In this document: one piece after another, positions 1 to 60,033 of the stretch
Layout: every line of letters begins with the position of its first letter
How positions within the stretch are numbered: the stretch's first letter is position 1
DNA from: a virus
DNA length: 60,033 nt
Direction: 5' to 3' (one strand)
Virus record (IMG/VR): IMGVR_UViG_3300030104_000540
Coordinates: 1 to 60,033 of that record
Notes under the pieces: model-generated
Databases searched by the model: none
Told to the model about the DNA's origin: nothing
What the model saw: only the letters and a program-made list of their open reading frames with translations
Program-made: the position numbers and the translations under genes

Positions 1-28
1 GGGGTACGTTACTTATGAGATACGGCAT
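1..28 (-). CDS. 5' fragment of a second copy of the conserved 232-aa gene
   Basis: Reading leftward, these bases start ATG and encode MPYLISNVP before running off the window edge. The same codons open the complete gene at 55749-56447. The start codon overlaps the stop of the neighbouring mini-gene (TAATG), exactly as in the right-hand copy. Because it lies within a 75-bp perfect repeat, it is either the beginning of a real second copy or the same gene seen again across a circular junction. Confidence 0.5.
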
Positions 29-75
29 TATCTACGTCTAGCAGCTCCACCTCTAGCATAGCCTTTTTTCTTTTT
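1..75. repeat. 75-bp perfect direct repeat, left copy
   Basis: Identical base for base to 56420-56494; position 76 is the first mismatch (g here, a there). Weaker similarity continues through the mini-gene. The repeat starts exactly at the window edge, which is what an assembly breakpoint, or the overlap of a circular genome, would give. Confidence 0.95.
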
Positions 76-156
76 GCCTATGCCGCCACCCATCATCTTC
101 TTAGGTTTCATTGCTCCTCCACGAGCCATTCCTTTTTTCTTCTTGTGCATTGCCAT
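28..156 (-). CDS. 42-aa Gly/Lys/Arg-rich mini-protein (KKKGYARGG type)
   Basis: Start ATG at 156; the stop overlaps the next start downstream as TAATG. The protein is almost only K, R, G, M and A and ends KKKKGYARGGAARRR. A close paralogue is encoded at 56447-56578. The same KKKKGYA-x-GG motif occurs in the 3081-3362 protein. Such short basic tags are common in marine podovirus virion-linked genes, but their role is unknown. Nucleic-acid or capsid binding is a guess from charge alone. Translational overlap and conservation of the paralogue support a real gene. Confidence 0.7.
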   Translation of the reverse strand: MAMHKKKKGMARGGAMKPKKMMGGGIGKKKKGYARGGAARRR

Positions 157-160
157 ATTT

Positions 161-565
161 TTATTTCCTTTTATTCATAATTTGTAATCCTTGTTTACCA
201 AACCTGTAACCAAAGGATGCACCAATGCTAATGTATAAACAGTTAGCAAACCAAGAAGGTGTGTTCGCATTTAAGAAATCAAACCCTTCTTTAACATATG
301 GTTGAGTCCAAGGTAGGAAACATCCAACCAATATACCACCAAAAATTATTGTCCAAAATTCATCTTTCCACGAACCTGCCATTTGTGCTGTAAGGCTCTG
401 TTCCATAAGCATAGAAGATGTAGCTTCAGTTTCGTATACTTTAGCTTCAGCTTTAGCACGAGCAACTTTTACTTCTGTCTCTGCTTTTTGTTTTTCCATC
501 TTGCCTTGCAGATAAGTTCCTGCTATATTGGCAATAGGACTTATGAGTGATGATAGTCCTAACAT
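161..565 (-). CDS. Holin-like membrane protein (3-TM gene-transfer-agent holin type)
   Basis: 134 aa. A hydrophobic N-terminus (about residues 3-19) is followed by a charged, helical K/E/A segment (about 22-50). Two hydrophobic stretches come next, one with the WKDEFWTIIFGG motif (about 66-85) and one near 105-122. This order and the WKDEF motif resemble the 3-TM holin family (GTA_holin_3TM). Such proteins would permeabilise the inner membrane for endolysin release. It overlaps the upstream gene as TAATG. The lysozyme is far away at 54.4 kb in linear coordinates but about 2 kb away if the genome is circular. Other membrane roles are possible. Confidence 0.6.
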   Translation of the reverse strand: MLGLSSLISPIANIAGTYLQGKMEKQKAETEVKVARAKAEAKVYETEATSSMLMEQSLTAQMAGSWKDEFWTIIFGGILVGCFLPWTQPYVKEGFDFLNANTPSWFANCLYISIGASFGYRFGKQGLQIMNKRK

Positions 566-819
566 TATGTTTTCCTCGTTGCTTTTCTTTTTCTACCTGA
601 TGCAGTTACAGACCATTTAACTTTCTTAGGTCCTGTTTTCTTTCTTGCTTCTGCTTTACTTATTCTTCCAGCTACAGCTTTAGGTCTACAAGCAGGGTAA
701 GGTCTTTTCTTTTTTTCGCTTCCTGACCTTCCACATTTCTTGCCTGTCTTAACATCTCGCCAATCTTCTTTGAACCATTTAGTTAAGCCACCTGTAGGCT
801 TTCTAGGCATAAGTGCCAC
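565..819 (-). CDS. Small basic conserved marine-virus protein (DUF5872-like N-terminal motif)
   Basis: 84 aa, rich in K and R. It carries GLTKWFKEDWRDVKTGKKCG and then a YPACRP motif, a tryptophan/cysteine signature seen in marine phages and some algal viruses in DUF5872-like proteins. Two cysteines flank the basic core and could bind metal. Function is unknown. It overlaps the upstream gene, whose C-terminus carries the other half of the DUF5872-type signature, which suggests the two products act together or derive from a split fusion. Confidence 0.65.
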   Translation of the reverse strand: MALMPRKPTGGLTKWFKEDWRDVKTGKKCGRSGSEKKKRPYPACRPKAVAGRISKAEARKKTGPKKVKWSVTASGRKRKATRKT

Positions 820-1342
820 CCCTAGCTTTATACGTTTTTACTAGCCATGCATTTGCATATGCTGATGGATATACTTTAAATTTTCTTTTTGCTTCTGCTT
901 TGACTGTAGAGTACAAAGATTTATTTTTAGGAACTGGTCCTGCACCTTTTTTCTTTTTTGTAATAAGTGCTCCGGGTTTAGCTTTAATAACTTTACTTAA
1001 AGTTTTAGCTTGACCTGCGTGAGCTTTACTTGCTTTTGTTAATTTACCTGCAACTTTTTTTATTGTTGACTTTGCTTTTGTTGCAAGTGTTCCTGCTTTA
1101 GCTTTGATGACACCTCTACCTATCAGTATATCTTTTTGTGTAGTCTTGCCGTCTCCACTTAAATCTGGAAAACCACCTCTACTAAAGCCTAAATGTTTCT
1201 GACCTTTTAAGCCTTCTACACCAAACACTTCTATAGCCATCTCTAATACTTTTCTTTTTTGTGTTGCAGTTAAGTTTCCAAATATTCTTGGTTGCTTTGC
1301 CATTCTAGCAGATAATCCTTTTCCTGATCTAGGTTTAGCCAT
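803..1342 (-). CDS. Basic protein with EF-hand-like loop and C-terminal DUF5872-type motif
   Basis: 179 aa. The N-terminal third contains DLSGDGKTTQKD, which fits a 12-residue EF-hand or dockerin-type calcium loop (acidic or polar at positions 1, 3, 5, 9 and 12). A long Lys/Ala-rich low-complexity linker follows, then a C-terminal motif VYPSAYANAWLVKTYK with GGTY, typical of DUF5872-like proteins. Function unknown. The basic linker may bind DNA or anionic surfaces; this is inference. It is translated as part of the leftward operon. Confidence 0.65.
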   Translation of the reverse strand: MAKPRSGKGLSARMAKQPRIFGNLTATQKRKVLEMAIEVFGVEGLKGQKHLGFSRGGFPDLSGDGKTTQKDILIGRGVIKAKAGTLATKAKSTIKKVAGKLTKASKAHAGQAKTLSKVIKAKPGALITKKKKGAGPVPKNKSLYSTVKAEAKRKFKVYPSAYANAWLVKTYKARGGTYA

Positions 1343-1353
1343 TTAACATCTCC

Positions 1354-1626
1354 TTACCATTTTACTTTATGTGACCAATACCTTGCACTAAATATATCAG
1401 GCTTGGCATCTTGTGCATTATGACGAGCATAGTAAGATTTCTTACGAGCTTTATCTTTTTTACTTGTAGGATTTTTTCCTGCACCTTTTACTCCTTGTTG
1501 ACCAAAGCGAATAATTTTTTCCTTACCACCCTTACACGCTTTCACTACATGTGATTTTGTAGGATGGTCAGGTGTTCGCTTTGGTTTATTACAAGCCATT
1601 TTAGATTTGTCAAGTTTAGCTGCCAT
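1354..1626 (-). CDS. Small conserved basic protein (KARKKSYYARH / ARYWSHKVKW)
   Basis: 90 aa with two cysteines (in MACNKP and VKACKGG), the motif GQQGVKGAGKNP, a KARKKSYYARH helix and a tryptophan-rich C-terminus FSARYWSHKVKW. I recognise this as a recurrent small protein in marine phage genomes (DUF6321-like), with no established role. The run of conserved aromatic and basic residues suggests a folded nucleic-acid-binding domain rather than low-complexity tail material; that is inference. Confidence 0.65.
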   Translation of the reverse strand: MAAKLDKSKMACNKPKRTPDHPTKSHVVKACKGGKEKIIRFGQQGVKGAGKNPTSKKDKARKKSYYARHNAQDAKPDIFSARYWSHKVKW

Positions 1627-1628
1627 AA

Positions 1629-1760
1629 CTAACCTTGAATAAATATGTGATAAATAAGTAAAGCTATGATAAGTAATTTACCATAGTCTAAATCAAATTT
1701 AGTACCTTCACCAAATTTCTTTTCCCACATTTCAAATTTAATTTTTTCCCAATCAATCAT
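1629..1760 (-). CDS. 43-aa single-pass membrane mini-protein
   Basis: Starts MIDWEKIKFEMWEKKF, a charged amphipathic segment, and ends in one hydrophobic helix LLIIALLIYHIFI. Its ATG overlaps the stop of the upstream gene (ATGA), which indicates translational coupling and supports a real gene. A short soluble head plus one membrane span could be a small holin, antiholin or spanin accessory; the sequence does not decide. Confidence 0.6.
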   Translation of the reverse strand: MIDWEKIKFEMWEKKFGEGTKFDLDYGKLLIIALLIYHIFIQG

Positions 1761-1975
1761 GTTGGTTCTCCCTTAGTTCCTGTAGGGCTACCCATATATA
1801 CACATGTACTGTAACCATTTAAATATTGAGGGTCTTGTATTGTACTTGTTCTTACCTTATCTATATATTGATAGCACGTATCTTGTGATGTAAATGGAAA
1901 ATTTACCATTGGAAAATTTACCCATGTTGCACTATCTCCTAGTGCCCATAATATTGTTATAACCGGAATCCACAT
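1757..1975 (-). CDS. Small secreted or membrane-anchored protein with two cysteines
   Basis: 72 aa. It has a hydrophobic N-terminus (WIPVITILWALG) and then a soluble part with a C-x3-Y and a C-V-Y cysteine motif. The next gene (1979-2170) has the same plan: a hydrophobic start, F-x5-TC, and a C-terminal YC. The two look like a diverged tandem pair. Disulphide-bonded periplasmic proteins in a lysis or superinfection-exclusion setting are plausible, but no family is recognised. Confidence 0.55.
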   Translation of the reverse strand: MWIPVITILWALGDSATWVNFPMVNFPFTSQDTCYQYIDKVRTSTIQDPQYLNGYSTCVYMGSPTGTKGEPT

Positions 1976-1978
1976 TTC

Positions 1979-2170
1979 TTAATCACCTTTCTGAGGAATG
2001 CAGTAAACTTTGAGGTAGACTTTATCACCTGCTTGTCTTTGGTGTAAGTCCTGTGCTCGTAGCTTCTGTGCATATCCAAGGCAAGTATCCAAATCATTGA
2101 AGTAGACATTTTCTTGTATCTCTGTTCCTTGTAGTAAGACGACTAACATCCAAACCATAGCTAGTGCCAC
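1979..2170 (-). CDS. Small secreted or membrane-anchored protein, likely paralogue of its neighbour
   Basis: 63 aa. A hydrophobic start (MALAMVWMLVVLLQG) could be a signal peptide or anchor. A polar domain follows with FNDLDTCLGYAQKLR and a terminal VYCIP. Spacing of the two cysteines and the aromatic residues resembles the 1757-1975 product. Its start overlaps the end of the 46-aa gene upstream by 10 nt. Function unknown. Confidence 0.55.
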   Translation of the reverse strand: MALAMVWMLVVLLQGTEIQENVYFNDLDTCLGYAQKLRAQDLHQRQAGDKVYLKVYCIPQKGD

Positions 2171-2301
2171 AAATTTGTGAGAGCATAATCATCAGCACAT
2201 CCACATATATCATTTAATAATCCCATTGCTACTGCGTATAATATAATAAATATGAAGAACGCACCTACTAGATATGTTATCCATTTAAATATGAGATACA
2301 T
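2161..2301 (-). CDS. 46-aa membrane mini-protein
   Basis: ATG at 2301, product MYLIFKWITYLVGAFF followed by more hydrophobic residues, then NDICGCADD and a short polar tail. One long transmembrane helix precedes a CGC motif. Overlapping coupling with the next gene supports translation. A promoter-like TTGACA-N17-TACAAT lies so close upstream that its transcript would begin at or just after this start, so that promoter would serve the genes beyond it. No family recognised. Confidence 0.5.
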   Translation of the reverse strand: MYLIFKWITYLVGAFFIFIILYAVAMGLLNDICGCADDYALTNLWH

Positions 2302-2328
2302 TGTACCACTGTATTTTTAAGATGTCAA
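2300..2328 (-). promoter_or_regulatory. Sigma70-like promoter, leftward (TTGACA-N17-TACAAT)
   Basis: The -35 is a perfect TTGACA (2323-2328 on the complement). The -10 TACAAT (2300-2305) matches five of six positions, and spacing is 17 nt. It would initiate near 2293 and transcribe the pair of small cysteine proteins and the holin-like gene. Confidence 0.45.
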
Positions 2329-2624
2329 TCACTAAATTGTTTTTTTATACTTCTAACTACACTTTTAATATCAAAAGGTTCTTTATTAGGTCTATATGGA
2401 CATTGATATTGTCTAGGGCAAGGTCCTGCATCATATGGTACATACTCTCTATACTGTGTATTGTTTGCACCTACAAAGACACATACTCTTTGATTGTTCC
2501 CTAGTATCTGACTTGCTAATCTACAAGTCGTCATCTTCACATTGTCTTCTTTTGCTGAAGCAGTTGGAAGTAATAGTAATATTAGTAGGATTAAACTGAC
2601 ATACTTATTAGCCACATCATCCAA
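2325..2624 (-). CDS. Secreted cysteine-containing small protein
   Basis: 99 aa with a convincing signal peptide: short charged start, hydrophobic core SLILLILLLLPTASA, and a likely cut after the second alanine. The mature part (about 78 aa) contains four cysteines (TTCRLA, RVCVF, GPCPRQYQCP), consistent with a disulphide-stabilised periplasmic protein. Its start overlaps the end of the upstream gene. No catalytic motif is visible. It may belong with the other small exported proteins in a lysis or envelope-modifying group. Confidence 0.65.
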   Translation of the reverse strand: MDDVANKYVSLILLILLLLPTASAKEDNVKMTTCRLASQILGNNQRVCVFVGANNTQYREYVPYDAGPCPRQYQCPYRPNKEPFDIKSVVRSIKKQFSD

Positions 2625-3070
2625 CCTAAACCACTTACACCTACTAAAGCCGCTAATCCCATAATAGTGTAATCTCTTATCTTACGTTGCTGTTCTTCTT
2701 TTGCGTAGATAGCCTTCTGTCTAGCTTTACGTAATCTACCTTCTTCTCTTAATAAATCATCCCATGCTTGTGTGCCATAGTGAGCTATTAAAAAATTTCT
2801 TAGTTCCTCTCTTTGTTTTTCTAGTTTCTTTTTAGCTGAAAAACTTTCTATTGCTACTTGCTCAATAGACCCATTAAATAATTTATCTAAAGCTGTAGGG
2901 TTATTAGCATTTCTATGTACATTATCTACATCACTAACTGCTGACATCCATTTGCCAAGCTCTGATGATAGGTCTTCAATTTCTTTGCCCACCATTATAG
3001 CTTTTTTTATAGCGTTATATGCTGTAGTCGCACCTGTAACGGCTGCTGACAATGTGATGGGGTCTATCAT
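2591..3070 (-). CDS. Tail-anchored coiled-coil protein, conserved in marine phages
   Basis: 159 aa. Starts MIDPITLSAAVTGATTAYNA, has a central charged helical region (KKLEKQREELRNFL, then GRLRKARQKAIYAKEEQQRKIRD) and ends in one membrane span (IMGLAALVGVSGLGWMMWLI). I recall similar proteins in pelagiphages and cyanophages, always without a known function. The C-terminal anchor is the reverse of an i-spanin. An internal virion or membrane-docking role is possible. Confidence 0.6.
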   Translation of the reverse strand: MIDPITLSAAVTGATTAYNAIKKAIMVGKEIEDLSSELGKWMSAVSDVDNVHRNANNPTALDKLFNGSIEQVAIESFSAKKKLEKQREELRNFLIAHYGTQAWDDLLREEGRLRKARQKAIYAKEEQQRKIRDYTIMGLAALVGVSGLGWMMWLISMSV

Positions 3071-3080
3071 GTAAGCAGTC

Positions 3081-3362
3081 CTACTTAGATTTTTTCAAAT
3101 TATTTGTTACTTTTCCACCTGCAAAATAGTTATGTGGTTTTGCAAAACCTGCACCACCTTTAGCGTACCCTTTTTTCTTTTTAGGCATTCCACCCATAGC
3201 CATTCCTTTTACAGAAATACCAAAGCGTTTAAGTCTTGACAAACCTTCGCTTCTTGTCATGTTACCTGCATTGATTGCATCTCTTACAAAGTTTTTTATA
3301 ATGCCTATTTCTTTTCTTGTAAGTTCGCTAGTAGGCAAATTCATAATATCTCTTTCTGCCAT
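3081..3362 (-). CDS. Small basic protein with KKKKGYAKGG motif
   Basis: 93 aa. The N-terminal 50 residues look like a helical domain (LTRKEIGIIKNFVRDAINAG, then MTRSEGLSRLKRFG). The C-terminus is Gly/Lys-rich with KKKKGYAKGG and YFAGGKVTNN. The tail motif recurs in the mini-genes at 28 and 56447, and an AGG-x-VT-x-N stretch recurs near the end of the 57812 product. A shared tail on unrelated heads suggests a docking or nucleic-acid-binding tag. Function otherwise unknown. Confidence 0.6.
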   Translation of the reverse strand: MAERDIMNLPTSELTRKEIGIIKNFVRDAINAGNMTRSEGLSRLKRFGISVKGMAMGGMPKKKKGYAKGGAGFAKPHNYFAGGKVTNNLKKSK

Positions 3363-3366
3363 GTCC

Positions 3367-4014
3367 TTAACCTCCTCTAAATACTTTTCTAACTTTTAAA
3401 AAGTCACTCACGCTAATGTCTACCTGAGAAAATGCTTTTCTTATTCTTTCTTTGTTCCCAGTATTAATGATAGCCATTAATTTAGTTCTTCTAGCAGGTG
3501 ATATGTCTTGATATTCTCTTTTCATTTTTAATGATAGACCATCTGCACCTTTTTTTGTTGGTAGTTTACTAGGAGCAGTCCTACTCATCTGCGTTTTTTT
3601 AGCAGCGCCCATAGATTGTCCTGTTGTTCCACCTCTTGGTGAGTCTGCACTCTTTGTTTTACCAATAGAACCCTTTGGTCTAGCTGACTGTGAGCCTGAA
3701 CCTGTAATTTTTTTGTCTGCTTTCTTTGGAGCACTTGTCTTCTTTGCTTTTTTTGCTGCAGTTCCCATTGATTTAGCTTTTGTCTTCTTACTAGGTGCTT
3801 TTTCCTGTGTAACTTTTTTACCACCAGCAATAGTTCCCTCACTCTTTGCCATCTTAGTACTTTTTCTAATACGTATAGGCAGATCATAAACCTTTTCACC
3901 TGCTTTTGCCGCAGCTTTTGATTTAGGTTTAACCTGATCGCTGTAACTTTTACCTTTTTTCTTTTTCTTTATCATACTACTGATAAGTTTTTTTACTAAC
4001 TTTGTTGCTGCCAT
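3367..4014 (-). CDS. Lys/Ala/Ser-rich basic protein with small C-terminal domain
   Basis: 215 aa. Starts MAATKLVKKLISSMIKKKKK, very like the start of the 53334 product (MVAIKLIKKLLVGTVKKTKK). About 100 residues of Lys/Ser/Gly low complexity follow. The last 50 residues are more ordered (REYQDISPARRTKLMAIIN and KAFSQVDISVSDFLKVRKVF). A GGGAG ribosome site precedes the ATG. Probably binds DNA or virion components by charge; no family is assigned. Confidence 0.6.
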   Translation of the reverse strand: MAATKLVKKLISSMIKKKKKGKSYSDQVKPKSKAAAKAGEKVYDLPIRIRKSTKMAKSEGTIAGGKKVTQEKAPSKKTKAKSMGTAAKKAKKTSAPKKADKKITGSGSQSARPKGSIGKTKSADSPRGGTTGQSMGAAKKTQMSRTAPSKLPTKKGADGLSLKMKREYQDISPARRTKLMAIINTGNKERIRKAFSQVDISVSDFLKVRKVFRGG

Positions 4015-4027
4015 TATTTTATACTCC

Positions 4028-4234
4028 CTATTCGTGCCAACCTTCGGCTTTCATGGCATTCTCTACACGAGATAGAGAATAACGCACTCCTGTATCTTTA
4101 TAAATGAGTGCTCTAATGTAATGTACAGAGGAATGAGGTACATGAACTGCACGTAAGTCTCCATATTTACGTAAAGATTTGTACGTGTCTGACAAAATGT
4201 CATCCGTATATGTTAGTTTTACTGATTTTTTCAT
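4028..4234 (-). CDS. Small conserved protein (MKKSVKL family), left copy
   Basis: 68 aa from the ATG at 4234; an in-frame TTG nine bases earlier is possible but less likely. A clear paralogue lies at 58459-58668. Both start MKKSVKL, carry a V/I-PHS motif, and end in a helix VENAMKAEGW or VEEAMRAEGW. Each is the first gene of a leftward transcript below a TTGACA/TATAAT promoter, and both share an almost identical start region (ATGAAAAAATCAG). A small DNA-binding or regulatory protein is plausible but not shown. Confidence 0.65.
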   Translation of the reverse strand: MKKSVKLTYTDDILSDTYKSLRKYGDLRAVHVPHSSVHYIRALIYKDTGVRYSLSRVENAMKAEGWHE

Positions 4235-4340
4235 AGATGTCAACTATTATTTTAGTACAGAATGTACATTATACTGTATTACCAAGATTTTTTATACTTA
4301 TAATATGCTACATTTAAGTATTTATTTATTTTTAAAGTGT

Positions 4341-4355
4341 AACAGTTTAACTGTT
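4341..4355. promoter_or_regulatory. Operator-like palindrome at the leftward start site
   Basis: AACAGTT-T-AACTGTT, two perfect 7-bp half-sites around one base. It lies 6 to 20 bases downstream of the -10 box of the leftward promoter, so it covers the expected transcription start. This is the usual place for a repressor to bind. Confidence 0.45.
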
Positions 4356-4361
4356 ATGGTA

Positions 4362-4389
4362 ATTATACTCTTTTTACGCAGCTTGTCAA
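4362..4389 (-). promoter_or_regulatory. Consensus sigma70 promoter, leftward
   Basis: On the complement TTGACA (4384-4389), 16 nt, TATAAT (4362-4367): all twelve hexamer bases match consensus. It faces the 4234-28 gene cluster. In a circular genome it would drive the entire late operon. The second hub has an equivalent at 58803-58831. Confidence 0.85.
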
Positions 4390-4817
4390 CCCCAAAACAA
4401 TTAAATAAGTATAATTTTGTAGTATTTAGTGTGGCAATGTTGCAACTGTTGCATACTTGCAACACTATTTAATGGAGTTATCTATGTGGTTACCACTTCA
4501 ATTTCCTAATCTGTGTATTTATACAAGCATACGTACCCCATAGGGTGGCATGGCTGTCGCCCTCCCCCTCAATCGTGGGCAGACGTGTGCATAATGTCCA
4601 GCCACACGCAGGAATTGAGCCGACCAAATGCTCATTCTCTCTGAGAATGAAAGTGCAATCAGACCAAAACCGACCCCTAACACTCAAACGGAGTGTTAAA
4701 GGTGGAGTTGCCGAGCCAAATGACCATCACAAAGTGATGAATTGGCAAAATTGCCGTTCAAACTACGTTTGGGAGTACAAAAAACCATACCCCCTCTTAA
4801 CAGCGAAGCTGTTACAA

Positions 4818-4831
4818 GTCCGATGTCGGAC
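4818..4831. repeat. Dispersed palindrome GTCCGA-TG-TCGGAC, copy 1
   Basis: Exact copy in the control region, preceded by AA. Two 6-bp half-sites around two bases, the form expected of a dimer-binding site. Confidence 0.85.
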
Positions 4832-4894
4832 AGTCTGCATCATCAGAAACAGATCAATCATAGATAGATTCTCTATCAAAAACTGACGGCAAAA

Positions 4895-5016
4895 TGACTC
4901 CGTTTGAACATTTTTTTATGGTTTCATTTGAAATGTTTTAAGCACCCTGTAACGAAGTGAAGGGTGTTAAAACCTTTCAATTAAATGAAACCAAAAAAAT
5001 GTAACAAACGGAGTCA
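4895..5016. promoter_or_regulatory. 122-nt long hairpin enclosing the ribosome site of the first early gene
   Basis: The outer arms are 12 bp and perfect (4895-4906 with 5005-5016). The next arm (4908-4929 with 4983-5002) pairs throughout except for a 2-nt bulge. The inner arm (about 4930-4948 with 4963-4980) pairs with one mismatch and one bulge. The loop carries AACGAAGTGA. The GGAG Shine-Dalgarno bases (5010-5013), six bases before the 5020 ATG, are paired with CTCC at 4898-4901, so in RNA this would hide the ribosome site. A role as a replication or cruciform element is also possible. Confidence 0.8.
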
Positions 5017-5019
5017 AAC

Positions 5020-5643
5020 ATGAAAAATTCAACAACAACCACTTCCAAATTAAACAACGGTTTAATTCAAAACTTAGCTAAAGCTAAGTCAAATGCTGAA
5101 AAAGGTTCAATTCTCTCTAGAGAGAATACACGTCTACTGTCTCTTGAAAAGAGACAGTTTGAAGCCCAAACTATGTTTGGAGGTTTTTGGTTTTCACTTG
5201 GAAAGCTCATCTCTGATGAGTTGAATGCAAGTGGAAAGTTGAGACTTTCCACAGCTCAGCTTAAAAAGCTGAATATCACTAAAATTGAACGTCAAAGACG
5301 TTCAGATGCTAAACTTTTCTTTGAAAATTATGATGCTTTACAATCTCTTACAAAGAGATTTAATAACGTATCAGCTTTGCTGAAAGAATTTAATAAACAG
5401 AACTCAAAGAGTTCTGAAACATCTACTAAAGTAGATGAAAAGTCATCTTCTAAAGAAGATGTTAAGTCCGATGTCGGACAAAGTGATAACAACGAAGTTG
5501 TTAAAGTAGGTACTTTTCAAGTACCTAATGTAAAGCAAATGGCTGAAGCCATTGTAATGCAAGCCATTGAAAATGGCTTAGAAGTTAAAGAGCTAAAAGC
5601 TCTTAACGCTGAAATTGCTAACCAAATCAAGGCTTTAGCTTAA
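5020..5643 (+). CDS. First early protein, 207 aa, gene composed of hairpins
   Basis: Unrecognised. The product is polar and helical: a basic N-terminal half (LSLEKRQFEAQTMFGGFWFS, then KKLNITKIERQRRSDAKLFF), a Ser/Lys/Asp-rich linker (about residues 125-155) and a C-terminal helical pair (VKQMAEAIVMQAIENG, then LKALNAEIANQIKAL). It is the first gene of the rightward transcript, where phages usually place host-takeover or anti-defence functions. The gene is most unusual at the DNA level: about twenty adjacent stem-loops fill it, nine of them back to back in 5398-5607. Some are in frame with the loop as a GAA codon (for example NNEVV and AIENG). The rightward gene at 59273 sits in the equivalent place and has a similar size and layout, but homology is uncertain. 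Confidence 0.75.
   Translation: MKNSTTTTSKLNNGLIQNLAKAKSNAEKGSILSRENTRLLSLEKRQFEAQTMFGGFWFSLGKLISDELNASGKLRLSTAQLKKLNITKIERQRRSDAKLFFENYDALQSLTKRFNNVSALLKEFNKQNSKSSETSTKVDEKSSSKEDVKSDVGQSDNNEVVKVGTFQVPNVKQMAEAIVMQAIENGLEVKELKALNAEIANQIKALA
5466..5479. repeat. Dispersed palindrome GTCCGA-TG-TCGGAC, copy 2
   Basis: Exact copy inside the 5020 gene, encoding part of the linker (KSDVGQ). It is one of nine consecutive hairpins there. Confidence 0.85.
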
Positions 5644-5648
5644 CCATT

Positions 5649-5711
5649 ACTAACATAGATGTAATACATATTGAATGTATATGAAATATGTATTACATCT
5701 TAAATGTTAGT
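5649..5711. promoter_or_regulatory. Large intergenic hairpin between the first two early genes
   Basis: An inner stem of 16 perfect base pairs (5657-5672 with 5685-5700) and an outer stem of 8 (5649-5656 with 5704-5711), separated by a 3-nt bulge, around a 12-nt loop. No U-run follows, so it is not a standard terminator. RNA processing or mRNA protection is more likely. The ribosome site of the next gene follows directly. Confidence 0.75.
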
Positions 5712-5726
5712 TAGAAAGGAAAAATT

Positions 5727-6017
5727 ATGAAAATTACATACTGTAAACCTGACCCATTACTTGATCCAAAAAATCGCTCTTACTATGTTATACCTAAGTA
5801 TAACCATAGTAAAGTCCACAAAGACTTTGCTGACTACGTCAGCCAGAAAGTAGACGTAGTCTACGTTAATGGCGAAGCCATTGAGTATGGAACAATGGAT
5901 TACTACGTAAAAGATGTAGTTAGCAATTTCCCTGCTCAGTATGAGCAGTTAGAAGTTAATCAGCAAATGAAAGAATTTGCTCAATATGACACAGGATTTA
6001 GACCTGTTATGAAATAA
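5727..6017 (+). CDS. Early protein of unknown function, 96 aa
   Basis: Good AAAGGA ribosome site. The product is acidic and aromatic-rich (MKITYCKPDPLLDPKNRSYY, then YVSQKVDVVYVNGEAIEYG). No family recognised. The gene carries several short hairpins (GCTGAC-TAC-GTCAGC, GTAGAC-GTA-GTCTAC, AATGGC-GAA-GCCATT, CTGCTCA-GTA-TGAGCAG), continuing the pattern of its upstream neighbour. It lies between a long intergenic hairpin and a terminator. Confidence 0.7.
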   Translation: MKITYCKPDPLLDPKNRSYYVIPKYNHSKVHKDFADYVSQKVDVVYVNGEAIEYGTMDYYVKDVVSNFPAQYEQLEVNQQMKEFAQYDTGFRPVMK

Positions 6018-6023
6018 CAGTAA

Positions 6024-6037
6024 GTCCGATGTCGGTC
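6024..6037. repeat. Dispersed palindrome, copy 3 (one mismatch)
   Basis: GTCCGA-TG-TCGGTC; the final arm has T for A. It lies seven bases after the stop of the 5727 gene and just before a terminator. Confidence 0.7.
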
Positions 6038-6048
6038 TTAACAGCAAG

Positions 6049-6078
6049 GCTGTAGCAGTAATGTTACAGCCTTTTTTT
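6049..6078 (+). terminator. Rho-independent terminator
   Basis: Stem GGCTGTA / TACAGCC around a 10-nt loop, followed by seven T. It ends the transcript after the 5727 gene. An alternative AACAGC-AAG-GCTGT hairpin overlaps its left arm and could compete with it. Confidence 0.75.
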
Positions 6079-6101
6079 ATGCCTAAAGAAAGGATACCAT
6101 T

Positions 6102-6305
6102 ATGAGAAATAAATATATACTATCAGTGTATGCAATGTTTGCTTATGCAATGGCTAACATTATCACAGGTTTTTATACATTATCATATGCAAATACCGTT
6201 GTATTTGCTCACATGCAACCATATGATGCGATTGTATGCACGATTAGTGCAATCTTTATTGCATGGGGTACTATGATAATAGGAGTTGTAGTGCTAAAGT
6301 ATTAG
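6102..6305 (+). CDS. Two-pass small membrane protein, 67 aa
   Basis: Ribosome site AAAGGA, then two hydrophobic helices (about residues 6-31 and 40-65) joined by a short polar turn (HMQPYDAI). It is early-expressed, directly after a terminator and before a long AT hairpin. Small early membrane proteins in phages often block superinfection or alter the envelope, but there is no family evidence here. Confidence 0.65.
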   Translation: MRNKYILSVYAMFAYAMANIITGFYTLSYANTVVFAHMQPYDAIVCTISAIFIAWGTMIIGVVVLKY

Positions 6306-6314
6306 TAATATAAC

Positions 6315-6354
6315 AATAAATAATATATATCTATTTATAGATATATTATTTATT
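6315..6354. promoter_or_regulatory. Long AT-only intergenic hairpin
   Basis: A 16-bp stem made only of A, T and one C/G pair (left arm 6315-6332 with a 2-nt bulge, right arm 6339-6354) around a 6-nt loop. It lies between the membrane-protein gene and palindrome copy 4. Confidence 0.65.
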
Positions 6355-6372
6355 TTATATATTACTTATTAA

Positions 6373-6386
6373 GTCCGATGTCGGAC
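6373..6386. repeat. Dispersed palindrome GTCCGA-TG-TCGGAC, copy 4
   Basis: Exact copy, flanked by AA and ATAA, 20 bases before the start of the 6406 gene and just before its ribosome site. Confidence 0.85.
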
Positions 6387-6405
6387 ATAAACAGAAAGGG
6401 TTATT

Positions 6406-7047
6406 ATGTTTAATACAGTTAAAGAAGCATGGGCTGAAGTGGGTGGCTTATCCAAGCCATCTAAAATGCCATCATTTGGTTATTCATTAAGTGCATTTAA
6501 ATGCAAGGTAGGTAGTAAGCTGAGGAATATTGCTAACTCTACATGTAGTGATTGCTATGCATTGAAGGGAAGGTATGTCTTCCCCAATGTACAAGAAGCA
6601 TTGGATAGGAGAATGGATAGGCTATTGAACAATCCTAATTGGATTGAAGCTATGTCATTTTTAATCAATCACTATTCCACTAAAGGTGGAGTGTTTAGGT
6701 GGCATGATAGTGGAGATTTACAATCTCTTGATCACCTACAAAAGATTGTAAAAGTTGCTGAGCTTACACCTAGTGTAAGGCATTGGCTACCAACAAGAGA
6801 GGTAGCAATGGTGCGAGATTACCAAAAGCAATACGGAGAGTTTCCTAGCAACTTAGTTGTTAGGATAAGTGCTACTATGATTAATGGTTTACCCCATAAG
6901 TTTCATAGGCATACTAGCACAGTATCAACAGCCAAAGATTTTGATTTGGGTTGGACTTGTCCTGCTAGTAAACAAGGTAACAAGTGTGACACGTGTCGTG
7001 CTTGTTGGGATAGTAATGTTGAAAATATTACTTACCCTTTACATTAA
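6406..7047 (+). CDS. Gp88-like cysteine-rich phage protein
   Basis: 213 aa. I recognise the mycobacteriophage gene-88 family layout: KMPSFGYSLSAFKCKVGSKL, then CSDCYALKGRY, then FRWHDSGDLQS and VRHWLPTRE, ending in a cysteine cluster (WTCPASKQGNKCDTCRACWD). About seven cysteines, some in C-x2-C pairs, suggest a bound metal or iron-sulphur site. The biochemical role of the family is not established as far as I know. It is widespread in phages as a lone accessory gene. Hairpins continue in the DNA (GAGATT-TAC-AATCTC, CTTACAC-CTA-GTGTAAG). Confidence 0.75.
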   Translation: MFNTVKEAWAEVGGLSKPSKMPSFGYSLSAFKCKVGSKLRNIANSTCSDCYALKGRYVFPNVQEALDRRMDRLLNNPNWIEAMSFLINHYSTKGGVFRWHDSGDLQSLDHLQKIVKVAELTPSVRHWLPTREVAMVRDYQKQYGEFPSNLVVRISATMINGLPHKFHRHTSTVSTAKDFDLGWTCPASKQGNKCDTCRACWDSNVENITYPLH

Positions 7048-7081
7048 GAGTGTTATAGTATATAACATAAACATTAACTAA

Positions 7082-7095
7082 GTCCGATGTCGGAC
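7082..7095. repeat. Dispersed palindrome GTCCGA-TG-TCGGAC, copy 5
   Basis: Exact copy with the same AA / ATAA flanks, seven bases before the AAAGGAG ribosome site of the next gene. Confidence 0.85.
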
Positions 7096-7117
7096 ATAAT
7101 TGAAAGGAGCATATATT

Positions 7118-7390
7118 ATGTTTTTCTTATATTCGTCTAAATTAACTAACGATAAGATGGGAGTAAGACGTAGTCTTATTCTTGAAATTAATGATGTCAA
7201 AGTTATCAATTTTAAAACTATGACATATTGGAGAAAGAGATTGTTCTCTTACTCTAGAACACTCAACAAGCCTGTGGGCTTTACTCAAGGTGATTGCTTT
7301 AACAGTTATCACTTCTTTAACTTCACATTACATGTGGAGAAAAGAAGAAACAGGCAATCTGTGAGAAAGCTGTGGCACTTCGCAGGTTAA
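7118..7390 (+). CDS. Early protein of unknown function, 90 aa
   Basis: The ATG at 7118 is chosen because AAAGGAG lies about eight bases upstream; an in-frame TTG at 7100 would place the ribosome site inside the gene. The product is basic and aromatic (FLYSSKLTNDKMGVRRSLIL, then YHFFNFTLHVEKRRNRQSVR). It could be a small DNA-binding or inhibitor protein; no family recognised. Short hairpins such as TAAGAC-GTA-GTCTTA persist. Confidence 0.65.
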   Translation: MFFLYSSKLTNDKMGVRRSLILEINDVKVINFKTMTYWRKRLFSYSRTLNKPVGFTQGDCFNSYHFFNFTLHVEKRRNRQSVRKLWHFAG

Positions 7391-7394
7391 TGTG

Positions 7395-7550
7395 ATGTCT
7401 AAGATGCGTAACCCTATTGCTAGAATGTTGCACATAGCGACACGCAATAGGGTTATGGGTGTAGACAAAAAGTTTAACAAGAAAAAAGAAAGGCAGAAAA
7501 ATGCAAAGTCAAAACTTAGGAAAGATGCGAGTAAACAAGAAGATGTTTAA
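7395..7550 (+). CDS. 51-aa highly basic mini-protein
   Basis: MSKMRNPIARMLHIATRNRV followed by a Lys-rich tail (KKFNKKKERQKNAKSKLRKD). It overlaps the next mini-gene by 50 bases in another frame. A 10-bp inverted repeat (AACCCTATTG with CAATAGGGTT, about 7410-7455) frames its first codons. Phages often encode such short basic proteins next to each other, and this one may be a nucleic-acid binder. The support is only the open frame and its setting. Confidence 0.5.
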   Translation: MSKMRNPIARMLHIATRNRVMGVDKKFNKKKERQKNAKSKLRKDASKQEDV

Positions 7551-7641
7551 CAAAGACAAAAGAAAAGAGTACAAGCATAACAGACGTTTACAACGTCAGC
7601 TTAAACAAACAACACAACTAAAAGCATGGAGACAAGCATGA
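7501..7641 (+). CDS. 46-aa basic mini-protein
   Basis: AAAGG ribosome site upstream of the ATG. The product is MQSQNLGKMRVNKKMFNKDK and then a Lys/Arg/Gln-rich helix. The stop overlaps the start of the next gene as ATGA, which supports translation. Its start lies inside the preceding mini-gene. Role unknown. Confidence 0.5.
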   Translation: MQSQNLGKMRVNKKMFNKDKRKEYKHNRRLQRQLKQTTQLKAWRQA

Positions 7642-7871
7642 GTGATACACCGACAGTAGCACAGACTAACAGAGAAGCATTGTATGAGATAATGCAATTG
7701 CTAGGCGATGAGTATGAGAGTGGTTACATAGGTAACTATGAGAGATGGGGTGATGAAACCACATCTTACATATGGCATGGCAACAAGAAATATGGTGGCT
7801 ATCGTGGAGAAGACAGCCACAGATTATTAATCACAGCAATACTATTGCTAAAGAAAAAGTTAGGAGAGTAA
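7638..7871 (+). CDS. Unknown early protein, 77 aa
   Basis: The start at 7638 (MSDTPTVAQ) is preferred over an in-frame ATG twelve bases earlier because it forms an ATGA overlap with the previous stop. The product is acidic and tyrosine-rich (GDEYESGYIGNYERWGDE), followed by SHRLLITAILLLKKKLGE, probably a helix. No family recognised. Confidence 0.6.
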   Translation: MSDTPTVAQTNREALYEIMQLLGDEYESGYIGNYERWGDETTSYIWHGNKKYGGYRGEDSHRLLITAILLLKKKLGE

Positions 7872-7873
7872 TT

Positions 7874-8455
7874 ATGAAAATTAAAAAGCTAATCAAACTA
7901 TTAGAATGCATTGAGGGTGACTACAATGGCAAACTACCACAGGACATGTATCATCTAGGCACGTACACAAAAGAGGGTGGCACGTGGGAAGCTATTGCTG
8001 AGATGGATTTTGTACATGCTATGAGGGCATTTAAAAGGGTAATCAACTATGATGTAAACCTAGAGGTATCTGTATCACAGACTAATCAGATAATGAAACT
8101 AGAGCAAGAGGTGTCACACTTGAGAGAGAGAGTAAAAAACTTGAATAAACAAGCTCATGCCTTGCAAGAATCAAACATTCAGATGAAAGAACGTAACCAA
8201 GACTTACACAAAAGGCTTGAGGAGAAGTCTTACAGAGAAGTGACAGCACCACGTTATGTATTCAGCGAGATACCTAACGACTGTGATGGTCAAAGGTTTG
8301 TTGATGATGCAAAAAACTATTTCAACAGAAGCAGATACAATATGAGAGTGCGAGGTCAACACATCAAGGAAGAATACAAAGGCACAGGTGCTACGGCATA
8401 TGGGCAAAGCATAGAACAATCAACACACTTACGTGTATACATAGAGGAGAAGTAA
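7874..8455 (+). CDS. Coiled-coil protein of unknown function, 193 aa
   Basis: The ATG at 7874 follows GGAGAG by five bases; the open frame extends further upstream but without a ribosome site. The N-terminal half (residues 1-65) includes a LLECIEGDYNGKLPQDMYHL segment. Residues about 70-120 form a coiled coil (QIMKLEQEVSHLRERVKNLN and onward). A polar C-terminal domain follows. It could be a dimeric early regulator. Confidence 0.6.
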   Translation: MKIKKLIKLLECIEGDYNGKLPQDMYHLGTYTKEGGTWEAIAEMDFVHAMRAFKRVINYDVNLEVSVSQTNQIMKLEQEVSHLRERVKNLNKQAHALQESNIQMKERNQDLHKRLEEKSYREVTAPRYVFSEIPNDCDGQRFVDDAKNYFNRSRYNMRVRGQHIKEEYKGTGATAYGQSIEQSTHLRVYIEEK

Positions 8456-8457
8456 AA

Positions 8458-8661
8458 ATGAAGAATGAATATTTAAAAGAAACATTTAGTAATGATAAAG
8501 TAATCGTATCAAAAGTAGATATAGATGCAATGCATAGATACATAAGCAGTAAGGATTCAGAAACTATATCTGCTATTGTCTATGATGCTTTAACGTCTAT
8601 GGATATTAAACATGATGGTTTTGGTTGGGATATAAATGTAACTGTAGAACAGGAGAAGTAG
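8458..8661 (+). CDS. Unknown small acidic protein, 67 aa
   Basis: GGAGAAG ribosome site, 2 bases after the preceding stop, so co-translated. The product is MKNEYLKETFSNDKVIVSKV and onward, with no recognised motif. It belongs to a run of small tightly packed genes (7.6-9.4 kb) of the kind usually dedicated to host interaction in early phage transcripts. Confidence 0.55.
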   Translation: MKNEYLKETFSNDKVIVSKVDIDAMHRYISSKDSETISAIVYDALTSMDIKHDGFGWDINVTVEQEK

Positions 8662-8856
8662 ATGAATAAAATTTTCTTAACATACGAGCAATCTCAATGG
8701 CTATATGTCGTTTGGGTAGATGGTGTAGCTAATTACTACCCCACCTATGCAAAAGCAAAAGAATACTATGACGTTTGTACGGATTATGATAACGTAGTGT
8801 TGGATTGTTGGGATACATTTCATAAAAGGCTAAGAACAATAGAGGAGAAAGAATAA
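8662..8856 (+). CDS. Unknown small protein rich in Trp and Tyr, 64 aa
   Basis: Starts immediately after the previous stop (TAGATG) with GGAGAAG upstream. The product contains five tyrosines and three tryptophans within its first 35 residues (SQWLYVVWVDGVANYYPTYA), suggesting a small beta-rich fold. The stop overlaps the next start (TAATG). Confidence 0.55.
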   Translation: MNKIFLTYEQSQWLYVVWVDGVANYYPTYAKAKEYYDVCTDYDNVVLDCWDTFHKRLRTIEEKE

Positions 8857-9077
8857 TGGAAGAAGAAATTATTGACATGCTAAACATACAGCATAGAATA
8901 GAAGAGTTAATGCAAGAGGGCAAGGCATCAAAACTCAGAGGGTGGTCAGCGAGAGACATTTCAGATCGCATCACCTCTGAGTGGCGAGACGAGAAAGCAG
9001 GAGAGTATGCTTTCAAGTACATAGCCTACAATTATTCAACAGCTAAGTCCGACATCGGACATAAGAAAGGAGACTAA
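8856..9077 (+). CDS. Unknown small helical protein, 73 aa
   Basis: MEEEIIDMLNIQHRIEELMQ, then a basic segment (KASKLRGWSARDISDRI). The helix-rich charged sequence could fold as a small DNA-mimic or DNA-binding protein. The last codons (KSDIGHKKGD) are encoded by palindrome copy 6 and by the ribosome site of the next gene. Confidence 0.55.
   Translation: MEEEIIDMLNIQHRIEELMQEGKASKLRGWSARDISDRITSEWRDEKAGEYAFKYIAYNYSTAKSDIGHKKGD
9047..9060. repeat. Dispersed palindrome GTCCGA-CA-TCGGAC, copy 6 (opposite orientation)
   Basis: The two central bases are the complement of those in copies 1-5; the half-sites are identical. The same AA / ATAA flanks and a following AAAGGAG are kept, as in copies 4 and 5. 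Confidence 0.85.
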
Positions 9078-9078
9078 C

Positions 9079-9444
9079 ATGAAAGCATATTACATAGACC
9101 CAATACTACAGTTTGTAGCAGAGGTAGACTTTATACCTGAATCAAACCTGCACGGATTTAGAAAGATATATGAGTGGATTGATGCAGGAACATTTGATGT
9201 AGTCAATCTCAATAGTTACGGAGATGGTATGTACGTTGATGATGAGGGATTACTCAAGAGCAGTAACCATTTCTTTAAAGTTCCTGTGTGGAATGGCGAA
9301 GAGTATGTCCAGCAGATGTATGCAGGTAAGGCACTCATACTAGGTGTAGATAGTGATGGAGACAGCGATGATGTAAAAGGTTTATCTTTTAAATTGTTGC
9401 AAGATAGAATAGAATTTTTAGGAGAGAAGGAGATACGACAATGA
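9079..9444 (+). CDS. DUF3846-like protein, 121 aa
   Basis: Contains DVVNLNSYGDGMYVDDEGLL, a Phe/Asn turn and AGKALILGVDSDGD, which fits the DUF3846 plan (a short beta domain with a conserved Asp-Glu-Gly and an AG-x-A-x-x-x-G strand). DUF3846 occurs in phages and plasmids beside DNA-modification genes. Here it directly precedes the cytosine methyltransferase and overlaps it by 4 bases (ATGA). Biochemical role unknown. Confidence 0.55.
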   Translation: MKAYYIDPILQFVAEVDFIPESNLHGFRKIYEWIDAGTFDVVNLNSYGDGMYVDDEGLLKSSNHFFKVPVWNGEEYVQQMYAGKALILGVDSDGDSDDVKGLSFKLLQDRIEFLGEKEIRQ

Positions 9445-10679
9445 ATGTATTAAGTTTATTTGATGGTATGTCTTGTGGACAGATAGCACTTAACAGAGCA
9501 GGTGTGAAGTATGACAAGTATTATGCATCTGAAGTTGACAAGTATGCTATTAAAGTTGCTAATGTTAATTTTCCAAACACGATACAGTTAGGAGATGTAT
9601 CTTATATTAACTCTCATGGTTCAGATGAACTACATGAAGATGAGATAGACCTACTTATGGGTGGTTCACCTTGTCAGGGATTTAGTGTAGCAGGTAAACA
9701 ACTAAACTTTGATGACCCACGTAGCAAACTATTCTTTGAGTTTGTCAGACTAAGAGATAAGCTAAAGCCTAAGTACTTTCTTATGGAGAATGTACCTATG
9801 AAACAAGATTCGCAGGACATTATTACAAAGTATTTAGGTGTTGAGCCTATCACTATAAACTCTAGTTTATTCTCTGCACAGAATAGAAAGAGATTGTATT
9901 GGACTAACATTCCCTTTGATATACCTACAGAAGACAAAGGTATAGTGTTGCAGGATATACTAGAAGATGGTATTGCTAATGATGCTATGACTAACAAAGA
10001 TAGCAAGTCACATTGCATTACTGCACGATACAATGGTGCAGTATGGTGGAACAGTATCCAACGTAAGCAACGTACTATGGTACAAGTGGGCGAAGCTGAT
10101 AACATCAAAGGCTTTGATAGTATCAAACGTATCTACTCACCCAATGGGAAAGCTCCCACACTTACCACTATGCAGGGTGGGCATAGAGAACCAAAGGTAG
10201 CTACAGATATTGTAACATTTAATCCTAACCAAGAAGCTAAGATACAGAAGATGAATGTTACAACGGACAAAGCCAACTGTCTTACAGAAGCCATAGGCAG
10301 AGGTGGTAGTAGCTCTGAGTATCTGACTAGTGTTAAGAAGAAAACACTAGCACTTAAATCCATAGGTAGAATTGTTAATCGTAGGCTAGATGAGGATGGT
10401 GTCCGTAAAGACAACCAACTTGAGCTACCTCTATCCAAACAGTTAGAGATAAGTGATAGTGATAAGTCCAACTGTCTCACAACTGTAAGCAAAGACAATG
10501 TAGTAGTAGAGGGTATGCAATGGAGAAAGCTAACACCAATAGAGTGTGAGCGATTGCAAACTGTACCTGACAACTACACCAATCACGTGTCCAATAGCCA
10601 ACGATACAAGATGTTAGGTAATGGTTGGACAGTTGATGTGATTGCACACATAATGAAAGGAATAAAGAATGTGGACTAA
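9441..10679 (+). CDS. dcm: DNA (cytosine-5) methyltransferase
   Basis: 412 aa, all main C5-methylase motifs in order. Motif I is SLFDGMSCGQ (SAM site), motif IV GGSPCQGFSVAG with the catalytic Cys, motif VI MENVP, motif VIII SAQNRKRLYW, and motif X MLGNGWTVDVIAHIM. A long variable region (about residues 190-350) is the target-recognition domain. No restriction endonuclease partner is seen, so it is an orphan enzyme, most likely protecting phage DNA from host nucleases or changing its regulation. It is translationally coupled to the DUF3846-like gene. Confidence 0.92.
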   Translation: MNVLSLFDGMSCGQIALNRAGVKYDKYYASEVDKYAIKVANVNFPNTIQLGDVSYINSHGSDELHEDEIDLLMGGSPCQGFSVAGKQLNFDDPRSKLFFEFVRLRDKLKPKYFLMENVPMKQDSQDIITKYLGVEPITINSSLFSAQNRKRLYWTNIPFDIPTEDKGIVLQDILEDGIANDAMTNKDSKSHCITARYNGAVWWNSIQRKQRTMVQVGEADNIKGFDSIKRIYSPNGKAPTLTTMQGGHREPKVATDIVTFNPNQEAKIQKMNVTTDKANCLTEAIGRGGSSSEYLTSVKKKTLALKSIGRIVNRRLDEDGVRKDNQLELPLSKQLEISDSDKSNCLTTVSKDNVVVEGMQWRKLTPIECERLQTVPDNYTNHVSNSQRYKMLGNGWTVDVIAHIMKGIKNVD

Positions 10680-10947
10680 ACCAAAAGCAAAGCGATGGCA
10701 GGATGCTGAACTATACGAAGTGTATTGGCAAGGCAAACTGCCACGCAGTGGATTCAGAAAGACTTGGGTTCTAACCAAACGTAAATGGGTTTGGATACGT
10801 GAAGCAGGTAATGTATACAAAGACATACACAAAATGTCTGTTGCCAATTTTAATCTGTTACCTCATTGGACTGATGAGAAGTGGCAGAGTATGAGAAAGG
10901 ATTGGCAAGAGGGTAACTTTAAACCAATGAAAAGGAGGAGAAGATGA
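10669..10947 (+). CDS. Unknown Trp-rich basic protein, 92 aa
   Basis: Nine or so tryptophans in 92 residues (KPKAKRWQDAELYEVYWQGK, then TWVLTKRKWVWIREAG) and a basic tail KPMKRRRR. It overlaps the methyltransferase by 11 bases and the next gene by 4. The dense Trp/Lys pattern is unusual and could form a nucleic-acid-binding surface, but no family is recognised. Confidence 0.6.
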   Translation: MWTKPKAKRWQDAELYEVYWQGKLPRSGFRKTWVLTKRKWVWIREAGNVYKDIHKMSVANFNLLPHWTDEKWQSMRKDWQEGNFKPMKRRRR

Positions 10948-11378
10948 TGATAGCTGAAGCATTATTTTGTTTAGCACTCAACGTGTATCACGAAGCTAAG
11001 AACCAATCTTTAATTGGACAGATAGCAGTGGCACAAGTTGTTATTAACAGAGTACACGATGAACGATACCCTGACACAATATGTGAAGTGGTGGAGCAAG
11101 GACCAACTTACAGTTGGAAGCCTGACTTTCCAATTCGTAACAGATGTCAGTTCAGTTGGTACTGTGATGGTAAAAGTGACACACCTAGAGACCCAGATGC
11201 ATGGGAAGAAGCTATGCTAGTAGCTAGTGGTGTATATCATGGTCAAGTGTATGATCTAGTAGAGGGTGCAACACACTACCACGCATACTATGTAACACCA
11301 TCTTGGGCGAGTAGTAAGACATACATTACACGAATAGATGACCACATATTTTACAGATGGGATATTAATTATGATTGA
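10944..11378 (+). CDS. SleB-type cell-wall hydrolase
   Basis: 144 aa matching the SleB/CwlJ hydrolase domain: ALNVYHEAKNQ with the conserved Glu17, AQVVINRV, CEVVEQGP, CQFSWYCDG, a central helix AMLVASGVYHG, GATHYHAYYV and W. These enzymes cut peptidoglycan. No signal peptide is present. Its place in the early block, beside DNA-modification genes and far from lysozyme and holin, is odd; it may need a holin or act in another step. The start ATGATG offers two possible first codons. Confidence 0.85.
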   Translation: MMIAEALFCLALNVYHEAKNQSLIGQIAVAQVVINRVHDERYPDTICEVVEQGPTYSWKPDFPIRNRCQFSWYCDGKSDTPRDPDAWEEAMLVASGVYHGQVYDLVEGATHYHAYYVTPSWASSKTYITRIDDHIFYRWDINYD

Positions 11379-11535
11379 TGACATAAATAAATTTAAACTA
11401 TCAGACTTTATACAAAGAGTGACTGAAATGTATTTGTATAATTTAGAACACTACCCTGAAGAGAACCCAACAATAGATGGTGCATTTAGGGAAGTCTTAT
11501 TACAAACATCACAGGAGTTGACAGACAATGAATAA
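11371..11535 (+). CDS. Unknown acidic small protein, 54 aa
   Basis: MIDDINKFKLSDFIQRVTEM onward, overlapping the previous stop by a few bases. It is probably a small helical protein (REVLLQTSQELTDNE at the end). It overlaps the next gene by 8 bases. Not recognised. Confidence 0.5.
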   Translation: MIDDINKFKLSDFIQRVTEMYLYNLEHYPEENPTIDGAFREVLLQTSQELTDNE

Positions 11536-11815
11536 ATTTTCAGAAAAAAGAACAGGTGATATAACTGAAATAACTGCCTGTAACCTTTTGTTAAAAGAAG
11601 GATATGAGGTCTTTAGAAATTTATGTTGCACAGGTGCAGTTGATATAGTTGCTATAAAAGATAATAAAGTATATCTTATTGATGTAAAAACACCTAATGT
11701 ATATAAGAAAAAATTGTATTATTCTAAGCCTACTGCAATTCAAAAAGAATTGGGGGTTATTTTATTAGGTGTATATGAAAATAAACTCCATTGGAAGGAG
11801 AGTGAGGATGAATAA
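11528..11815 (+). CDS. Small PD-(D/E)XK-type nuclease
   Basis: 95 aa. The restriction-endonuclease-like core is visible: Glu14 in an N-terminal helix, GAVDIVAI (Asp39) and YLIDVKT (Asp52, Lys54). This spacing resembles Holliday-junction-resolvase-like or homing-type PD-(D/E)XK proteins. Domain size is minimal. It probably cuts or resolves DNA during replication. The D-x-K instead of E-x-K at the catalytic strand is a tolerated variant. Confidence 0.65.
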   Translation: MNKFSEKRTGDITEITACNLLLKEGYEVFRNLCCTGAVDIVAIKDNKVYLIDVKTPNVYKKKLYYSKPTAIQKELGVILLGVYENKLHWKESEDE

Positions 11816-12119
11816 ATTTATATATGATTGTTGGAATGTCGTTATGAATTATGAACGCAATCCACTAAGTAACATACAAGACCTACACGTTAGGCATATG
11901 GTCATGCAGCTTCTTGCATGGATGTGGTGCATAGCATTCTCTATGTGGGTAGGTAGTATGTGGGTATTTGGTTTGACTGCTGTCATACACATTATACTTA
12001 TCGTTGCTATTGTAATGACAGTAGCAGTATTTGAAACAGCTAAACGTAAATCAACTTACTTTGACCATTGGTATAAGGAACGTGGTCTAGGCAGAGGAAA
12101 TGGGGGTGAACATGAATAG
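11808..12119 (+). CDS. Two-pass membrane protein, 103 aa
   Basis: The ATG at 11808 follows a GGAGAG ribosome site and overlaps the previous stop. Two hydrophobic helices (about residues 35-55 and 58-80) rich in Trp and Met separate a charged N-terminus from a basic C-terminal tail. Topology suggests both ends are cytoplasmic. It could be an early membrane-modifying or superinfection protein. Confidence 0.6.
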   Translation: MNKFIYDCWNVVMNYERNPLSNIQDLHVRHMVMQLLAWMWCIAFSMWVGSMWVFGLTAVIHIILIVAIVMTVAVFETAKRKSTYFDHWYKERGLGRGNGGEHE

Positions 12120-12618
12120 ATTTATTATAGAAGATACACCTTTGGGAATTGCACAATCATTGTGTGACCAACACGTGGTGAAGATGCCACTAGAAGAAGC
12201 ACAGATGTTGTGCACTGCACTGTGGCATCATGCACCTGAGTTTGCAGAGGAGAATAATTTGTACAAACCTGTGCATCAAAAACATCCATGTACATTGTGG
12301 GCTATGGAAACTAGGTCAAATTATTTCTTTGCTCTTTTATTGTATAAGTTTATGTTAAATGAGTATACAAAAAGATACAATAAAATACATGGTGCAAGTA
12401 AACATGAACATGTATTAGCATGTACGTGGGCAATAGAGAGCATACCCTATGGTAAACAAACTAAACACCCACAATGTTTTAGTGGGATGGATGAACTAAA
12501 GACTGATGAGTTCTATCCTGTCAAAGCCTATCGTGCTTTCTACATAGCTGACAAAGCTAGGTTTGCACGATACAGATACACACAACAACCTACTTGGATG
12601 AAAGGAGTAGCATTATGA
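12112..12618 (+). CDS. Conserved phage protein of unknown function, 168 aa
   Basis: The start at 12112 has GGGGGTGA upstream. The product carries a phage-wide pattern: CDQHVVKMPLEEAQMLCTAL, HPCTLWAMETRSNYFF, then an EYTKRYNKIH helix and AYRAFYIADKARFARY. I know this pattern from many lytic phages. Some annotations liken it to pyrimidine-dimer glycosylases, but I see no decisive catalytic motif. The conserved His, Cys and Trp residues suggest an enzyme. Confidence 0.6.
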   Translation: MNRFIIEDTPLGIAQSLCDQHVVKMPLEEAQMLCTALWHHAPEFAEENNLYKPVHQKHPCTLWAMETRSNYFFALLLYKFMLNEYTKRYNKIHGASKHEHVLACTWAIESIPYGKQTKHPQCFSGMDELKTDEFYPVKAYRAFYIADKARFARYRYTQQPTWMKGVAL

Positions 12619-12896
12619 AAGATACAAAGAACCAATTTAATAAAGATATATTAGTAACGGAAGAGCAACGTATGAGATTCCTACAGCTGCATAACAAATT
12701 AAAGGATGCAGTAGAGTATGCTTCAGAGTGTAAGGACTTACGTCTATCTGACTTAGCTGTGATGGAAGAGTTGGTACACCACTTACATACATCGTTAAAC
12801 TTTTCACCAACGAAAAATCCTAATACAGATCAACCAAATATGTATTCAGATTACGTATTATCTTCAGATGAAACGGCTTGGGAACGTGCATACTAA
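12615..12896 (+). CDS. Unknown helical protein, 93 aa
   Basis: The start at 12615 forms an ATGA overlap with the previous gene and has AAAGGAG nine bases upstream. The product (TEEQRMRFLQLHNKLKDAVE, then LAVMEELVHHLHTSLN) is a helical hairpin with a low-complexity C-terminus. No family recognised. Confidence 0.55.
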   Translation: MKDTKNQFNKDILVTEEQRMRFLQLHNKLKDAVEYASECKDLRLSDLAVMEELVHHLHTSLNFSPTKNPNTDQPNMYSDYVLSSDETAWERAY

Positions 12897-13263
12897 TACA
12901 TGGACAAAGGATGAAGTTGTTGCATTTTTGCAACATGCTTATAGTAAATTTGAATACAGAAATGTTGGTGTTATCTCACAAATTATCTATGAACTACAGC
13001 CACCACGATTAGAATACAAAGATATATTTAAGTGGACATGGAGTGACATAGACGATGAGTGGGATGCAGGTTTGTTGCATACCCTTGAACAGCAGAGGAA
13101 TGACTTTGGTTTTCAAGATTATATCGCACCACAAATCAGACCAATCAAAGGCGAGTATGTACCTTATACTAAATTTAGATTCTCTAAAGTAGCACGAAGA
13201 ATTATTAATGACACACCTACACTGAGAAAAGATTTACGTATGAGGTACTTGCCTTTAAGTTAA
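12868..13263 (+). CDS. Possible truncated tyrosine recombinase (integrase remnant)
   Basis: 131 aa. WTKDEVVAFLQHAYSKFEYR, NVGVISQIIYELQ, WTWSDIDDEWD, then QQRNDFGFQDYIAP and YVPYTKFRFSKVARRI follow the order of the catalytic-domain start in marine podovirus integrases as I remember them. The arm and core-binding domains are missing, the box I arginine region is altered, and the protein ends before the H-x-x-R and tyrosine boxes, so recombination is not expected. The alternative is an unrelated protein with chance similarity. Confidence 0.45.
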   Translation: MKRLGNVHTNTWTKDEVVAFLQHAYSKFEYRNVGVISQIIYELQPPRLEYKDIFKWTWSDIDDEWDAGLLHTLEQQRNDFGFQDYIAPQIRPIKGEYVPYTKFRFSKVARRIINDTPTLRKDLRMRYLPLS

Positions 13264-13301
13264 AAATATGATATTTAATCTGTTAACAGAAAGGATGACA
13301 C

Positions 13302-14105
13302 ATGGACATAAATACTATACTACAAGATAATGATGTACCTATAGGTAGTACAAAGAGAATGGACTGTCAGTTTTGTGGTGGTAAAAATACTTTTACTATT
13401 ACAAACAGTATGGGTTCTATTTTATTTAATTGTTATAAAGCTAGTTGTTCAGTTAGTGGTAGTAGAAGAATAAACCTTACAGTAGAACAGATAAGAAATG
13501 TAAAAAAACCTACTGTAGATGATAAGTTTGTACTGCCTGACTATATTGTACCAATTAGGGAAGATAGATTTAAACAGCCTAAGTATGGAGCTAGTCTTTC
13601 GCTTTCATGGAAAGAGAAGATATGGAAAGACCATTGCCTAAATGATGTTAAAGAAGACAGGGCTGTGTTCTTAATAAAAGATAGTGAGAAGGGTGTAGTT
13701 GTAGATGCAATTGGTGCATCCACAGACAAACGATTACCTAAGTGGAAAAGATATGGTAGTAGCAGACATCCTTTCGTAGCATGGAATGGTAAAGGTGGCG
13801 ATGGTGGTGATAATAGTTGTGTGTTAGTAGAGGATTGTTACAGTGCATGTACAGCTGCAAAGCATGGCATCACAGGTGTAGCATTGCTAGGTACAAATCT
13901 ATTAGAAGAACATAAAAGATTTCTGTGTCATAACTTTGACACAGTTGTAGTTGCACTTGATCCTGATGCACTACAGAAAACTTTACAGATAAGAAAAGAG
14001 TTGCAAAGTTGGGTGCGTACTGCTAAGGTACTGCGACTAACAGACGACTTAAAGTATGAAGAAGAAATTGATATTAATAACTTAAAGGAGATGATATGGA
14101 ACTAG
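13302..14105 (+). CDS. DNA primase (zinc finger plus Toprim)
   Basis: 267 aa. The N-terminal zinc module has DCQFCGGKNTF and CYKASC (about residues 20-48). Toprim motifs follow: VLVEDCYSACTAAK with the catalytic Glu, ALLGTNL and VALDPDA with the D-x-D. This is a stand-alone primase of the kind that T7-like phages fuse to their helicase. Here the helicase is the next gene, overlapping by 10 bases. It makes primers for lagging-strand synthesis. Confidence 0.85.
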   Translation: MDINTILQDNDVPIGSTKRMDCQFCGGKNTFTITNSMGSILFNCYKASCSVSGSRRINLTVEQIRNVKKPTVDDKFVLPDYIVPIREDRFKQPKYGASLSLSWKEKIWKDHCLNDVKEDRAVFLIKDSEKGVVVDAIGASTDKRLPKWKRYGSSRHPFVAWNGKGGDGGDNSCVLVEDCYSACTAAKHGITGVALLGTNLLEEHKRFLCHNFDTVVVALDPDALQKTLQIRKELQSWVRTAKVLRLTDDLKYEEEIDINNLKEMIWN

Positions 14106-15319
14106 CACTATTAAGAAGTTTAATGAATAAGAAGTTCTACGATGATCATCGTGGAGCAAGGTGTCCTAACAGATTATTTAGTAAGGATGCACAGAAAGTA
14201 AAGTCTGTTATAGATAAGGCTATGCATAGGTATGAGAGAACTGTAACACCTGATGAAGTAGAAGCATTATTTGTGTCAGGTAATCCTAGTATGACTACAG
14301 CACAGAAGAATGCATACATATCTATGTTCAGACAGGTTAAGAAAGAACAACCAATGGGAGATGATGTAGCACAGGAAGTGTTATCCAAACTTTTCCAACA
14401 GGTTATTGGTGAGGACATTGCTAATCTAGGTTTTGATTATGTGAATGGTGCTAAGAGTTCTTTAGAACCACTACGTAATATACTTGAGCAATATAGTGAT
14501 GACTTCACACCTACTATGAATATTGAGTGGGCTGATATAAGTATTGAAAACCTGCTGGACAAGAATGATCTTGAAGCAAGATGGACATTTAATATACCTA
14601 CACTATGCAGAAAGGTAGAGGGTATCAATGCAGGACATTTAATAGAGGTAGGTGCTAGACCTAATACAGGTAAGACATCTTTCCATGCTAGTCTTATAGC
14701 AGGTCCGGGTGGGTTTGCATCACAGGGTGCTAAGTGTATTGTGCTTTGTAATGAAGAAGGCTTTCATAGAGTAGGTGCAAGGTATCTTACAGCAGGTACA
14801 GGCATGAACCTACACCAAGTTAAGAATGACATGCAGAAAGCTAATGAAATATATGCACCATTGCGTAAGAATATATTTATTAAAGACACTACAGGTTACG
14901 ACATGAGTTGGGTAGAGTCTGCTGTCAAGAAAGAAAGACCTGATATTGTAGTGCTTGATATGGGTGATAAGTTTGCTACACACAAAGGATATGCTAGACC
15001 TGATGAAGCATTGAAAGCATGTGCTGTACATGCAAGACAGATAGCAAAACAATATGATTGTGCTGTGTTATATATGTCACAGTTAAGTGCAGAAGCAGAG
15101 GGTAAGGTTATACTTAATCAAAGTATGATGGAAGGTAGCCGTACAGGTAAAGCTGCAGAAGCAGACTTGATGGTACTCATTGCCAAGAACCCACAGGTAG
15201 AAGGGCAAGAAGAAGAGGATGCACAAAGACATTTAAACATTGTCAAGAATAAATTATCAGGATGGCATGGTAGTGTACACTGCGAGTTAGATTATTTAAT
15301 TGCAAGGTATAACGCATGA
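14096..15319 (+). CDS. DnaB/gp4-like replicative helicase
   Basis: 407 aa. An N-terminal helical domain (about 1-150) precedes a RecA-like core: Walker A GARPNTGKTSFHA (about 186-198), CIVLCNEEG, Walker B DIVVLDMGD, an AVLYMSQLS motif, and a C-terminal arginine-finger region (SRTGKAAEADLMVLI). It would unwind DNA ahead of the polymerase and recruit the primase encoded upstream. It overlaps both neighbours, consistent with a replication operon. Confidence 0.85.
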   Translation: MELALLRSLMNKKFYDDHRGARCPNRLFSKDAQKVKSVIDKAMHRYERTVTPDEVEALFVSGNPSMTTAQKNAYISMFRQVKKEQPMGDDVAQEVLSKLFQQVIGEDIANLGFDYVNGAKSSLEPLRNILEQYSDDFTPTMNIEWADISIENLLDKNDLEARWTFNIPTLCRKVEGINAGHLIEVGARPNTGKTSFHASLIAGPGGFASQGAKCIVLCNEEGFHRVGARYLTAGTGMNLHQVKNDMQKANEIYAPLRKNIFIKDTTGYDMSWVESAVKKERPDIVVLDMGDKFATHKGYARPDEALKACAVHARQIAKQYDCAVLYMSQLSAEAEGKVILNQSMMEGSRTGKAAEADLMVLIAKNPQVEGQEEEDAQRHLNIVKNKLSGWHGSVHCELDYLIARYNA

Positions 15320-15768
15320 GAGATTTATTTGGATTTAAATTAAGGCAAAAACCTGTTGTTGAAGATACATTGGTATGCATTAAATGCAATACAACACAAC
15401 CAATAGATCAATTCAACGCAATGAACTATGCTAGTGATAAACCTTCTGAGATAAAGAGGACATGCAGAACTTGCATGAGAAACCAATCTAACTTAGTTAA
15501 ACAACTAAAGAAAGAGAACCCATATCCTAATGAACATTATAAATGTCCTATATGCGACAGGGATATAGAAGAGATAGGCAAGTATAACCAACCACGATTG
15601 CAGAATTGGGTGTTAGATCATTGCCATGAGACAGGCACGTTCAGAGGGTGGCTATGTCATCACTGTAACGTAGGTCTAGGTGGATTCAAAGATAGCTTGA
15701 CAAGATTAAAAAAAGCTGTAGAATACATGACTAAACATAAGGAGACAGTAAATGAAGATAGTAATTGA
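15316..15768 (+). CDS. Endonuclease VII-like HNH nuclease
   Basis: 150 aa. A first zinc pair-of-pairs (C21-x2-C24, C50-x2-C53) is followed by the recombination endonuclease VII core: CPIC (77-80), LDHCHETGTFRGWLCHHCN with Asp101, His102, His104, Cys114 and Cys117, then LGGFKDS. Family members resolve Holliday junctions and branched DNA before packaging. It lies between helicase and polymerase as in other marine podoviruses and overlaps both. Confidence 0.85.
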   Translation: MRDLFGFKLRQKPVVEDTLVCIKCNTTQPIDQFNAMNYASDKPSEIKRTCRTCMRNQSNLVKQLKKENPYPNEHYKCPICDRDIEEIGKYNQPRLQNWVLDHCHETGTFRGWLCHHCNVGLGGFKDSLTRLKKAVEYMTKHKETVNEDSN

Positions 15769-17776
15769 CGTAGAAAATACAGTACAAAAGCGTGAGGGTA
15801 AGCTACACCTTGATCCTTTTGAAGAGAAGAACGAATTAGTTATGGTAGGTGCATTGACTGAGACAGGAGATGAATACCTTATAAGAATGAGTGATAACAA
15901 TGCATCTGTAACAATACAATCTATACTAGATGAGACTACAGTAATGATAGGACATAATATTGTTCACGATTTAATGTGGTTATGGGAGTGTGGGTTTAAG
16001 TATGATGGCAAGGTATTTGATACCATGCTTGGTGAATATATACTACAAGAAGGACAGAAAGAATCCTTGACACTAGAGATGTGTGCAATGAGATATAATC
16101 TTGAGACTAAGAAACAAGATACACTCAAAGAATATTTTAAGAAAGGATATTCAGTTGCTGACATACCACCTGATGAGTTATCTGATTACTTATCTGCTGA
16201 CTTACATGCTACACAGCAATTAGCAAATGAGATATACACAAAGCTATCATCAGATGCATACAGTAACTTGTCTAATACAGTTGATCTTACTAATGATGTG
16301 GCACTATGTCTAGCTAGGATATATCGTGTAGGTTTTAATGTAGATACAAAACAACTAGACTCTGTTCGTGCTGATTTTACAAAAGAAAAACAAAAGATAG
16401 AAGAGGAGTTAATAAAAGAAACAAGATACTTCATGGGTGATACACCTATTAATTTAAATAGCCCTGAACAATTATCATGGCTTATATATTCTAGAAAACC
16501 TAAAGATAAACATGATTGGGTTATGACATTCAACTCTCATATGCCAAAGGAAGAGTTTCGTAGTGCAGTGAATGCTAAAGCAGATATACTAAGAAAGACA
16601 AAAGCAGAGCAGTGTCATGTGTGTCATGGTCATGGTAAGATAAGAAAGACTAGAAAGGATGGCACACCTTATGCAAATGAGAATAGATGTGTAGAGTGTG
16701 ATGGATTAGGATATAAGTTTATTCCTACATCTGAGTTAGCAGGTATGGGTTTCACACCACCAACTGCAAAGTGGATATCTGCAAATGGATTTACTACAAG
16801 TAAGAATAGTTTACAGTACCTAAAGTCTGTTGCTCGTCAAAAGAATATGGATAGAGCAGAGAACTTCTTAGGTAAGGTTATTAGATTATCTGCTTTAGAT
16901 AGTTATCTCTCTTCATTCGTTGAGGGTATATCTAATAATATAAAGTCTGACGGAAAGCTACACGTTAGATTATTACAACATCGCACAGCGACAGGTAGAT
17001 TTAGTGGAGCAGACCCTAACATGCAGAACATGCCAAGAGGTGGTACGTTTCCTGTTAAGCGTGTGTTCGTGTCACGATGGGATGGTGGTAAGATATTAGA
17101 AGCAGACTTCGCACAGTTAGAGTTTAGAACTGCTGCATATTTATCACAAGACGAAGTAGCAATGATGGAGATAAACAATGGGTTTGACGTACATAACTAT
17201 ACTGCCAAGATTATTTCTGAAGGTGGTCAAAAGATTAGTAGGCAGGAAGCAAAAGCACACACCTTCGCACCACTCTACGGAGCTACAGGGTTTGGGAGGT
17301 CACCTGCTGAAGCAACGTATTATAAACAGTTCACGGAAAAGTACAAAGGCATCGCACTTTGGCATTCCAGATTGGCTAAAGAAGCTCTAAACGATGGCAG
17401 AATAAAGACACCATCAGGAAGGTCATTTGCTTTTCCTGATGTGCAGAGAAGGTTTAATGGTTCACCCACACACTTTACGCAGATAAAGAACTTTCCTGTA
17501 CAGAGTTTTGCAACAGCAGATATTGTTCCTGTTACGTTGTTAGAGATTGAAAAAGAATTACAAGGTATGCAATCATGTATAGTAAATACAGTGCATGACA
17601 GTATAGTAATAGATGTACACCCTGATGAGGTTGATAGCGTACTTGATGTAATAAAAAATACTAATGATAAATTGAAAATAATTGTTGACAAACAATTCAA
17701 AATAGATTTAAATGTACCATTAGTATTAGAAGCAAAGATAGGTAATAATTGGCTTGACACGAAAGACGTTACCTGA
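15752..17776 (+). CDS. polA: Family A DNA polymerase with inserted DnaJ-type zinc finger
   Basis: 674 aa. The 3'-5' exonuclease motifs are IDVENT, GHNIVHDLMWL and DYLSADLHA. Between exonuclease and polymerase sits CHVCHGHG (Cys288, Cys291) and CVECDGLG (Cys313, Cys316), the DnaJ central-domain pattern. Polymerase motif A is ADFAQLEFR (Asp452), motif B runs from Arg497 to Gly510 with Lys501, Phe505 and Tyr509, and motif C is VHDS (His615, Asp616, Ser617 where Glu is usual). Phe505 aligns with E. coli Phe762. A partial DnaJ domain in PolA is the hallmark of HMO-2011-type phages. It replicates the phage genome. Confidence 0.93.
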   Translation: MKIVIDVENTVQKREGKLHLDPFEEKNELVMVGALTETGDEYLIRMSDNNASVTIQSILDETTVMIGHNIVHDLMWLWECGFKYDGKVFDTMLGEYILQEGQKESLTLEMCAMRYNLETKKQDTLKEYFKKGYSVADIPPDELSDYLSADLHATQQLANEIYTKLSSDAYSNLSNTVDLTNDVALCLARIYRVGFNVDTKQLDSVRADFTKEKQKIEEELIKETRYFMGDTPINLNSPEQLSWLIYSRKPKDKHDWVMTFNSHMPKEEFRSAVNAKADILRKTKAEQCHVCHGHGKIRKTRKDGTPYANENRCVECDGLGYKFIPTSELAGMGFTPPTAKWISANGFTTSKNSLQYLKSVARQKNMDRAENFLGKVIRLSALDSYLSSFVEGISNNIKSDGKLHVRLLQHRTATGRFSGADPNMQNMPRGGTFPVKRVFVSRWDGGKILEADFAQLEFRTAAYLSQDEVAMMEINNGFDVHNYTAKIISEGGQKISRQEAKAHTFAPLYGATGFGRSPAEATYYKQFTEKYKGIALWHSRLAKEALNDGRIKTPSGRSFAFPDVQRRFNGSPTHFTQIKNFPVQSFATADIVPVTLLEIEKELQGMQSCIVNTVHDSIVIDVHPDEVDSVLDVIKNTNDKLKIIVDKQFKIDLNVPLVLEAKIGNNWLDTKDVT

Positions 17777-17782
17777 TATAAC
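17754..17782 (+). promoter_or_regulatory. Sigma70-like promoter for the SSB gene
   Basis: TTGACA (17754-17759), 17 nt, TATAAC (17777-17782): eleven of twelve consensus bases. It overlaps the end of the polymerase gene, 26 bases before the SSB start, so SSB and the recombination block could be transcribed apart from the polymerase. Confidence 0.6.
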
Positions 17783-17807
17783 TAGAACACTTTAGAAAGG
17801 AGTTTAT

Positions 17808-18698
17808 ATGAATATAGATACTAGCTTAAATAAGTTTGCCGATATGGCACAGAAAATGGGTATGGGAGTAGACATAACCCAAAAGAAACAGACAGCACAA
17901 CTTGCTCGTCTTAAAATACAACACTCACCTATCATGGGTGAGGTTGAAGTCAAGGGTAAAAAGACTCAAGCTGCTATAGTCAATGGTGGTTCTTATAGAA
18001 TTGATGACTTAGCAAGTGAGAGTGTATTCTACTCTGACGATGTAACAATCAGACCCTATGTACAAAGATTTATGTACAAGAAGTTTGTCAAGCCTGAGTC
18101 AGGCAAGGGTTTCTACGTTAAGACTATCATGGCAGACAACTTAAATGTTGATCTGAAGGACAACATGGGTGGGTTTAACTGTGGAAAACCAGCAGGTTTT
18201 GTAAAAGATTATCAAGCATTACCTGTAAAGACAAAGGAACTCTTGAAGAGTATTAAAAGAGTGAGGGTACTGATTGGAACACTATCAGCAGGGTCAGTTC
18301 TGAATGCTGATGGTAATGATGTCATGGAGATTGGAGACTTGCCATTTATTTGGGAAGTGGACAACCGAGATGCATTCAAGATTATGGGAGAACCCATATC
18401 TAAAATAGGTGGCAGGAGACATCTTCCTGTGCAGTACAAAATTAAGTTAGGTTCTGAACAACGAAAGTTGCCTAACGGAAATGCGTACTACCTACCTACT
18501 GCAACTTTACAAGACGAAGTGTTGGAAGTAGAAGATAGCACACAAGATCATTTCTCTGACTTTATGCAATGGATTGAGAATTATAACTCTTATATCTTCA
18601 ATGCATGGAATGATAAAGCAAAGCCTGAAGAGCTATCTAAGTCTGATAAAGATGTGGTATCAGAACTTGTTGATGTTGATGATGAAGTACCATTCTAA
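17808..18698 (+). CDS. Single-stranded-DNA-binding protein (T7 gp2.5 role)
   Basis: 296 aa, directly after the polymerase and before the exonuclease, the usual position of the phage SSB. A beta-rich body is followed by a strongly acidic tail ending DVDDEVPF, very like the E. coli SSB tip (DDDIPF) that recruits partner proteins. The body shows no sequence I can match with certainty, so the assignment rests on tail, size and position. AAAGGAG precedes the start, and a sigma70-like promoter lies just upstream. Confidence 0.7.
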   Translation: MNIDTSLNKFADMAQKMGMGVDITQKKQTAQLARLKIQHSPIMGEVEVKGKKTQAAIVNGGSYRIDDLASESVFYSDDVTIRPYVQRFMYKKFVKPESGKGFYVKTIMADNLNVDLKDNMGGFNCGKPAGFVKDYQALPVKTKELLKSIKRVRVLIGTLSAGSVLNADGNDVMEIGDLPFIWEVDNRDAFKIMGEPISKIGGRRHLPVQYKIKLGSEQRKLPNGNAYYLPTATLQDEVLEVEDSTQDHFSDFMQWIENYNSYIFNAWNDKAKPEELSKSDKDVVSELVDVDDEVPF

Positions 18699-19552
18699 TG
18701 AACTCAGCAGAAGAACTAAAGGTACACAGATACTTAGATAAGGCAGTTAAAGGTACTGCAACAATGAGTGATGACACAATTGAGCAGGTTGTGTCACACA
18801 TACGAGACAGCTTGAAGAAACAATTCTCTCCTCAACAGAAGGACTTTCGTATCAGGATGTCCAACATTGGCAGACCTTACTGTCAACTTTGGTTCTTAAA
18901 AAACAAACCTGATTCACGTATACACCCACCTGCTAAGATGATAATGAATTTTATGATGGGCGATATTGTTGAAGCAGTATTCAAAGGGATACTACGTGAG
19001 TCAGGTGTTAAATACGAAGACGATAATAGTGAAGTGTCTCTAGAAATAGAGGGCAACAGTATTAAAGGAACGTATGATTTATCTATCAATGATTCAGTTG
19101 ATGACATTAAATCTGCATCTATGTGGTCTTACACAAACAAGTTTATATCATTTGATACTATCAAAAACAGTGATCCGTTTGGTTATGTAGGACAACTAGC
19201 AGGTTATGCTAAAGCTGCCAAGAAGAAAGTTGGTGGTTGGTGGGTTATTAATAAGAACAATGCAGAGTTTAAATATATACCTGCTACTACAATGAACCTT
19301 GATGAAGAGATAGGCAAAATTAAAAAGACATTCAAACGTCTTGAAGAAAATAAATTTGAAAGGTGTTATGAAGCAGAAGATGAAACATTCAGAGGTAAAC
19401 ATACAGGTAATAAAGTCCTCAGTAAGAATTGTAACTTTTGTGAGTTTCGTTTTTCATGTTGGACTTCTCTTGTAGAGAAACCACAGATGGCATCAAAGGC
19501 AAAAGAACCTAGGATGATGTCCTATGTTTATGAAAAAAATGTCAGCATATAG
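18698..19552 (+). CDS. Cas4/RecB-like exonuclease with probable iron-sulphur cluster
   Basis: 284 aa. The PD-(D/E)XK core includes the MMGDIVEAVFKG helix, TYDLSI (Asp127) and DDIKSAS (Asp136, Lys138). Four cysteines, Cys62 (RPYC) and Cys245, Cys248, Cys254 (CNFCEFRFSC), have the split arrangement that holds a 4Fe-4S cluster in Cas4 and AddB nucleases. It fills the position of T7 gene 6 exonuclease and probably degrades host DNA or takes part in recombination. It overlaps the SSB stop (TAATG) and the endonuclease I start. Confidence 0.82.
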   Translation: MNSAEELKVHRYLDKAVKGTATMSDDTIEQVVSHIRDSLKKQFSPQQKDFRIRMSNIGRPYCQLWFLKNKPDSRIHPPAKMIMNFMMGDIVEAVFKGILRESGVKYEDDNSEVSLEIEGNSIKGTYDLSINDSVDDIKSASMWSYTNKFISFDTIKNSDPFGYVGQLAGYAKAAKKKVGGWWVINKNNAEFKYIPATTMNLDEEIGKIKKTFKRLEENKFERCYEAEDETFRGKHTGNKVLSKNCNFCEFRFSCWTSLVEKPQMASKAKEPRMMSYVYEKNVSI

Positions 19553-19994
19553 TGCTAGACAGATAGCACGAAAGAATGGGTATAGGAGTGGTTTAGAAGA
19601 TACTCTTGCTACTTACCTAAAAGAATTAAAGGTAGCTTTCACATATGAAAAGCTAAAGATAGAATGGGAAGACCTTGCTTATCGCACCTATACCCCTGAT
19701 TTTGTATTAGACAATGGTATAATAATAGAAACCAAGGGAATATTTAATGCTTTGGATAGACGTAAACATAAGGCTATCAAAAAGCAACACCCCAAATTAG
19801 ATATTCGTTTTGTGTTTACAAATAGTAGAAGAAAATTACGTAAAGGTGCAAAGTCCTCTTACGCAGAGTGGTGTATCCGATATGGGTTTCGTTATTGTGA
19901 TAGGGTTGTTCCTGAAGATTGGCTAAAAGAAAAAGGAAAAAGATTAACATTAACATTTATACCTTTTAAAGGTAGAAAAGTAAAAAGGAGTTAA
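19524..19994 (+). CDS. T7-type endonuclease I (junction resolvase)
   Basis: 156 aa. The T7 gp3 catalytic set is present in order: GYRSGLE (Glu25), YTPDF (Asp59) and IIIETKG (Glu69, Lys71), matching T7 Glu20, Asp55, Glu65 and Lys67. It cleaves Holliday and branched DNA and helps break down host DNA. Having both this and an endonuclease VII is notable. It overlaps the exonuclease gene by 29 bases; a start at the second or third Met is possible. Confidence 0.88.
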   Translation: MFMKKMSAYSARQIARKNGYRSGLEDTLATYLKELKVAFTYEKLKIEWEDLAYRTYTPDFVLDNGIIIETKGIFNALDRRKHKAIKKQHPKLDIRFVFTNSRRKLRKGAKSSYAEWCIRYGFRYCDRVVPEDWLKEKGKRLTLTFIPFKGRKVKRS

Positions 19995-19997
19995 CAT

Positions 19998-20348
19998 ATG
20001 AAAAAAATAGATACTAAATTCTTAAAGCCTGAAGATTTTATAATTAATGTGAGACCTCAATTAGACAGTAAAAGAGCATGGACAGGTCAAGTTGAAATTA
20101 ATATTATGTCTTCAAAAGAAAATGGCTTAACCCATTTTGACAACGAAGCACTGTTTCATTTATGTACATGCATGTCTGCTATTGTTCCTATGATGGAGCT
20201 AGACAAAGATTTACTATATGAAATAGAAGACTTTATAAAAGAGATGAAGAAAAAAGACACAAGAGCTAATGATAAGTTGACAGTGCAAAGTAAAGATGGT
20301 AATGTGATCACATTAGATTTTAAATCAGATACTGAAGGGAGTGCTTAA
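19998..20348 (+). CDS. Unknown protein, 116 aa
   Basis: Follows an AAAAGGAG ribosome site. FLKPEDFIINVRPQLDSKRA, WTGQVEINIMSS and a central LFHLCTCMSAIVPMMELDKD helix; the C-terminus is a small beta segment (TVQSKDGNVITLDF). Not recognised. It sits between the resolvase and a DUF3310 gene (TAATG overlap), so a part in DNA metabolism is likely. Confidence 0.55.
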   Translation: MKKIDTKFLKPEDFIINVRPQLDSKRAWTGQVEINIMSSKENGLTHFDNEALFHLCTCMSAIVPMMELDKDLLYEIEDFIKEMKKKDTRANDKLTVQSKDGNVITLDFKSDTEGSA

Positions 20349-20638
20349 TGGATGCTACAATAAAAGAAAGAATAGAATTTGAAAAAGGAATTAATATTGA
20401 TGATTTTACAGCAGAAGAGTCTGATATGGTTAATCATCCACCACACTACAATCAAAAAGGTATTGAGTGTATTGATGCTATTCAAGCTGCAACAGATACA
20501 GGGTTTGAGTATTATCTGCAAGGAAACATAATGAAATATCTTTGGAGATATAGATATAAAGAAGGTTCTCAAGATTTAAAAAAGGCTCTTTGGTATCTTA
20601 ATAAATTAATAGAGATTAAAGATGCGAATACAAGTTAG
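20348..20638 (+). CDS. DUF3310 protein (T7 gp1.7 nucleotide-kinase-like)
   Basis: 96 aa with the DUF3310 signature VNHPPHYNQKGIECIDAIQA, YYLQGNIMKYLWRYRYK and DLKKALWYLNKLIE. The domain occurs in T7 gp1.7, a nucleoside monophosphate kinase, and in many phages beside nucleotide genes. A role in nucleotide supply fits the ribonucleotide reductase just downstream. Confidence 0.85.
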   Translation: MDATIKERIEFEKGINIDDFTAEESDMVNHPPHYNQKGIECIDAIQAATDTGFEYYLQGNIMKYLWRYRYKEGSQDLKKALWYLNKLIEIKDANTS

Positions 20639-20798
20639 AATGTGGTTAAATCTAGATATAGACCCTGAAGATTATTTAATACCTTCAGACGGAGATATTA
20701 TAGCAGAAATAGAAGATGGTGTTCGTGAGTATATCCACGATATAAATGGAGTAGAAATTAAAACAATGAAAGTAACACAGGAGATAAAAGATGAATAA
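20622..20798 (+). CDS. Small acidic protein, 58 aa
   Basis: MRIQVRMWLNLDIDPEDYLI onward, overlapping the DUF3310 gene by 17 bases and the reductase start by 8 (ATGAATAA). It looks like a beta-alpha-beta mini-fold. Similar proteins occur in marine phages but I know of no function. Confidence 0.6.
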   Translation: MRIQVRMWLNLDIDPEDYLIPSDGDIIAEIEDGVREYIHDINGVEIKTMKVTQEIKDE

Positions 20799-22761
20799 TG
20801 ATATAAAATTACCAACGGATTATCAAAACTTTATTGCACTATCTAGGTATGCTAGATGGTTAGAACATGAAAGTAGAAGAGAAACATGGGCAGAAACAGT
20901 AGAAAGATATGTAAACTATATTGTTACTCACGTTTCTAAAAAACACAACTTAGATTTATCTCTTGAGTTGCAAGAGAAAATATACAATAATATAATTAAT
21001 TTAAATGTAATGCCAAGCATGAGAGCTTTAATGACAGCAGGTAAAGCACTAGACAAATGTAATGTAGCAGGATATAACTGTTCTTACTTACCTGTAGATA
21101 GCCCTCGTGCATTTGACGAATGTATGTATATTCTTATGTGTGGTACAGGTGTAGGTTTCTCTGTAGAAAGAGAGAACATTGATAAACTTCCTGTAGTTAA
21201 TGAACACTTTGAAGATAGTACAACAGTAATTAAAGTTGCCGATTCAAGATCAGGTTGGGCAAGGGCAGTAAGAGAACTTATCGCTATGTTATATGTAGGT
21301 CAAGTTCCTGAGTTTGATGTTGAAGATGTCAGACCAGCAGGTGCAAGACTTAAAACATTTGGTGGTAGAGCTTCAGGTCCTGAACCACTCGTAGACTTTT
21401 ATCGGTTTTGTGTCGCAGTGTTTAAGGGTGCAGCAGGTAGAAGGTTATATCCTATAGAATGCCACGACATAATGTGTAAGATTGGTGAGGTAGTAGTCGT
21501 AGGTGGGGTTAGACGATCTGCTCTCATCAGTCTTTCCAATTTAGGTGATGACCAAATGAGACATGCTAAGTCAGGTCAATGGTGGGAGAATGAAGGTCAA
21601 CGTGCGTTAGCAAATAATAGTGTAGCATACAGAGGTAAGATAAGTATGGAAACATTTATGCGTGAATGGTTGGCTCTTGTTGAAAGTAAGTCAGGTGAGC
21701 GTGGTATATTTAATAGAGACTCAGCTAAAGCCCAAGCAGGTAAAAGTGGAAGACGTAATATAGACCATGCATTTGGTTGTAACCCTTGCAGTGAGATTAT
21801 ACTTAGACCATACCAATTCTGTAACTTATCTGAGGTAGTAGTCAGAGCAGATGATACTGAAGAAACTCTACTTGAGAAGGTAGAGATAGCTACAATACTA
21901 GGTACGTTACAGTCTACTCTTACAGACTTTAAATATCTACGTAAGATATGGAAAGATAATACAGAAGAGGAGAGATTACTTGGTGTATCACTAACAGGTA
22001 TAATGGACAGTGAACTATTTAATGCTCATAACACAATCTTTTTTGAAGATGGTCAAAGAGTATTTGATGGTTTAAGAGTTGGTGACATATTAGAAAAACT
22101 AAAAAAGAAAGCAGTTGATACAAACAAAAAACTTGCAAAGAAATTAGGCATACCACAGTCAACTGCTATTACCTGCGTCAAACCAAGTGGTACTGTATCT
22201 CAACTAGTAGACAGTGCTAGTGGCATACACACTAGGTATAGTGAATATTATATCCGTACTGTACGTGGTGATAACAAAGACCCACTAACAGAGTTTATGA
22301 AGTCGGCAGGCATACCTAATGAACCTGATGTAATGAAGCCTGACAGCACTACAGTGTTTAGCTTTCCTATGAAAGCACCTAAAGGAGCACAGACAGAGCT
22401 TAGTGCAATAGACCAACTACTCACTTGGCAAACTTTTCAAGAGTATTGGTGTGAACATAAACCATCTGTAACTATATCTGTCAAAGAAGATGATTGGCTA
22501 GAGGTTGGTAATTGGGTATATAAAAATTTTGATGATGTATCAGGAATTAGTTTTCTACCTCATAGTGATCATACTTATGCACAAGCACCTTACCAAGCTA
22601 TTGACAAGGAAAAGTATGACGATCTAGTAAAACAGATGCCTAAAGATATTGATTGGAATAGACTTGTTGAGTTTGAGAAAGGTGTTGACACCACAGCAGG
22701 TAGTAAAGAACTCGCATGTACAGCAGGTGTATGTGAAGTCGTAGACATAGTAGCAACATAG
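20791..22761 (+). CDS. nrdJ: Class II (B12-dependent) ribonucleotide reductase
   Basis: 656 aa, the monomeric RTPR type. Visible are MPSMRALMTAGKAL, YNCSYLPVDSPRAF with the first active-site Cys, CGTGVGFSV, NPCSEI (Cys333, Glu335) followed by CNLSEVV, a TAITCVKPSGTVSQL phosphate loop, and the C-terminal redox pair Cys643 and Cys648 (CTAGVC). It converts ribonucleotides to deoxyribonucleotides using adenosylcobalamin, so the host must have or import B12. No NrdA/NrdB-type partner is needed. It supplies dNTPs for the replication module. Confidence 0.92.
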   Translation: MNNDIKLPTDYQNFIALSRYARWLEHESRRETWAETVERYVNYIVTHVSKKHNLDLSLELQEKIYNNIINLNVMPSMRALMTAGKALDKCNVAGYNCSYLPVDSPRAFDECMYILMCGTGVGFSVERENIDKLPVVNEHFEDSTTVIKVADSRSGWARAVRELIAMLYVGQVPEFDVEDVRPAGARLKTFGGRASGPEPLVDFYRFCVAVFKGAAGRRLYPIECHDIMCKIGEVVVVGGVRRSALISLSNLGDDQMRHAKSGQWWENEGQRALANNSVAYRGKISMETFMREWLALVESKSGERGIFNRDSAKAQAGKSGRRNIDHAFGCNPCSEIILRPYQFCNLSEVVVRADDTEETLLEKVEIATILGTLQSTLTDFKYLRKIWKDNTEEERLLGVSLTGIMDSELFNAHNTIFFEDGQRVFDGLRVGDILEKLKKKAVDTNKKLAKKLGIPQSTAITCVKPSGTVSQLVDSASGIHTRYSEYYIRTVRGDNKDPLTEFMKSAGIPNEPDVMKPDSTTVFSFPMKAPKGAQTELSAIDQLLTWQTFQEYWCEHKPSVTISVKEDDWLEVGNWVYKNFDDVSGISFLPHSDHTYAQAPYQAIDKEKYDDLVKQMPKDIDWNRLVEFEKGVDTTAGSKELACTAGVCEVVDIVAT

Positions 22762-22774
22762 AAAGGAGAATATT

Positions 22775-22963
22775 ATGACTGAAGAAGATAAGAAAAAAAT
22801 AGAAGGAGTGTTTGATATAAAACCTAGAACACCATTAGAAGTACAGGAATTAATTATAGGTTCATCTAAAAAAATGACACTATTAAGTATATTTAATGGT
22901 TTAATGCAAGAGAATGCCAACCTTAAAAAACAAATAGAGGAGATGAAGAATGTTAAAACGTAG
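22775..22963 (+). CDS. Unknown small helical protein, 62 aa
   Basis: AAAGGAG ribosome site. MTEEDKKKIEGVFDIKPRTP then a C-terminal coiled coil (LMQENANLKKQIEEMKN). It overlaps the next gene by 14 bases. Unknown. Confidence 0.55.
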   Translation: MTEEDKKKIEGVFDIKPRTPLEVQELIIGSSKKMTLLSIFNGLMQENANLKKQIEEMKNVKT

Positions 22964-23192
22964 ACATGGTTTAAAAAAATATGATGCACCTCTGCGAATA
23001 CAGTTTGATAAAGGTAGAAGTGCTTTCTTTAGAGGTACAGATTACAATGGTAAACTTTTAATGCCACCTTATAATTCTAACTCAATGCAGTATAGAGAGT
23101 GGTTACGTGGATTTAACTCTGCATTTGCACAAAATAATAAGAAGGTTAAGAATTATGAATCTAGAAGAGGAAGCAAAACAGTTCATGCATAA
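22950..23192 (+). CDS. Small basic protein with REWLRGFN motif, 80 aa
   Basis: Basic, with APLRIQFDKGRSAFFRG and REWLRGFNSAFAQN; the latter recalls the ribosome-modulation-factor-like motif seen in many phage small proteins. It could bind ribosomes or RNA, but this is weak. It overlaps the MazG start. Confidence 0.5.
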   Translation: MLKRRHGLKKYDAPLRIQFDKGRSAFFRGTDYNGKLLMPPYNSNSMQYREWLRGFNSAFAQNNKKVKNYESRRGSKTVHA

Positions 23193-23517
23193 TAAGAACA
23201 GATGTTTATTAGTAGCTTCAGACTATCAACTGAAAGCAAAAGAGACAGCCATCTTTCCTAAAGACAAAGCTCTTGAGTATTTGTGTTTGGGTTTAGTGGG
23301 TGAAGCAGGTGAGATAGCTAATAAAGCTAAGAAGGTTATACGTGACAATAAAAAAGATCACGATCTTGGTGGTGAGATTGGTGATGTGTTATGGTACTGT
23401 GCTATGTTAGCTGACCATTTAAAGTTAGACTTAGGTGCTATAATGCAATCTAATCTTGACAAGTTAAGTGATAGAAAGAAACGTGGTGTGTTAGGTGGTA
23501 GTGGAGATAGAAGATAA
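23155..23517 (+). CDS. mazG: MazG-like nucleotide pyrophosphohydrolase
   Basis: 120 aa from the ATG at 23155. The helical MazG motif is clear: CLGLVGEAGEIANKAKKVIR (ExxE) and GEIGDVLWYCAML (ExxD), which bind magnesium, then LSDRKKRGVLGGSGDRR as in phage MazG. It hydrolyses non-canonical or alarmone nucleotides. It is the last rightward gene. Its stop is 2 bases from the stop of the converging late operon, with no terminator between. Confidence 0.88.
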   Translation: MNLEEEAKQFMHNKNRCLLVASDYQLKAKETAIFPKDKALEYLCLGLVGEAGEIANKAKKVIRDNKKDHDLGGEIGDVLWYCAMLADHLKLDLGAIMQSNLDKLSDRKKRGVLGGSGDRR

Positions 23518-23519
23518 TA

Positions 23520-26500
23520 TTATAATTGTCTTGCTAATAATCTTCCTATCATAGCACCTCTTCTATAATCGCCGGATTGTTCTACAGTTGTTTTAAAATA
23601 CTTTTTATAGTAGTCATTGGCTAACTTACGTGCATTACGTGGTGTTTTTTGCCATTGACTTCTATCAAAAGGTGTGAAAGAAACGATTGTACCTTTCTTA
23701 GAAAGTTTCTGTGCTTCAACTTCCCCTATCATCTTAGCTATTTTTCTTAAATCTCTTAAATATATTTTTACAGCAGCTAGTTTTTCAGGTTCTGTTTTCT
23801 TTTTATATGCATCTGAATCTACTAATGAACCAATATGTTCTTCAATTAAAGGACCTAGTTGTTCCTTTGTTAATCTATCAGCTATTTTATCTCCTGTTGT
23901 AGGTAAAAGTTCAAAACTTTTATATCCTAATCTAGTTAGCTCTGACTCAGCAGAGTTTGCTCTCTCCCTAAATCTTAAACCTAAAAACTGTCCTAGTATA
24001 GGAGACTGTGTACGCACTGTAGCTTCTCTTGATGGCGATTCAAACTCAGGTAATGTCTGTGATGCATAAGGAATACCTTTGTATAGTTTATTTATAAACG
24101 CATGTACTGCTCTGTCTTTAGCTCCAATACCATCAACTGAATTAGAGTCTCTTACTATTGCTTCTTCCTCGTCAAAAGCCGCAACAACATCTTTAACCAC
24201 ACGAGCAGGTGTAACAAATCCTGCTGTTACCTCTCCTACATATCCACCTAATATCTCTCCAAGTTTCTCTGTTCCAATAGATTCTAATCCACCTTCTGCA
24301 CCAATTACTTCATATAATTTATCAACTGTGTAGGAAGCTGCTCCTGCTCTAAACTGAGCACCTGTAAATCCATCTATAAAATCTTTACCTTTTAATTTAT
24401 CTAACTCTCCATTAGTGTACTTAATTATCATGTCAGCTACAATCATATAAGGTGCTGCAGGGAAGAAAGGTCTCATATCAATTGTTCTTCCATCAGGTGT
24501 CTTAACATTATACCATTCTGTATCTTGATTTTTAGAGCGAAAATATATGGCTGTTCCTAATGCAGCTGAACCCACCATACCTTGTGACATTCTTTGTCTT
24601 GATGCTCTTAATGCACCCTCACTTACTTCTTTACCTGCACCTATCATTCCTGTTTGAATTGCACCTTGAAATAAACCATAAGCTCCATTAAGAGGATTGT
24701 ATTTTAATTGAAATGCCATAGCGTTTGCCATAAATCTTGCAAACGGAAATTCACCTGTACCAATAACTGGAACCATAGGAAATGATTCAACAAATCTAAC
24801 AAAGTGATGTGCTGGACCTTGCTTTGGCATAAAAGCAAATGTATTTCTTAGAGCATATTCCATTCCACCTTGTAGTAAATCAACATCTATTCTTTTTCCA
24901 AACTCTCTTTCATCTAAAGGTATATCTGCTCTACGCATATTACGCAATACATAATCAGAAAAGAAAGCTCTTCTAAACATAACATCTTGTGTTAGGTTTA
25001 AATAGTTTGCATACCTAGAAAATGCAGTCAATGTTTCTGTTTCATCTGGACCTACATCACCAAGAGTACGAAAAATAATTTTAGCTATCTTTGGGTTATG
25101 TCTTAATAGCAGATCAGACATCTCTTTACTTTTACCTTGTTGTGCAAAAGCTACAGCTAAACCAAAACTATCTTTTGTCCAATCTCTTAATCCTTGAGCA
25201 AATGCTTCACCTGAAGCATTACCTTTAAAAGCACCTCTCAATGCTCTACCACCATGATATAAACTAGCTTCCATAGTATTTGCTAATGTCTCAAAAGAGA
25301 TAACAGTTAGACCTGTCGCCACGTTTCTTGCTGTTGTTGCAATCTGTGTAACCATTAAAGCTCTACGTTCTCTATCTAATCTTTTCATAAAACCATAGAA
25401 AGAACCTAATGCACTTCCTACCTCTTCACTTGCTCCGTATGAGTCATCTAGTCTTTGTTTTAAATCAGGACTAAGATTAGTTAGTGTCTTTCTTAACTTT
25501 CCTAGTTGCCCTCTAGCTCCTAGCATTTGTGCAGCTTCTCTGATGGACATTCTTTCCATCACAGCAAATTCATCTGTCGTCTGTAAAAAATCTAATAGGT
25601 CTTTTGTTGTTAAACCCTGCCTACTCAACGCACTTTCTAAAACATCTTCATCAATCTTATCAATGTTTCTCACAACATTCATTACAGTATCACTAACTCT
25701 TTTATCTTTTTTAGCTCTCTGTTTTAATATGATTGGAACACCTTTATCCCTTTGTGTTTTTGCTATATCAAGAACTATCTTACCCATTTTTACAGATAGA
25801 TCAACCAATACTTTTGCATCTACAATAGGTGGCTGTCTAAGTATTTCTTGTTTTGTTAATATGTTTTGATCTAGCTTTTCTTTTGCACTAGTAGGGTCTA
25901 GTTTTTTTGTGTTTGGTGGTTCTGTAAATCCTTGTTTCTCTGCCTGTTGTTGTCTTTTAATATCTCTTTGTCTTCTTTTCATTTGCCCTTCTGTTAGAGG
26001 ACCAATAAAATCATCTTCAACCTTTTGTTTTTTCTGCAATCTTTCTTGTTGTTTTTTAATTAATCTTTCTGCTTCATCTAATCTATCTTGCCTAATAACT
26101 CTACCCTCTATCGGATCAATCGTTTCTAAATCTTCTTTCTCTAATATCTTTTTTGCTTCTTCTGCTTGTTTCTTTTGAGTTTTACTTTTACCTAACAATT
26201 TAGCTGTGCCTACTAATGTTCCACCAAGAGCACCACCAATACCTGCAAACATTATAGATTCAAAAGCAGTTGACATTAAATCTATCTCAGCATCAGGTGT
26301 TAAAGGATTACCTTCAGCATCTGTCATATAACTTTTTCTTTTTATGTCTTGATCAGCTAAGTTATACATAGCACCATATCCTGCACCTGATATAGAACCA
26401 CCTATTATAGCTTGAGTAACATTATTTTTTGGCACAAACCTTTTGAGTCCTTCTTTGATAGCCATCTTTCCAACAACTGCTGTTCCAATTTTTGCCGCTC

Positions 26501-26984
26501 CAAATCCTAATATATTTATTGGATCAAGTATAGCCGCACCTAAATAATCTTTAATGGTTCTAGCTGTGCTATCTCCACCTGTCTCGCCCATTCCGGGCAA
26601 TCTATTATATGAATTATATAAGTAGCCAAATTGTTTTCTATCTTCTTCGTTAGCACCTCTAAGATAATCAATCTGACCCATTATTCCTATACTATTAGTT
26701 TCAAATCTACGAGCATGGGTCATAAATCTTTTTACATAATCTTCATCAGTCTCATCTGTTTCTTGCTGTCCATTTTCTCCATGTCTTTTAAACATGTAGT
26801 CACGGAGATTGTCCATTCTATTTTTATCTTTAGACCATTGTTGTATTGTAAGAGGATCGTCTTCATCCTCTTCTCTAAACATAGAGGGTTTAGGCTTGTA
26901 TTTATCTAGTTTATTAGAGCTTCTTCCTAAAGAACTACTCCAATTATTTGTTACAGGTTTAAATTGATCTAAGCTATTTACCAT
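23520..26984 (-). CDS. Large internal virion (DNA-ejection) protein, 1154 aa
   Basis: The last gene of the late operon and the largest protein. No known domain is recognised. The N-terminal third has Gly/Ala-rich hydrophobic stretches (LGAAILDPINILGFGAAKIG, then GGSISGAGYGAMY and AGIGGALGGTLVG) that could insert in membranes. A charged coiled-coil region follows (about residues 270-380), then a long helical body. Position after two other large proteins and this composition match the ejection proteins of T7-like podoviruses (gp14-16 roles): they leave the capsid to form a conduit through the host envelope. Confidence 0.65.
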   Translation of the reverse strand: MVNSLDQFKPVTNNWSSSLGRSSNKLDKYKPKPSMFREEDEDDPLTIQQWSKDKNRMDNLRDYMFKRHGENGQQETDETDEDYVKRFMTHARRFETNSIGIMGQIDYLRGANEEDRKQFGYLYNSYNRLPGMGETGGDSTARTIKDYLGAAILDPINILGFGAAKIGTAVVGKMAIKEGLKRFVPKNNVTQAIIGGSISGAGYGAMYNLADQDIKRKSYMTDAEGNPLTPDAEIDLMSTAFESIMFAGIGGALGGTLVGTAKLLGKSKTQKKQAEEAKKILEKEDLETIDPIEGRVIRQDRLDEAERLIKKQQERLQKKQKVEDDFIGPLTEGQMKRRQRDIKRQQQAEKQGFTEPPNTKKLDPTSAKEKLDQNILTKQEILRQPPIVDAKVLVDLSVKMGKIVLDIAKTQRDKGVPIILKQRAKKDKRVSDTVMNVVRNIDKIDEDVLESALSRQGLTTKDLLDFLQTTDEFAVMERMSIREAAQMLGARGQLGKLRKTLTNLSPDLKQRLDDSYGASEEVGSALGSFYGFMKRLDRERRALMVTQIATTARNVATGLTVISFETLANTMEASLYHGGRALRGAFKGNASGEAFAQGLRDWTKDSFGLAVAFAQQGKSKEMSDLLLRHNPKIAKIIFRTLGDVGPDETETLTAFSRYANYLNLTQDVMFRRAFFSDYVLRNMRRADIPLDEREFGKRIDVDLLQGGMEYALRNTFAFMPKQGPAHHFVRFVESFPMVPVIGTGEFPFARFMANAMAFQLKYNPLNGAYGLFQGAIQTGMIGAGKEVSEGALRASRQRMSQGMVGSAALGTAIYFRSKNQDTEWYNVKTPDGRTIDMRPFFPAAPYMIVADMIIKYTNGELDKLKGKDFIDGFTGAQFRAGAASYTVDKLYEVIGAEGGLESIGTEKLGEILGGYVGEVTAGFVTPARVVKDVVAAFDEEEAIVRDSNSVDGIGAKDRAVHAFINKLYKGIPYASQTLPEFESPSREATVRTQSPILGQFLGLRFRERANSAESELTRLGYKSFELLPTTGDKIADRLTKEQLGPLIEEHIGSLVDSDAYKKKTEPEKLAAVKIYLRDLRKIAKMIGEVEAQKLSKKGTIVSFTPFDRSQWQKTPRNARKLANDYYKKYFKTTVEQSGDYRRGAMIGRLLARQL

Positions 26985-26991
26985 TTATATT

Positions 26992-27015
26992 CACTATCTA
27001 AACAACCCGGCTTTT
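26992..27015. repeat. 24-bp repeat encoding a shared KAGLFR C-terminus, copy 1
   Basis: Identical to 54090-54113. In both places it encodes the last six residues KAGLFR plus the TAG stop of two otherwise unrelated proteins. Confidence 0.85.
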
Positions 27016-29357
27016 GTACCCGGAAGTATTATATCCATTACTATATCATCTTTTCCACCAAATTCAAACTTTGTATCTTCAAACACTGGTTTAGGAGAAA
27101 ATAATCTAAAGAGTTGACCATTTTTATCTTTAAATTCTTTGTTACGATTTTCCTCTAACCATTTAATTATGGCAGCATTAGCATTATCTTCTAGCATACC
27201 TGCCTGAACTAATGTTTGAGCAAGTTCATCCTTAGTAATTGTATTTTTATTTTCTACTAATTCTTTAAGTAGATAATTTAGATAAGGTGCAGCTTTTTTA
27301 GTCTCAGCCACAGACTTTAAAGCCTTTTCCTTTTGGTTTTTAAGGTCAGTTTGGAACGCTTCTTCTTCTAGTCTTTTTTCTTTTTCTGTTGGTGTTTCAA
27401 ACTTTACCTCACTAATAGCTTTCTCCGTTGTTTCTGTCTTGTCTGTTACTCCATCCATCTGAGCAACAATAGCATCATACAATTCATTTGCTTCTTCCAA
27501 ACCAAATAACGCACCATTTTCATCTACCATAATCTTTTTTATTTCTGCTTCAGTAGGTACATTAGGGTCTCTTTGTAGAGGATGAACAGAGCTGTAGTTT
27601 CTCATAGCCATAATAGCATTTCTATATTTAATAACTTCTTCAGGAAGAATATCTTTTGCTAATGAATTTTGATAATCTACGAGATTTGTTATTGGACCTA
27701 TTGGGTCTTTTCTTATAGCATCAAGAATCATATCAACAGAAGCATCTCCTTCAAACTTGTTAGTAAATGTGCCATCAGCATTTTCAGTAGCCAACATGTC
27801 TAGCACCATTTTATTTGCCATTTGTGCGGCTCTCTTTTCTCTTTCTTTATATTCAGCAGTGCCCTCATAAAATTTTGTTAACGTATTATCTATTGGATTT
27901 CTAATTAAATAATAATTTTGACCACTCTTATCGTCAGGTGGCTCTTGACCCGGAGCAGTAATAATAGTTGTTGTTGCTCCTGATGCAGGTTCTTTATTTT
28001 TTCCTAAACGAATATAAGTTTGATCCAAGTAAGATGTTCTCACTATGTTAATTTGATTAGTTTTAACTATTATATCGTCTGCTGTGCTGTTAATTACCCT
28101 GCTTATAATTTGATCATTTCTAATTGCTTTAGATACTCTTTGTATATCATTATCAAGTTTAGTTATTAAAGCCTCATCATTATTTGCCATAGCAATTTCT
28201 AGCTGTTCTTTAAGTTTAATCTCTAATATTGTATTATCTAATATTTGTGCATCTAAATCTACTTTTTCAAAATCTTTCTTTGCCGCTTTTGCTTCATACT
28301 CTGCTCTTTGTGTAGCCCATTTTTGCATTGTTTCAGCATTGCGAACATCATAGTAAACTTTATTATATGCTTCTATAAGTTTTGCTTTTGCGATGTCCAT
28401 CTCTTGTAATTTTTTCTCTCCACTAAATAAAGATGCTTTGTGCTCAGCTTCTTGAACATAAAATTTATTTAAATGTTTAGCCCATTTATGTTTTTCTTGA
28501 TCCATTCTCCATGTATCCGTTTGTATTTCTTTATCCAATACATGTGTTTCTATAGTCATCTGATCATCCAAGCTAAGAGCATTGTAGACAGGAGCATTCC
28601 ACCCTGTATTTGTACCAAGTTTTTCGTCAATCTGTTCAGGAGCAACTATACCAGCTTCTACCAAACTATTTCTAATTGTAGATTGTATATAACTACGAGG
28701 TATTGTAACACCTAAGATACCTCTTTGCCTACTCTCTTCAATATTTGCAGTCATAGCTGTTCTACCCTCTATGTCTATATAAGGATTTTTACCTTGAGCA
28801 TAAGCCATAGATGCTTTCTTTTGTCCTAAACCTACAGACTTTAACATCGCTTGGTTTTTAGGATTGGTTGGGTCTTCCATAGCCGCCTGATAGTCAGACG
28901 TTCTTGTAAATGTTCTGTTTATAAAGTCTTTAGTCATCGCGGCTGTATACATTGTAGGACCCCAAGGTATATTTTTTCTTTTAGTTTGCACACCCATAGG
29001 TGTTGTAGTAGTAAAAGAACCCATTTGTGACTCTGCATATTCTTTAGCTCTTCTTTTTTGGTCATCTTCATATGCAGCAATAAATTTATCTGCACCATTT
29101 GGACCACCCAATAATATCATTTCTTTTTGTCCATCGTCTAACTTAACACCATTTAAATTTAAACCAGTTAGTTTATCCCAAGCATCATTATATGTCCTTA
29201 AATCTACATCATAGTTTCTTTTCCATTCATCATGTTCATTCATAAATCTATTAACAGCTCTATCGGCTACCAAGTTAGCTCTATCTTCCATTTCTCTTAA
29301 TCTTGAAGAACCTCTTCTTGCTGCACCTGCTAGTGCCTGTCCAAAATTAAAACGCAT
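26994..29357 (-). CDS. Large internal virion protein, 787 aa
   Basis: Mostly helical, with a basic N-terminus (FGQALAGAARRGSSRLREME) and long charged helices (AKKDFEKVDLDAQILDNTIL and beyond). It ends TKAGLFR, identical to the terminus of the 54092 product. It is flanked by other putative ejection proteins. By position it would be a second internal or ejection protein. No enzymatic motif is seen. It lies 9 bases ahead of the 1154-aa gene. Confidence 0.6.
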   Translation of the reverse strand: MRFNFGQALAGAARRGSSRLREMEDRANLVADRAVNRFMNEHDEWKRNYDVDLRTYNDAWDKLTGLNLNGVKLDDGQKEMILLGGPNGADKFIAAYEDDQKRRAKEYAESQMGSFTTTTPMGVQTKRKNIPWGPTMYTAAMTKDFINRTFTRTSDYQAAMEDPTNPKNQAMLKSVGLGQKKASMAYAQGKNPYIDIEGRTAMTANIEESRQRGILGVTIPRSYIQSTIRNSLVEAGIVAPEQIDEKLGTNTGWNAPVYNALSLDDQMTIETHVLDKEIQTDTWRMDQEKHKWAKHLNKFYVQEAEHKASLFSGEKKLQEMDIAKAKLIEAYNKVYYDVRNAETMQKWATQRAEYEAKAAKKDFEKVDLDAQILDNTILEIKLKEQLEIAMANNDEALITKLDNDIQRVSKAIRNDQIISRVINSTADDIIVKTNQINIVRTSYLDQTYIRLGKNKEPASGATTTIITAPGQEPPDDKSGQNYYLIRNPIDNTLTKFYEGTAEYKEREKRAAQMANKMVLDMLATENADGTFTNKFEGDASVDMILDAIRKDPIGPITNLVDYQNSLAKDILPEEVIKYRNAIMAMRNYSSVHPLQRDPNVPTEAEIKKIMVDENGALFGLEEANELYDAIVAQMDGVTDKTETTEKAISEVKFETPTEKEKRLEEEAFQTDLKNQKEKALKSVAETKKAAPYLNYLLKELVENKNTITKDELAQTLVQAGMLEDNANAAIIKWLEENRNKEFKDKNGQLFRLFSPKPVFEDTKFEFGGKDDIVMDIILPGTKAGLFR

Positions 29358-29854
29358 TATTCAGTCTCCTTATTTTTTCTTGCCATTAAACCTTTGCTTT
29401 TTACTTCTTCAGCTGCTGTTTCTAAAACATCCTCACTTTGTTCTACCTTACTTTTTATTACTTCTTTAAGTGCTCTCATATTAACTTGATCTTCTTTAGG
29501 CACAGAACCATCTAGTGTATACTTTATATTTGCTACCTCACACATCCCTTTCATAAACTCTACAAGCAGTGGATTAATTAAAAATGCAATGTCTACAGTA
29601 TGCACACCTTGCATTACACCACCTGTGGTAATTGTTTCTGATAATGTAGTTAGTGGCAAACCTTTTTCTATAACTGCAAACAAAGAACTAGACTGCTGTT
29701 GATTTACTAGTCTATCAAGATAAAACTCTAATGCTTCTTCCACAGTGTTATATTGAGGTGGATTAAACCAAGGTCTGCTTTTTAATTCTGCTGTCATGCC
29801 CTGTCCCGGAACAGGACCTCTAAATCTTTGTTGATTTGCCATAGTTTGTTTCAT
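29357..29854 (-). CDS. Conserved structural-block protein, 165 aa
   Basis: Starts MKQTMANQQRFRGPVPGQGM with a TAATG overlap and an AAAGGA site. The middle has SLFAVIEKGLPLTTLSETIT and IAFLINPLLVEFMKGMCEVA, then a charged helical tail ending in KGLMARKNKETE. I have seen this in marine phage late regions without function. It might be a chaperone or an internal protein that works with the large neighbours. Confidence 0.55.
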   Translation of the reverse strand: MKQTMANQQRFRGPVPGQGMTAELKSRPWFNPPQYNTVEEALEFYLDRLVNQQQSSSLFAVIEKGLPLTTLSETITTGGVMQGVHTVDIAFLINPLLVEFMKGMCEVANIKYTLDGSVPKEDQVNMRALKEVIKSKVEQSEDVLETAAEEVKSKGLMARKNKETE

Positions 29855-30096
29855 TAATTTTTTCCTTTAAATCCTTGTTCTATTCTACTTGCAAGTCTTG
29901 CTATCTTCATCAGATCATCTTGTTCTTTTTCTGATTTTAAATTCTGCATATTTTTTTGTATACGTTCAGTTCCTCTTTTCATCAAGCCTGTTTTATAATC
30001 ATCAGCAGGTTGTAAATCTTTTCTGTAAAACTGAGATTTTAATAACATAATTTTTTTATAAGCCATTTCAGCTGCTTTTGTTTTTGCTATTGTCAT
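29854..30096 (-). CDS. Small basic helical protein, 80 aa
   Basis: MTIAKTKAAEMAYKKIMLLK, then a basic helical tail (GTERIQKNMQNLKSEKEQDD). It is one base from its upstream neighbour's end and overlaps the downstream start. Unknown; part of the internal-protein cluster. Confidence 0.55.
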   Translation of the reverse strand: MTIAKTKAAEMAYKKIMLLKSQFYRKDLQPADDYKTGLMKRGTERIQKNMQNLKSEKEQDDLMKIARLASRIEQGFKGKN

Positions 30097-30097
30097 A

Positions 30098-31783
30098 TTA
30101 ATTTCCTCTAGGTATTGGTGCTATATTTAAATAATCACCTACAATTGAACCACCTATTGGGCTAGTAAATAAGTCTACTATGAAACCACCAATAGATGCA
30201 CTAGCTTCTGCATCTAAATCTAAGTGAGCTAACTCTGTTTGTAACTTTGCATCTATCTCAGCTAATGAAAGTTCATGCAATCTATCTTTACCACTTTCCC
30301 CAGTAGTCCATGCCCATTCCATAAGATCACCCATATGTTGCCACATGTTTGCATATGCTGTATTAGAAATATCTAATAATGCTTTTGCATTAAATTCATT
30401 TGAATAGTTTTGTGCTGCAGTATCTGTTGTAGCTATTTGCTGTTTCCATTTAGCATTAAATTGTTCTATAACTAATTTATTTGAAGCATTAAATTGTTCT
30501 CTTGCATCCTCTAATTGTTGATTAAATTTAGCCATAGCATTTGCTTCACCTGAATTAAACTGTTCCATAGCATTTACTTGAGAAGCATTAAACTGCGATA
30601 TATTACTTGCAAGACTAGCCATAAATTGATCTGCCTGTTGTTTTGACTGAGCATTAAATTGTTTAGCTGCGTTGTCGGCAGCCTGATCTGACAACATAAA
30701 ATTTTGTTGTGCTTGAGTATTAAATATCTCTGTCTGCTGTCTGTTGTTCATGTTTGCTAAGCCTACTTGCAAAAATGTCTTAGCATTTTCAACTACAGCC
30801 TGTTGTCTATTACTTAAATTAGCCATGTTAAGTGATGACAGAGCTGCGGCTTTTGCAAGTGTAGCTTGTTGTGCGTTTGTTGCATTAGCTAAACCATACT
30901 GTGCAAATGTATTTGCATCTTGTTTTGCTATAGGTAATTGTGACTCTAGTATTGCATTAAATACTGCACCACTAGCCATACTACTAGCACCTAATCCACG
31001 AGCTGCCATAGCTGACATTGCTGATCTTACTGCCGCTGTAGCGTAGGATGGTATCTGTCCATCTTCAGCTTGAGCACTTAACTTTTCTAACTGACCCATA
31101 ACAGTTGCTTCTTTAGCTACTTGTGCCTGTCCTGCTATAAGTGCATCAGCATATGCTTTCTTTTCTTCATCAGACATCGTGCCTTGAGCAGCTTTAATTT
31201 TCATTTCTTCAGTCACAGTCATTTGTTCTGCTTCTGCTTTAGGTGCGTCACCTACTTTTGTTGGATCATAAGTTTCTGGCTCTACTTCTCTTGGATCGTC
31301 TGCTGTTTTAGCTTTACCTTCTTTAGTGTCTACAGGTGGTTTATCTTCATCTACTTGACCTTTAGTTGGATCAACTATTTGGTCATCTTTTTCCTCTATC
31401 TTTTTAGGTTGTAATGTAGTACCTTCAGGTGCATCAGGTGTTTTAATGTTTCCTATTGTGTCATCAAAAATATTACCTTGTGTTTGTGGTTGAGAAGGTG
31501 TTGTTCCATCCCCAATAGTTCCACCTTCAATGCCACCTTCTTCTAAATCTTTTTTTAATTGTTCAGGGGTTTTATCTCCTACTAAAGCACCACCCTCTTG
31601 CATCTTTTTAACTACACCACCTTCAGCCATTTGCATAGCCTTTGCATTATAGTTTCGCATCATATTACTCTTCTCAGGGTTAGCCATTAAGAAGTTTTCA
31701 AACTGATTCATGTCACCCATATGACCCATTGAACGTGCAATACGTTGCATCGCTTCGGGTTTAAATGCTTTAAAAGTTGCCAT
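30098..31783 (-). CDS. Internal virion protein with an 11-residue (hendecad) repeat array, 561 aa
   Basis: A Gly/Lys/Pro/Thr-rich disordered half (residues about 50-190, with MAEGGVVKKMQEGG near the start) is followed by an Ala/Gln/Asn-rich helical half. In the latter, units beginning QFN or KFN recur at exactly 11-residue spacing seven times (QFNAQSKQQAD, QFMASLASNIS, QFNASQVNAME, QFNSGEANAMA, KFNQQLEDARE, QFNASNKLVIE, QFNAKWKQQIA), with fainter units before. Hendecads form right-handed coiled coils. Together with its place, this suggests an ejection-conduit protein. Confidence 0.7.
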   Translation of the reverse strand: MATFKAFKPEAMQRIARSMGHMGDMNQFENFLMANPEKSNMMRNYNAKAMQMAEGGVVKKMQEGGALVGDKTPEQLKKDLEEGGIEGGTIGDGTTPSQPQTQGNIFDDTIGNIKTPDAPEGTTLQPKKIEEKDDQIVDPTKGQVDEDKPPVDTKEGKAKTADDPREVEPETYDPTKVGDAPKAEAEQMTVTEEMKIKAAQGTMSDEEKKAYADALIAGQAQVAKEATVMGQLEKLSAQAEDGQIPSYATAAVRSAMSAMAARGLGASSMASGAVFNAILESQLPIAKQDANTFAQYGLANATNAQQATLAKAAALSSLNMANLSNRQQAVVENAKTFLQVGLANMNNRQQTEIFNTQAQQNFMLSDQAADNAAKQFNAQSKQQADQFMASLASNISQFNASQVNAMEQFNSGEANAMAKFNQQLEDAREQFNASNKLVIEQFNAKWKQQIATTDTAAQNYSNEFNAKALLDISNTAYANMWQHMGDLMEWAWTTGESGKDRLHELSLAEIDAKLQTELAHLDLDAEASASIGGFIVDLFTSPIGGSIVGDYLNIAPIPRGN

Positions 31784-31785
31784 AA

Positions 31786-32016
31786 TTATTTACCTATTAA
31801 TATCTTATCTAATTTATCTTCTAATCTTTGAAGTGCATCCATTACTACATGCATATCTTCCTTAACGTCATCACGCTTTGCGTATTCTTCTCTTGTTTTA
31901 TTTAACAGTATGTCAAGTCTTTTTATCTCCATAAACATACCACGAAAGACCCATATAGCAGGAGCTATTACTACTGTAAGTATTCCATTCCAAAATAGTA
32001 TAGGGTTTATTTCCAT
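31786..32016 (-). CDS. Membrane-anchored coiled-coil protein, 76 aa
   Basis: One N-terminal membrane span (ILFWNGILTVVIAPAIWVF) followed by a coiled coil (IKRLDILLNKTREEYAKRDD, then MDALQRLEDKLDKILIG). The N-in, periplasmic-coil plan fits an i-spanin or a phage hemolysin-like (XhlA-type) protein. It is close to tail genes rather than to lysozyme. A similar layout is found at 54835-55083. Confidence 0.55.
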   Translation of the reverse strand: MEINPILFWNGILTVVIAPAIWVFRGMFMEIKRLDILLNKTREEYAKRDDVKEDMHVVMDALQRLEDKLDKILIGK

Positions 32017-32024
32017 AGTTTATC

Positions 32025-32774
32025 CTACATTAAAGAATAATTGTTTCCTGCATTACCACCAATATTGCTTGCATCAGCGTTACAGTTTGTTCTAAAATAA
32101 ATAGATATATTATCACCAGCACCACCAGAAGTGCCTGAAGTCATAGATACAGTAACAGTTGTACTTGCTGTTAATACTGGAGTCAACACCTGAGTTGTTC
32201 CACTTCCCATAGATTGATTTGTTACTCCACCAGAAGAAACACCACTTCCAGTAAAATTTAAAGTAGCACCTGCTCCACCCGGACCACTAACTACTGCATG
32301 TAAATAATATTCACCTGCTACATTAACAGTAAAAGGAATTGAAAAAGAACAAGTCTGTCCTGCAAGACTCCATCTGTTAACAAAAAGTAACTGAGCTTGA
32401 TTAGCTACCCCTGCAATACCGGCATAGTTAACATTATATCCAGACCTATACCAATAGTCGCTATTCGTTTTTACACCTACCCACTGTCTATCACCGGTGT
32501 CTCCACTTTCAGTAATACCACTAGCATCTACGGTTACTGCCGCATTTGTCACTAATTTTCTACCACCACGAAAATCTGTTAAACTAATTGATCCACTTGT
32601 GGGAACATTAGAGTTTGCATTAGCGGCATTAGTCGTTTGTGTTCCACTATTGTATGACGTAGGATTTGGAACAAAAGAACCACCCTTATATAACGCTGTC
32701 AAATTATTACTGCTTGATCCGTAATAATCTCTTACAGTAGTTAAATTTACAGAACCACTACTTGCTAGGGGCAT
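32025..32774 (-). CDS. Tail tip or fibre-associated beta protein, 249 aa
   Basis: Starts MPLASSGSVNLTTVRDYYG and includes SGSISLTDFRGGRKL, both commonly seen in phage tail-tip proteins. The rest is Gly/Ser/Thr/Asn-rich with predicted beta strands (CSFSIPFTVNVAGEYYLHAV, then TLNFTGSGVSSGG). It probably decorates the tail fibre and touches the receptor. It overlaps the S74 fibre gene by 17 bases. Confidence 0.6.
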   Translation of the reverse strand: MPLASSGSVNLTTVRDYYGSSSNNLTALYKGGSFVPNPTSYNSGTQTTNAANANSNVPTSGSISLTDFRGGRKLVTNAAVTVDASGITESGDTGDRQWVGVKTNSDYWYRSGYNVNYAGIAGVANQAQLLFVNRWSLAGQTCSFSIPFTVNVAGEYYLHAVVSGPGGAGATLNFTGSGVSSGGVTNQSMGSGTTQVLTPVLTASTTVTVSMTSGTSGGAGDNISIYFRTNCNADASNIGGNAGNNYSLM

Positions 32775-34734
32775 GACACTTACATCCTTGTTTATGTGTA
32801 TCTATCTCTGTTTTTAATTCTTTTATTGCTTCTATAAGAACGCCAACCATGTTACCATATGCTACAGATTTGTATTCATTATCTACAACAACCTCTGGTA
32901 AAACCTTTTCTACCTCTTGTGCAATTACACCTGTGCCTTTTTCAGCTTGCATTGTATAAGTTACACCACGCATATTCATAACTTTGTCTAAAGCATTATC
33001 TATTGTTTGTATGTCAGACTTTAGTCTTTCATCTGATGTGGCTGTAACCTCTGCACCTTGTATTGTACCTGAAGCTGTAATGTCTGTAACAGAAGTAATA
33101 GTACCACCAATTGAAAGAGTAGTACCATTGTAGGTTAAATTAGCTTCACCTTCTAATTCATTAGCAGTACCACTTCCTGTTATAATTCGGTTGTCAGCGT
33201 TGTTATTGATGGTTGTTTGTGTTGCTGATGCAAAACCTAAATTACCAGATGCATCCGTCTTTAAAAATTGTCCTGCACTTCCGTCACTAGCAGGTAAAGT
33301 AAACTCTGTATCACTTGCTGTCTTTTTTAACTTACCTATTAATGTTGTACCTGTAACTGTTGTAGCACCTGATACATTACCTGTTAAGTCGCCTGTTACG
33401 TTACCTTCAACATTAGCTACAATTGTACCTGCCGTACCTGAAAATACTTCTGAAGTATTAGTTGCGTCAGGTATAAAAGTAAACTTACCTGCACTATCAT
33501 CAAATCCAAAAAAACCAATCTTTGCTGTAGAACCTGTGTGGTATCTAAATTCTATACCTCTGTCTTTATTGTCATCACTTCCGGGTGCAGTATCTCCACC
33601 TAATGTAAATATAGGATCATCTATTGTAACAGTTGTACTGTTAACAGTAGTTGTTGTACCATTTACAATTAAGTCAGCACCTACAGTAAGATTGCCTGAC
33701 GTTTCAATACCTGCAGCAGTCGTAGTTATTCTTGCAGTATTGTCGTGGTAAATAATAGAAGCACCATCTGCTGTAAAAGATGCCATAGGTTCATCGCCTG
33801 AGTATTTCTTTAGGGTAATGGCACTACCTCTAATTATTAATCCACCTGCATCGGCATCATCAATATATGAGTTACTACCATCGTGGTATATTTGTAGATC
33901 GCTACCTGCACCAAACATTAACTTATCACTATCTTCAAAACGTAGTCCTGTGTCAGCTACATGTGTTACTGTTACATCGTTGTCTGTACCAAAACCTAAC
34001 ACAGCACCATCGCTGTCTAATTTAAGATCATTACTAACTGTAACTGCTGTTGACGCATTAAGATCAATAGTAGCTTCACCATCAATCGTTAACACACCAT
34101 CTGATGATTGATGCACAAAACTTGTAGCGTCACCAAATGTTAATTTGTTTGTACTGTTAAGAGTCAAACCTGTTCCATCTGTATGTGTTAAAGTTGTATC
34201 TGTATCAGCACCAAAACCTAATATTGCTGAGTCAGAAGCTAATGTTAAATCATCTCCAACTACTAAGTCAGTTGAAATATCTACTTTGGTACTTGCATCA
34301 ATGTCAACTGTTGGTGCAGTTATTTGTATTGTAGTATCAGCGTCAATATCTAGTTGTCCATCTGTTGATGAGTTTATAAATATTGCATCGTCTCTAAACT
34401 GTATTTTTTTATCCGTAGCTACAAGTATGTCTCTACCTAGCCCATCAATATAAGCTATACCATCTATGTAAATATCTTTAAACTCTAAAGAATCCGTACC
34501 TATATCTAATGTGCCAGTTGTTTTTGGTGTAACAAGAGAAGCTGAAACTACAAGGTCTTGAGCAGGACCTATTTTAGTTATAGCTCCACCATTCTCTGAT
34601 GTACCATCGTGTGTATGTCCTGACGTTCCAAAAGCCGTGGCTATTGCATCAAACTCTCCATCAAAATCTGAAGCGTTGATAATATTACCATCAGCTATAT
34701 TGTTTGTCGTATCTGTTCTTGAGTAACCTGCCAT
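32758..34734 (-). CDS. Tail fibre/spike with S74 intramolecular chaperone domain
   Basis: 658 aa. An N-terminal GHTHDGTSENGG motif (DGTSENG) is followed by repetitive beta-helix-like sequence with GADTDTTLTHTDGTGLTLN units (about residues 90-330). The C-terminus, about residues 568-650, is a peptidase S74 / endosialidase chaperone: SDERLKSDIQTIDNALDKVM, GVIAQEVEKVLPEVV and SVAYGNMVGVLIEAIKEL. The conserved Ser before DERLK is the autocleavage site. The domain helps the trimer fold and is then removed. It would bind the host surface. Confidence 0.85.
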   Translation of the reverse strand: MAGYSRTDTTNNIADGNIINASDFDGEFDAIATAFGTSGHTHDGTSENGGAITKIGPAQDLVVSASLVTPKTTGTLDIGTDSLEFKDIYIDGIAYIDGLGRDILVATDKKIQFRDDAIFINSSTDGQLDIDADTTIQITAPTVDIDASTKVDISTDLVVGDDLTLASDSAILGFGADTDTTLTHTDGTGLTLNSTNKLTFGDATSFVHQSSDGVLTIDGEATIDLNASTAVTVSNDLKLDSDGAVLGFGTDNDVTVTHVADTGLRFEDSDKLMFGAGSDLQIYHDGSNSYIDDADAGGLIIRGSAITLKKYSGDEPMASFTADGASIIYHDNTARITTTAAGIETSGNLTVGADLIVNGTTTTVNSTTVTIDDPIFTLGGDTAPGSDDNKDRGIEFRYHTGSTAKIGFFGFDDSAGKFTFIPDATNTSEVFSGTAGTIVANVEGNVTGDLTGNVSGATTVTGTTLIGKLKKTASDTEFTLPASDGSAGQFLKTDASGNLGFASATQTTINNNADNRIITGSGTANELEGEANLTYNGTTLSIGGTITSVTDITASGTIQGAEVTATSDERLKSDIQTIDNALDKVMNMRGVTYTMQAEKGTGVIAQEVEKVLPEVVVDNEYKSVAYGNMVGVLIEAIKELKTEIDTHKQGCKCHAPSK

Positions 34735-34742
34735 AATAAATC

Positions 34743-36998
34743 CTATGAATGTGTATGTTCTGCATATTCTAATGTTACAGCATCTAATGAGTATGGAGCA
34801 TCTGTAGACTCTGACTCAAACTGTAGTGATGCTGTAAATCCTGATCCTGTAGTTTGTTCTTCAAATATACTTTTTAAACTTTCTCCACCATATGTTGAAG
34901 CTCCTACAGAGTTCACAGTTTTAAATGATACTTTTGTGTTGTCATCTAAACTAGAAGGTGTTGCAGGACTAAAAGTTAAATTACCTGCATTGCTTGTTAT
35001 AGAGGGTGTAGATGATAGTGTAAATACTGTGTGTACAAAACTAGCACCTGACCCTGTTCCTTGACCTGCAATTATAAATGTATCACCTGCAATTAAATCT
35101 GATGTAGATAAATTATCTACTGCAATAGTAGTAACACCTGAACTATAATCACTGCCATTATTTACTAACCCACCATGAGCAAACTGTACATTACCATATA
35201 GAGCCTGTACACTTGCAACTGATGTATTAGATAATGTTTTAGTTGCAGGTTGTATTATAGATGAATCAGAAAAATCATACTTTAAAGAAAAGTTAGAATT
35301 AAAACTACCCTGTGGGTCTGTAAATAAAAACATCTTATAAAAAGATTTTCTAACCCTAGGGTCAGTAATAGGAAAAAAAGGTGTAGCAAATGTAGATATT
35401 ATATTAGCACCATCAAAACTATTACCGTCTTCCATTCTATATACGTATCCATCTGTATGTGCAAACACAATTAATTCAGATGTACCATTGTAATTACTGT
35501 CTGCTACAAACGCTCTTATACCTCTAAGTTCACCCCAAGCTAAACCTTCTTGTAATTGTGTAGCCAACAAACCTTGTGAAGAAGTTGCAGTAATACTACG
35601 ATTAAAACCCAATATTCTGTATTGACTTTTTTCTCTAATAACTACACTTGCAAATGATGTATTTCTATTTACAAAGTTTGTTACTTCATCCTGTATTTGT
35701 TTAGAAGTAACAGCTAAACCAAAGTCACCTATCTTATCTGTAGCACTTAATGATCTTATACCATCAGGTCCTAAGAATAAAATGTCACCACCTATTTCTT
35801 GTATTGTGTCAGTTGCTACACACCCAATATCCATTGTAATAGGTTGTAATTGAAAGTCAGCTTCTGATGAACCTACAAGTCTTTGTATTCTTCTTTCACT
35901 AAATATAATTAGCTGTTCTCTAAATACAACAATGCCTGTAATTACATCGCCAACATTTATTGTACCTGCACCTGATGCTGCTGTAAAATCATCTGCTGTA
36001 AATAATGCAGTATACACTATATTAGAACCTTTTGCAAACATTATATGATTTTTAAAGTTTGCTACGTGGGTTGCTCCAATAACGTCTGAAGGTGCATTGT
36101 CTATTGATGTAAAGGTTGCTCCATCAAAAGTAAAAGGTTTGTTTATTTCATCTACACCAACTAAAGTTTCCGTGCCATTAAAATTAAAACTAGCAAATCT
36201 ATGCTTTGACATTAACGATCTATCAGATGATAGAAACGTAACTGCTGCATCGTCACTAGGAGAACTAGCAAGAGCAGGGTTTATATTTATTGTTGACCCA
36301 CCTGACGATACAGTTGCGTCTGCTGTTACTGTATAAACCTTTGCTATACCTGCTACTGTAAACGTGTCACCTGCTTGAGGTGCGGCAGTTAATCCATCTA
36401 TGGCTAATGTACTTCCTGTTTGTGACCCACCATTTACTAATACTGTTCCGTACACAGGTACATTTATTCTAGTCCAATTAGATGCAGAACCTGCTGACCT
36501 AAATAAGTTACCACCTCTTGCTACAACTGCTGTATCTTCAAAAGATGCTACACCTTCTATGTCTCCTGAACCTGTTACAAAAGTAACAGCAACTTGATCT
36601 GTTGCATTTGCTGCTAGATTAGGACTAAAACCTACTGTAACTCTTTTGTTTGCTGTTAAGTCTGTTGCATCTACAGAAGACACAGTATAAACTGTTGCAT
36701 TACCTGCCACTGTAAATGTGTCACCCACACTAGGAGACGAAAACATATTTGCTAAAACTATACTACTACCACCTGATGATACTGTTGTAGATACTTTAGG
36801 TTCACCATAAGGTGGCACTTGATTATCATCAAATTTTTGAAAACCTTCTATCCTTCTAAACCCACCTTGCACAGATGGTTCAAAGTTATTCAACACCCTA
36901 GCTGTGTTAGGTTGTCGTATACCATGCTGTAGTGGAGATAGATTAGATATTAATCCACCTTTAAATTCTAGAGGATATGTTTTCCATGTAGTAGGCAT
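34743..36998 (-). CDS. Tail tube nozzle protein (T7 gp12-like role), 751 aa
   Basis: Starts MPTTWKTYPLEFKGGLISNL and RRIEGFQKFD, the usual opening of podovirus tail tubular protein B-like proteins. It has beta-propeller-type strands (MFSSPSVGDTFTVAGNATVY repeated near 225-240, with TVSSGGS spacers, and GDILFLGPDGIRSLS). Position next to the putative adaptor gene supports a nozzle at the tail tip. Repeated AGDTFTVAG-x-x-x-VYTV segments indicate internally duplicated beta domains. Confidence 0.7.
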   Translation of the reverse strand: MPTTWKTYPLEFKGGLISNLSPLQHGIRQPNTARVLNNFEPSVQGGFRRIEGFQKFDDNQVPPYGEPKVSTTVSSGGSSIVLANMFSSPSVGDTFTVAGNATVYTVSSVDATDLTANKRVTVGFSPNLAANATDQVAVTFVTGSGDIEGVASFEDTAVVARGGNLFRSAGSASNWTRINVPVYGTVLVNGGSQTGSTLAIDGLTAAPQAGDTFTVAGIAKVYTVTADATVSSGGSTININPALASSPSDDAAVTFLSSDRSLMSKHRFASFNFNGTETLVGVDEINKPFTFDGATFTSIDNAPSDVIGATHVANFKNHIMFAKGSNIVYTALFTADDFTAASGAGTINVGDVITGIVVFREQLIIFSERRIQRLVGSSEADFQLQPITMDIGCVATDTIQEIGGDILFLGPDGIRSLSATDKIGDFGLAVTSKQIQDEVTNFVNRNTSFASVVIREKSQYRILGFNRSITATSSQGLLATQLQEGLAWGELRGIRAFVADSNYNGTSELIVFAHTDGYVYRMEDGNSFDGANIISTFATPFFPITDPRVRKSFYKMFLFTDPQGSFNSNFSLKYDFSDSSIIQPATKTLSNTSVASVQALYGNVQFAHGGLVNNGSDYSSGVTTIAVDNLSTSDLIAGDTFIIAGQGTGSGASFVHTVFTLSSTPSITSNAGNLTFSPATPSSLDDNTKVSFKTVNSVGASTYGGESLKSIFEEQTTGSGFTASLQFESESTDAPYSLDAVTLEYAEHTHS

Positions 36999-37751
36999 TT
37001 ATAGTGAATCCAGTGATGAACCTGCGTTTGTTAAAGATGTTCCAACTCTACCTCTACCACCTGCAACAGGTGTCATGTAAGACCTAACATAAATATAGTT
37101 ATTATTTATTAGAAGTGAACGCATGTGTTTAATACCTTCATCAAACTTTTCTTTTGCTACAACAGCATCTTGTGTATTACCTCTAAATAAATATGCATAG
37201 TGCATTGCACCATCAACTATGATATGTTTAAATCTTTCAGGTACATTTGGTACATCATTGTGGTTCTCTAATTCTACAGCTATTCTGTAGTATTCATAAA
37301 CTAATTCATATGCCTTGTCAGGCAAGGGTTGTAGTATATATTCTAAAGACGGAGCGTATATAATAAATCTCGGAACTCCTTTTACAGGATCAGATTTATA
37401 TTCTTGATCAACATACTTTTCTAGGTATTCATTATATGCTAACTCTTTTAGTTTCATAGTTTGATTACCTAGTGTAGTGTTTTCTTTTATTCTAAAACTT
37501 CTAAAGTTAATTGTCTTTGCATCATCAGGAAATGGATATCTTGCTGTACTTGCTGTCAATGTATCTTCTTGAAGCACATGGTTATAGGGCCATTCATATT
37601 CTGATTGATTCATATATCTTATTGAAGCATTGACTGCATCTTTAGCTAAGTTATAAAAACCTGATGCAGTAGAAAAGTTAGTAGATGTTAACTCTACTTC
37701 ATTTAATCTTCTGTTTACATCATTTACAATTGATAAAAAATTATATGCCAT
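36999..37751 (-). CDS. Head-tail adaptor (T7 gp11-like role), 250 aa
   Basis: Helix-rich with FLSIVNDVNRRLNEVELTST, SIRYMNQSEYEWPYNHVLQE and a later ELVYEYYRIAVELENHNDVP that resemble tail tubular protein A/adaptor proteins of short-tailed phages. It lies immediately before the nozzle gene, which is the typical order. It would connect portal and nozzle. Stop and start overlap with the upstream gene. Confidence 0.68.
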   Translation of the reverse strand: MAYNFLSIVNDVNRRLNEVELTSTNFSTASGFYNLAKDAVNASIRYMNQSEYEWPYNHVLQEDTLTASTARYPFPDDAKTINFRSFRIKENTTLGNQTMKLKELAYNEYLEKYVDQEYKSDPVKGVPRFIIYAPSLEYILQPLPDKAYELVYEYYRIAVELENHNDVPNVPERFKHIIVDGAMHYAYLFRGNTQDAVVAKEKFDEGIKHMRSLLINNNYIYVRSYMTPVAGGRGRVGTSLTNAGSSLDSL

Positions 37752-38098
37752 TACTTATCTCTCACAGCTAGTTTAACACTTCTCTTTGCTGTACTTCCTG
37801 TACTATCAGTCATTGAACAAAAAAATGTGTACTCTCTATTTGCAGTACCACCTGCAATATTTATTGTTGCAACAGTTGTTGTGTTTGTTTGGGATATATT
37901 TTGTATGGTATCAGAAGTCGCACTACTAGATGCAGTGGCAAGAGTTTGTCCACTAGCTAGTGTAGTTTCAGTTCCATACTCAGTTGATTTTACAGACCAT
38001 GCAACACTACTTATAGTTGCTGTTCCTAAAAACCTAGACCAATCTACACTATAATCTAACTGTTCATCAGGGTCTTTAATGGGCCATCTGAATGACAT
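37751..38098 (-). CDS. Ig-like structural protein, 115 aa
   Basis: Starts MSFRWPIKDPDEQLDYSVDW, a pattern found in podovirus tail genes, then Thr/Ser-rich beta strands ending GTANREYTFFCSMTDSTGST and KLAVRDK, an Ig or fibronectin-like strand pattern. Probably a head or tail decoration. No specific family. Confidence 0.55.
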   Translation of the reverse strand: MSFRWPIKDPDEQLDYSVDWSRFLGTATISSVAWSVKSTEYGTETTLASGQTLATASSSATSDTIQNISQTNTTTVATINIAGGTANREYTFFCSMTDSTGSTAKRSVKLAVRDK

Positions 38099-38112
38099 TT
38101 AATCTAACTCCT

Positions 38113-38598
38113 CTATGCTGCTATTTTTATTGTTCTATCATCTGTTGATGATTGTCTTGCTACAAATGTTAATCTTATTTCCTCTTTTACATTTACTGTT
38201 CTTTCATCTGCTGTACTTTGTGCTTTAACATATACAACTCTTGATATAGCAAATTGATCTTTAACTGCACCAAAATCAAACTGAACACCTGTAGCAGTAA
38301 TTGTTCCTGCTGTAAACGTACCAACAGCACTAGCTAATGTTATGTCAGCATTTGCTGTTAGTGTAGGTGTTCCTATAGAACCTGTAGTTACTACACCTGT
38401 AGGTACTACAGCAACAACAGTTGTTACTGTTCCAATAGAAAGTGTTGCACCTACACCTGTTATGTTCTGAGCAGCTGATGATGCTACTACTGTAACTGTG
38501 CCTACTGCCGTTGTTCCTTGTACACCTACAGCAAAAGCTGTTGCACCTCCTGCTGCTCCAAAGGGTGCTTGAGAAAAAGATACAGATGAAAATGACAT
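38113..38598 (-). CDS. Val/Thr/Ala-rich structural protein, 161 aa
   Basis: Repeated beta segments of the form GVGATLSIGTVTTV and VGTFTAGTITATGVQFD lead to a C-terminus that resembles phage neck or tail proteins (RVVYVKAQSTADERTVNV, then RQSSTDDRTIKIAA). The repeats TADERTV and STDDRTI suggest internal duplication. Likely a virion surface protein. Confidence 0.55.
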   Translation of the reverse strand: MSFSSVSFSQAPFGAAGGATAFAVGVQGTTAVGTVTVVASSAAQNITGVGATLSIGTVTTVVAVVPTGVVTTGSIGTPTLTANADITLASAVGTFTAGTITATGVQFDFGAVKDQFAISRVVYVKAQSTADERTVNVKEEIRLTFVARQSSTDDRTIKIAA

Positions 38599-38600
38599 AG

Positions 38601-38897
38601 TTAACCTTTAGGGTATTTATCTTTTACTGCCTTAATAGTTGTTTTCCAACCATCAATTCCATTGTGGTATAAATCATCTAACTGATCTTTGATAGACGGA
38701 TAAGCCACTTCTCTATCTCTTTGATATTTGTTATTATCATAAATAGTTTGAAGCTCTGCTTGTTTGTCTGTAATTTGTTTTGTTGTTATATTAGTTGGAT
38801 TATCATCATGCCAAGTAATTTTATTTATGTCTTCATCATTTACACTGACTTGTGCATCTGATTTTATTGCTAAAATTGAATTTAAAATATCTGTCAT
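38601..38897 (-). CDS. Small tail-region protein, 98 aa
   Basis: YQRDREVAYPSIKDQLDDLYHNGIDGWKTTIKAVKDKYPKG at the C-terminus (read in two parts: YQRDREVAYPSIKDQ and DLYHNGIDGW) is common in phage tail modules, often next to the tail-fibre assembly genes. It probably serves as an assembly factor. It overlaps the next upstream gene by 4 bases. Confidence 0.6.
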   Translation of the reverse strand: MTDILNSILAIKSDAQVSVNDEDINKITWHDDNPTNITTKQITDKQAELQTIYDNNKYQRDREVAYPSIKDQLDDLYHNGIDGWKTTIKAVKDKYPKG

Positions 38898-39412
38898 CCT
38901 GCTATCTCCATTACTGTAATTGATGATGTATGTCTTGACGCATTGTCATTGTCTGTATCATAAAGAGTTAGTCCTACATACAGTGTCGTTGCTCTAATTT
39001 TTGCTTGAAGTTTATATGTTTGTTCAGAAGTAGAACTTGGTGAATCTAAAAATATAGATGTTCCTATGCCACCACTATATACACCATTATTGCTACCACT
39101 GCCATACAATCCTGTTGCAGTAAATCTTTGTCTACTACCAGCAGCATCACCTCTAAATATTTCAGTTGAACCTCTTAGCAAAGTAAAACCACCACCAGCA
39201 TCTCCCATTGTAATTGGACAATGAACTAATACTAAAACTTTGTTTGAAGTTGATGAAGGAGTAATATTTACAGTCATTCCTGTAATGTCAACAAAAGATG
39301 TGCTTGTAGTTGAGAACGTATCTTTTTTAACAGTTTGCACGGCTTGAATAACAGAACCAGTAGGTCTGGCTTTAGTTCCTAAAAGATTTGCTAAATTTCT
39401 TGCGTTACCCAT
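38894..39412 (-). CDS. Receptor-binding tip-like beta protein, 172 aa
   Basis: An N-terminal anchor (GNARNLANLLGTKARPTGSV) is followed by a jelly-roll-like domain with STSFVDITGMTVNITPSSTS and a C-terminal SSITVMEIAG. The same domain ends the 40546 product (WADITGLTVNITPIATS and SITVMEIKA), so these are paralogous tip domains. Such duplicated tips commonly carry host-range variation. Confidence 0.65.
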   Translation of the reverse strand: MGNARNLANLLGTKARPTGSVIQAVQTVKKDTFSTTSTSFVDITGMTVNITPSSTSNKVLVLVHCPITMGDAGGGFTLLRGSTEIFRGDAAGSRQRFTATGLYGSGSNNGVYSGGIGTSIFLDSPSSTSEQTYKLQAKIRATTLYVGLTLYDTDNDNASRHTSSITVMEIAG

Positions 39413-39422
39413 ATTTTATTCC

Positions 39423-39704
39423 TTAACTCGGTTTCGTTGGAAAGGTTACGTTATCCAAATCCGATGCTTTAGTAATGTCTCTAAGCTCTTGTCTGTATTT
39501 TCGCCATGCAGTTGCATCACCACCACTATCTGTAAGTATATTTATTTTATAGTCTGCTTCTTCTAATAATGGTTTTCTAGTATCTCTTAAATTATCTTTT
39601 TTACGCTCGGTAGCACCATCAGCCCAAGTCTTTTCTTCAGCTTCTCTTGCTTTAACTTCGTCTGAAGTCATTTCTACTATTAAGTTATTAACCATTTTTT
39701 TCAT
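39423..39704 (-). CDS. Tail assembly chaperone-like protein (Phage_tail_APC type), 93 aa
   Basis: RKPLLEEADYKINILTDSGG and WRKYRQELRDITKASDL then VTFPTKPS fit the phage tail-assembly chaperone pattern (a helix with LLxxxD, WxxYRxxLRD, FPxxP). It lies within the fibre genes, where chaperones for fibre assembly occur. Confidence 0.68.
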   Translation of the reverse strand: MKKMVNNLIVEMTSDEVKAREAEEKTWADGATERKKDNLRDTRKPLLEEADYKINILTDSGGDATAWRKYRQELRDITKASDLDNVTFPTKPS

Positions 39705-40546
39705 TAGTCTTTAAACCCATAAAGTTTAACTGATCCAGAAGCAATGTCTCCACTGCTACAATAAAATCTAAATCCATTAACAACATTAGCAGCATTGGCT
39801 ACTATTAAACTACTACCAAAAACATTAGCAGCATGAACACCATTTGTATAAAAAGAATTTGACATACCAGTAATACAACATGATCTTGCTGTGTTATTTA
39901 CATTTTGTAAAGTTGCATTAATAGTAATTCCTTCTCCTGTAGCATTACCAAGTACGTAATAAGCAGGAATACCAAAATTGCTGGAAGTGTTATTATTTAA
40001 ATAAGAACTTGAACTTAAAACTGCTGCTTCTCTTCCATGTATTGAGCCAGTTTGAACTGTTCCACCTACAAATACTCGGAATTGTAAAGAAACACCATCA
40101 GTTGCTGGAAGAAACTCTGCTTGTATTAAATAATTATTATAGGTTGAATTGATGTATGTAGAATCTATATCATAAGCAGAAACAGCACTACTTATGGTTG
40201 CTGAAAGAAGATGATCTATACCAGCACCAGTTACATTTCCTGTAAACGCACCACCTGTTTTTGGCATAGCATCAGATAAAGCAAAAACATCATAGACTAC
40301 AATCATCACTTCATCAGATGCAGTAGCACCACTAGATAATGTAACTGTATTGGCTGTACTCGTATTATAATCTGCCGTGTCCAAAAGAACACCATTAAGA
40401 TATACGTCTACAAGTGAACCACTATCTATTTGAAGTGTTTTACTATCAAGATCACTACCAGTAAATGCAGTTTGACTACCACTAGCAGAGTAGCGATATC
40501 TTTCTCTTATACCAAATCCATCTGAACTTTTACCAATGTAACCCAT
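39704..40546 (-). CDS. Tail fibre or receptor-binding protein, 280 aa
   Basis: Starts MGYIGKSSDGFGIRERYRYS, a frequent opening in fibre-tip proteins of marine phages, then SGSLVDVYLNGVLLDTADYN (a fibre repeat-like motif). The C-terminal half is a beta domain of about 150 residues ending FRFYCSSGDIASGSVKLYGF. It overlaps neighbours by single bases. Likely binds the host receptor. Confidence 0.65.
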   Translation of the reverse strand: MGYIGKSSDGFGIRERYRYSASGSQTAFTGSDLDSKTLQIDSGSLVDVYLNGVLLDTADYNTSTANTVTLSSGATASDEVMIVVYDVFALSDAMPKTGGAFTGNVTGAGIDHLLSATISSAVSAYDIDSTYINSTYNNYLIQAEFLPATDGVSLQFRVFVGGTVQTGSIHGREAAVLSSSSYLNNNTSSNFGIPAYYVLGNATGEGITINATLQNVNNTARSCCITGMSNSFYTNGVHAANVFGSSLIVANAANVVNGFRFYCSSGDIASGSVKLYGFKD

Positions 40547-41148
40547 TATGCTTTTATTTCCATTACTGTTATGCTGTGTCTACCTCTTCCAGAAGCTGTT
40601 CCATTAGAGGGATAATTTATATATTGAGTAACAGAAGAACTAGAAGCAAATTGTAATTTATATGTTAGTTGATTTGTAGATGGTGCAGTATCTTGTAAAG
40701 AAAATGGTATTCCCAATAAAGTATGATCTAAAGATGCATAATCATCAGTATTCCAAAAGGCATCACTTCTTATATAATCACTATCTCCACTAGCAGTTGC
40801 ACCAACAAAAGCACCATTACCACCACCACTTGTTTCTGAACGATAACATCCAATCCCACCATTAGGATTAGAACCACTCCCTAAAAAAACTTTTCCTATA
40901 ATTAAAATTTTATTACTTGTTGCTATTGGTGTAATGTTAACTGTTAACCCAGTTATATCTGCCCAAGTTGTAGAAGCTGATAATGCTTGTTGTGTATCAG
41001 TTGTAGCTGTTTGCACTTGTAATACAGAACCAGATGGCATTTCATCTCTAACTGCGTTTGTAGCAAGTTTAGCTGTTGTGATTGATCCATCAGCTATGTC
41101 TGCTGTATCAACTACATTTTGTGTTATTACTGCTCCTACATACCCCAT
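40546..41148 (-). CDS. Tail fibre tip protein, 200 aa
   Basis: An N-terminal TADIADGSITTAKLATNAVR repeat, typical of trimeric fibre shafts, is followed by a jelly-roll-like tip homologous to the 38894 product (TWADITGLTVNITPIATSNK, LTYKLQ, SITVMEI). It is part of a cassette of interchangeable tip proteins. Confidence 0.65.
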   Translation of the reverse strand: MGYVGAVITQNVVDTADIADGSITTAKLATNAVRDEMPSGSVLQVQTATTDTQQALSASTTWADITGLTVNITPIATSNKILIIGKVFLGSGSNPNGGIGCYRSETSGGGNGAFVGATASGDSDYIRSDAFWNTDDYASLDHTLLGIPFSLQDTAPSTNQLTYKLQFASSSSVTQYINYPSNGTASGRGRHSITVMEIKA

Positions 41149-41156
41149 TCTATCAC

Positions 41157-41492
41157 CTATGTGCTAATCGCATCTACTGCTGACACAACAACATCCATAG
41201 AGTTTGTTGCATCTGATTTTGCTCTTAACTTATCGCCTGATTGCAGAACTATCTTTGCACCACCATCTATAAGTTCTAATGATGAACCTGCAGGGATTGG
41301 TGCATTTTTAATTAAGTAAGCTGTAACATTATTTGAACTATCTGTTATAGCTACGTCAGCCGTTATCGTAGAAGTTGACGTGTTGGCTAATCGTATGCCA
41401 ACTATTGCATCGTCACTATTTGCTTGATCCCTTATATCTACTAACGAAGCATCTATATCTTTAGTTAGTTGCCGTTCAAAATCTTGTGCCAT
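41157..41492 (-). CDS. Small beta structural protein, 111 aa
   Basis: DIDASLVDIRDQANSDDAIV, then TADVAITDSSNNVTAYLIKN and KIVLQSGDKLRAKSDATNSM. The strand pattern and the SGD-K/I-x-K/R-A ending are also present in the 44070 product (LESGDIIKAQASAVDDLEVS), so the two are probably paralogous, perhaps capping or linking fibre parts. Confidence 0.6.
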   Translation of the reverse strand: MAQDFERQLTKDIDASLVDIRDQANSDDAIVGIRLANTSTSTITADVAITDSSNNVTAYLIKNAPIPAGSSLELIDGGAKIVLQSGDKLRAKSDATNSMDVVVSAVDAIST

Positions 41493-41505
41493 TATATTCT
41501 CCTAT

Positions 41506-43629
41506 TCAAAGAGCAATCGCCATAGCTGTGGCGAACCCTTTTGATGCCGCAGCATCTATCTGTGTCTGTATTGCTGATGTTACACCATTTACATAGCCTA
41601 TTTCTGTAGATGTTGTAGTAGCTACTGATACATCACCACTACCATCAGACACCAAAGCTCTTCCAGTTGTAAGATTTTCCATCTTACTAAATGCTATTGC
41701 TGCACCTGATGCTACACTAGCGTTGACTACAGCGTTACTTGCTAACTGATCAGCACCTACGGCATCATCAGCTATCTTTTCCTGTGTAACATTATCATCA
41801 ACTATTGAAGCTGTTACTACGGCATCACTTGCTAATTGATCTGCACCTACGGCATCGTCTGCTATCATGGCTTGTTCTACTGCATCATTCGCTATTGTTA
41901 CTGCTCCTGCATCACTTGCAGTTGCATCACCTGACATTGCAGAATAAATATATTTTTTAACTCTTGTTAATTCAGATTTTACTTCTGTTCCACCTGCACC
42001 ATTATCAACAATAATTAAATCAGCATTTACTAAATCTTCACCAATATCACTTGCACCATCTATTTCTAATGCACTTAAAGCAACTTTACCTGCTGTAGAT
42101 ATTGTACTTAATAAACTATCACCAATACTACCTGCAAGTTTTGATGCAGCAATACTACCTGCTAACTGTGCATTTGTAATTGTTCCTGACAATGAACTTG
42201 TAGGATAATTAGTAGCATCAGCTAAATCAAAAGCAGGAGTAGCATCACTTGCTCCTAAATCTACGGATACTCCCCCAAAACTTACTGAGTCATTTGCTAG
42301 TTTACTATTAGCAATACTACCTGCAAGTTGTGCATTTGTAATTGTTCCTGATAAAGAACTTGTTGGATAGTTTGTAGCATCTGTTAAGTCAAAAGCAGGT
42401 GTAGTATCACTTGCACCCAATGCTAAAGAAATACCACCAAAGTTAATAGAAGAGTTAGCTAGTTTAGCATTTGCAATGCTACCTGCTAATTTATCATTAG
42501 CAATACTACCTGCCAACATTGTATTTGAAACTGATCCAGTATCTCCTGTACCAACTAATGTACCTGTTGTTGTTGGAAAACTAAGTAAGGCTTCAGTATG
42601 ATTAATTTTATTAGAACCAAGAACGATTGCATGATTACCCATGTAAGCATGGCTTGAACACTGATAGTATAATATGTTTGGTGTATCTTCATTTACTGCT
42701 ATTTGTAAATATGTACTAGTTGTTGTAACACCTGTTGTATATGCTGTAGTTTTATCTGCATCTAAATAAAGTCTAAACGGATGACTTGACATATCACTAG
42801 AGCTAAGAGTAAATCTGTAATAATACTCTGAATTAGATGTTACATTATCAACACCATGTAATGTTAAAGCAGGAGACTCAACACCATTTATAAAGTAAGC
42901 ACTACTGCTTCCATCTCCATAGTATGGGTGTGCCGCTGTTTTAGTTCCTACTGTAACTGTAAATTCTACAGGTGCTGAAGAACTGCCATATATACCTGCG
43001 TGTGTATCAGCAGAACTAACTCCTGCACTGATAACATCTTGTCCACCCATGTTTAAATCACTAGTTAATGTTCCAACGCTAGTTAAACTAGATGCTGTTA
43101 CTCCTGAGTTAAGTGTGCTACCTGTTAATGTTCCTGCCGCGGCTGTAACAGTTATATTTCCTGTTCCATCAAAACTTGTGCCGTTTATTGTTCTAGCTGT
43201 TTCTAAAGCAGTGGCTGTTGCAGCGTTGCCTGTTGTTGAGCCTGAACTACCACTTGTATTACCTGTAACATTACCTGTGATATTACCTACAAATGTTCCA
43301 TTAATATTATTACTTGCATCTTTAAACACTGCTTTATCAGCAGGATATGTTATAAATATTTCTCTAGTACCTGATGACCAACTAACTGCATTGTTAGAAT
43401 TAGAACTTGCAAGTATTGTTGTTCTTGCTAGTGTAGTACCTGAAGATGTAAAAGTTCCTATGCCTACTTCAAAGTCTGTACCATCTGTACATACATAGTA
43501 GGTAGTATCAGCATTAATTAAATTAGAAGTAAAGGTTTCAAAACCTGTTACTGCTCCTCCAAGTGTATACGTACCTGTACCTGTAGTGGTAGTGGTTTCT
43601 TTTACTCTATCTTTTACTACTAAAGCCAT
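41506..43629 (-). CDS. Large tail fibre with tandem repeats, 707 aa
   Basis: The N-terminus (ALVVKDRVKETTTTTGTGTY, then GGAVTGFETFTSNL) matches phage tail-fibre attachment domains. NITGNVTGNTSG segments, two 54-aa tandem repeats (NYPTSSLSGTITNAQLAGSI) and two IADDAVGADQLAS repeats build the shaft. It ends in a short Ala-rich tail. It probably forms a trimeric fibre, with tips supplied by downstream products. Confidence 0.75.
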   Translation of the reverse strand: MALVVKDRVKETTTTTGTGTYTLGGAVTGFETFTSNLINADTTYYVCTDGTDFEVGIGTFTSSGTTLARTTILASSNSNNAVSWSSGTREIFITYPADKAVFKDASNNINGTFVGNITGNVTGNTSGSSGSTTGNAATATALETARTINGTSFDGTGNITVTAAAGTLTGSTLNSGVTASSLTSVGTLTSDLNMGGQDVISAGVSSADTHAGIYGSSSAPVEFTVTVGTKTAAHPYYGDGSSSAYFINGVESPALTLHGVDNVTSNSEYYYRFTLSSSDMSSHPFRLYLDADKTTAYTTGVTTTSTYLQIAVNEDTPNILYYQCSSHAYMGNHAIVLGSNKINHTEALLSFPTTTGTLVGTGDTGSVSNTMLAGSIANDKLAGSIANAKLANSSINFGGISLALGASDTTPAFDLTDATNYPTSSLSGTITNAQLAGSIANSKLANDSVSFGGVSVDLGASDATPAFDLADATNYPTSSLSGTITNAQLAGSIAASKLAGSIGDSLLSTISTAGKVALSALEIDGASDIGEDLVNADLIIVDNGAGGTEVKSELTRVKKYIYSAMSGDATASDAGAVTIANDAVEQAMIADDAVGADQLASDAVVTASIVDDNVTQEKIADDAVGADQLASNAVVNASVASGAAIAFSKMENLTTGRALVSDGSGDVSVATTTSTEIGYVNGVTSAIQTQIDAAASKGFATAMAIAL
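42149..42472. repeat. Two 162-bp tandem repeats in the fibre gene
   Basis: The second unit begins at 42311, 162 bases after the first; each encodes 54 residues of fibre shaft. Identity is high but not perfect, so the duplication is not recent. Length change by unit gain or loss is expected. Confidence 0.75.
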
Positions 43630-44067
43630 TTATGCTAACCTTATAATTGCGTCACTTGCATTTGCTGTTGGCATAGCCACTGTAAATGTACCTGCCGTAG
43701 ATGCTACTGTTCCACCAAAACTAATTACTGCTATTGCTCTGTTACTTGCACTTGAATTATATATCATTGCACCTGATGCAGATATAGTAGAGCTAGTAAA
43801 TTCAACATCTGCAAAATCTACAAAGGCAGTTGTACCACTTGTATCTATTACAACACTACCCAAAGTTGCACCACCACTAGAGTACCCTGTACCTGATGCT
43901 TCATCTGAATTGCCTGTTATGTCTGAATAGTTTGTGGATGTAGCGTTATATGTTCCTGATTCGCTTGATTTAATTAACGCTAATTTAAGAGTGTGTCCAT
44001 CAAGGTCATGTAAGCCTTGAAGTAACTCTTTTTTGAAAGTTGTTGTCATTGCAGTTGTGACTGTCAT
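43630..44067 (-). CDS. Virion structural protein, 145 aa
   Basis: Starts MTVTTAMTTTFKKELLQGLH and DGHTLKLALIKSSESGTYNA, frequently found in podovirus virion modules, then Thr/Ser/Gly-rich beta strands (SGTTAFVDFADVEFTSSTIS). One base separates it from the fibre gene. Possibly a fibre anchor or head protein. Confidence 0.62.
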   Translation of the reverse strand: MTVTTAMTTTFKKELLQGLHDLDGHTLKLALIKSSESGTYNATSTNYSDITGNSDEASGTGYSSGGATLGSVVIDTSGTTAFVDFADVEFTSSTISASGAMIYNSSASNRAIAVISFGGTVASTAGTFTVAMPTANASDAIIRLA

Positions 44068-44069
44068 AT

Positions 44070-44420
44070 TTACCTCATTGGGTCAGGATATTCCTCAATA
44101 AAAGCTGAAACTTCTAAATCGTCTACAGCACTTGCCTGTGCCTTTATTATATCTCCTGACTCCAATATAATGTCTGCACTATCTAATCTTAAAAAATCAT
44201 CATTAGCAACTGTCTTAGTCTTAATAAGATTAAAAGTAGTAGATGCTGATGTGTCAGTAATTGCTATTGTTATATCTGTGCTATTTGTTGTATCAACATT
44301 ACAAATAAATATCTCTTTGATTACTGCTGTTTTGTTTGTAGGACATGTATAAAGTGTAGTAAGATCAGTTGAACTTAAATCTACAAAAGCGTTTAGTCTT
44401 CTTTTTACTTCAAATGTCAT
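44070..44420 (-). CDS. Small beta structural protein, 116 aa
   Basis: YTCPTNKTAVIKEIFICNVD, an ITIAITDTSAS strand and LRLDSADIILESGDIIKAQA. Its second half resembles the 41157 product. It lies after a hairpin that follows the capsid genes, so its transcript level may be reduced compared with capsid. Confidence 0.6.
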   Translation of the reverse strand: MTFEVKRRLNAFVDLSSTDLTTLYTCPTNKTAVIKEIFICNVDTTNSTDITIAITDTSASTTFNLIKTKTVANDDFLRLDSADIILESGDIIKAQASAVDDLEVSAFIEEYPDPMR

Positions 44421-44438
44421 ACTAAATTCCTAGTTATA

Positions 44439-44462
44439 AGAGGGCAAGTTTCCCTGCCCTCT
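44439..44462 (-). terminator. Strong hairpin after the capsid genes, attenuator-like
   Basis: AGAGGGCA paired with TGCCCTCT (8 bp, GC-rich for this genome) around an 8-nt loop, followed on the leftward RNA by TATAACT rather than a clean U-run. It is placed between the capsid-decoration gene and the fibre genes. A partial terminator or mRNA 3'-end stabiliser would let capsid genes be expressed above tail genes. Confidence 0.6.
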
Positions 44463-44474
44463 ATTATATGTGAG

Positions 44475-44972
44475 TTACGCTAATGTATCTCTGTCTACTT
44501 CGTCAGCAGTCATTGTGCCAACGTCATCAATATCCAACAATGTAGCAAACATTCTGATTTTACCACCAGTTGTTGTGCCTGTCATTGCTTGAATTTCAAT
44601 GTCAAGTGTATCGGATGTTCCACCTACAATTACAGGACTGTATGCAGCAGGAGTAGGAGCATAAGTACCTACAGCTTTTGCATCAAAGACAAAGCCATCA
44701 ACAAAGTTGTCAAGGTCTCCACCTGTAATACCCAAGTCTAACGCTACATCAGTTGAAGTACCTGCATGTACTTCAGTAACTTCAAGACCTGCGTGTAAAA
44801 TAAGTGTGTTAGCAGGAATAGTTAATCCCGGAATAACATCATCAGCTGCAAGAGCAGTACCTTTATCTGTTACTGCTTGAGCAAAGTCTAGTGTATGCTG
44901 AACAAAGTAAGGTTGTCTACCTCTTGCACCCATACCTCTAGCAACGGAAGTTGTATTGTCGCCTAATGCCAT
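44475..44972 (-). CDS. Putative capsid decoration/cement protein, 165 aa
   Basis: Follows the major capsid gene by 13 bases and shares its strong promoter. Beta-rich, acidic sequence (MALGDNTTSVARGMGARGRQ, DDVIPGLTIPANTLILHAGL, then DLDNFVDGFVFDAKA). Position, size and composition suggest a head-stabilising protein; no sequence family is certain. Confidence 0.6.
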   Translation of the reverse strand: MALGDNTTSVARGMGARGRQPYFVQHTLDFAQAVTDKGTALAADDVIPGLTIPANTLILHAGLEVTEVHAGTSTDVALDLGITGGDLDNFVDGFVFDAKAVGTYAPTPAAYSPVIVGGTSDTLDIEIQAMTGTTTGGKIRMFATLLDIDDVGTMTADEVDRDTLA

Positions 44973-44985
44973 AATCTAATCTCCC

Positions 44986-46089
44986 TTACGCTAAGCAATA
45001 TGCAGCAGTTACGATAGCTTCAGGGCGAAGTATCTTTCTGCCATACAAATGCATACCACGAACAATATCAGCGAAACTATCAGGGTCTCTGTAAGTTTCT
45101 GTCTTATTGATTTGTTCAGCAGTAGCTATAGCTGACTGGTGTCCTGCTACAATAATTCCAAAATTTGAAGCATTCTGACCACCTGTTGTCGCAGGGCCTG
45201 TGCCTAGTGACGGAAGGTTGTTAGATGAATAAATTTTAAAACCATGTAAGTTATTTATTACCATGCCATTCTGAAGACCACCTGTGTTTCCACCAAAGTC
45301 TGCGTTAAACAGTCTTGAGTCTTCGTCTTTTAACATTTCAATAAATACAGGATCAAGAACTAGCCATCTATTGGCTGAGTCAACATTTTGTTGATCCATT
45401 AGTCGTGACATACGTGCTATGATTTGTAGTGGGAACGCATTACCTGTTGTTCCACTTTTAGCAGCAGTTGCTCCACCTGCTCTTGGCTCAAGTCCGATAG
45501 CTTGGTTTGCAGTACCTGCAGTACCATCGGTTTGTGTAAAGTCGGAAGAATCAAGTGACATTGAAGCCAATAATTCTGCACCAACTAAGTTAGAACCACT
45601 AGAAGATGTTGTCACAGCTTTAGAGCCGTTTACTGATGTATTAACAGTGTCAGCATTGCTATGCAATGATGATTGCTTAAAACCAGCTAAGTAACCCAAT
45701 ACTTCTTGATCGTATTGGTCTTTCAATCTGTACGCTGCACGATCAGATGCAAGTGATTGAAAGTTAATATGCGAATGAGCTTCTTCAATGTCATCAACTT
45801 TAAATGCAAAATAGTTTGCTTTGTCAATAACTAGAGAGAACTCTTCATCGTCAATGTCTTGTGGTGAAATAGTTGTGCCACGAGCATATGACTTGACTGT
45901 AATTTCAGGTTCTTTGATTACTTTAACTGTATCTCCAAAGTTTGCAATTTCACCAAAGTAGTCTGAATTTGTTATCGCTTCTACAACAGAACCCTTACGA
46001 AAAGCAAGTTGTACCTGTTTAGAATAGATAATTGGCGAGAAATTTCCGTTAGGTAAATTTCCGTATCCTGCCGCAGTAGTAAAAGCCAT
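44986..46089 (-). CDS. Major capsid protein, 367 aa
   Basis: Features of HK97-fold phage capsids of this group: SKQVQLAFRKGSVVEAITNS, GDTVKVIKEPEITVKSYARG, SLVIDKANYFAFKVDDIEEA (spine-helix region) and NLHGFKIYSSNNLP. It follows scaffold and has its own near-consensus promoter and a 200-base leader. An AGGAGA ribosome site precedes it. It assembles the icosahedral shell. Confidence 0.85.
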   Translation of the reverse strand: MAFTTAAGYGNLPNGNFSPIIYSKQVQLAFRKGSVVEAITNSDYFGEIANFGDTVKVIKEPEITVKSYARGTTISPQDIDDEEFSLVIDKANYFAFKVDDIEEAHSHINFQSLASDRAAYRLKDQYDQEVLGYLAGFKQSSLHSNADTVNTSVNGSKAVTTSSSGSNLVGAELLASMSLDSSDFTQTDGTAGTANQAIGLEPRAGGATAAKSGTTGNAFPLQIIARMSRLMDQQNVDSANRWLVLDPVFIEMLKDEDSRLFNADFGGNTGGLQNGMVINNLHGFKIYSSNNLPSLGTGPATTGGQNASNFGIIVAGHQSAIATAEQINKTETYRDPDSFADIVRGMHLYGRKILRPEAIVTAAYCLA

Positions 46090-46298
46090 TTTAATTCTCC
46101 TATCTTTTACTTAAACAGATGCAAAGTACCATACCATTAGAGGTCTACTGTTAAAGGTGCAAACTTAAAATACGTTGCAATCGTATTCAAAGATTGGGCT
46201 TAAACATAATAGAGTGTTCTTCTCGTATTACTGGAATTTGCTAATTGAATATAAACTTGGTTGCATATTGCTATGGGCAAATTTATACTTTGCTTGTA

Positions 46299-46326
46299 GT
46301 TATACCTACAAATTGTTATTTGTCAA
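46299..46326 (-). promoter_or_regulatory. Sigma70-like promoter for the major capsid gene
   Basis: TTGACA (46321-46326 on the complement), 16 nt, TATAAC (46299-46304). The -10 sits in the loop of a TTGTAG / CTACAA hairpin, so DNA structure or a dimeric protein could control it. It overlaps the last codons of the oxygenase gene, leaving about 205 bases of untranslated leader before the capsid start. That leader (46090-46298) also holds an AATACG / CGTATT inverted repeat and no gene. Confidence 0.65.
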
Positions 46327-46990
46327 CAGTTTTTTGTTTTGGAACTTCAATAAAACTAAAGTTGACACTAAAGGAACGTCTTTCTCCCTTAGTCTTAAAT
46401 GGATAAACACAATGAAATAATTCAGCAGGAAATACATAGAAGTCTCCTACTCTTGGTTTAACCATAAAATTTGTTTGACTATATCCTGATGGTGTACCAT
46501 GAGCAAACTGTATATGTCCGTTTGCAGGATGGTGATCTTTATAGTCTTCTTCCCATTCTTTATCTATACCTTTAGGTAATTTTAAATATCCAACACAAGA
46601 CATTCTAGAACCTGTATGTATATGTAATGGGTTGTATTCGTTTTCAAATTGTCTAACAAACCAACCTGATGCTATTTGCACACCATAGTCAAATTTATTA
46701 CTATCTAATGCCTTTGTACCAAATGAATGTCGGTACTCTACATAATTATGTAATCTGCCTATGAAATGTCCAAACTCTTCGTTCCAAAGTTTTTCTATCT
46801 CTTCATTAAACTTTAGTTCTTGTTTTACTTTACCAACAAGTTTGTCTGACCAATCTGCTAAATCAGGACTCATAGCTTCATTCATCTTTCGCACAAAAGC
46901 TGGTGTCATTTTTTTGTATCCCATTACAGGACCAAAAGGTGCTATATATTCTTCATCCTTTTTAGGAGTATAAATTTTTCCGTGTGACAT
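46316..46990 (-). CDS. 2OG-Fe(II) oxygenase (prolyl-hydroxylase-like)
   Basis: 224 aa. The C-terminal double-stranded beta-helix shows NPLHIHTGSRMSCVGYLKLP (His123, His125), PRVGDFYVFPAELFHCVYPF (His193) and GERRSFSVNF (Arg204/205 for 2-oxoglutarate), matching the 2OG-FeII_Oxy_5 pattern. The first metal motif is H-x-H rather than H-x-D. Such enzymes hydroxylate protein or small substrates. It lies between scaffold and capsid in the late operon, unusual for a metabolic gene, so a virion-protein substrate is possible. Confidence 0.78.
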   Translation of the reverse strand: MSHGKIYTPKKDEEYIAPFGPVMGYKKMTPAFVRKMNEAMSPDLADWSDKLVGKVKQELKFNEEIEKLWNEEFGHFIGRLHNYVEYRHSFGTKALDSNKFDYGVQIASGWFVRQFENEYNPLHIHTGSRMSCVGYLKLPKGIDKEWEEDYKDHHPANGHIQFAHGTPSGYSQTNFMVKPRVGDFYVFPAELFHCVYPFKTKGERRSFSVNFSFIEVPKQKTVDK

Positions 46991-46998
46991 ATCTACTC

Positions 46999-47883
46999 CT
47001 ATCTTGCTGAGCCAGATATATCATATACGAACTTACCACTACGTATAGCTTCCATTATTTCGTCAGATCGTTTCTCATATTCTTGAGGACTCATCTTCTG
47101 AACTTGTGACTCTTTGATGTATGAAGCTGTTTCATCCGTAGTTGGTTTACTTCTTTCTGATCTAGTGTCTACAGCTTTAGCTGCATCTTTTTCACTTGAT
47201 TTCTTTTTAGGCTTTATATCTTTGTCTGCCTTATATAAATCAATTGCTCTTGATGCAGATTTAGCATCAGCACTATTTTCATACAGTGCATCTTGTACCC
47301 ACTTAGGTTGTTGATCAGCCCAATCATGGAACTCGTCACTATCTCTAATCTCTGCAAAGTCAGGATGTAATCTTAATAACTCTGCTTCTGCTTTTTCTTT
47401 TGATGCTTCAACTCTTAAGTCTTCGTATTCTTTCATACGATTCTCTAACATTTCATTTTGTTCTTTTGCTTTTTTAATTGCTATAGTTTCAACTATTGCA
47501 GCAACGTCAGGATATTCTTTAACCCAAGTATCTAATTCTTCTTCTGTCTTTGGTAATTTAATTTCACCTTTTGTTGAAGACTCTAGTTGTTTTTTAAGTT
47601 GTTCAACTTCTTTCTTTAGTTCTTCGGCTTGTTTTTGCGAGTGTCTGCGTAAATCGCCATAGCGTTTCTTAAAACTTCTCTCTTCAGCATTTTTAGGAAC
47701 ACTCTCATCTTCAGCTTCCTTTTCAGGTTCTTTAGATTTAGTATCACCTTTTTGCTCCTCTACTAGTTTGTTTAATTCTTCTTCATCTTTTTTTATTTTT
47801 TCTTCTCTGCTATATGGTCTAGCCATAAATGCTTTCTTTTCTGCTTTAACTTCTTTTACCATAGCTTGTGCTTGTTCTGCCAT
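46999..47883 (-). CDS. Capsid scaffolding protein, 294 aa
   Basis: The ATG at 47883 is chosen because AAAGGAG precedes it; the frame is open for another 67 codons upstream, but that part is Lys/Asn-rich and overlaps the next gene. The product is charged and helical, with a coiled coil (HSQKQAEELKKEVEQLKKQL) and HPDFAEIRDSDEFHDWADQQ. It precedes the capsid gene, as scaffold genes do. It would template the procapsid and then leave. Confidence 0.75.
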   Translation of the reverse strand: MAEQAQAMVKEVKAEKKAFMARPYSREEKIKKDEEELNKLVEEQKGDTKSKEPEKEAEDESVPKNAEERSFKKRYGDLRRHSQKQAEELKKEVEQLKKQLESSTKGEIKLPKTEEELDTWVKEYPDVAAIVETIAIKKAKEQNEMLENRMKEYEDLRVEASKEKAEAELLRLHPDFAEIRDSDEFHDWADQQPKWVQDALYENSADAKSASRAIDLYKADKDIKPKKKSSEKDAAKAVDTRSERSKPTTDETASYIKESQVQKMSPQEYEKRSDEIMEAIRSGKFVYDISGSAR

Positions 47884-47944
47884 GTTCTTCTCCTTTGTTG
47901 TTGGGGTCATAGTAGCCACTAAGGGGTGTGAGTAGCCAACAATG

Positions 47945-49252
47945 TTAGAAAGTTCTTTCATCTCTCTTAACATTAAATTCTTTATCTTTAAATTTTTCTT
48001 TCGCTTCTTCTTTAAATTTTTCTGCTTGTTTATCTGCTTTTGCTTGAGCTCTTCTTTGTTCTCTAAATTTATCATCGTCATCACTAGTTGATGTTTGTGT
48101 TTTTGTTTGATTTGCAGATGCCACAGATTTAGTTTTATTTATACCTAAATTTTTTAATTCTGTTTCTGTTCTTGGTCTTGGTTTTGTTGTTCCCGGACCT
48201 TTACCTGCCGCTGTTGTTACTGTTACTTTTTTCTTTTCACCTGCAGCCTTTACACCATCTATGTAACTTTGATGTATACCTGAAGTCATATCTGTAAATG
48301 GCTTTCCTTTTTCTTTTACATTTGCGAAAGGATTTAAAGCACCACTTGTAACACCTTTAAACATAGCTTTTATTTGATCAGGATATTTTGACTGTAATCC
48401 TCTTCTACCCGGAGTTCCGTATGCACTGCCATCTAAGTCAGGTGAATACACATCCCAATCACTTCCATTCCACATAGCTTTCACGTTATAACCTTCAGCT
48501 TTTAAGGTATTATACTCTCTTTGATTTTGTGTATTCCATCCTGCTGGGGCTTTACTTTGATCTACTGCTCTATCAAATATAGATTCGCCCTGCAAGTTAG
48601 CCCAATCATCAGCGTCAGTTATAGTTATATCTCCACCAATTCTAACCATCTTTCCTTGATGTACTGTATATTTATTACCTGCGTCAGGGTCTTCTTCAAC
48701 CACAGGTTGTATTGAATTTGTTATTTTAGATTCTTTAATTGCATCAGGAGTTTTTGTGCCTTTAGGAACATAGCCCGGTGGTATAGCAGGAACAGGTGTG
48801 CCACTTACAATATAGACAAGTATCTCATCTCCTGTTTCAGGATTAACATAAACAGCTTGTTTAATACCTGCTCCACCCATGTATTGATTGTATGTTGATG
48901 AAGGAGTTAATCCTCCTTGTTGCATTTCTACTGCATTGCCATCATCATCCTCTGCTATAATATCTGTTTCATCAAAAGGTAAATCATCAGGAACTGTTGC
49001 TTCATCTGCATTGCCCATCTGACCCATAGCTTCCATCTTTTTAAGACCTTGCTTTGCTTCTTGTCTCATTTCCATAAGTCTATTCAAACCTATAAAACGA
49101 ACTACATCAGCAGGAAATACAAACTCTCCTTCACTTAATTGTGCAGGTATATCATCTCTTACTTCTTCTTTAGTAGAACCTATTGGAACATCGTTGCCTG
49201 ATACAGGATCAGTTGCACCACCTTCGTCTTTTAGCCCACCATCATTTTCCAT
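47945..49252 (-). CDS. Conserved marine podovirus structural protein, 435 aa
   Basis: AQLSEGEFVFPADVVRFIGL, NRLMEMRQEAKQGLKKMEAM and GNADEATVPDDLPFD form a motif seen again and again in marine phage head regions. The C-terminal half is Lys/Thr/Gln-rich and disordered, with a basic terminal helix (FKEEAKEKFKDKEFNVKRDE). It is located between portal and scaffold. Probably an internal head protein or portal-associated assembly factor. Confidence 0.68.
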   Translation of the reverse strand: MENDGGLKDEGGATDPVSGNDVPIGSTKEEVRDDIPAQLSEGEFVFPADVVRFIGLNRLMEMRQEAKQGLKKMEAMGQMGNADEATVPDDLPFDETDIIAEDDDGNAVEMQQGGLTPSSTYNQYMGGAGIKQAVYVNPETGDEILVYIVSGTPVPAIPPGYVPKGTKTPDAIKESKITNSIQPVVEEDPDAGNKYTVHQGKMVRIGGDITITDADDWANLQGESIFDRAVDQSKAPAGWNTQNQREYNTLKAEGYNVKAMWNGSDWDVYSPDLDGSAYGTPGRRGLQSKYPDQIKAMFKGVTSGALNPFANVKEKGKPFTDMTSGIHQSYIDGVKAAGEKKKVTVTTAAGKGPGTTKPRPRTETELKNLGINKTKSVASANQTKTQTSTSDDDDKFREQRRAQAKADKQAEKFKEEAKEKFKDKEFNVKRDERTF

Positions 49253-49496
49253 TCTTTACTCCTATTACTTCTTCTCTTAGAAGTTTTAGTCTTCTTAATG
49301 TAGCCACAGCACCTTGTGATCTATACATCAAAGTCGTATTGTCGCTATGTTCCATAGCTTTATGTTGTTGTTCAATTAGTAAATCTAAATACTGATTAAA
49401 GCTATCTAACAGGAGCTTGTCCTGCACCAACCCTTTGAGCTTGAGGAGCACCTGTTTGCGTTCCTTGTCCAACATTACCTGTAAATCCTTGTTCAT
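49242..49496 (-). CDS. Small helical protein overlapping the portal gene, 84 aa
   Basis: MNKDLQVMLDKERKQVLLKL, then NQYLDLLIEQQHKAMEHSDN and RLKLLREEVIG. It overlaps the portal C-terminus by 95 bases in another frame; a start at the internal Met (eighth residue) is possible and shortens the overlap slightly. All-helical. Possibly a portal-binding head-completion or assembly factor. Confidence 0.55.
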   Translation of the reverse strand: MNKDLQVMLDKERKQVLLKLKGLVQDKLLLDSFNQYLDLLIEQQHKAMEHSDNTTLMYRSQGAVATLRRLKLLREEVIGVKNGK

Positions 49497-51492
49497 TTGG
49501 TACAGGTGCTTGACCTGTTCCTATTGTACCACCACCTGTACCAGCAGTATCTTTGGGGTCAGCACCTGCTACAGGTTTTTGTGGTTGCATATTCTGCATC
49601 ATCTTAGCTTGAAGTGCAGCTTCTTCCATATTATTTGTAACTTTGTCAGGGTCTAAATCCATTGACTTAGCTATCTCTCTTATTATATATTGAAACTTAG
49701 CAAATGGAGCAAGTGCAGGATTACTAGCAGTTCCCATAAACTGCATTAATCTTTGACTTCTTACTTCATTAGCCATGAGACTTTCTGTTCCTCTAGCTTT
49801 AACTTCTAAGTCTCCACGTATATCAGGATTAAAATCAAACTGCATATTAAAGCTAAACAAACTTTCTCCTAGAGGTCTTAATAAATAATCATCTACATTT
49901 TTAATTACAGACTTGATACTTATACTTGCTGCATTCATCAACATACTAATACCTGATGCAGTTCTTCCTGTACCTGCAACACCTGTCTGTCCATGTGCAA
50001 ATGATGGTAAGCCTGTACTTTCATCTGCTAGTTGTCTTGCTTTATCAAACAATTGCATATTCTCATTTGATACGTTTGGAAATTTAGTGCCAAAGATTGC
50101 TTGACCCGGAGCACCACCTTGTCTTCTAAAAACTTTTCCCGGATATACTGACAAGTCTTGTCCCGGAACTAAATTAGTTTCATCAACTTCTATTAATAAG
50201 TTTCCTGACAATACAGCATTGTCTACTGCCATTCGCATAAAACCATTCATTAATGTTTGTGTATCATCCATATTCTCTGCTACACCTACTCCAAAGAATG
50301 AATATGGATTAAGTTCATAAGGTGCAGACACGTATGGTATTTTTGCAGGAGTAAAAGGATTTAATACTACTCTTATTAAATTGTCTTGACATACCCATAT
50401 ATTTACTTGTAATTCATCAAAGTCGTTTAAATCTTTGGGTATGTCAATCTCATTTTCTTCTAGGGTTTCTCTATCTACTGTACCCCAATATTCAATAACT
50501 TCAAATCTATCTATTCTATATTCATCATTATAGTCAGCTAGATCATGCTCCCAATCTTTTTGAACATAGGCTTCACCCATTTGAATTACATTATCTATAA
50601 CTGTATCTCTAAAGAATGGTCTCTTCTTTAAATTACGTAACTGTGTTCTAGATAGTTTGTGTCTTTCTATAATGTACTGTGCTTCATCCATATTAGTAGC
50701 ATCAGGATCAGGAAAGAAATCCCACACTGATACATGACTTACCTGTGGTACTGTCTTTACAATAGGATCATATTCACCTTCTTCATTCCAATTAGGATAA
50801 TCTTTATCTACAGCAAAAGGACCTTTCATTATGCCTGTACCAAACAAAGCCATTTCAAATGCTGTACTACGTAAATGTTTAGATGCGTTAGATTCCTCTA
50901 ACTGATCCATTATTTTCTTTTCCATCTTCTTTGCTGCAACCATAGCAGGGTTATATGTTACAGACTTTGGATTAGTTCCCGGACCTTCTTTTACTTCTTG
51001 GTCAGCCAGTTTTTCTTCTAGTGGTCCTAGCTCCATACCTGCTCTATATCCAGCAGGAAGGTCTTCACCTGTAAACTCAGGTGGTAATGGTTTTTGTTCT
51101 TCTAATGGATTTGGTTCTAAATCAATGTGAACACTTTCAGATACACCTTCAGGTAGTTCTGTTGGTTCTACACTTAATGGAAACTTATTACCTGCAAATA
51201 ACACATCTGTTATCTGACCATAAGCTGCAAGTGTTTTTGTTTTAGTTATCTTAACAAACACTCTTGACTTTTCTGCTTCAGAAAACTGTACATCAGGACC
51301 ATACAATCCACGATAATTTCTATACGCTCTTAACCATCTGTCTTCATCATTCTGTCTAGAGTCTTCTGCTTTTTGGTATCTATCCATAACATGACGAATA
51401 AGATTATTTGCAGAGCCATCTTCTTGTTCTGTGTTTTTTACATCTTCTAATGAAGCTGCACTTTCTTCTATGTCTAATATATTTTCTGCCAT
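49402..51492 (-). CDS. Portal (head-tail connector) protein, 696 aa
   Basis: RHVMDRYQKAEDSRQNDEDR and WLRAYRNYRGLYGP (N-terminal), VWDFFPDPDATNMDEAQYII, NPFTPAKIPYVSAPYELNPY, and GVGVAENMDDTQTLMNGFMR are the familiar podovirus portal pattern (P22/N4-like group). The C-terminal 60 residues are Gln/Gly/Pro-rich. It sits directly downstream of the large terminase. Twelve copies would form the DNA entry ring. Confidence 0.85.
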   Translation of the reverse strand: MAENILDIEESAASLEDVKNTEQEDGSANNLIRHVMDRYQKAEDSRQNDEDRWLRAYRNYRGLYGPDVQFSEAEKSRVFVKITKTKTLAAYGQITDVLFAGNKFPLSVEPTELPEGVSESVHIDLEPNPLEEQKPLPPEFTGEDLPAGYRAGMELGPLEEKLADQEVKEGPGTNPKSVTYNPAMVAAKKMEKKIMDQLEESNASKHLRSTAFEMALFGTGIMKGPFAVDKDYPNWNEEGEYDPIVKTVPQVSHVSVWDFFPDPDATNMDEAQYIIERHKLSRTQLRNLKKRPFFRDTVIDNVIQMGEAYVQKDWEHDLADYNDEYRIDRFEVIEYWGTVDRETLEENEIDIPKDLNDFDELQVNIWVCQDNLIRVVLNPFTPAKIPYVSAPYELNPYSFFGVGVAENMDDTQTLMNGFMRMAVDNAVLSGNLLIEVDETNLVPGQDLSVYPGKVFRRQGGAPGQAIFGTKFPNVSNENMQLFDKARQLADESTGLPSFAHGQTGVAGTGRTASGISMLMNAASISIKSVIKNVDDYLLRPLGESLFSFNMQFDFNPDIRGDLEVKARGTESLMANEVRSQRLMQFMGTASNPALAPFAKFQYIIREIAKSMDLDPDKVTNNMEEAALQAKMMQNMQPQKPVAGADPKDTAGTGGGTIGTGQAPVPNEQGFTGNVGQGTQTGAPQAQRVGAGQAPVR

Positions 51493-51500
51493 ATTATTCC

Positions 51501-53057
51501 TTAATATCCAAAGGTACTATCAGATGGTTGGTATGTAGGTTTTGGTACATTAGGATCATAATCAAATATACTAAACCTTGGTCTTGACATTATACCATAT
51601 CTTAATGCGTCATACAAGTGATCTTCTGCATTTGTGTCTACATCTTCTGGATTTCTTTTGTCTAATGGTATTGCAGGTAACTGTGAGATCGTCTCAGTGC
51701 ATGTACTAAAAAATACAAGTCTAGGTTGTTCCGTAAACTCATCTACCTGTAATCTTCTATGTATTTCATTCTTACCTGAAACACGACTTCCTTTACTTCT
51801 ATCGGATGGTCTCCAACGACATCCTCGTGTGATCATTTGTTCAGCCAAAGAAGGACCAGTATCGCCACGATTATGCCAAAGGCTAGAGTCCAAAACACCA
51901 TATCTAATATTGCCATCTCCTGATTCTACCTCCAATATCATATCTGCCAAATCTGTGGCAAGGACCTTAGATACGTAAAGTTCCCTGTAAACAACCAACT
52001 GTTCATCCGGCGATACAGCGAACCAAAGCACACCTGAATAAGACCCATAACCATAGTCACAAGCACGAAATTTAACCCAATTATTAGGAATCGGAAAGGG
52101 TTTAACAACGTGTATCTTGCGATCAAACTCAGTAAACGCTGCACCTTCTTTGATATCCCAATCACCTTCAAGTAACTGTTTTCTTTGATGCTCTGGAAGC
52201 GAGAGAAGCATGGCTTCATAGTCTCCACTTTCTGAGAGGTATGGATTGTCAGATAATCTTGCAGGAATAAATCTCCGTTTGAATAGAGCTTTTCCAGCTT
52301 TAGCGTGTCCTGCTGGGTATTTGAGGACTTCTCCTGTTTCAATATCTGTTGCGTCAAATGCTTCTCCGAAAGGTGCAGGGTCAATAAACATTTTCTTAAC
52401 CCATTGATGTCCAATACCACCCGGATTGGTGGTTGCTCTCATAAAAATTGGTAAGTCTGATGCTATGGAACGTAAACGTGAACGCATATAGTTCCAAGCA
52501 AATGGACTTGACCATTGTGTTAACTCATCAAAACCGATCCAACTAAATGCCAAACCTTGATAACGCATAACGTCATTGTCTCTATCAAGATATGACATCC
52601 ATAGTCTAGCACCTGATGGTGCTACCCATTGCATTTTTCTTTCTGACCACTTGATCCCTTTCCAGACTTTCGGATAGAGTTCTTGCGATTTAAATATAAG
52701 TTCCCTGAGTTCTTCCGTTGTGTGTCTAAGGAGCAACCCACTAAAGGCTGGATGACCCATGTATCTGAGTGGGTCTGCCAACATTGCAAAGGATTTACCC
52801 CCACCTGCTGAACCACCATATAGAACTTCTCTTTCTCCTGCTGCAAGAAACTCAGTCTGAGGTCCTGCATTTGGTTTAAATACTACATTCTGTTCTTCTT
52901 CAGGAACAGTTTCTATTTCTTCTAACTCTCTTATGACAGGTTTAGGCTCTGCTACTTGTTCTTTCTTCTTCAAGTTTTTTCGCGGCTTGGATCGCCTTTT
53001 CTGCATACTCTGACCAGACACGGAGAGTTCTAGCTTTGTTCTTACGTTTTTGCTCAC
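51501..53057 (-). CDS. terL: Terminase large subunit
   Basis: 518 aa. Walker A LYGGSAGGGKS (81-89), LLLRHTTEELREL, a Walker B-like LAFSWIGFDEL, the coupling RATTNPGG, and an RNase-H-type nuclease with RACDYGYG, GVLDSSLW and EDHLYDALRYGI. It packages DNA and cuts concatemers. The start is GTG at 53057, giving a 115-base overlap with the upstream gene; a later ATG at residue 18 has no better ribosome site, so the N-terminus is uncertain. Confidence 0.92.
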   Translation of the reverse strand: MSKNVRTKLELSVSGQSMQKRRSKPRKNLKKKEQVAEPKPVIRELEEIETVPEEEQNVVFKPNAGPQTEFLAAGEREVLYGGSAGGGKSFAMLADPLRYMGHPAFSGLLLRHTTEELRELIFKSQELYPKVWKGIKWSERKMQWVAPSGARLWMSYLDRDNDVMRYQGLAFSWIGFDELTQWSSPFAWNYMRSRLRSIASDLPIFMRATTNPGGIGHQWVKKMFIDPAPFGEAFDATDIETGEVLKYPAGHAKAGKALFKRRFIPARLSDNPYLSESGDYEAMLLSLPEHQRKQLLEGDWDIKEGAAFTEFDRKIHVVKPFPIPNNWVKFRACDYGYGSYSGVLWFAVSPDEQLVVYRELYVSKVLATDLADMILEVESGDGNIRYGVLDSSLWHNRGDTGPSLAEQMITRGCRWRPSDRSKGSRVSGKNEIHRRLQVDEFTEQPRLVFFSTCTETISQLPAIPLDKRNPEDVDTNAEDHLYDALRYGIMSRPRFSIFDYDPNVPKPTYQPSDSTFGY

Positions 53058-53337
53058 GCTTTACTCTTTTCATTAATCCTATATGTGAGATGTATCTATC
53101 AGTAAACTTGCTTAACCAATTAGCTACTTCTCTATATGAATACTGTTTTAAATGTTGCTTTGCTTTTTCAAGTGCATCTAACTCACGAGGTATAGGTCTA
53201 AGAATGTGATCATTCTCAGGATCAGGTTTATATCCAAACGGAGTTGTTTTTGCTACACGTGGTATTGCTACCCATTCACTATTTTCTTTTAAGTCTATTA
53301 ACTCAGGCAGCTTCCACTCACCAGTTGATCTACTCAC
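52942..53337 (-). CDS. HTH-containing protein beside terminase, 131 aa
   Basis: TPFGYKPDPENDHILRPIPR and LEKAKQHLKQYSYREVANWL lead into DRYISHIGLMKRVKREQKRK, a helix-turn-helix of the recombinase/terminase-small type, followed by a basic coiled tail. It overlaps the terminase large subunit gene. It could be the DNA-recognition (small) subunit. The other candidate is the 53724 gene. Confidence 0.6.
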   Translation of the reverse strand: MSRSTGEWKLPELIDLKENSEWVAIPRVAKTTPFGYKPDPENDHILRPIPRELDALEKAKQHLKQYSYREVANWLSKFTDRYISHIGLMKRVKREQKRKNKARTLRVWSEYAEKAIQAAKKLEEERTSSRA

Positions 53338-53723
53338 TTTTTCTTTCCGTATAACTCATTAAATCTTTTTGCACCAAGTAATTTTCTAAGCCTTTTAAGA
53401 CCATCTATTTGTGTGCCTTTATATTTATCAGGGCTTTTTCCTCTTTGAAATGGACTATCAAATTTTATAGCTTGGTCATCTATTTTTCCAAGTTTAGATA
53501 ATTGTAAAACTTGATTGCTTGTTAGTTTTTTACCTGCCCTTGCTTTTTTTTCTAATTGATATATTCTATTACCAGTTCTAGAAATTACTTTTATTTTCTT
53601 TGCAGTTTGTTTCTTTATTTTTTTTAAATCTTTTTGCACCAAGTCATTTATTGACGGCTTTTTCTTTTTAGTTTTTTTAACAGTGCCTACTAGTAATTTT
53701 TTTATTAATTTAATAGCTACCAT
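53334..53723 (-). CDS. Lys-rich basic protein, 129 aa
   Basis: Starts VAIKLIKKLLVGTVKKTKKK, similar to the 3367 product, and continues with a basic helical body (SINDLVQKDLKKIKKQTAKK and LKRLRKLLGAKRFNELYGKK). A DNA-binding or internal head protein is plausible. It overlaps the HTH gene and is packed against the terminase small subunit candidate. Confidence 0.55.
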   Translation of the reverse strand: MVAIKLIKKLLVGTVKKTKKKKPSINDLVQKDLKKIKKQTAKKIKVISRTGNRIYQLEKKARAGKKLTSNQVLQLSKLGKIDDQAIKFDSPFQRGKSPDKYKGTQIDGLKRLRKLLGAKRFNELYGKKK

Positions 53724-54092
53724 TTATTCATCCTCTACTTTTTTGGGTGGCATTAACATTACACCCCCTGAAGATTCTACTTGTATCTTCTCAGTTTTAA
53801 TTAAACCTGTACGATCTAACAGTTCTTTTGCTGCACTTAATTTATCTCTTGTGCCTAGTTCTGTTGGATCATCAATGCCACTTACCATAGCAAGTGCAGC
53901 TTTAGGTGCATTACTTGCCATGAACATTTGTGTTGCTTCTAATATCTCTTCTTTCAAAGCATTTATTATTTCTTGATTGTTTGTTGAAGGAGCATATCCT
54001 GCAATTATCTTTGCATCTTTAATATTACCATTTGCTTCTGCAAACAATGCATCAATAAATTTTTGTTGACGTTCTGTTAATTTTCTAGCCAC
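53724..54092 (-). CDS. Probable terminase small subunit, 122 aa
   Basis: LTERQQKFIDALFAEANGNI and KDAKIIAGYAPST give the helix-turn-helix opening typical of Terminase_2-like small subunits (LTxxQxxFxxxL, then AxxxAGY). A middle helix and a C-terminal KIQVESSGGVMLMPP tail are similar to those in other small subunits. GTG start overlapping the previous stop (TAGTG). Confidence 0.72.
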   Translation of the reverse strand: MARKLTERQQKFIDALFAEANGNIKDAKIIAGYAPSTNNQEIINALKEEILEATQMFMASNAPKAALAMVSGIDDPTELGTRDKLSAAKELLDRTGLIKTEKIQVESSGGVMLMPPKKVEDE

Positions 54093-54113
54093 TATCTAAA
54101 CAACCCGGCTTTT
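54090..54113. repeat. 24-bp repeat encoding a shared KAGLFR C-terminus, copy 2
   Basis: Identical to 26992-27015, ending the 69-aa protein just as copy 1 ends the 787-aa protein. Confidence 0.85.
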
Positions 54114-54301
54114 CTTAAATCTATATTGCCAAAAGATTTTTTAACAGCTTTTTTTATATTCTCTAGAGCTTTTTTGCTATCTATCTCTTTTAACCTTTGT
54201 TGATATGTAACATACTCATCCTTGTAAACACCACTTGGTGTCGTGTATGGTGTAGCTTTTATTTCTACTACTTTACTTTTATTTTTATCTTTATTACTCA
54301 T
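54092..54301 (-). CDS. Small basic protein ending in KAGLFR, 69 aa
   Basis: MSNKDKNKSKVVEIKATPYT, YKDEYVTYQQRLKEI, then a helical basic region and the terminal RKAGLFR shared with the 787-aa virion protein. A GGGAG site precedes the ATG. Unknown; the shared terminus hints that it joins the virion or meets the same partner. Confidence 0.55.
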   Translation of the reverse strand: MSNKDKNKSKVVEIKATPYTTPSGVYKDEYVTYQQRLKEIDSKKALENIKKAVKKSFGNIDLRKAGLFR

Positions 54302-54379
54302 ATTTAATAAACTCCCTTTTCCTAGGTTTAAAAAACTCTTTTAAGTTTTCTATATGTTTCTTTCTTATTCTTTGTTTTT

Positions 54380-54835
54380 TTAACTCAAGCCTACTGCTTT
54401 CATGCGAGATATAAGTCTGTCTGCTCTGTTTGTTACCTGTTTGTACCATCGTGAGTCCTGCATCTGATTTCCTGCTTCATTCCAATCTCCGTCTCTAATA
54501 GCTTGTATCATCTTTTTAAATTTAGATAGTCTAGGTCTACCCATGTTAAACATCATGTTAGCTATGATTAGCTGTACCTCTTCAGGTAGTTTATTCCAAT
54601 CATCAAATAGTTTTCTACATTCACCTATTGTAACTTTTATATCTTGTTCAAAGACTTCATTGACTCTTATCTCATCAATAGGTGTTCCTACTCCCATCAT
54701 ATATTCAGGATCATCTGGAGTTATAAGATGTCCTATACCAAATGTAGGTAAGCCAAGATGATCTAAATATACTTCGTATTTACATCCTTCATCTATTTTT
54801 AGTTCCTCTCTTAGTCTATCTATAAAAAATTCCAT
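54380..54835 (-). CDS. T4-type lysozyme (GH24 endolysin)
   Basis: 151 aa. The catalytic triad aligns with T4 lysozyme: Glu16 in KIDEGCKYEVYLDHLGLPTF, Asp25 and Thr31 (T4 Glu11, Asp20, Thr26). GIGHLITPDD, a central FEQDIKVTIGECRKL, MMFNMGRPRLSKFKKMIQ and DSRWYKQVTNRADRLISRM follow the family to the end. No signal peptide, so a holin is needed. It cuts peptidoglycan glycosidic bonds. Confidence 0.93.
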   Translation of the reverse strand: MEFFIDRLREELKIDEGCKYEVYLDHLGLPTFGIGHLITPDDPEYMMGVGTPIDEIRVNEVFEQDIKVTIGECRKLFDDWNKLPEEVQLIIANMMFNMGRPRLSKFKKMIQAIRDGDWNEAGNQMQDSRWYKQVTNRADRLISRMKAVGLS

Positions 54836-55083
54836 TACTCTTCCTTTTTATTATGTAATATAAATAAAGATTCTATCTTTTTTTCTGTTTCCTTTACAGC
54901 ACTTTCGGTTCTCACAGAACTTACAAAATTAGTTTGTATTTTTTCATTAGCACTTTTACAATCTTCTTCTAACTTATCTACATCTTTTCTTAATGTAGTT
55001 ACTTCAGTATGTAGCTTAACAGCTACAACTAAAGCTCCCAAGAAAAAAATTAATTGTTCCCAATACTGTAATATTCCTTCCAT
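54835..55083 (-). CDS. i-Spanin-like membrane-anchored coiled-coil protein, 82 aa
   Basis: One N-terminal transmembrane helix (YWEQLIFFLGALVVAVKL) and a periplasmic coiled coil (TTLRKDVDKLEEDCKSANEK, then VKETEKKIESLFIL). It overlaps the lysozyme start (TAATG). This arrangement is that of an i-spanin (Rz-like) in a lysis cassette; no Rz1-type lipoprotein partner is obvious. Confidence 0.62.
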   Translation of the reverse strand: MEGILQYWEQLIFFLGALVVAVKLHTEVTTLRKDVDKLEEDCKSANEKIQTNFVSSVRTESAVKETEKKIESLFILHNKKEE

Positions 55084-55090
55084 ACAAACA

Positions 55091-55261
55091 TCAATGTACC
55101 TTGTTTTTTTTATTCTTTCTAATAGCCTTATAATAGGCTTCGGTTAATTGTTTTAAATCTTCCTCTAATAAAAATATTATTTTCTTAGCTTCTAAAAGCT
55201 CTCTGCGTAAAGTTTCTTCAAATGTATCTTCGTGATTGTTCCATCCGTTTGCTTTAATCAT
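55091..55261 (-). CDS. Small helical protein, 56 aa
   Basis: MIKANGWNNHEDTFEETLRR, then a helix LLEAKKIIFLLEEDLKQLTE and a Lys/Asn-rich end. Its ATG overlaps the previous stop (ATGA) and it lies within the lysis cassette. No family recognised. Confidence 0.55.
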   Translation of the reverse strand: MIKANGWNNHEDTFEETLRRELLEAKKIIFLLEEDLKQLTEAYYKAIRKNKKNKVH

Positions 55262-55500
55262 TTTCTTCCACTTATTGCACTAAAACCGAAGTATGCTCCA
55301 ACCAGTCCACACATTGAAATATATTGTGTCATAAGAATACTTTCTGCTTCTGCGAGTCTGTCTGGGAATGCCAAAGTCAGGATAGTGGTAATACCCATAA
55401 GAATAATTAAAACCCATGCCATTCTCCTTTTGTTTACTTGATATGCCATCTTATCTGGAATTAAATCGTTACTATTATCAGACATTCTTTTTTCGTGCAT
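55258..55500 (-). CDS. Two-pass small membrane protein, holin candidate, 80 aa
   Basis: A polar N-terminus (about 22 residues) precedes two hydrophobic helices (MAWVLIILMGITTILTLAF and TQYISMCGLVGAYFGFSAI) separated by a charged DRLAEAE turn. The class II holin-like topology and proximity to the lysozyme make this a good holin candidate alongside the 161-565 product. Confidence 0.6.
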   Translation of the reverse strand: MHEKRMSDNSNDLIPDKMAYQVNKRRMAWVLIILMGITTILTLAFPDRLAEAESILMTQYISMCGLVGAYFGFSAISGRK

Positions 55501-55795
55501 TCTTTAAAGACAGTTTTGCTTTTTTAAATATAGATACTACTTCTGTCTTACCCATTACCTTTGCTCTTTGTTCTCCAACTGTGAGTATTTGAATTTTTCT
55601 TGCATATGGTTTATTGACTTTTTTAACCTTTGCAACTGTTGCTCTTGCGTCAGATGGAGTTGCGAACTTGATGCCAACAGTGTCTTTAGGATTTTCATCC
55701 GTGTATAAACGTCTTCCACTACCTTTCGGTTTTTTACCTGTACCAACTTTAGGGTCTCTTCTTTTTTTGTTTTTTATCATTATATAAATTGTCAA
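55478..55795 (-). CDS. Small basic conserved protein, 105 aa
   Basis: GTGKKPKGSGRRLYTDENPK and VGIKFATPSDARATVAKVKK are familiar from marine phage late or lysis regions. Starts at 55795 or at the internal ATG five codons later. Possibly RNA- or DNA-binding; no function known. It overlaps the gene on each side. Confidence 0.6.
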   Translation of the reverse strand: MTIYIMIKNKKRRDPKVGTGKKPKGSGRRLYTDENPKDTVGIKFATPSDARATVAKVKKVNKPYARKIQILTVGEQRAKVMGKTEVVSIFKKAKLSLKNARKKNV

Positions 55796-56447
55796 AGGTT
55801 ACGCTAGGGTCTAGGTAGCTTTCGTGGCTTTCTGCCGAGTGTGTCCACTGAGATGGTGTAAAGTCTGGAGCACCTTCCCCAGTAGCCCACAACGCAGGGC
55901 TTGTTGCACGGACTCTATTATTAGGTAAAGCAACAAAGTTTCCTGTCCACTTCCCTGCATCTAGCAGATATAATACATGCGACTGTTTATGTTGGGCAGG
56001 ATCATCTGCTATGTCGCTATCTGTGTAGTCCACTGTAAATAAGTATTTACCTTTGTAAAACTCTCCACCGATCTTACAAAGCCAAGGGCTTGAACTTACT
56101 CTATCCATCACGACTACACTGTGATTTCTTGATTCACAATCCCAAGGTTGTGCTAAATGATCTTCCATTGGTTCTGACCATTCATCTAGTGGAATGTCAG
56201 CTACGAGTGCTTGTATTGGCATCCTAGCCCACATTGCTCCACCATGTATATTTGTTTCAGGTCCATCTTCAAAGTCAGCTTCGCAACCTGTGAATACTAG
56301 TTGAAAGCTAAGTGACCTATCAGGTATTGTATTAACTGCAAATACCATCGCATGTAAAAACTCTCCGTGATACTGCTGATGGTTTGACGTAAACTCTTTC
56401 CGTACCCAACAATGAAAATGGGGTACGTTACTTATGAGATACGGCAT
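55749..56447 (-). CDS. Highly conserved marine-phage protein, 232 aa
   Basis: MPYLISNVPHFHCWVRKEFT, FAVNTIPDRSLSFQLVFTGC, DEWSEPMEDHLAQPWDCESR, CKIGGEFYKGKYLFTVDYTD and ALWATGEGAPDFTPSQWTHS are patterns that I recall as nearly unchanged in many marine podoviruses. Function unknown; a virion-associated enzyme or assembly protein would explain the strong conservation. The first nine codons lie within the 75-bp repeat, and the start overlaps the mini-gene stop. Confidence 0.72.
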   Translation of the reverse strand: MPYLISNVPHFHCWVRKEFTSNHQQYHGEFLHAMVFAVNTIPDRSLSFQLVFTGCEADFEDGPETNIHGGAMWARMPIQALVADIPLDEWSEPMEDHLAQPWDCESRNHSVVVMDRVSSSPWLCKIGGEFYKGKYLFTVDYTDSDIADDPAQHKQSHVLYLLDAGKWTGNFVALPNNRVRATSPALWATGEGAPDFTPSQWTHSAESHESYLDPSVTFDNLYNDKKQKKKRP

Positions 56448-56494
56448 TATCTACGTCTAGCAGCTCCACCTCTAGCATAGCCTTTTTTCTTTTT
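56420..56494. repeat. 75-bp perfect direct repeat, right copy
   Basis: Identical to 1-75. It covers the start of the 232-aa gene and the end of the KKKGYARGG mini-gene. Confidence 0.95.
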
Positions 56495-56578
56495 ACCCAT
56501 GCCACCACCCATCATTTTAGGCTTCATAGCACCACCTTTAGCCATACCTTTTTTCTTTTTACCTTTATGCATTGGCAT
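56447..56578 (-). CDS. 43-aa Gly/Lys/Arg-rich mini-protein, right copy
   Basis: MPMHKGKKKKGMAKGGAMKP and a KKKKGYARGG tail, paralogous to the 28-156 product (about three quarters of positions the same by eye). The upstream neighbours differ completely from those of the left copy. Confidence 0.7.
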   Translation of the reverse strand: MPMHKGKKKKGMAKGGAMKPKMMGGGMGKKKKGYARGGAARRR

Positions 56579-56592
56579 ATTACATTCTCCTA

Positions 56593-56850
56593 TTATGCTC
56601 TTGATCGAACCTTACCTGCAGTTTTTGTTCTTGCAAAAGATCGGTTTCTTCTTACAGATGAGATACCTAGATTATTCCATCTATTATCTCTTGGATTACC
56701 GTTTCTATGTGTAACATCTTTACCTGTAAGATTTACTCCACGTTTTTTCATAGCGTTACGTGCAGCATTCCGACTATCTCTACGTTTTACTTGTTCAGGT
56801 CTACTGTGATAATTATCATATTCTTTACGGTAATTTCTTTTATAAGCCAT
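56593..56850 (-). CDS. Small HNH-like protein, 85 aa
   Basis: A basic N-terminus (YRKEYDNYHSRPEQVKRRDS) leads to DVTHRNGNPRDNRWNNLGIS, which resembles the HNH/treble-clef nuclease turn with His, Asn, Gly-Asn and Asn-Leu positions. Without zinc cysteines it may be a degenerate HNH or a DNA-binding protein. Common in phages. Confidence 0.6.
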   Translation of the reverse strand: MAYKRNYRKEYDNYHSRPEQVKRRDSRNAARNAMKKRGVNLTGKDVTHRNGNPRDNRWNNLGISSVRRNRSFARTKTAGKVRSRA

Positions 56851-57812
56851 TAATTTTTCTTTAGATAGGCTATTAATTCTTTTTTACTTGGTCTTCTACC
56901 TAACTGTTTTTCTAATTTATTTTCAGCATCTATTTCTGCTAGTCTAACTTTTGCTGGACCTTTTCCACCTACTATAAGATTAAACATCCTACCACTACTA
57001 CCCCCATTAGTTTTCTTTTTACCATTAAATAATTTTGGTTTAGGTTTTGGTAGTACTATAGTTACTGAAGATTTAGATTTAGGTTTTGTTTTAGGTTGAG
57101 AGACTTTAGATTTTTTTGTTTTAATTAACTCTTTATCAGACTTTCTTTCTTTTTGACCACCTTTAGTGCTTCTAACTACTATTCCTTCAGTTATTGTGCT
57201 TTTTTCTATTTTAGAAGGTTTTAACGATGCTAATATTGCTCCAATAGCTATACCTATTCCACCTGCTCCTGCAACAGCAGTTAAAGGATGTTTTCTTATC
57301 ATACCTCTTATAGTATCTGTTATCTTTGACATACTTACATTAGGTGCTTTAGCTTTAACTTTTTTAGCTAGGTTGTTTATTTTTTGTTGAACACTTAATG
57401 TTTTAGTTTTAGTTACAGTTTTGGGTTTACCACCTGTAGCACTACCTACTTTAACATTTGGCTTAACACCTATTTTAGTTGTAGTTTTGGATTTACTACC
57501 TGTAGCACTACCTATTTTAGATTTACTACCTGTAGCACTACCTACTTTAACTTTTGTTTTAGTTGTAGTTTTATTTATTTTCATTCCGGGATTATTAGGA
57601 CCTCCGGGTGTTTTACCTAGTCCTGCAACAGATGATTTTTTTACGTTAAGAAGAGAAGTTAGTTTAACTTTGGATAACATATTTTTAGGCACAGCATTTT
57701 GAATTTTAAAATTTTTAATACCTAACCTTCTCATTTCTCCGGTAATCTCAGCTTTTGTTGCTCTTATATATAATGTGCTTCGACCCGGAATAGATACTGG
57801 ATATACTGCCAT
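56850..57812 (-). CDS. Lys/Ser/Thr-rich repetitive protein with a hydrophobic segment, 320 aa
   Basis: A folded N-terminus (YPVSIPGRSTLYIRATKAEI, then MRRLGIKNFKIQNAV) precedes Lys-rich low complexity with GSATG-x-K repeats (three copies, about residues 90-130). A Gly/Ala hydrophobic stretch (LTAVAGAGGIGIAIGAILAS) follows, and a terminal QLGRRPSKKELIAYLKK helix. An internal virion or DNA-binding protein would fit. Confidence 0.6.
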   Translation of the reverse strand: MAVYPVSIPGRSTLYIRATKAEITGEMRRLGIKNFKIQNAVPKNMLSKVKLTSLLNVKKSSVAGLGKTPGGPNNPGMKINKTTTKTKVKVGSATGSKSKIGSATGSKSKTTTKIGVKPNVKVGSATGGKPKTVTKTKTLSVQQKINNLAKKVKAKAPNVSMSKITDTIRGMIRKHPLTAVAGAGGIGIAIGAILASLKPSKIEKSTITEGIVVRSTKGGQKERKSDKELIKTKKSKVSQPKTKPKSKSSVTIVLPKPKPKLFNGKKKTNGGSSGRMFNLIVGGKGPAKVRLAEIDAENKLEKQLGRRPSKKELIAYLKKN

Positions 57813-58459
57813 TATTTACTCCTTGTTATGTTTTTATACGCTTTCATTCCTTTAGGACCACTCTCACGTAATGCTTTTAGTCCGGGATTGTCTGTAACAT
57901 TACCACCTGCTACATACATATGTTTCTTTCCACTTGACATACCACCATATGCCATTTTTTCTACATTCTTTTTAAGAATAGCACCACCTTTATTATTTCC
58001 AAATAGCTCTCCTTGGAACTTATTTTTAACAAATCTAGCACCGATTAAGGCAGCTTCACTTAAAGTTGGTATTTTTCTATCTGATGATCCATATTCACCT
58101 GATCTTAAAAGTTCATCTTTTATATCCTTTAAAGACCTTGCTGCTTCCCTTTTGTATTTATTAGGCTTACTAGGTGGTGCATCGACAGTTTTCTTAGGTG
58201 GATCACCTCTATCTTTTCTATTTAAACTTAGTGCTTGTTGTTTAATAACATCAAGTATTCTTTGTCTTCCACCACCTAGTTTTGTATCACCTACAATTTT
58301 ATCAAGAACTTGATTTAATTTCTTTTTTAAAACATTCTTTCTGCTTTTATTTGCATCATTACTAGGTTCTTCCTCTAATCTATAAAGTTCTGCTTGGGCA
58401 CTAACACCCATTTTCTCTAATTTTTTATCACTTGGTGTAGCTACTTGTTTCTGTGTCAT
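57812..58459 (-). CDS. Basic protein of unknown function, 215 aa
   Basis: MTQKQVATPSDKKLEKMGVS, then helices with AALIGARFVKNKFQGELFGN and a Gly-rich tail (MAYGGMSSGKKHMYVAGGNV) that carries the YAxGG-like tag seen in the left module. It overlaps neighbours at single bases. Unknown. Confidence 0.58.
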   Translation of the reverse strand: MTQKQVATPSDKKLEKMGVSAQAELYRLEEEPSNDANKSRKNVLKKKLNQVLDKIVGDTKLGGGRQRILDVIKQQALSLNRKDRGDPPKKTVDAPPSKPNKYKREAARSLKDIKDELLRSGEYGSSDRKIPTLSEAALIGARFVKNKFQGELFGNNKGGAILKKNVEKMAYGGMSSGKKHMYVAGGNVTDNPGLKALRESGPKGMKAYKNITRSK

Positions 58460-58668
58460 TATTCATCCCTTTCTTTCCAACCTTCAGCCCTCATTGCTTC
58501 CTCTACATGCTTTAAAGTAAATTTTCTACCGTAATGGGCTTCAACAGCCTGTCGCACGTAGAAGACATCACTATGAGGAATATGCAATCGGTCTAAGGAA
58601 TTAGTACGTATAGCATTATAAAATGCATCTAACACATTATCTGTATATAGTTTTACTGATTTTTTCAT
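58459..58668 (-). CDS. Small conserved protein (MKKSVKL family), right copy
   Basis: 69 aa from ATG at 58668, paralogue of the 4028-4234 product: MKKSVKLYTDN, LHIPHSDVFYVRQAVEAHYG and VEEAMRAEGW. First gene below the right consensus promoter, mirroring the left copy. Confidence 0.65.
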   Translation of the reverse strand: MKKSVKLYTDNVLDAFYNAIRTNSLDRLHIPHSDVFYVRQAVEAHYGRKFTLKHVEEAMRAEGWKERDE

Positions 58669-58802
58669 AAATGTCAAGTAATTATAGTACGTAGGGTTAA
58701 TATTTATTAAAAACCACTTAATATGTACATTTATAGTGTTTTTTATAACTTAATATATTAAACACTTATAGTGTTACACTGTTTGTGTTCTAGTTATACA
58801 TA

Positions 58803-58831
58803 ATTATAGCCGATTTTTAGTCATCTGTCAA
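58803..58831 (-). promoter_or_regulatory. Consensus sigma70 promoter, leftward
   Basis: TTGACA (58826-58831 on the complement), 17 nt, TATAAT (58803-58808): twelve of twelve bases and ideal spacing. It drives the 58668 gene and, with no strong terminator seen until past the capsid, could drive the whole late operon. Confidence 0.87.
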
Positions 58832-59097
58832 GAAAAAAATTAAAATACTTTACTTTTAGTGTTATCACTTGCCTTTGTGGTTTACAATGCATTTTCCTAA
58901 TCTGTTGCAGTGTACATATACGTAACGTGTACGTGGGGGGTGGCAGTGGCATGGGGTGTGTATGAGCCGATAGTTAGGTAGGTAGCTGTAAAAATAGCAT
59001 TTTTTAGACATATTTAGTGCTAAATAGACGTATTATTAGGATTATAGGTTAACTGTTAGTGTATCAATTGCTTTTTATACACTGTTTTTAATGAATG

Positions 59098-59114
59098 GGT
59101 TAGAAATTCTAACC
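59098..59114. repeat. 17-bp palindrome GGTTAGAAATTCTAACC, copy 1
   Basis: Two 8-bp half-sites around one base, 80 bases before the rightward promoter. The same 17 bases occur at 59686-59702. Confidence 0.8.
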
Positions 59115-59193
59115 GAATTATGCAATGTAGGTGTATAACATATCGTCTGTAAGCTATATATACACCCATATTTAAAAAAATATTATTATTAAG

Positions 59194-59223
59194 TTGACTT
59201 TGTTTTATTTTTCTGTGCATAAT
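59194..59223 (+). promoter_or_regulatory. Sigma70-like promoter for the last gene
   Basis: TTGACT (59194-59199), 18 nt, CATAAT (59218-59223): ten of twelve bases. It would start a transcript about 40 bases before the 59273 ATG. Confidence 0.5.
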
Positions 59224-59272
59224 ACAGTTATTGATAGGCAATCATGCCATCATGTATAACAAAGGAATTGTT

Positions 59273-59917
59273 ATGTTAAATATTATTAAAGGTTTTGTAG
59301 CACCTAAAGCTACTCAAGAGCGTGAATCATTTACTATTGTTTCTAATTACTTTAATTCATTGGATACAATTAGAGGGAATGAGGAACATTTTATTTATGA
59401 AGGCAATCTTATTAATTCTATTAAGAATGTTAAAGGTAAGAAAAAAGAAAAGAGAATGAATGATTTAAACCTTTATAAATATACTAAATATGAAAGGCAT
59501 TACTTAGGTAAGATTGCCAACAATAAAAAAGCATTTTTGGCTTATATTGCTAGTTATCCAACGGATACAAGGCTACCTAGTTTTGAGACTATTTATAATA
59601 ATAGTGTTAAAGAATATGACGAAAATGGTAAGAAGAAACCTTCTAACCCAATTATGACAGGTGAGAAGAATACACCTAAAAATCAGGTTAGAAATTCTAA
59701 CCCAAAAGTTGACAAGTCAGAAGATAAGACAACAGTAGATTATAAAGATAATCATGAGACTTTAGAGGAAGCTGTTGAGACTTGTGTTAGTATGCTTTTA
59801 GATTTTGGTGCAACTGAAGCTGAGATTGCTAACCTAGTTATTAAGTCATTACAGAAAAGAAATAAAAAGTTAATGACTACATCAAATAAAAAGACAATAG
59901 CTTTTAAAGTAGCTTAA
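59273..59917 (+). CDS. Rightward early-type protein, 214 aa
   Basis: The ATG at 59273 follows AAAGGA by six bases. Charged, helical protein: MLNIIKGFVAPKATQERESF, NVKGKKKEKRMNDLNLYKYT, a low-complexity middle (KKKPSNPIMTGEKNTPKNQV) and a C-terminal helix pair (EEAVETCVSMLLDFGATEAE, then IANLVIKSLQKR). Size, polar linker, C-terminal helices and place next to a control region mirror the 5020 gene, so it may be its counterpart. Function unknown. Confidence 0.65.
   Translation: MLNIIKGFVAPKATQERESFTIVSNYFNSLDTIRGNEEHFIYEGNLINSIKNVKGKKKEKRMNDLNLYKYTKYERHYLGKIANNKKAFLAYIASYPTDTRLPSFETIYNNSVKEYDENGKKKPSNPIMTGEKNTPKNQVRNSNPKVDKSEDKTTVDYKDNHETLEEAVETCVSMLLDFGATEAEIANLVIKSLQKRNKKLMTTSNKKTIAFKVA
59686..59702. 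repeat. 17-bp palindrome GGTTAGAAATTCTAACC, copy 2
   Basis: Identical to copy 1 but inside the coding sequence of the 59273 gene (linker region). A partial TTCTAACC-CAATTATG stretch nearby (59641) resembles the right flank of copy 1 (TTCTAACCGAATTATG). Confidence 0.8.
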
Positions 59918-59928
59918 CTAATATATCA

Positions 59929-59962
59929 AAAGTGAGAGCAGAAATGTTCTCACTTTTTTTTT
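59929..59962 (+). terminator. Rho-independent terminator
   Basis: Stem AAGTGAGA / TCTCACTT around a 10-nt loop, followed by eight or more T, 12 bases after the stop of the 59273 gene. A textbook intrinsic terminator. Confidence 0.88.
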
Positions 59963-60033
59963 GTCTTTTTTTTTATTTTTTTTTTGTGCAACTACTATCA
60001 TGGGGGGGGTGAGATATGCTTTGCAACTACTAT
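59963..60033. other. Low-complexity window end
   Basis: Runs of T (eight to eleven), a run of eight or more G, and a GCAACTACTAT direct repeat (about 59988 and 60023). No gene. The homopolymers could be real or base-calling/assembly noise at a contig end. Confidence 0.6.

Follow-up and report, generated by a model that had tools for sequence, protein, structure and literature searches.

Ordered RNA structure occurs in the genomes of some RNA viruses and of phages with single-stranded RNA, where many local hairpins lie on coding sequence and are retained by compensatory changes. The three early promoters of the N4 virion RNA polymerase, a giant enzyme, are hairpins with 5–7 bp stems and 3-nt loops, which carry conserved loop and stem bases and are used on the template strand near the early gene start. 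The stoperators of mycobacteriophage L5 are scattered operators of a temperate phage, that is, several short sites for a phage protein spread through the early operon, while REP/BIME elements and other palindromic repeats are short inverted repeats. The locus described here lies in a stretch of 60,033 nucleotides (IMG/VR record IMGVR_UViG_3300030104_000540, positions 1 to 60,033; hereafter the window) from an HMO-2011-type phage. It shares with the RNA genomes both the hairpins on coding sequence and their compensatory retention, but it is a field of about 3 kb in a double-stranded DNA phage, a short and seemingly even tiling with very little G·U and with stems not enriched in G+C. The N4 promoters are alike in stem and loop size and in position, whereas the field consists of dozens of hairpins without conserved bases or a detectable polymerase of that type. 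Unlike REP/BIME, its hairpins are not copies of one sequence and lie within coding sequence. The comparison with L5 concerns a set of palindromes and not the field, and differs in that the site is palindromic and tied to the unrelated gp74 family. No report of a comparable hairpin field was found in the open-licence literature searched.

A field of short hairpins covers the start of the early region

The + strand of the window carries about 48 hairpins at 4632..7250, with stems of 6–10 bp and loops mostly of 2–4 nt, the densest part being 5020–5640. Counted as non-overlapping structures with a stem of at least 6 bp and a loop of 2–6 nt, 48 hairpins were found at 4633–7460, compared with 4.3 ± 2.3 (maximum 10) in 50 dinucleotide shuffles. 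The ORF at 5020–5643 held 19 of this kind, against 1.3 ± 1.0 in dinucleotide shuffles and 2.1–2.4 in codon-preserving ones. Elsewhere in the genome, judged from two control stretches, the density was at background (4 versus 4.1 expected at 8000–11000 and 7 versus 4.2 at 30000–33000). An initial annotation of this DNA had put forward a comparison with both kinds of shuffle and with the rest of the genome as a test of the field, and these counts bear the field out. Nine hairpins that it had described as back to back were indeed present on the + strand at 5398..5607, separated by 3–10 nt and including a palindrome copy at 5466–5479; as RNA, the segment 5390–5610 folds with −76 kcal/mol (z −9.1).

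The hairpins cover gene and gap alike. Their enrichment was flat for stem lengths from 6 to 9 bp, and the G+C content of the stems (0.415) was not enriched relative to the spacers (0.433), which argues that stability is not being maximised. The hairpins appear to be spaced more evenly than chance would give (CV 0.66 versus 0.93), a difference to which greedy picking may contribute. No helical phasing of the hairpin centres was seen apart from an even/odd rounding artefact, and a scan of Rfam 15 gave no match at gathering score. Apart from a GTCC..GGAC palindrome the units have no common sequence, so that a CRISPR array or a copied palindromic repeat was rejected, as the annotation had already held; its statement that each stem differs is correct in general, but those at 4818, 5466, 6373 and 7082 are copies of the palindrome GTCCGATGTCGGAC. 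The constant property of the field is its shape, namely 6–8 bp stems with 3–4 nt loops, one per 20–40 nt, while the sequence is largely free.

Stems are maintained by compensatory changes in related phages

Among marine phages, the HMO-2011 type forms a dominant group with a broad distribution (PMC9038755). The field is conserved in L005, and an equivalent field with other stem sequences was found at the matching location in 113 distinct homologues, whose ORFs contained 971 hairpins compared with 139 expected; in nearly all of them the density was far above that of codon-preserving shuffles. The first set of homologues (661 hairpins versus 95 expected) had been retrieved via the palindrome, and the link to the palindrome was therefore re-tested with a protein-only scan and with cultured phages. 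The 36 further homologues obtained by the protein-only scan held 310 hairpins versus 43, and all 36 exceeded expectation.

Of 1,090 hairpins, 247 were fully Watson–Crick in the aligned partner, compared with 0–3 when partners were slid, and 62 hairpins with a double change were found versus 0–2 with slid partners, so that the test for paired changes proposed in the initial annotation did not refute the field. Double-change cells numbered 36 against 14.8 after shuffling (0 of 500 shuffles). Loops changed fastest and stems more slowly than spacers, the values for stem and spacer in the untranslated leader being 0.106 and 0.167. On these alignments, the stems are maintained by compensatory changes, the property by which selected RNA secondary structure is recognised, and both the codons and the amino acids of an early gene have been bent by evolution to retain dozens of unrelated hairpins. 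The field begins close to where the early operon starts, and its density falls rightward from 16/kb to about 2–3/kb by 4–7 kb; upstream of −1250 hairpins are at background, and the divergent side has no field.

A repeated palindrome and the gp74-family protein

A palindrome of the family form GTCCR-N4-YGGAC is repeated across the early region as an element separate from the field hairpins; it alone among the stems repeats, and it is itself a 6-bp hairpin. The copies, which have no strand of their own, are GTCCGATGTCGGAC in the leader (4818..4831) and within the ORF (5466..5479), where it encodes KSDVGQ at a position common to most homologues, the variant GTCCGATGTCGGTC ahead of the gene at 6102 (6024..6037), and again GTCCGATGTCGGAC ahead of the genes at 6406 (6373..6386) and 7100/7118 (7082..7095).

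The ORF at 5020..5643 (+), which contains the 19 hairpins, encodes a 207-aa protein of the HMO-2011 gp74 family. The structural model predicts an all-helical N domain, a disordered linker at residues 135–166 and a helical tail. Codons 117–133 (5368..5418, +) correspond to a predicted recognition helix. Across the family, codon 118 of this helix (Ser in the window) and base 5 of the palindrome covary: of 13 independent pairs, 11.1 showed residue 118 tracking the type of palindrome, and on average none showed the reverse (median p 0.001). Because residue and palindrome base changed together in 11 of these 13 contrasts, gp74 very probably binds the GTCCR-N4-YGGAC palindromes of the early region; such covariation of site and protein is that of an operator array, and applies to the palindromes only. 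The product had no match in Pfam or PHROGs, and a fold search with the model returned no PDB match and none to known hairpin binders; its sole significant viral match was S4S2E1, with 205 aa like HMO-2011 gp74. Relatives were not found in bacterial genomes. The gp74 proteins form a predicted DNA-binding family with a site, a specificity residue and a fold without PDB match.

The gp74 gene, the palindromes and the field were all present in CRP-1, CRP-345, HMO-2011 and the window, while five cultured relatives (CRP-2, CRP-603, CRP-207, CRP-3 and HTVC033P) had none of the three. As far as genome comparison goes, they are a co-inherited module.

Leader, loops and strand bias

A long leader hairpin (4895..5016, +; −56 kcal/mol, z −9.9) holds the ribosome site GGAG of ORF 5020 in its basal stem, and a comparable long hairpin lies 5′ of the start codon in many relatives. 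The initial annotation, otherwise sound in the points given above, had missed this hairpin, the palindrome, gp74 and the conservation across the phage group. Further upstream, a copy of the leader motif ACTGTTATGGTA (most members ACTGTTAT..ATCAGTTGC) is located at 4350..4369 (+), and a perfect sigma-70 consensus, TTGACA-16-TATAAT, at 4362..4389 (−) lies on the side without hairpins and faces the leftward genes; a rightward promoter was not identified.

Loop length peaked at 3 nt, and closing pairs were 5′-pyrimidine/purine-3′. The GAA and AAA loops noticed earlier are on the + strand, and the unique counts for the whole family were 35 for T(GAA)A, 28 for C(AAA)G and 17 for C(GAA)G; the GCGAAGC hairpins at 4798–4814 and 5868–5882 do exist, but belong to this last, minority loop type. 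In the sense strand of the untranslated leader, 41 unique loops were all-purine and 14 all-pyrimidine, whereas composition predicts 1.1:1. Downstream, C(GGA)G loops occurred 43 times and TCC loops never, which indicates that ribosome sites sit in loops.

A stricter pairwise count of single internal defects gave 6 G·T versus 5 A·C in the leader (412 intact hairpins), 18 versus 11 in the ORF (765 intact hairpins) and 52 versus 17 downstream; the tolerance of G·U over A·C is thus at parity in the leader, weak in the ORF and 3:1 downstream, as measured beside a small rRNA control. The larger aligned set of ORFs contained 35 internal G·T versus 10 A·C, and a complete exclusion of G·U from the stems was rejected on this count; there was no excess of G·T over codon shuffles. 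In 68 ORFs, sense and antisense strands folded equally well (z −4.71 each).

Possible roles of the hairpin field

The sense-strand purine loops, the position of the field and the hairpins with a ribosome site in the loop favour the early mRNA as the folding molecule, while the scarcity of G·U pairs favours DNA. Tentatively, and at somewhat less than an even chance, we propose that in gp74-type HMO-2011 phages selection has placed an array of short hairpins over roughly the first 3 kb of the early operon that runs rightward, and that this array shields the early transcript and is part of a gp74 early-control module. We infer both that the hairpins work mainly in the early transcript and what they do there. 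Tiling of the untranslated leader, the first gene and the gaps would deny ribonucleases and Rho any long single-stranded stretch, individual stems would stay too short for RNase III, and ribosome sites would stay usable by their placement in loops. The long leader hairpin may switch the ribosome site of gp74, which could feed back on its own operon via its DNA sites. The choice of RNA over DNA and of shielding over another use are the least certain steps. Among the roles offered in the initial annotation, RNA armour and reading of the hairpins by a protein are still candidates. Translating ribosomes would unfold hairpins within the ORF and a rightward promoter was not identified, points against the mRNA reading, as are the scarce G·U in leader and ORF, the equal folding of both strands and the stems not rich in G+C.

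These last features would suit hairpins acting as DNA, either in a single-stranded + strand or as small cruciforms, which is a somewhat less probable alternative. The single strand could be the displaced strand of an R-loop or the lagging-strand template near a replication start, cruciforms could arise where strong transcription of the operon causes negative supercoiling, and the hairpins might, for example, prevent the region from closing or from being covered by single-strand binding protein. This is consistent with the near-strict Watson–Crick pairing (in leader and ORF, G·T is tolerated hardly or no better than A·C) and with hairpins that occur in gene and gap alike at a density decaying from a single start point. 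However, cruciforms would not yield the purine bias of sense-strand loops, and the 3:1 ratio of downstream defects also speaks against DNA. The loop preferences of stable DNA hairpins differ from those counted in the field: T(GAA)A and C(AAA)G exceed C(GAA)G and C(TTT)G, unlike the DNA stability order. Doubtful as it is, a sequence-free tiling by 6–8 bp hairpins, in which near-perfect Watson–Crick complementarity valid on both strands is itself selected and a dedicated DNA-binding protein takes part, may be a new nucleic-acid feature; in DNA form, it would amount to several kilobases of hairpins within protein-coding genes.

Other explanations are improbable to varying degrees. That gp74 coats the hairpins by shape besides binding its palindromes is improbable: the strict co-inheritance, the peak of the field in gp74's own gene and the 6-bp hairpin of the palindrome would agree with it, but no known hairpin binder emerged from the fold search, and the link of residue 118 to the palindrome points to sequence-specific binding. 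Guide-based defence (CRISPR, prokaryotic Argonaute) preferentially targets the early region, and 20–35 nt guides taken from either strand of the field would self-fold and work poorly. Such camouflage needs both strands to pair, which would explain the low G·U, and fits the apparently even tiling by ever different sequences; it is nevertheless very unlikely, as CRP-2 infects the host of CRP-1 without a field and the co-inheritance with gp74 is left unexplained. An equally slim chance is given to a mutational process without benefit, suggested in the initial annotation, in which template switching, perhaps at R-loops, corrects quasi-palindromes. Such mutations have been described where DNA is highly transcribed (PMC3820800), and in the field it is complementarity and not stability that persists. 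The counts speak against it, however: multi-base one-arm births were seen in 1.8% of hairpins versus 11% of control windows, stems in untranslated DNA change more slowly than spacers, and enrichment does not continue to rise with stem length. Promoters of an N4-like virion RNA polymerase, alike in stem and 3-nt loop size (PMC4496689), are largely refuted and have hardly any probability left. As in the annotation, no such polymerase was found: motif and family searches failed to detect one, the motif search returning only the DNA polymerase. Of the dozens of hairpins, only a minority have C(GNA)G loops, and stem bases are not conserved.

Retention of the hairpins in about 100 distinct phages implies that the early mRNA or DNA of these phages is under a demand not recognised so far. 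CRP-2 grows without the field on strain FZCC0023, also the host of CRP-1, which carries it; the field is therefore dispensable for growth there, an observation against a needed role, and this cultured pair on one host, with and without the field, makes it directly testable.

The hairpin field around gp74

The window, whose 60,033 bases make up the entire virus record, matches HMO-2011-type phages in gene order and proteins, with early and replication genes transcribed rightward and structural genes leftward. The dense array of short hairpins with differing stem sequences claimed at 4633–7460 by the initial annotation proved to be real, as 48 hairpins were counted against 4.3 ± 2.3 expected; the 4500–6070 segment held 34 (2.3 expected), and control stretches at 8000–11000 and 30000–33000 were at background. 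Its densest part lies in the gp74-family ORF at 5020–5643, where the proposed comparison with codon-preserving shuffles gave 19 hairpins against 2.1–2.4. Long A+T-rich inverted repeats were also seen between early genes (5654–5703 and 6302–6368), the former not kept as such in the close relative L005. The protein of 6406–7047 carries a GP88 domain (PF17338, 2e-30), and the 1154-aa structural-operon protein at 23520–26984 (−) had no match in Pfam or PHROG.

Scanning IMG/VR with the palindrome GTCCR-N4-YGGAC, an element separate from the field hairpins, and then with the protein yielded 113 distinct homologues. Seventy-seven contained 661 ORF hairpins against 95 expected, and the 36 further ones, found by protein only, contained 310 against 43, each of the 36 exceeding expectation. 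Loop length peaked sharply at 3 nt (449 vs 18 expected), followed by 2 (192, palindrome left out), then 4 and 5; loops of 0–1 nt showed a slight excess. The closing pair is 5′-C/T, 3′-G/A (ORF loop-3 counts C83, T60, G11, A12), which indicates that the hairpins really fold. Stem enrichment climbs until 6 bp, then stays nearly level as far as 9 bp, and spacing seems more even than random, greedy picking contributing to this evenness. Upstream of −1250 the density matches background; it reaches about 11/kb at −500 and 13–16/kb within the ORF, then falls to 8–9/kb just past it and to 2–3/kb by 4–7 kb.

Selection on stems

The field is under selection. Almost all hairpins are retained in L005, the changes affecting 8 of 290 stem bases and 31 of 272 spacer bases. 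HMO-2011, whose gp74 is a divergent homologue of the product of ORF 5020–5643, has its own field in the same place with other stems. The anticipated paired changes within stems were found in codon alignments (e.g., TTGTCCC/GGGACAA vs TTATCCC/GGGATAA). Over all pairs, the aligned partner was fully Watson–Crick for 247 of 1090 hairpins (slid partners, 0–3), 62 being kept so by double changes (slid partners, 0–2); an independent count gave 36 double-change cells against 14.8 shuffled (0/500). Differences in untranslated leaders rose from stems (0.106) through spacers (0.167) to loops (0.216). One-arm multi-base changes, expected of template-switch births, were rarer in hairpins than in control windows.

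Covariation of gp74 with the palindrome

Members carry several palindrome copies in their early region; the palindrome also lies within the gp74 ORF, where it encodes S-D/N-V-G. Protein, palindromes and field are all present in the cultured phages CRP-1, CRP-345 and HMO-2011, as in the window, and all three are missing from CRP-2, CRP-603, CRP-207, CRP-3 and HTVC033P, which also lack both conserved leader motifs; CRP-1 and CRP-2 infect one and the same host strain. The field's existence and conservation are firm, as is its inheritance together with gp74 and the palindromes. Residue 118, within helix 117–133 (window 5368–5418), is Thr where the sites are GTCCA (62/65); where they are GTCCG, it is Ser or Lys (33/34). 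When palindromes were typed from sites outside the ORF only and the columns concerned were excluded from the tree, residue 118 switched with palindrome base 5, in the same direction, in 11.1 of 13 independent pairs, as against 0–2 for the other columns shown, outside the helix; nearby positions 122 and 125 partly follow palindrome type. Given this covariation, gp74 very probably binds the palindrome, and the two likely form a new operator–protein pair. The AlphaFold model of gp74 (pLDDT 80.5) consists entirely of helices apart from a disordered linker, and its fold had no match in PDB. Two relatives, L031 and L247, have G- and A-type palindromes in equal numbers or half-and-half sites, and may be caught mid-switch of specificity.

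RNA or DNA

Action as sense RNA is slightly ahead, though without conviction, and action as DNA is nearly as good. All-purine loops outnumber all-pyrimidine ones in untranslated leaders (41 vs 14), C(GGA)G loops hold ribosome sites (43 vs 0), and single defects downstream of the ORF are G·T rather than A·C (52 vs 17), all of which favors RNA. However, the latter counts are only 6 vs 5 in the leader and 18 vs 11 in the ORF, where G·T is not in excess over codon shuffles, and elsewhere in the genomes the sense strand shows a general G·T bias that is about as large. Moreover, the antisense strand folds equally well and stems show no G+C enrichment; the rRNA control, small and with few hairpins, behaved as expected. 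The best single account is a folded early transcript, tiled with hairpins and controlled by an operator-binding protein, in which a long leader hairpin would bury the gp74 ribosome site. From the shape, place and evenness of the hairpins, and the general properties of these enzymes, we infer that the tiling could shield the transcript from single-strand ribonucleases or Rho, its stems being held below RNase III length.

Leader motifs and promoters

A perfect sigma-70 consensus promoter (12/12, spacer 16) is predicted for the leftward genes at 4362–4389 (−), and nothing similar pointing rightward turned up within 4000–5000. Leaders of 59/100 homologues share, at about −240 to −130, the stretch GAGTTTAGCGCAC ... 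variable hairpin ... CTGCANTCAC ... GAAACGGCA.GCGCAGAGGATCAC, not seen in the window, which looks like a structured RNA or DNA site. Another motif, ACTGTTATGGNATCAGTTGCC, possibly a promoter or operator, is conserved in the leaders of 68/100 homologues at about −380, close to the field start, and a related copy lies at 4350–4369 of the window.

Follow-up and report, generated by a model that had tools for sequence, protein, structure and literature searches.

Processing of a hairpin by RNase III controls translation in the N leader of phage lambda (pL transcript). T7 carries its early RNase III sites R0.3 to R1.3 as long bulged hairpins between the early genes, and N4 possesses a giant virion RNA polymerase of ~3,500 aa. 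The early promoters of N4 are DNA hairpins with small stems and 3-nt loops, often GNA (PMC4496689). HMO-2011-type phages are described as dominant and widespread in the ocean (PMC9038755). Hairpins, promoters and terminators do not come up in the text of that paper, and the annotation of the first early gene of these phages is 'hypothetical'.

Here we describe the region around this gene in a viral contig of 60,033 bases, which was analysed as a whole (the window). Its DNA polymerase shows 62-63% identity with those of the Roseobacter phages CRP-1 and CRP-345 and the SAR116 phage HMO-2011, and its rightward replication and leftward structural modules are arranged as in these three phages. Based on both matches the window was assigned to the HMO-2011-type marine podophages. 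Downstream of a divergent intergenic region, where the rightward and presumably early genes begin, stands a long hairpin. Like the hairpin of the lambda N leader, it immediately precedes the ribosome site of the first early gene, but no family match ties gene 1 to N. With the T7 RNase III sites the hairpins of the window share that they are long, bulged and located between early genes near the next start codon; an apex motif, in contrast, was found in the HMO-2011-type group. Neither T7 nor lambda shows the array of mini-hairpins seen in the window (at most 2 and 5 per kb, respectively). The elements of the hairpin and the gene behind it are:

4895..5016, plus strand: long hairpin with 51 pairs, directly 5' of gene 1 (folding; architecture kept in 19 of 19 loci folded)
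4898..4901, plus strand: CTCC, anti-Shine-Dalgarno in the outer left arm (sequence, folding)
4949..4960, plus strand: apex GUAACGAAGUGA, a variant of the GAA...UGA apex of HMO-2011, L096 and L097 (apex comparison)
4980..4983, plus strand: right-arm bulge AUUA (folding)
5010..5013, plus strand: GGAG, Shine-Dalgarno (SD) of gene 1 in the outer right arm (sequence, folding)
5020..5643, plus strand: gene 1, 207 aa, first early gene with a mini-hairpin-rich coding sequence (homologues CRP-1 gp01, CRP-345 gp01 and HMO-2011 gp74)

The left arm begins at 4895 (TGACTCCGTTTG) and the right arm stops at 5016 (CAAACGGAGTCA), leaving 3 nt to the ATG of gene 1 at 5020. An initial annotation of this DNA had placed a 122-nt element three bases before the start codon, and its coordinates are exact; the figure of about 45 paired bases given there is a slight undercount if pairs were meant. 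The minimum free energy predicted for 4880-5040 is -56.3 kcal/mol compared to -25.6 +/- 3.5 in dinucleotide shuffles (z -8.8), and none of 200 shuffles was as stable. For the 125 nt upstream of the ATG z amounts to -10.0 with all 51 pairs, while the control, 28 segments of 125 nt taken at even spacing from the same strand, has a mean z of -0.9. The fold also bears out the earlier proposal that CTCC pairs with the ribosome site: GGAG is fully paired and its unpaired probability is 0.00. The bulge AUUA is a possible processing site.

A search of Rfam with positions 4200-7700 of the window together with L092, L093 and L115 gave no family at the gathering threshold; look-alikes of miRNA precursors were far below threshold and were rejected as chance matches. 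An intrinsic terminator at 4895-5016 was rejected as well, the hairpin being followed by AACATG without a T run and being absent from the list of the terminator scan. An assembly or mobile-element artefact was rejected because other contigs and cultured phages have a hairpin at this same place, built from unrelated stems.

A long hairpin 5' of gene 1 was found in all 19 first-gene loci that were folded, including the cultured phages CRP-1, CRP-345 and HMO-2011. It spans 60-122 nt with 25-51 pairs (z -4.5 to -10) and ends 0-11 nt before gene 1, and the stem sequences are mostly unrelated between clades. Two irregularities recur within the hairpins: the left arm is interrupted by a bulge or an internal loop, and the right arm by a short bulge made up mostly of A/U. 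The window clade and the Roseobacter-phage clade also have a C-U mismatch. In the window clade (window, L006, L096 and L097; three divergent stems) GGAG is fully paired, and its pairing with CTCC is kept in the window, L096 and L097 with differing flanks. The clade of L127, L131 and L134 pairs AAGG in the hairpin. The Roseobacter-phage clade pairs no more than part of its SD, so the universal feature is a long hairpin abutting the SD and not the hiding of the SD. Hence the translational switch suggested in the initial annotation gains from a hairpin fixed in position in every locus and from the paired GGAG of the window clade, but not as a general rule. Covariation in homologues, likewise suggested there as a check, was approached by a single MAFFT alignment (Roseobacter-phage clade), which is partly misaligned and contains four pairs with double changes; the comparison across clades was used instead.

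The long hairpins of the window, HMO-2011, L096 and L097 have the apex form GAA[YA]...[AR]UGA in common, which could represent tandem G-A mismatches stacked on the stem. In place of a covariance model, for which the alignment misplaced the apex, we scanned 1.77 Mb for this pattern atop an unbroken stem of 9 or more pairs. The scan yielded nine distinct hairpins, all of them early-sense and none antisense; as the pattern was defined on some of the scanned sequences, this ratio is descriptive and no blind test. Where gene 1 was mapped, the apex hairpins are located ~650-1400 nt after its start; the one in L028 is upstream of a 210-aa gene 1 homologue. Since the apex is asymmetric, its occurrence on one strand suggests that RNA matters, or at any rate a single strand. 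One of these hairpins lies in the window between gene 1 and gene 2, where the pairs are kept by double compensatory changes between the window and L006. Neither this second long hairpin nor the mini-hairpin array (~4.6 to 7.6 kb) had been part of the initial annotation:

5649..5711, plus strand: second long hairpin, 5' of gene 2, with apex GAAUGUAUAUGA at 5673 (folding, apex scan)
5727..6017, plus strand: gene 2, 96 aa (mini-hairpins above codon shuffles)
4632..7597, plus strand: mini-hairpin array, stems of 6-10 bp and loops of 3-4 nt, densest in gene 1 (stem-loop counts)

Perfect mini-hairpins occur 40 times within 4301-7700 (11.8 per kb) as compared to 1.1 per kb elsewhere. If loops of up to 5 nt are counted, 24 fall within 5001-6000 where 1.4 are expected. 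The 624 nt of gene 1 hold 18 mini-hairpins versus a mean of 1.6 and a maximum of 7 in synonymous-codon shuffles; stems of at least 5 bp number 21, follow each other at a spacing of 26.9 +/- 5.1 nt and cover 371 of the 624 nt. Gene 2 exceeds its own codon shuffles too, the polymerase gene does not. The stems are all different in sequence and the loops are of many types, with GNA as the commonest triloop class (50 of 173 triloops, the complement TNC accounting for 19).

The array is not restricted to the window. Twelve of 13 gene 1 homologues beat all 200 codon shuffles, the exception being CRP-345, whose count was reached once. Moreover, gene 1 folds locally with lower energy than its codon shuffles in 18 of 18 homologues, with sense z values from -2.2 to -11.7. 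In most relatives with gene 1 the mini-hairpin density peaks at or just after this gene and drops over the next 3 kb; L114, L120, L121 and L128 possess gene 1 with few perfect mini-hairpins inside. No array is present in CRP-603, HTVC033P and CRP-3 (maximum 3-5 per kb), and a gene 1 profile search finds nothing in them.

Between the window and L006 stems changed at 8 of 351 sites and linkers at 122 of 955, so that stems evolve ~5-6x more slowly. In most of the pairs that were compared, double Watson-Crick changes are more frequent than in the control. Of the stems with a single mismatch, more carry G-T (G-U in RNA) than A-C, 33:7 after removal of near-duplicates, compared to 32:27 in the rest of the same contigs (Fisher p 0.005). 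The excess of G-U and the preference of GNA over TNC (50:19) point to a role of the sense strand. By folding energy gene 1 stands out to the same degree on either strand, and energy alone separates no strand; the case for selection on the sense strand is built on the mispair ratio, the bias in the loops and the apex. The mini-hairpins in gene 1 and its neighbours are thus kept by selection, apparently on the sense strand. The strand evidence would also fit single-stranded DNA of the sense strand.

We tentatively interpret the element as a hairpin of the early leader RNA that exerts post-transcriptional control, within a wider programme of RNA structure, a reading to which we give slightly less than even confidence, the way of opening and the roles of the mini-hairpins included. 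By analogy, our best guess is a translation or processing switch resembling the lambda N leader, with mini-hairpins that structure the early mRNA. The early transcript would contain the whole hairpin including its left arm, and the folded hairpin would keep ribosomes from entering at gene 1. Host RNase III or an apex-recognising protein would be the most likely agents to cut or remodel the hairpin, which would remove the left arm and open the site. The mini-hairpins would keep the otherwise naked early mRNA structured and could shield it against Rho loading or single-strand-specific RNases, or form a platform for an RNA-binding protein.

Control by a hairpin ahead of the first early gene is familiar in kind; the divergent, apex-marked version seen here is a new form of it. 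It is nearly an even question, with the balance slightly against, whether the first early genes are shaped via codon choice into a near-continuous string of RNA hairpins (roughly one per 27 nt) and combined with apex-marked long hairpins, a coating of the mRNA with a dedicated function that would be undescribed for dsDNA phages. Amino-acid choices probably contribute to the string as well. In the open-licence literature we found neither a dsDNA phage described with a hairpin-beaded coding sequence nor an account of hairpin arrays in phage early regions. The conserved leader hairpin offers a concrete handle on how infection switches on, and the array represents selection on nucleic-acid structure within a protein-coding gene that is dense enough to govern codon choice. 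The cultured phages CRP-1 and HMO-2011 make the array testable.

The main rival assumes an early promoter on the left shoulder of the hairpin, such that the mRNA would start inside the left arm. A 5'-terminal stem-loop would then stabilise the message and leave the ribosome site free, and the outer inverted repeat would be a DNA regulatory site overlying the promoter. Nine of the 19 loci indeed carry TTGAC[AT] at the hairpin base (-109 to -120), a box that occurs once elsewhere in the 720 nt upstream, followed in the left arm of L119, L121 and HMO-2011 by the -10-like hexamers TATAAT, TATATT or TATCTT. In these nine relatives transcripts may start inside the left arm and go without its outer part. 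However, some of the spacings are poor (15 nt), and there is no such promoter at the hairpin base of the window, L006, L096 and L097, precisely the clade in which the SD is fully hidden. Starts inside the hairpin, which the initial annotation had named as the case against its own reading, are possible for part of the relatives, with no such box in the window. The array also continues upstream of the long hairpin (4632-4877), which suggests that the left arm belongs to the same RNA. Given this extension and the missing TTGAC[AT] box, we think that transcription runs through the left arm in the window clade, and we regard the promoter on the left shoulder, together with the functions attached to it, as possible but rather unlikely. 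A different view dispenses with a nuclease: the gene 1 protein or another RNA-binding protein would bind the long hairpin and the mini-hairpins and repress its own message. This would agree with the co-occurrence of array and gene 1, both of which CRP-603, HTVC033P and CRP-3 lack, with the conserved apex and with a conserved arginine-rich stretch in the gene 1 protein (IDRRRRSEA). Co-occurrence may reflect only shared ancestry, though, and the protein has no known domain (no Pfam or PHROG family) and an AlphaFold model of low confidence (pLDDT 54), too poor for a fold search; we consider such autoregulation doubtful.

The hairpins might also act as DNA, either as cruciforms extruded by supercoiling or as single-stranded hairpins at a promoter or origin, as in the early promoters of N4 or an origin inside a gene. 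The abundance of GNA triloops would fit, as GNA favours extrusion of the N4 promoter hairpins (PMC4496689), and so would the location in a divergent control region where palindromes with GTCC half-sites recur. Both sets of hairpins have small stems and lie in the early region, but N4 has three DNA promoter hairpins with conserved bases, whereas the window has dozens with variable stems, inside coding sequence and with a bias to G-U mispairs. Promoters of the N4 type were rejected, as the largest ORF of the window encodes 1154 aa and leaves no gene for a giant virion RNA polymerase, and the mini-hairpins have no stem bases in common and many types of loop. If both DNA strands mattered, neither the unequal mispairs nor an apex on one strand would be expected. 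The origin-type cruciform offered in the initial annotation is disfavoured by the same two observations, and an RNA element fits better; a role as DNA hairpins seems very unlikely to us. Finally, the mini-hairpins could be functionless by-products of template switching during replication, which perfects imperfect inverted repeats. Stems that are perfect, varied in sequence and limited to one region would be in line with this process. Regular loops and spacing, the slower evolution of stems than linkers, the unequal G-T and A-C mispairs and the recurrence of the array at gene 1 in divergent relatives speak so clearly against it that we give it hardly any credence.

Homologues of gene 1, many of them from IMG/VR contigs, show 21-30% identity to the window protein, and only L006 is close (92%). 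The homologue of HMO-2011 was assigned as gp74 by position and alignment; the annotated gp01 of that phage was rejected as a candidate. Upstream of gene 1 and between the following genes two further conserved elements were noted:

4505..4517, plus strand: CCTAATCTGTGTA, the most conserved leader block, followed by a C-rich stretch (leader comparison)
4818..4831, no strand assigned: palindrome GTCCGATGTCGGAC, with copies at 5466 (in gene 1), 6373 and 7082 and an inverted one at 9047 (sequence comparison)

The leader block has the consensus CCT[AG]ATCTGTGTA, and the stretch behind it consists of 31-43% C, which could load Rho. The palindrome follows the pattern GTCC[AG]A(N2)T[CT]GGAC (GTCCGACAGCGGAC in HMO-2011) and is present in 3-8 copies in most phages checked; L096 has no exact copy. 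Its sites are located upstream of gene 1, mostly also inside it, where they encode S-[DN]-V-G, and between later early genes. The variant of the half-site is uniform per genome and differs between genomes, a pattern that would resemble sites read by a co-evolving protein.

Leaders of CRP-1 (L092), HMO-2011 (L093), L113, L115 and L119 contain a hairpin with a conserved loop, CAACTG-TTATGGAAT-CAGTTG, which is absent from the leaders of the window clade and might be an RNA site to which a protein binds. CTCTTTA in the CRP-1 leader was at first read as boxA, but this reading was given up; the motif is part of a mini-hairpin whose stem changes in step in L113. A non-systematic inspection yielded no nut boxA or boxB. 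In HMO-2011 (L093/L008), L097, L113, L114, L121 and L135, C-GGA-G mini-hairpins are found at the SDs of several early genes and end 0-4 nt before the ATG. They recall the targets of T4 RegB (PMC3014915); the SD of gene 1 in the window sits in the long stem instead. A terminator-like hairpin of 12 pairs with a T run is located at 6046-6073, between gene 2 and the next early gene, and for this reason early transcription may be attenuated there. The early gene at 6406-7047 matches Pfam GP88 (PF17338) with an E value of 2e-30. On the minus strand, a perfect match to TTGACA-16-TATAAT at 4362-4389 is directed at the leftward genes.

The right end of the window repeats parts of its left-end region: 56420-56581 is 85% identical to 1-159 and 58639-58690 is 84% identical to 4202-4258. 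This gives the right end (56420-60033) the look of the corresponding region from a related phage, and two relatives may be joined in the contig as a chimera or in tandem. A similar case is seen in IMGVR_UViG_3300029448_000003 (L028 and L029; 110,914 bases), in which the polymerase query matches two places with 70% and 66% identity, suggesting two related phages in one contig. At the position expected for gene 1 of the second phage in the right end of the window there is a rightward gene, 59273-59917, without a Pfam or PHROG family. A palindrome, GGTTAGAAATTCTAACC, is placed upstream of this gene (59098) as well as within it (59686), in parallel to the GTCC-palindrome of gene 1.

What the first reader, a model, noticed from the sequence alone, without database searches (positions are those of the whole stretch)
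5020..5643. A whole gene written as adjacent hairpins
The first early gene contains about twenty inverted repeats, for example 5111-5126 (perfect 16-bp palindrome), 5136-5158 (10-bp stem), 5231-5252 (9-bp stem), 5256-5272, 5287-5303, 5342-5360, 5398-5416 and 5561-5579. It must satisfy both a protein code and a structural code. Its product has no family I know. The gene may act as nucleic acid as much as protein.
Basis: seen in the sequence. Interest (0 to 1): 0.85.

Follow-up and report, generated by a model that had tools for sequence, protein, structure and literature searches.

The report
Phage gene doubling as hairpin array
The first early gene of a widespread group of ocean phages is written almost end to end as small hairpins that evolution preserves on top of the protein code, and related phages that lack this gene lack the hairpins too, which points to an undescribed partnership between a protein and its own message.

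Summary
ORF 5020-5643 carries 21 non-overlapping hairpins (24 raw hits against 5.8 expected from synonymous-codon shuffles; RNA folding z about -10 to -12). The window is an HMO-2011-type marine phage.

The hairpins are not a quirk of one genome. Among 54 non-redundant homologues, 50 exceed every one of 100 synonymous shuffles (777 hairpins against 173 expected). Synonymous sites in stems change half as fast as outside (0.091 vs 0.177). Where both sides of a pair changed, 48% stay Watson-Crick, against 23-29% in slid controls. dN/dS is 0.10-0.41, so protein and pairing are both constrained.

Geometry is tight: stems of 5-7 bp, loops of 3-4 nt. The excess starts sharply about 450 nt upstream of the gene and fades over about 3.5 kb in the direction of transcription. 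Three isolates with the gene have the array; seven without it do not, including one on the same host strain. A genome-matched palindrome, GTCCRNNNNYGGAC, accompanies the gene in all 54 loci.

Best reading: an early transcript built from structural sites, probably bound by the protein it encodes. Binding, RNA versus DNA level, and purpose (anti-termination or protection) are inferred. No known family matches.

The parts
5020..5643 (+). 207-aa all-helical protein gene carrying the densest part of the hairpin array (21 non-overlapping hairpins: 5048-5067, 5072-5089, 5110-5127, 5136-5158, 5166-5180, 5206-5220, 5231-5252, 5256-5272, 5286-5304, 5315-5327, 5342-5360, 5371-5383, 5398-5416, 5420-5437, 5444-5461, 5466-5479, 5487-5503, 5507-5527, 5538-5553, 5561-5579, 5588-5604)
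   Evidence: homologues
4540..5019 (+). non-coding leader in which the array begins; contains hairpins such as 4632-4650, 4678-4698, 4798-4814
   Evidence: hairpins; family-wide onset near -450; family alignment; the window leader is a divergent version
4895..5017 (+). long leader hairpin; its basal stem takes in the ACGGAGTC Shine-Dalgarno region just before the ATG at 5020
   Evidence: -56.3 kcal/mol, z -10.9; equivalents in relatives
4818..4831 (+). GTCCGATGTCGGAC palindrome, leader copy
5466..5479 (+). GTCCGATGTCGGAC palindrome inside the gene, read in frame as K-S-D-V-G in a predicted disordered linker
6024..6037 (+). variant copy of the palindrome (GTCCGATGTCGGTC), 12 nt before an intrinsic-terminator-like hairpin
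6373..6386 (+). GTCCGATGTCGGAC palindrome shortly before the gp88-like gene
7082..7095 (+). GTCCGATGTCGGAC palindrome before the ORF at 7118
9047..9060 (+). GTCCGACATCGGAC palindrome (core in the opposite orientation) before the ORF at 9079
5727..6017 (+). second early ORF, also enriched in hairpins (7 vs 1.9 expected, z 4.6)
6406..7047 (+). gp88-like early gene (PF17338), enriched in hairpins (10 vs 3.3, z 4.0)
4484..4519 (+). conserved upstream motif block (window form TGTGGTTACCAC ... CTAATCTGTGTATT); candidate rightward promoter just before the array
   Evidence: position in family about -590 to -545; promoter role inferred
4362..4389 (-). perfect sigma-70 consensus promoter (TTGACA-16-TATAAT) for the divergent leftward operon

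Best explanation
The rightward early transcript of this phage group is built as an array of small structural sites: stems of 5-7 perfect Watson-Crick pairs closed by 3-4-nt loops, one every 25-40 nt where densest, laid over a leader, the first gene and, more thinly, the next genes. The most likely partner is the all-helical, Arg/Lys-patched protein that the first gene itself encodes. It would recognise hairpin shape rather than stem sequence and coat its own early message, with the sequence-conserved GTCCRNNNNYGGAC hairpins as strong, spaced landing sites. The resulting RNA-protein particle would keep early transcription and the early message going (anti-termination and/or protection from decay) and give autogenous control through the long hairpin at the start codon. 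SHOWN: the array, its tuned geometry, selection on pairing and on protein, its transcript-shaped profile, the dispersed palindrome, and strict co-occurrence with the gene. INFERRED: that the protein binds the hairpins, that the sense RNA is the acting molecule, and that anti-termination or protection is the purpose.
For: Hairpin excess over the protein code in 50/54 homologues. Synonymous sites in stems conserved and double changes compensatory. Stem length tuned to 5-7 bp: 2.7x at 5, 8.7x at 6, 13.8x at 7, then falling, none above 10; loop excess confined to about 2-5 nt, highest at 3. Profile: sharp onset about 450 nt upstream of the gene, plateau of 9-14x, decay to ~1.2x at 3.6 kb, nothing comparable on the divergent leftward operon. 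Co-occurrence: HMO-2011, CRP-1, CRP-345 have gene and array (28, 28, 16 hairpins vs 2.5, 3.8, 4.2 expected); CRP-2, -207, -603, -3, -212, -738 and HTVC033P lack both (1-4 vs 1.9-4.3), although CRP-1 and CRP-2 share host strain FZCC0023. The GTCC palindrome follows the same split, 4-5 copies against 0-1, and is genome-matched, 93% same type within against 48% between loci. Sense-strand signal: next to the loop, G-U is tolerated better than A-C (downstream 99 vs 64.9 expected against 38 vs 55.8; gene 27/40.6 against 17/40.5). Protein model: all helices with an HTH-like pair (78-84, 91-102) carrying conserved KRRR, and a disordered linker.
Against: No binding data. G-U pairs are scarce in the gene's stems (2 against 11 expected in 7-bp stems) and in double-changed pairs (4.6% against 8-11% in controls), unusual for an ordinary structured RNA. 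Stems are barely richer in G+C than the background, so raw stability does not look like the target. Loop asymmetry between strands is mostly what coding predicts. An HTH-like element would fit DNA at least as well as RNA. The clade L007/L008/L020 keeps protein and GTCC palindromes with little array. The co-occurrence rests on ten isolates that form clades, so it is not ten independent events.
Confidence: 0.38

Rival explanations
1. DNA-level structure: the hairpins fold in single-stranded or supercoiled DNA, for instance in the strand displaced by an R-loop or by one-directional replication starting in the divergent control region, and serve as structural sites for replication initiation or priming.
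For: Strict Watson-Crick pairing with G-U scarce (3 G-U and 10 A-C among 614 leader pair cells), short 3-4-nt loops, no strong G+C enrichment of stems, equal folding excess on both strands (mean z -4.9 and -4.7), HTH-like protein, occasional reversed palindrome cores. A one-directional gradient from a control region also fits a displaced strand.
Against: G-U beats A-C near loops in the downstream part, and the GTCC core has one prevalent orientation (GATGTC 93 vs GACATC 4; AATGTT 52 vs AACATT 15). The leader has long structured elements ending at the Shine-Dalgarno sequence, more typical of RNA. Phages of the same type without the array evidently replicate.
Confidence: 0.25
2. General mRNA structure without a dedicated protein partner: the phage folds its first transcript densely to resist Rho, endonucleases, R-loop formation or an RNA-targeting defence, as ordered genome-scale structure is thought to do in RNA viruses.
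For: Array covers leader plus coding region of the first message and fades with distance; hairpins form in the predicted mRNA fold.
Against: Stability-driven folding should favour G+C-rich stems, tolerate G-U and accept 5-8-nt loops; none of these is seen. It does not explain why phages on the same host lack the array exactly when they lack the gene, nor the genome-matched GTCC element.
Confidence: 0.22
3. Mutational origin: hairpin-templated strand switching (quasi-palindrome correction) by the unusual phage DNA polymerase makes perfect palindromes near the origin; there is no function.
For: Would give perfect pairing, small loops, strand symmetry and local clustering.
Against: Stems stop at 7-10 bp, whereas copying has no such limit. 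At 90-99% identity broken pairs outnumber compensated ones about 5 to 1 (200 single vs 37 Watson-Crick double changes), so arms are not rapidly homogenised. HMO-2011-type phages with the same kind of polymerase but no gene have no arrays (polymerase relatives). Stem synonymous sites are conserved.
Confidence: 0.08
4. Chance or a by-product of amino-acid and codon composition.
For: Some closing-pair and loop preferences recur in codon-shuffled genes.
Against: 777 hairpins observed against 173 expected with the same proteins and codon usage; also present in the non-coding leader.
Confidence: 0.01

Closest known systems
Lambda N / boxB (nut) anti-termination and its RNase III-controlled N leader
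   Same: First early gene behind a structured leader; small hairpins with purine-rich loops; long hairpin beside the start codon; basic helical protein suspected of acting on its own transcript (lambda features from general knowledge).
   Different: Lambda has one boxB per nut site with a conserved sequence and loop; here there are dozens of hairpins with unrelated stem sequences, mostly inside coding sequence. No sequence relation of the proteins was found.
Genome-scale ordered RNA structure of RNA viruses
   Same: Coding sequence under simultaneous protein and pairing constraint over kilobases.
   Different: This is a dsDNA phage; the structure is confined to one early transcript, has tuned 5-7-bp/3-4-nt geometry, and tracks one gene.
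Roquin and constitutive decay elements (PMC5603727, PMC6294493)
   Same: Works-like analogy: a protein that reads the shape of small triloop hairpins; those papers describe structure-based recognition.
   Different: Eukaryotic 3'-UTR elements, few per mRNA; no relation claimed.
Phage N4 virion RNA polymerase promoters (DNA hairpins)
   Same: 5-7-bp hairpins with 3-nt loops in phage early regions (general knowledge; N4 RNA polymerases reviewed in PMC4496689, seen only as a search hit).
   Different: N4 has a giant virion polymerase and few sequence-specific promoters; the largest ORF here is 1154 aa, and hairpins are dozens, of arbitrary sequence.
HMO-2011-type phages as described in PMC9038755 and PMC6918029
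   Same: Same phage group; HMO-2011, CRP-1 and CRP-345 carry the gene as an unannotated hypothetical protein.
   Different: A term search of PMC9038755 and PMC6918029 found no palindrome or stem-loop discussion, and no paper in the library holds both 'HMO-2011' and 'hairpin'.

Membership tests
Protein family of HMO-2011 gp74 / CRP-1 gp01 (this gene's family) | Homologous protein at the first rightward early position | tested here: met
   tblastn and HMM matches; architecture
Protein family of HMO-2011 gp74 / CRP-1 gp01 (this gene's family) | Hairpin array in the coding sequence | tested here: met
   50 of 54 members exceed all synonymous shuffles
Lambda N-type anti-termination system | Protein recognisable as N-like | tested here: not met
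   no Pfam or PHROGs N-type match in 48 members
Lambda N-type anti-termination system | nut site with a single sequence-conserved boxB | tested here: not met
   stems differ in sequence from hairpin to hairpin; the conserved GTCC element is multi-copy
Lambda N-type anti-termination system | Protein binds hairpin and modifies RNA polymerase | not testable with these tools
   needs biochemistry
N4 virion RNA polymerase promoter system | Giant virion RNA polymerase gene | tested here: not met
   largest ORF 1154 aa, no RNA polymerase match in the seven large late ORFs scanned
Known structured RNA family (Rfam) | Match to a curated covariance model | tested here: not met
   no gathering match in the window; only chance-level MIR1120 in eight relatives
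Intrinsic terminators | G+C-rich stem followed by a U run on the sense strand | tested here: not met
   one strong sense-strand candidate, at 6046-6073 outside the gene; the gene's hairpins are not followed by T runs apart from one weak call at 5166-5180; early operons of relatives have almost none
Dispersed palindromic repeats inserted in genes (Rickettsia-type) | Copies share one sequence | tested here: inconclusive
   not met by the generic hairpins; met by GTCCRNNNNYGGAC within each genome, but position in the gene is fixed and in frame
Ordered structure of RNA-virus genomes | RNA genome | tested here: not met
   dsDNA tailed phage: terminase, portal and DNA polymerase genes

The most novel reading that the evidence does not exclude
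A dsDNA phage protein and an array of sequence-independent, shape-defined hairpins written into its own gene and early operon form one co-inherited regulatory system: the message is at once template and binding scaffold, with genome-matched GTCC hairpins as specific anchor sites. No such system is known to me.
Probability: 0.45. Interest if true: 0.92.

Novelty: categorically new. Interest (0 to 1): 0.82.

Why it matters
It would be a clear natural case of one stretch of DNA-virus sequence carrying a protein code and a dense structural code at once, in a phage type described as dominant and widely distributed in the ocean (PMC9038755). Because CRP-1 (with gene and array) and CRP-2 (without) infect the same host strain, the role of the array is directly testable. 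If the protein reads hairpin shape rather than sequence, it would be a new mode of phage gene control.

Tried and rejected
Rfam for window and relatives: nothing. PDB fold and sequence search, BFVD, Pfam, PHROGs: only the HMO-2011 homologue. Relatives in bacterial genomes: none found. Remote homology of the first ORFs of CRP-207, CRP-603 and CRP-2 to the family: none. Loop-sequence asymmetry as proof of RNA: rejected, mostly explained by coding. The pyrimidine-purine closing pair (91% in the gene's triloops) as proof of a DNA-type hairpin: rejected, because codon-shuffled genes already show 71% and the downstream region shows 58%. Attenuation by an overlapping terminator at 6046: only in the window, not in relatives. 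RNAalifold on all leaders at once gave little structure because of gaps, so covariation was judged from hairpin-by-hairpin counts instead. The seven-base single-mismatch test was confounded by perfect short stems extended past a mismatch; one search repeats it near the loop. Literature searches gave no precedent.

Full report
WHAT WAS CLAIMED AND WHETHER IT IS THERE. It is. Twenty inverted-repeat pairs with short spacing are found in 624 nt, and 19 of the 70 perfect stem >=7 hairpins in 60 kb lie in this one kilobase. The folded RNA is far more stable than shuffles on either strand (z -12.4 and -12.3). With the protein and codon usage held fixed, 21 hairpins of stem >=6 compare with 2.5 expected, maximum 8 in 200 shuffles. 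Of the genes tested in the window only ORFs 5020, 5727 and 6406 exceed z 3.

WHERE IT LIES. The window is a virus record with a DnaB-type helicase, a family-A DNA polymerase with an inserted DnaJ zinc-finger domain, a class II-type ribonucleotide reductase and a gp88-like protein. The DnaJ-in-polymerase layout is the signature of HMO-2011-type phages (PMC9038755), and the polymerase is 62-63% identical to those of HMO-2011, CRP-1 and CRP-345. The gene is the first rightward gene after a non-coding divergent region of about 1 kb; in HMO-2011 and CRP-1 the homologue holds the same place.

THE FAMILY. One close relative (92% aa identity) and the 32%-identical HMO-2011 protein came first. A scan for the palindrome AAGTCCGATGTCGGAC, seen five times in the early region, returned 55 viral stretches; about 24 further distinct homologues lie in them. 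Profile searches then gave 206 and 22 matching stretches; bacterial genomes gave none. The protein is predicted all-helical, with an HTH-like helix pair at residues 78-102 carrying the conserved K-R/Q-R-R patch, a disordered linker (133-166) and a C-terminal helical hairpin. No fold or sequence family matches beyond HMO-2011 itself.

HAIRPINS ARE A FAMILY TRAIT UNDER SELECTION. Among 54 non-redundant members, 777 hairpins are seen against 172.6 expected under synonymous shuffling; 50 of 54 exceed all 100 shuffles. In 27 disjoint pairs of relatives, synonymous third positions change at 0.091 within stems and 0.177 outside. When both members of a stem pair have changed, 48% remain Watson-Crick at 60-80% identity, against 23-29% for partners slid by 1-3 or 30 positions. 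Many-sequence pair counts reuse sequences, so the 27-pair figure is the safer one. dN/dS is 0.10-0.41. The protein is therefore maintained, and so is the pairing.

GEOMETRY. Stem excess is 2.7x at 5 bp, 8.7x at 6, 13.8x at 7, 6.4x at 8, with none above 10. Loops of 3 nt are enriched 28.6x in the gene; from 6 nt on there is essentially no enrichment in the gene. Stem sequences are otherwise unrelated between hairpins. Any internal interruption near the loop is depleted in the gene, G-U included (27 vs 40.6 expected; A-C 17 vs 40.5), while downstream G-U is tolerated (99 vs 64.9) and A-C is not (38 vs 55.8). Stems are hardly richer in G+C than the background. Complementarity of a set size, rather than stability, seems to be what is kept.

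POSITION. Averaged over 54 loci, the excess begins about 450 nt upstream of the gene, stays at 9-14-fold to about +800, and fades to about 1.2-fold at 3.6 kb. Genes on the divergent leftward operon show only 1.23-fold excess, although that operon has a near-perfect sigma-70 promoter at about -700 in many loci (window 4389-4362). A conserved motif block near -590 to -545 is a candidate rightward promoter. The profile has the shape of a transcript, although a one-directional displaced DNA strand would look alike.

LINK TO THE GENE. Ten HMO-2011-type isolates form a natural comparison. The three with the gene have the array (28, 28 and 16 hairpins against 2.5, 3.8 and 4.2 expected). The seven without it do not (1-4 against 1.9-4.3), and CRP-1 and CRP-2 infect the same host strain. 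The host does not explain the array; the gene, or something inherited with it, does. The isolates form clades, so these are not ten independent events. A clade of three members (L007, L008, L020) whose protein lacks a short conserved segment has little array.

THE DISPERSED PALINDROME. GTCCRNNNNYGGAC occurs in all 54 loci, 4.6 copies on average: usually one in the leader, in most loci one in frame in the gene as K-S-D/N-V-G, the rest every 0.3-1 kb downstream. Cores match within a genome (93% same type) far more than between genomes (48%), the inner pair is Watson-Crick in 243 of 251 copies, and the isolates without the gene have none or one unrelated match. Part of the locus set was found through this palindrome, but most of it and all the isolates were not. 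It looks like the specific site of the same system; that the protein binds it is inference.

LEADER. In most relatives the leader also holds strongly conserved blocks (for example CAACTGTTATGGTATCAGTTGCCA and GAAACGGCAGGGGCAGAGGAT) and a long hairpin ending at the Shine-Dalgarno sequence. Neither matches Rfam. In the window the hairpin is extended so that the Shine-Dalgarno itself is paired (-56.3 kcal/mol).

MECHANISM. The best-supported reading is an early message built as a scaffold of shape-defined sites for the protein it encodes, with anti-termination or protection as the purpose. The first half (structured, selected, gene-linked) is shown; binding, molecule and purpose are inferred. The strongest rival is a DNA-level structure used in replication, favoured by strict Watson-Crick pairing and an HTH-like protein. 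General mRNA folding without a partner explains neither the geometry nor the link to the gene. A mutational origin is disfavoured by the length limit, the many uncompensated intermediates and the array-free relatives.

NOVELTY. Overlapping protein and structure codes are known in RNA viruses, and single hairpin sites in phage early operons are known from lambda. A dense array of sequence-independent hairpins, tuned in size, inside a dsDNA phage gene and co-inherited with that gene, matches no described system I could find, within an open-access library that lacks most subscription journals.

Noticed in passing
L002 about 5648-5900 (HMO-2011 leader) and equivalents in most relatives; window leader 4540-5019 is a divergent form: Strongly conserved leader blocks (CAACTGTTATGGTATCAGTTGCCA; CACGAGTTTNGCGCAC..; GAAACGGCAGGGGCAGAGGAT) that look like a structured non-coding RNA with no Rfam family.
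   Followed up: partly
window 4818, 5466, 6373, 7082, 9047: Dispersed palindrome GTCCGATGTCGGAC, genome-matched across related phages and present wherever the hairpin gene is.
   Followed up: yes
window 6046-6073: Strong intrinsic-terminator-like hairpin in the early operon, 12 nt after a variant GTCC palindrome; a small hairpin (ACAGC AAG GCTGT) overlaps its 5' arm, as in an attenuator. Not seen in relatives.
   Followed up: partly
window 4362-4389, minus strand: Perfect sigma-70 consensus promoter for the divergent leftward operon; near-perfect equivalents at about -700 in many relatives, with no equally good rightward one.
   Followed up: partly
window 59098-59114 and 59686-59702: The same 17-nt palindrome GGTTAGAAATTCTAACC occurs twice 588 nt apart near the end of the record.
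   Followed up: no
window 4447-4464 and 12918-12935: Two similar hairpins TGTTGCATACTTGCAACA and TGTTGCATTTTTGCAACA in distant places.
   Followed up: no
L007, L008, L020: Clade whose protein lacks a short conserved segment (around RFxxxTKADG) keeps the GTCC palindromes but has little hairpin array.
   Followed up: partly
L069:2402-2686 and L149:2351-2644 (minus strand): Opposite-strand small ORFs left of the control region with unusual hairpin excess (z 6.0 and 3.7).
   Followed up: no

Follow-up and report, generated by a model that had tools for sequence, protein, structure and literature searches.

The apparent second control region of an HMO-2011-type phage contig is probably an assembly overshoot into another strain's version of a single-copy, hypervariable hub

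The window analysed here, 60,033 bases long, is an entire virus record that is classed as linear without end repeats, and it carries two versions of one gene arrangement, designated hub A (contig start) and hub B (contig end) (Table 1). Direct comparison bore out the exact match between bases 1-75 and 56420-56494 reported in an earlier note, and this match is the sole long exact repeat within the window. From base 76 onwards the two copies diverge, with 66 of 90 columns identical (73%). At that identity the chance of a run of 75 identical bases is approximately 8e-11, hence the identical and the diverged stretches have different causes. Of the 232-aa late-operon gene, no more than its first 28 bases are present at the contig start (1-28), and since base 1 falls within the 5' end of this gene, the contig start is no natural gene boundary. 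The 75-base repeat is, as judged from these alignments, presumably an assembly branch sequence. No tRNA was found in the window, and a near-identity DNA search of its last 10 kb against annotated phages gave no match.

The TerL protein encoded by the contig is 81.1% identical, and its DnaB replicative helicase 72-76% identical, to those of HMO-2011/CRP-1. Leftward late and rightward early modules meet at a control region containing the MKKSVKL gene, as in the HMO-2011 group. Going by these protein identities and this gene order, the contig source is an HMO-2011-type phage, in agreement with the earlier assignment. In such phages the hub constitutes the divergent control region, with the leftward late operon on one side of it and the rightward early genes on the other.

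Table 1. Positions of the repeat copies, hub genes and regulatory features in the window
Feature	Position	Strand	Remark
Contig start, repeat copy 1	1..75	+	First 28 bases of 232-aa gene and 3' end of Gly/Lys mini-gene
Gly/Lys mini-gene, allele A	28..156	-	
Hub A cargo genes	161..4014	-	
MKKSVKL gene, allele A	4031..4234	-	
TTGACA-N16-TATAAT promoter-like site, leftward, hub A	4362..4389	-	Direct reading
Conserved cis element TTTCCTAATCTGT...GGGTGGCA, hub A	4502..4550	+	
Dyad GTCCGATGTCGGAC, leader of hub A gene	4818..4831	+	
Long composite hairpin	4895..5016	+	Directly upstream of hub A gene start; direct reading
Rightward gene, hub A, 207 aa	5020..5643	+	Family H; hairpin-saturated
Dyad GTCCGATGTCGGAC inside hub A gene	5466..5479	+	Codes SDVG
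GTCCGATGTCGGAC-type dyad	6373..6386	+	19 bp before ATG of GP88-like gene
GTCCGATGTCGGAC-type dyad	7082..7095	+	Upstream of early gene
GTCCGATGTCGGAC-type dyad	9047..9060	+	Reverse-complement centre; 18 bp before ATG 9079
232-aa late-operon gene, conserved	55749..56447	-	phrog_3704, annotated ferredoxin; last shared gene before branch
Repeat copy 2	56420..56494	+	Probable point where true genome continues into base 76
Gly/Lys mini-gene, allele B	56447..56578	-	
Hub B cargo, HNH endonuclease-like protein	56593..56850	-	PF13392
Hub B cargo, two hypothetical genes	56850..58459	-	Homologous in L084
MKKSVKL gene, allele B	58462..58668	-	
TTGACA-N18-TATAAT promoter-like site, leftward, hub B	58803..58832	-	Direct reading
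Conserved cis element TTTCCTAATCTGT...GGGTGGCA, hub B	58893..58945	+	
Dyad GGTTAGAAATTCTAACC, leader of hub B gene	59098..59114	+	
Rightward gene, hub B, 214 aa	59273..59917	+	MLNIIKGFV family
Dyad GGTTAGAAATTCTAACC inside hub B gene	59686..59702	+	

Beyond the repeat, every landmark that had been listed was located in both hubs and in the same order. The cargo genes differ between the hubs, and the two MKKSVKL alleles are 48% identical, the model of this protein being of low confidence (mean pLDDT 69.5). Among 97 hubs of at least 800 bases, a leftward TTGAC...TATAAT-like site was present in 89, and the motif CCTRATCTGT in 73, at a median of 310 bases from the MKKSVKL start and with no occurrence in shuffles. 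The proposed landmark of a box followed by GGGTGGCA holds as a hub-specific composite, but copies of GGGTGGCA by itself are also present at 814, 7975 and 53745. Rightward genes of approximately 210 aa are likewise present on both sides, though they belong to different families, and the hairpin saturation of the hub A gene is absent from hub B. The description of the hub as hypervariable was correct and can be made specific, in that the variable components are the rightward gene and a set of genome-specific dyads. The hub consists of a conserved frame (leftward promoter, MKKSVKL gene, and the box with its GGGTGGCA-like tract) and a putatively exchangeable core, in which a rightward gene of about 200 aa is paired, type by type, with a genome-specific dyad.

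Relatives were collected by means of the last shared gene (232 aa) and, separately, by each hub gene; those used are 76-93% identical, and thereby show the architecture and not this very strain. The 7.8-kb record L086 is collinear with 53724-56596 and then with 1-5815 (76-93% identity), leading from the late operon into hub A and reading through the proposed closure without an end. In L084, taken from a 23-kb record, collinearity extends over 55483-58004 and 58457-59977 (77-86% identity), leading from the same late-operon gene into hub B. Each branch of the fork hence exists as a separate single-hub genome. The MKKSVKL gene occurred once per record in all 26 relative records checked, comprising six relatives having this gene and 20 further records (several of 51-59 kb) that include four annotated isolates, and twice in this contig only; it was also single in 10 of 10 annotated HMO-2011-group records. 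In the relatives, the leftward late operon and the rightward early module are separated by the single hub.

These comparisons argue strongly that, at the apparent second hub, the assembly overshot the closure into another strain's version of a single-copy switch, a reading which the earlier note had raised for a circularly closing genome of about 56.4 kb and which we regard as highly probable. Its alternative, that one phage carries two diverged switches, was not supported, no relative with two hubs having been found. The real genome would close where 56420-56494 equals 1-75, at about 56,419 bp, slightly above the 52.7-56.2 kb of the isolates, and the assembly graph would have forked at the 75-base node. 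The contig path would then run from the fork through hub A, round the whole genome and back to the same node, and would extend from there over 3.5 kb of hub B, which would belong to a co-occurring strain, with one hub in every real phage.

Assemblers based on de Bruijn graphs break contigs at positions with multiple paths, leaving end repeats of maxK or maxK-1 (PMC10914622). The present case resembles such breaks in having an exact end repeat at a strain-variation branch, and differs in that the contig appears to have gone through the fork once, hence its duplication-like look. The repeat length of 75 is no default k-mer of common assemblers, so that the repeat is consistent with an overshoot without proving it and served as supporting evidence only. 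Among the relatives compared, L091 was the sole locus to begin with a comparable repeat, 119 bases long. Having a short repeat close to its ends, the contig might also be read as a linear virion genome with a direct terminal repeat, the last 3.5 kb being an unrelated chimera; this is exceedingly improbable, as the second copy is located 3.5 kb before the right end, the 3.5 kb in question form a genuine hub from the same group of phages that is correctly placed in L084, and L086 continues through the junction without an end.

The second variable component, the dyads, are genome-specific sites of 13-17 bp present in 3-11 copies, which mostly precede early-gene ribosome sites at a short distance. 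Counting only dyads with at least three copies and identical 6-base arms, repeated dyads were found in 28 of 53 hub right arms, but in none of 88 left arms and none of 53 shuffles. A Shine-Dalgarno sequence and ATG follow within 60 bp after 61% of dyads, compared with 23% of random positions, the median distance from dyad end to ATG being 20 bases. Usually the hub gene has one dyad in its leader and another within the gene itself or just behind it. The slot gene and the dyads are associated (26/32 vs 2/21, p = 2e-7). At least three GTCC..GGAC sites occurred with 18 of 19 family H hubs, to which hub A belongs, and with none of 40 non-H hubs; phages with family H hubs have 4-7 such sites, near-uniform per genome and differing across genomes, and in many family H genes the inner dyad codes for an S(D/N)VG linker. 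The one exception, the weakly related L177, has its own dyad, GTTCGA-N3-TCGAAC, in eight copies. Many further hub types carry a dyad of their own, including GTCTGA-N3-TCAGAC (9 copies), GTCCCA-N3-TGGGAC (11), GTAGCA-N2-TGCTAC (10), GTAATC-N3-GATTAC (8), GTCACT-N-AGTGAC (7), TGTCAA-N3-TTGACA (9) and GTGGTA-N2-TACCAC (6).

In the contig, the hub A dyad GTCCGATGTCGGAC or its reverse complement occurs at the five positions of Table 1 and at no others, and no further GGTTAGAAATTCTAACC site was found in the contig outside the two of hub B. In the B-like relative L099, the same core as that of the hub B dyad is present twice at early genes. The control regions of hub B and L084 are alike, whereas the leader dyad has been replaced inside conserved flanks and the gene bodies share 30% protein identity up to a conserved end; this is the pattern expected if a specificity cassette were exchanged. 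The absence of hub B dyads from the early genes, together with this cassette difference, suggests that hub B is foreign to the early genes of this contig, which lends the overshoot reading independent support. On that reading, the hub B path is expected to lead into other early genes carrying GGTTAGAANTTCTAACC sites.

The same observations bear on the possibility that both hubs are real, such that one phage has two diverged control regions through duplication or the capture of a second hub. The deposited contig is continuous and both hubs appear intact, yet the early region bears hub A dyads without hub B dyads, no two-hub relative is known among the records checked, and the contig start coincides with the start of the repeat, within a gene. 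Furthermore, the pattern is not that of a segmental hub duplication, there being one hub per record, and an old duplicate would not give 75 identical bases followed by 73% identity; we consider two genuine hubs very improbable. We attach similarly little probability to a single population in which recombination at shared sequence exchanges hub A for hub B and back, both junctions being real in sister genomes. The same assembly fork would result, and hub cores appear exchangeable among related phages, but the fork falls at an ordinary gene boundary where nothing points to a dedicated switch, and the early region of this contig lacks cognate sites of hub B. Population switching and a strain mixture differ only in the speed of exchange.

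We somewhat favour the view that the rightward gene product is a dyad-binding regulator responsible for early-gene control and autoregulation, with hub types corresponding approximately to immunity specificities. The product would bind its own dyads and thereby control both early transcription and its own synthesis, and different hub types would act as different immunity specificities. The MKKSVKL protein was also considered as the dyad-specific factor and rejected, since it is conserved while the dyads change. The AlphaFold model of the hub A protein consists of a helical N-terminal domain predicted with confidence, a linker that is disordered and a pair of C-terminal helices; a PDB fold search recognised no match to a DNA-binding fold in it. 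PDB sequence and fold searches with the hub A model and with the hub A and MKKSVKL profiles returned no meaningful match, and Pfam and PHROGs searches with both rightward genes gave nothing useful and no Pfam family. The one strong match in a viral library was S4S2E1, of 205 aa, the length of the HMO-2011 hub protein. A tyrosine integrase is encoded in 22 of the 24 records searched, none being detectable in the window, and CRP-3 of the HMO-2011 group integrates into tRNA-Met (PMC6918029), which together make an immunity function plausible. Hubs without dyads also occur in integrase-bearing phages, such that integrase and dyads are not strictly linked.

Alternatively, the dyads may be no DNA operators but elements acting at the RNA level, either translational operators or hairpins for processing. 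Their location just before Shine-Dalgarno sites and their mostly single orientation in family H would suit this, but in L151 and L111 the centres occur in both orientations, with spacers of N1-N2 the loop would be too short for a full stem to close, and the symmetry is that expected of a dimer on DNA. On these grounds action through RNA seems doubtful.

As a regulatory arrangement the hub has a counterpart in the immunity systems of phiC31 and mycobacteriophage L5, in which 18-30 repressor sites are dispersed (PMC4557955). The likeness lies in one phage regulator, here putative, that is presumed to act at many dispersed sites, and in the repetition of the same site in short intergenic regions of early genes. 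In the HMO-2011-type phages, however, the sites number 3-11, are clustered within approximately 8 kb of the hub, lie upstream of Shine-Dalgarno sequences and change type with the hub gene. The stoperators of L5 are asymmetric (PMC4557955), whereas the sites described here are symmetric dyads. Within the group itself, the control regions of Puniceispirillum phage HMO-2011 and the roseophages CRP-1/CRP-345 resemble those of the window in having an MKKSVKL homologue, a related cis box, a noncoding leader and 5-6 GTCC..GGAC dyads, and differ in that there is a single hub copy and that the dyad letters and hub gene sequence are different. The literature searched contained no description of a regulatory module, hairpin, promoter, operator or repressor for the HMO-2011-type hub region.

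Judged by sequence comparison, the hub is a genuine control module, exchangeable and apparently undescribed so far; it would be a variant form of phage regulation through dispersed operators, to which a regulator is predicted to bind. It is slightly more probable than not that it forms a hypervariable immunity module, in which the regulator and the early-gene operators switch together by cassette exchange, and that the contig fork is where two coexisting types meet in one sample. If so, many immunity types would coexist in one of the most abundant groups of ocean phages, and the superinfection immunity types of HMO-2011-type phages would become directly testable from sequence. In this very abundant marine group, the conserved control region contains a regulator-like gene that is swappable, along with sites to match. 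For the public virus record, the overshoot reading would remove a false duplication and identify strain mixtures as its source.

A further property of hub A concerns its secondary structure. HMO-2011 and CRP-1 also have long hairpins at the place of the composite hairpin of hub A, before a rightward gene of approximately 205-208 aa, though of unrelated sequence. Between 4600 and 6400 the window contains 37 short perfect hairpins, compared with 3.3 in shuffles (largest 8), and most members of family H exceed synonymous-codon shuffles of their genes with z of 5 to 11. A stem mask taken from one sequence alone is biased, hence a union mask was used for the comparison of hub A with L086, in which stem positions were found to change less than other positions (9/293 vs 31/322, p = 0.0009).

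No tyrosine integrase was detectable in the window, for which the whole record was searched. Such an integrase is encoded in 22 of 23 further records that were searched, that of the relative L134 being the sole exception; the gene seems to have been lost from the window phage. The integrase match in the record of another relative, L177 (G027), was split, and possibly represents a broken gene.

Features of the window and of two relatives' records, with coordinates in each record
Record	Positions	Feature	Remarks
Window	4600-6400	Short perfect hairpins, extremely dense	37 against 3.3 expected
Window	4895-5016	Long composite hairpin	Terminates at the start codon of the hub gene
Window	6406-7047	Gene product 88-like protein (PF17338)	Early gene under a hub A dyad
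Window	56593-56850	HNH endonuclease-like gene (PF13392)	Hub B cargo, adjoining the exchange point
Window	59977-60033	Contig end	Poly-T, eight consecutive G, two copies of GCAACTACTAT
G027 (L177)	15754-16226	Integrase match	Two pieces in different open frames
L091	1-119	Contig start, 119 bases	Recurs exactly within the contig, from 778 onward

The hairpin-dense stretch of the window comprised the leader of hub A, its family H gene and the gene that follows, and short-hairpin density was also elevated in the HMO-2011 and CRP-1 homologues. In the hubs of HMO-2011 (L180) and CRP-1 (L182), a long composite hairpin likewise terminated at the start codon of the hub gene; these hairpins were similarly positioned in the different phages but unrelated in sequence.

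Two kinds of dyad, GTCAAT-N3-ATTGAC and GTTAGAA-N-TTCTAAC, were found within the one early region of L099, a relative with a hub resembling hub B, at distances of about 2.4, 3.3 and 4.3 kb on the downstream side of its hub; it is as if the hub had recently been swapped and the early sites were lagging. In the early regions of three other relatives (L129, L143 and L170), a TATACT-like box and hairpins with ACTTTAGTGAAAGT in them were recurrent approximately 40-55 bases upstream of GTCC..GGAC dyads, as a composite intergenic element.

The repeated start of the relative L091 is probably another assembly fork close to a hub, and the terminal bases of the window are likely a low-complexity assembly stop.
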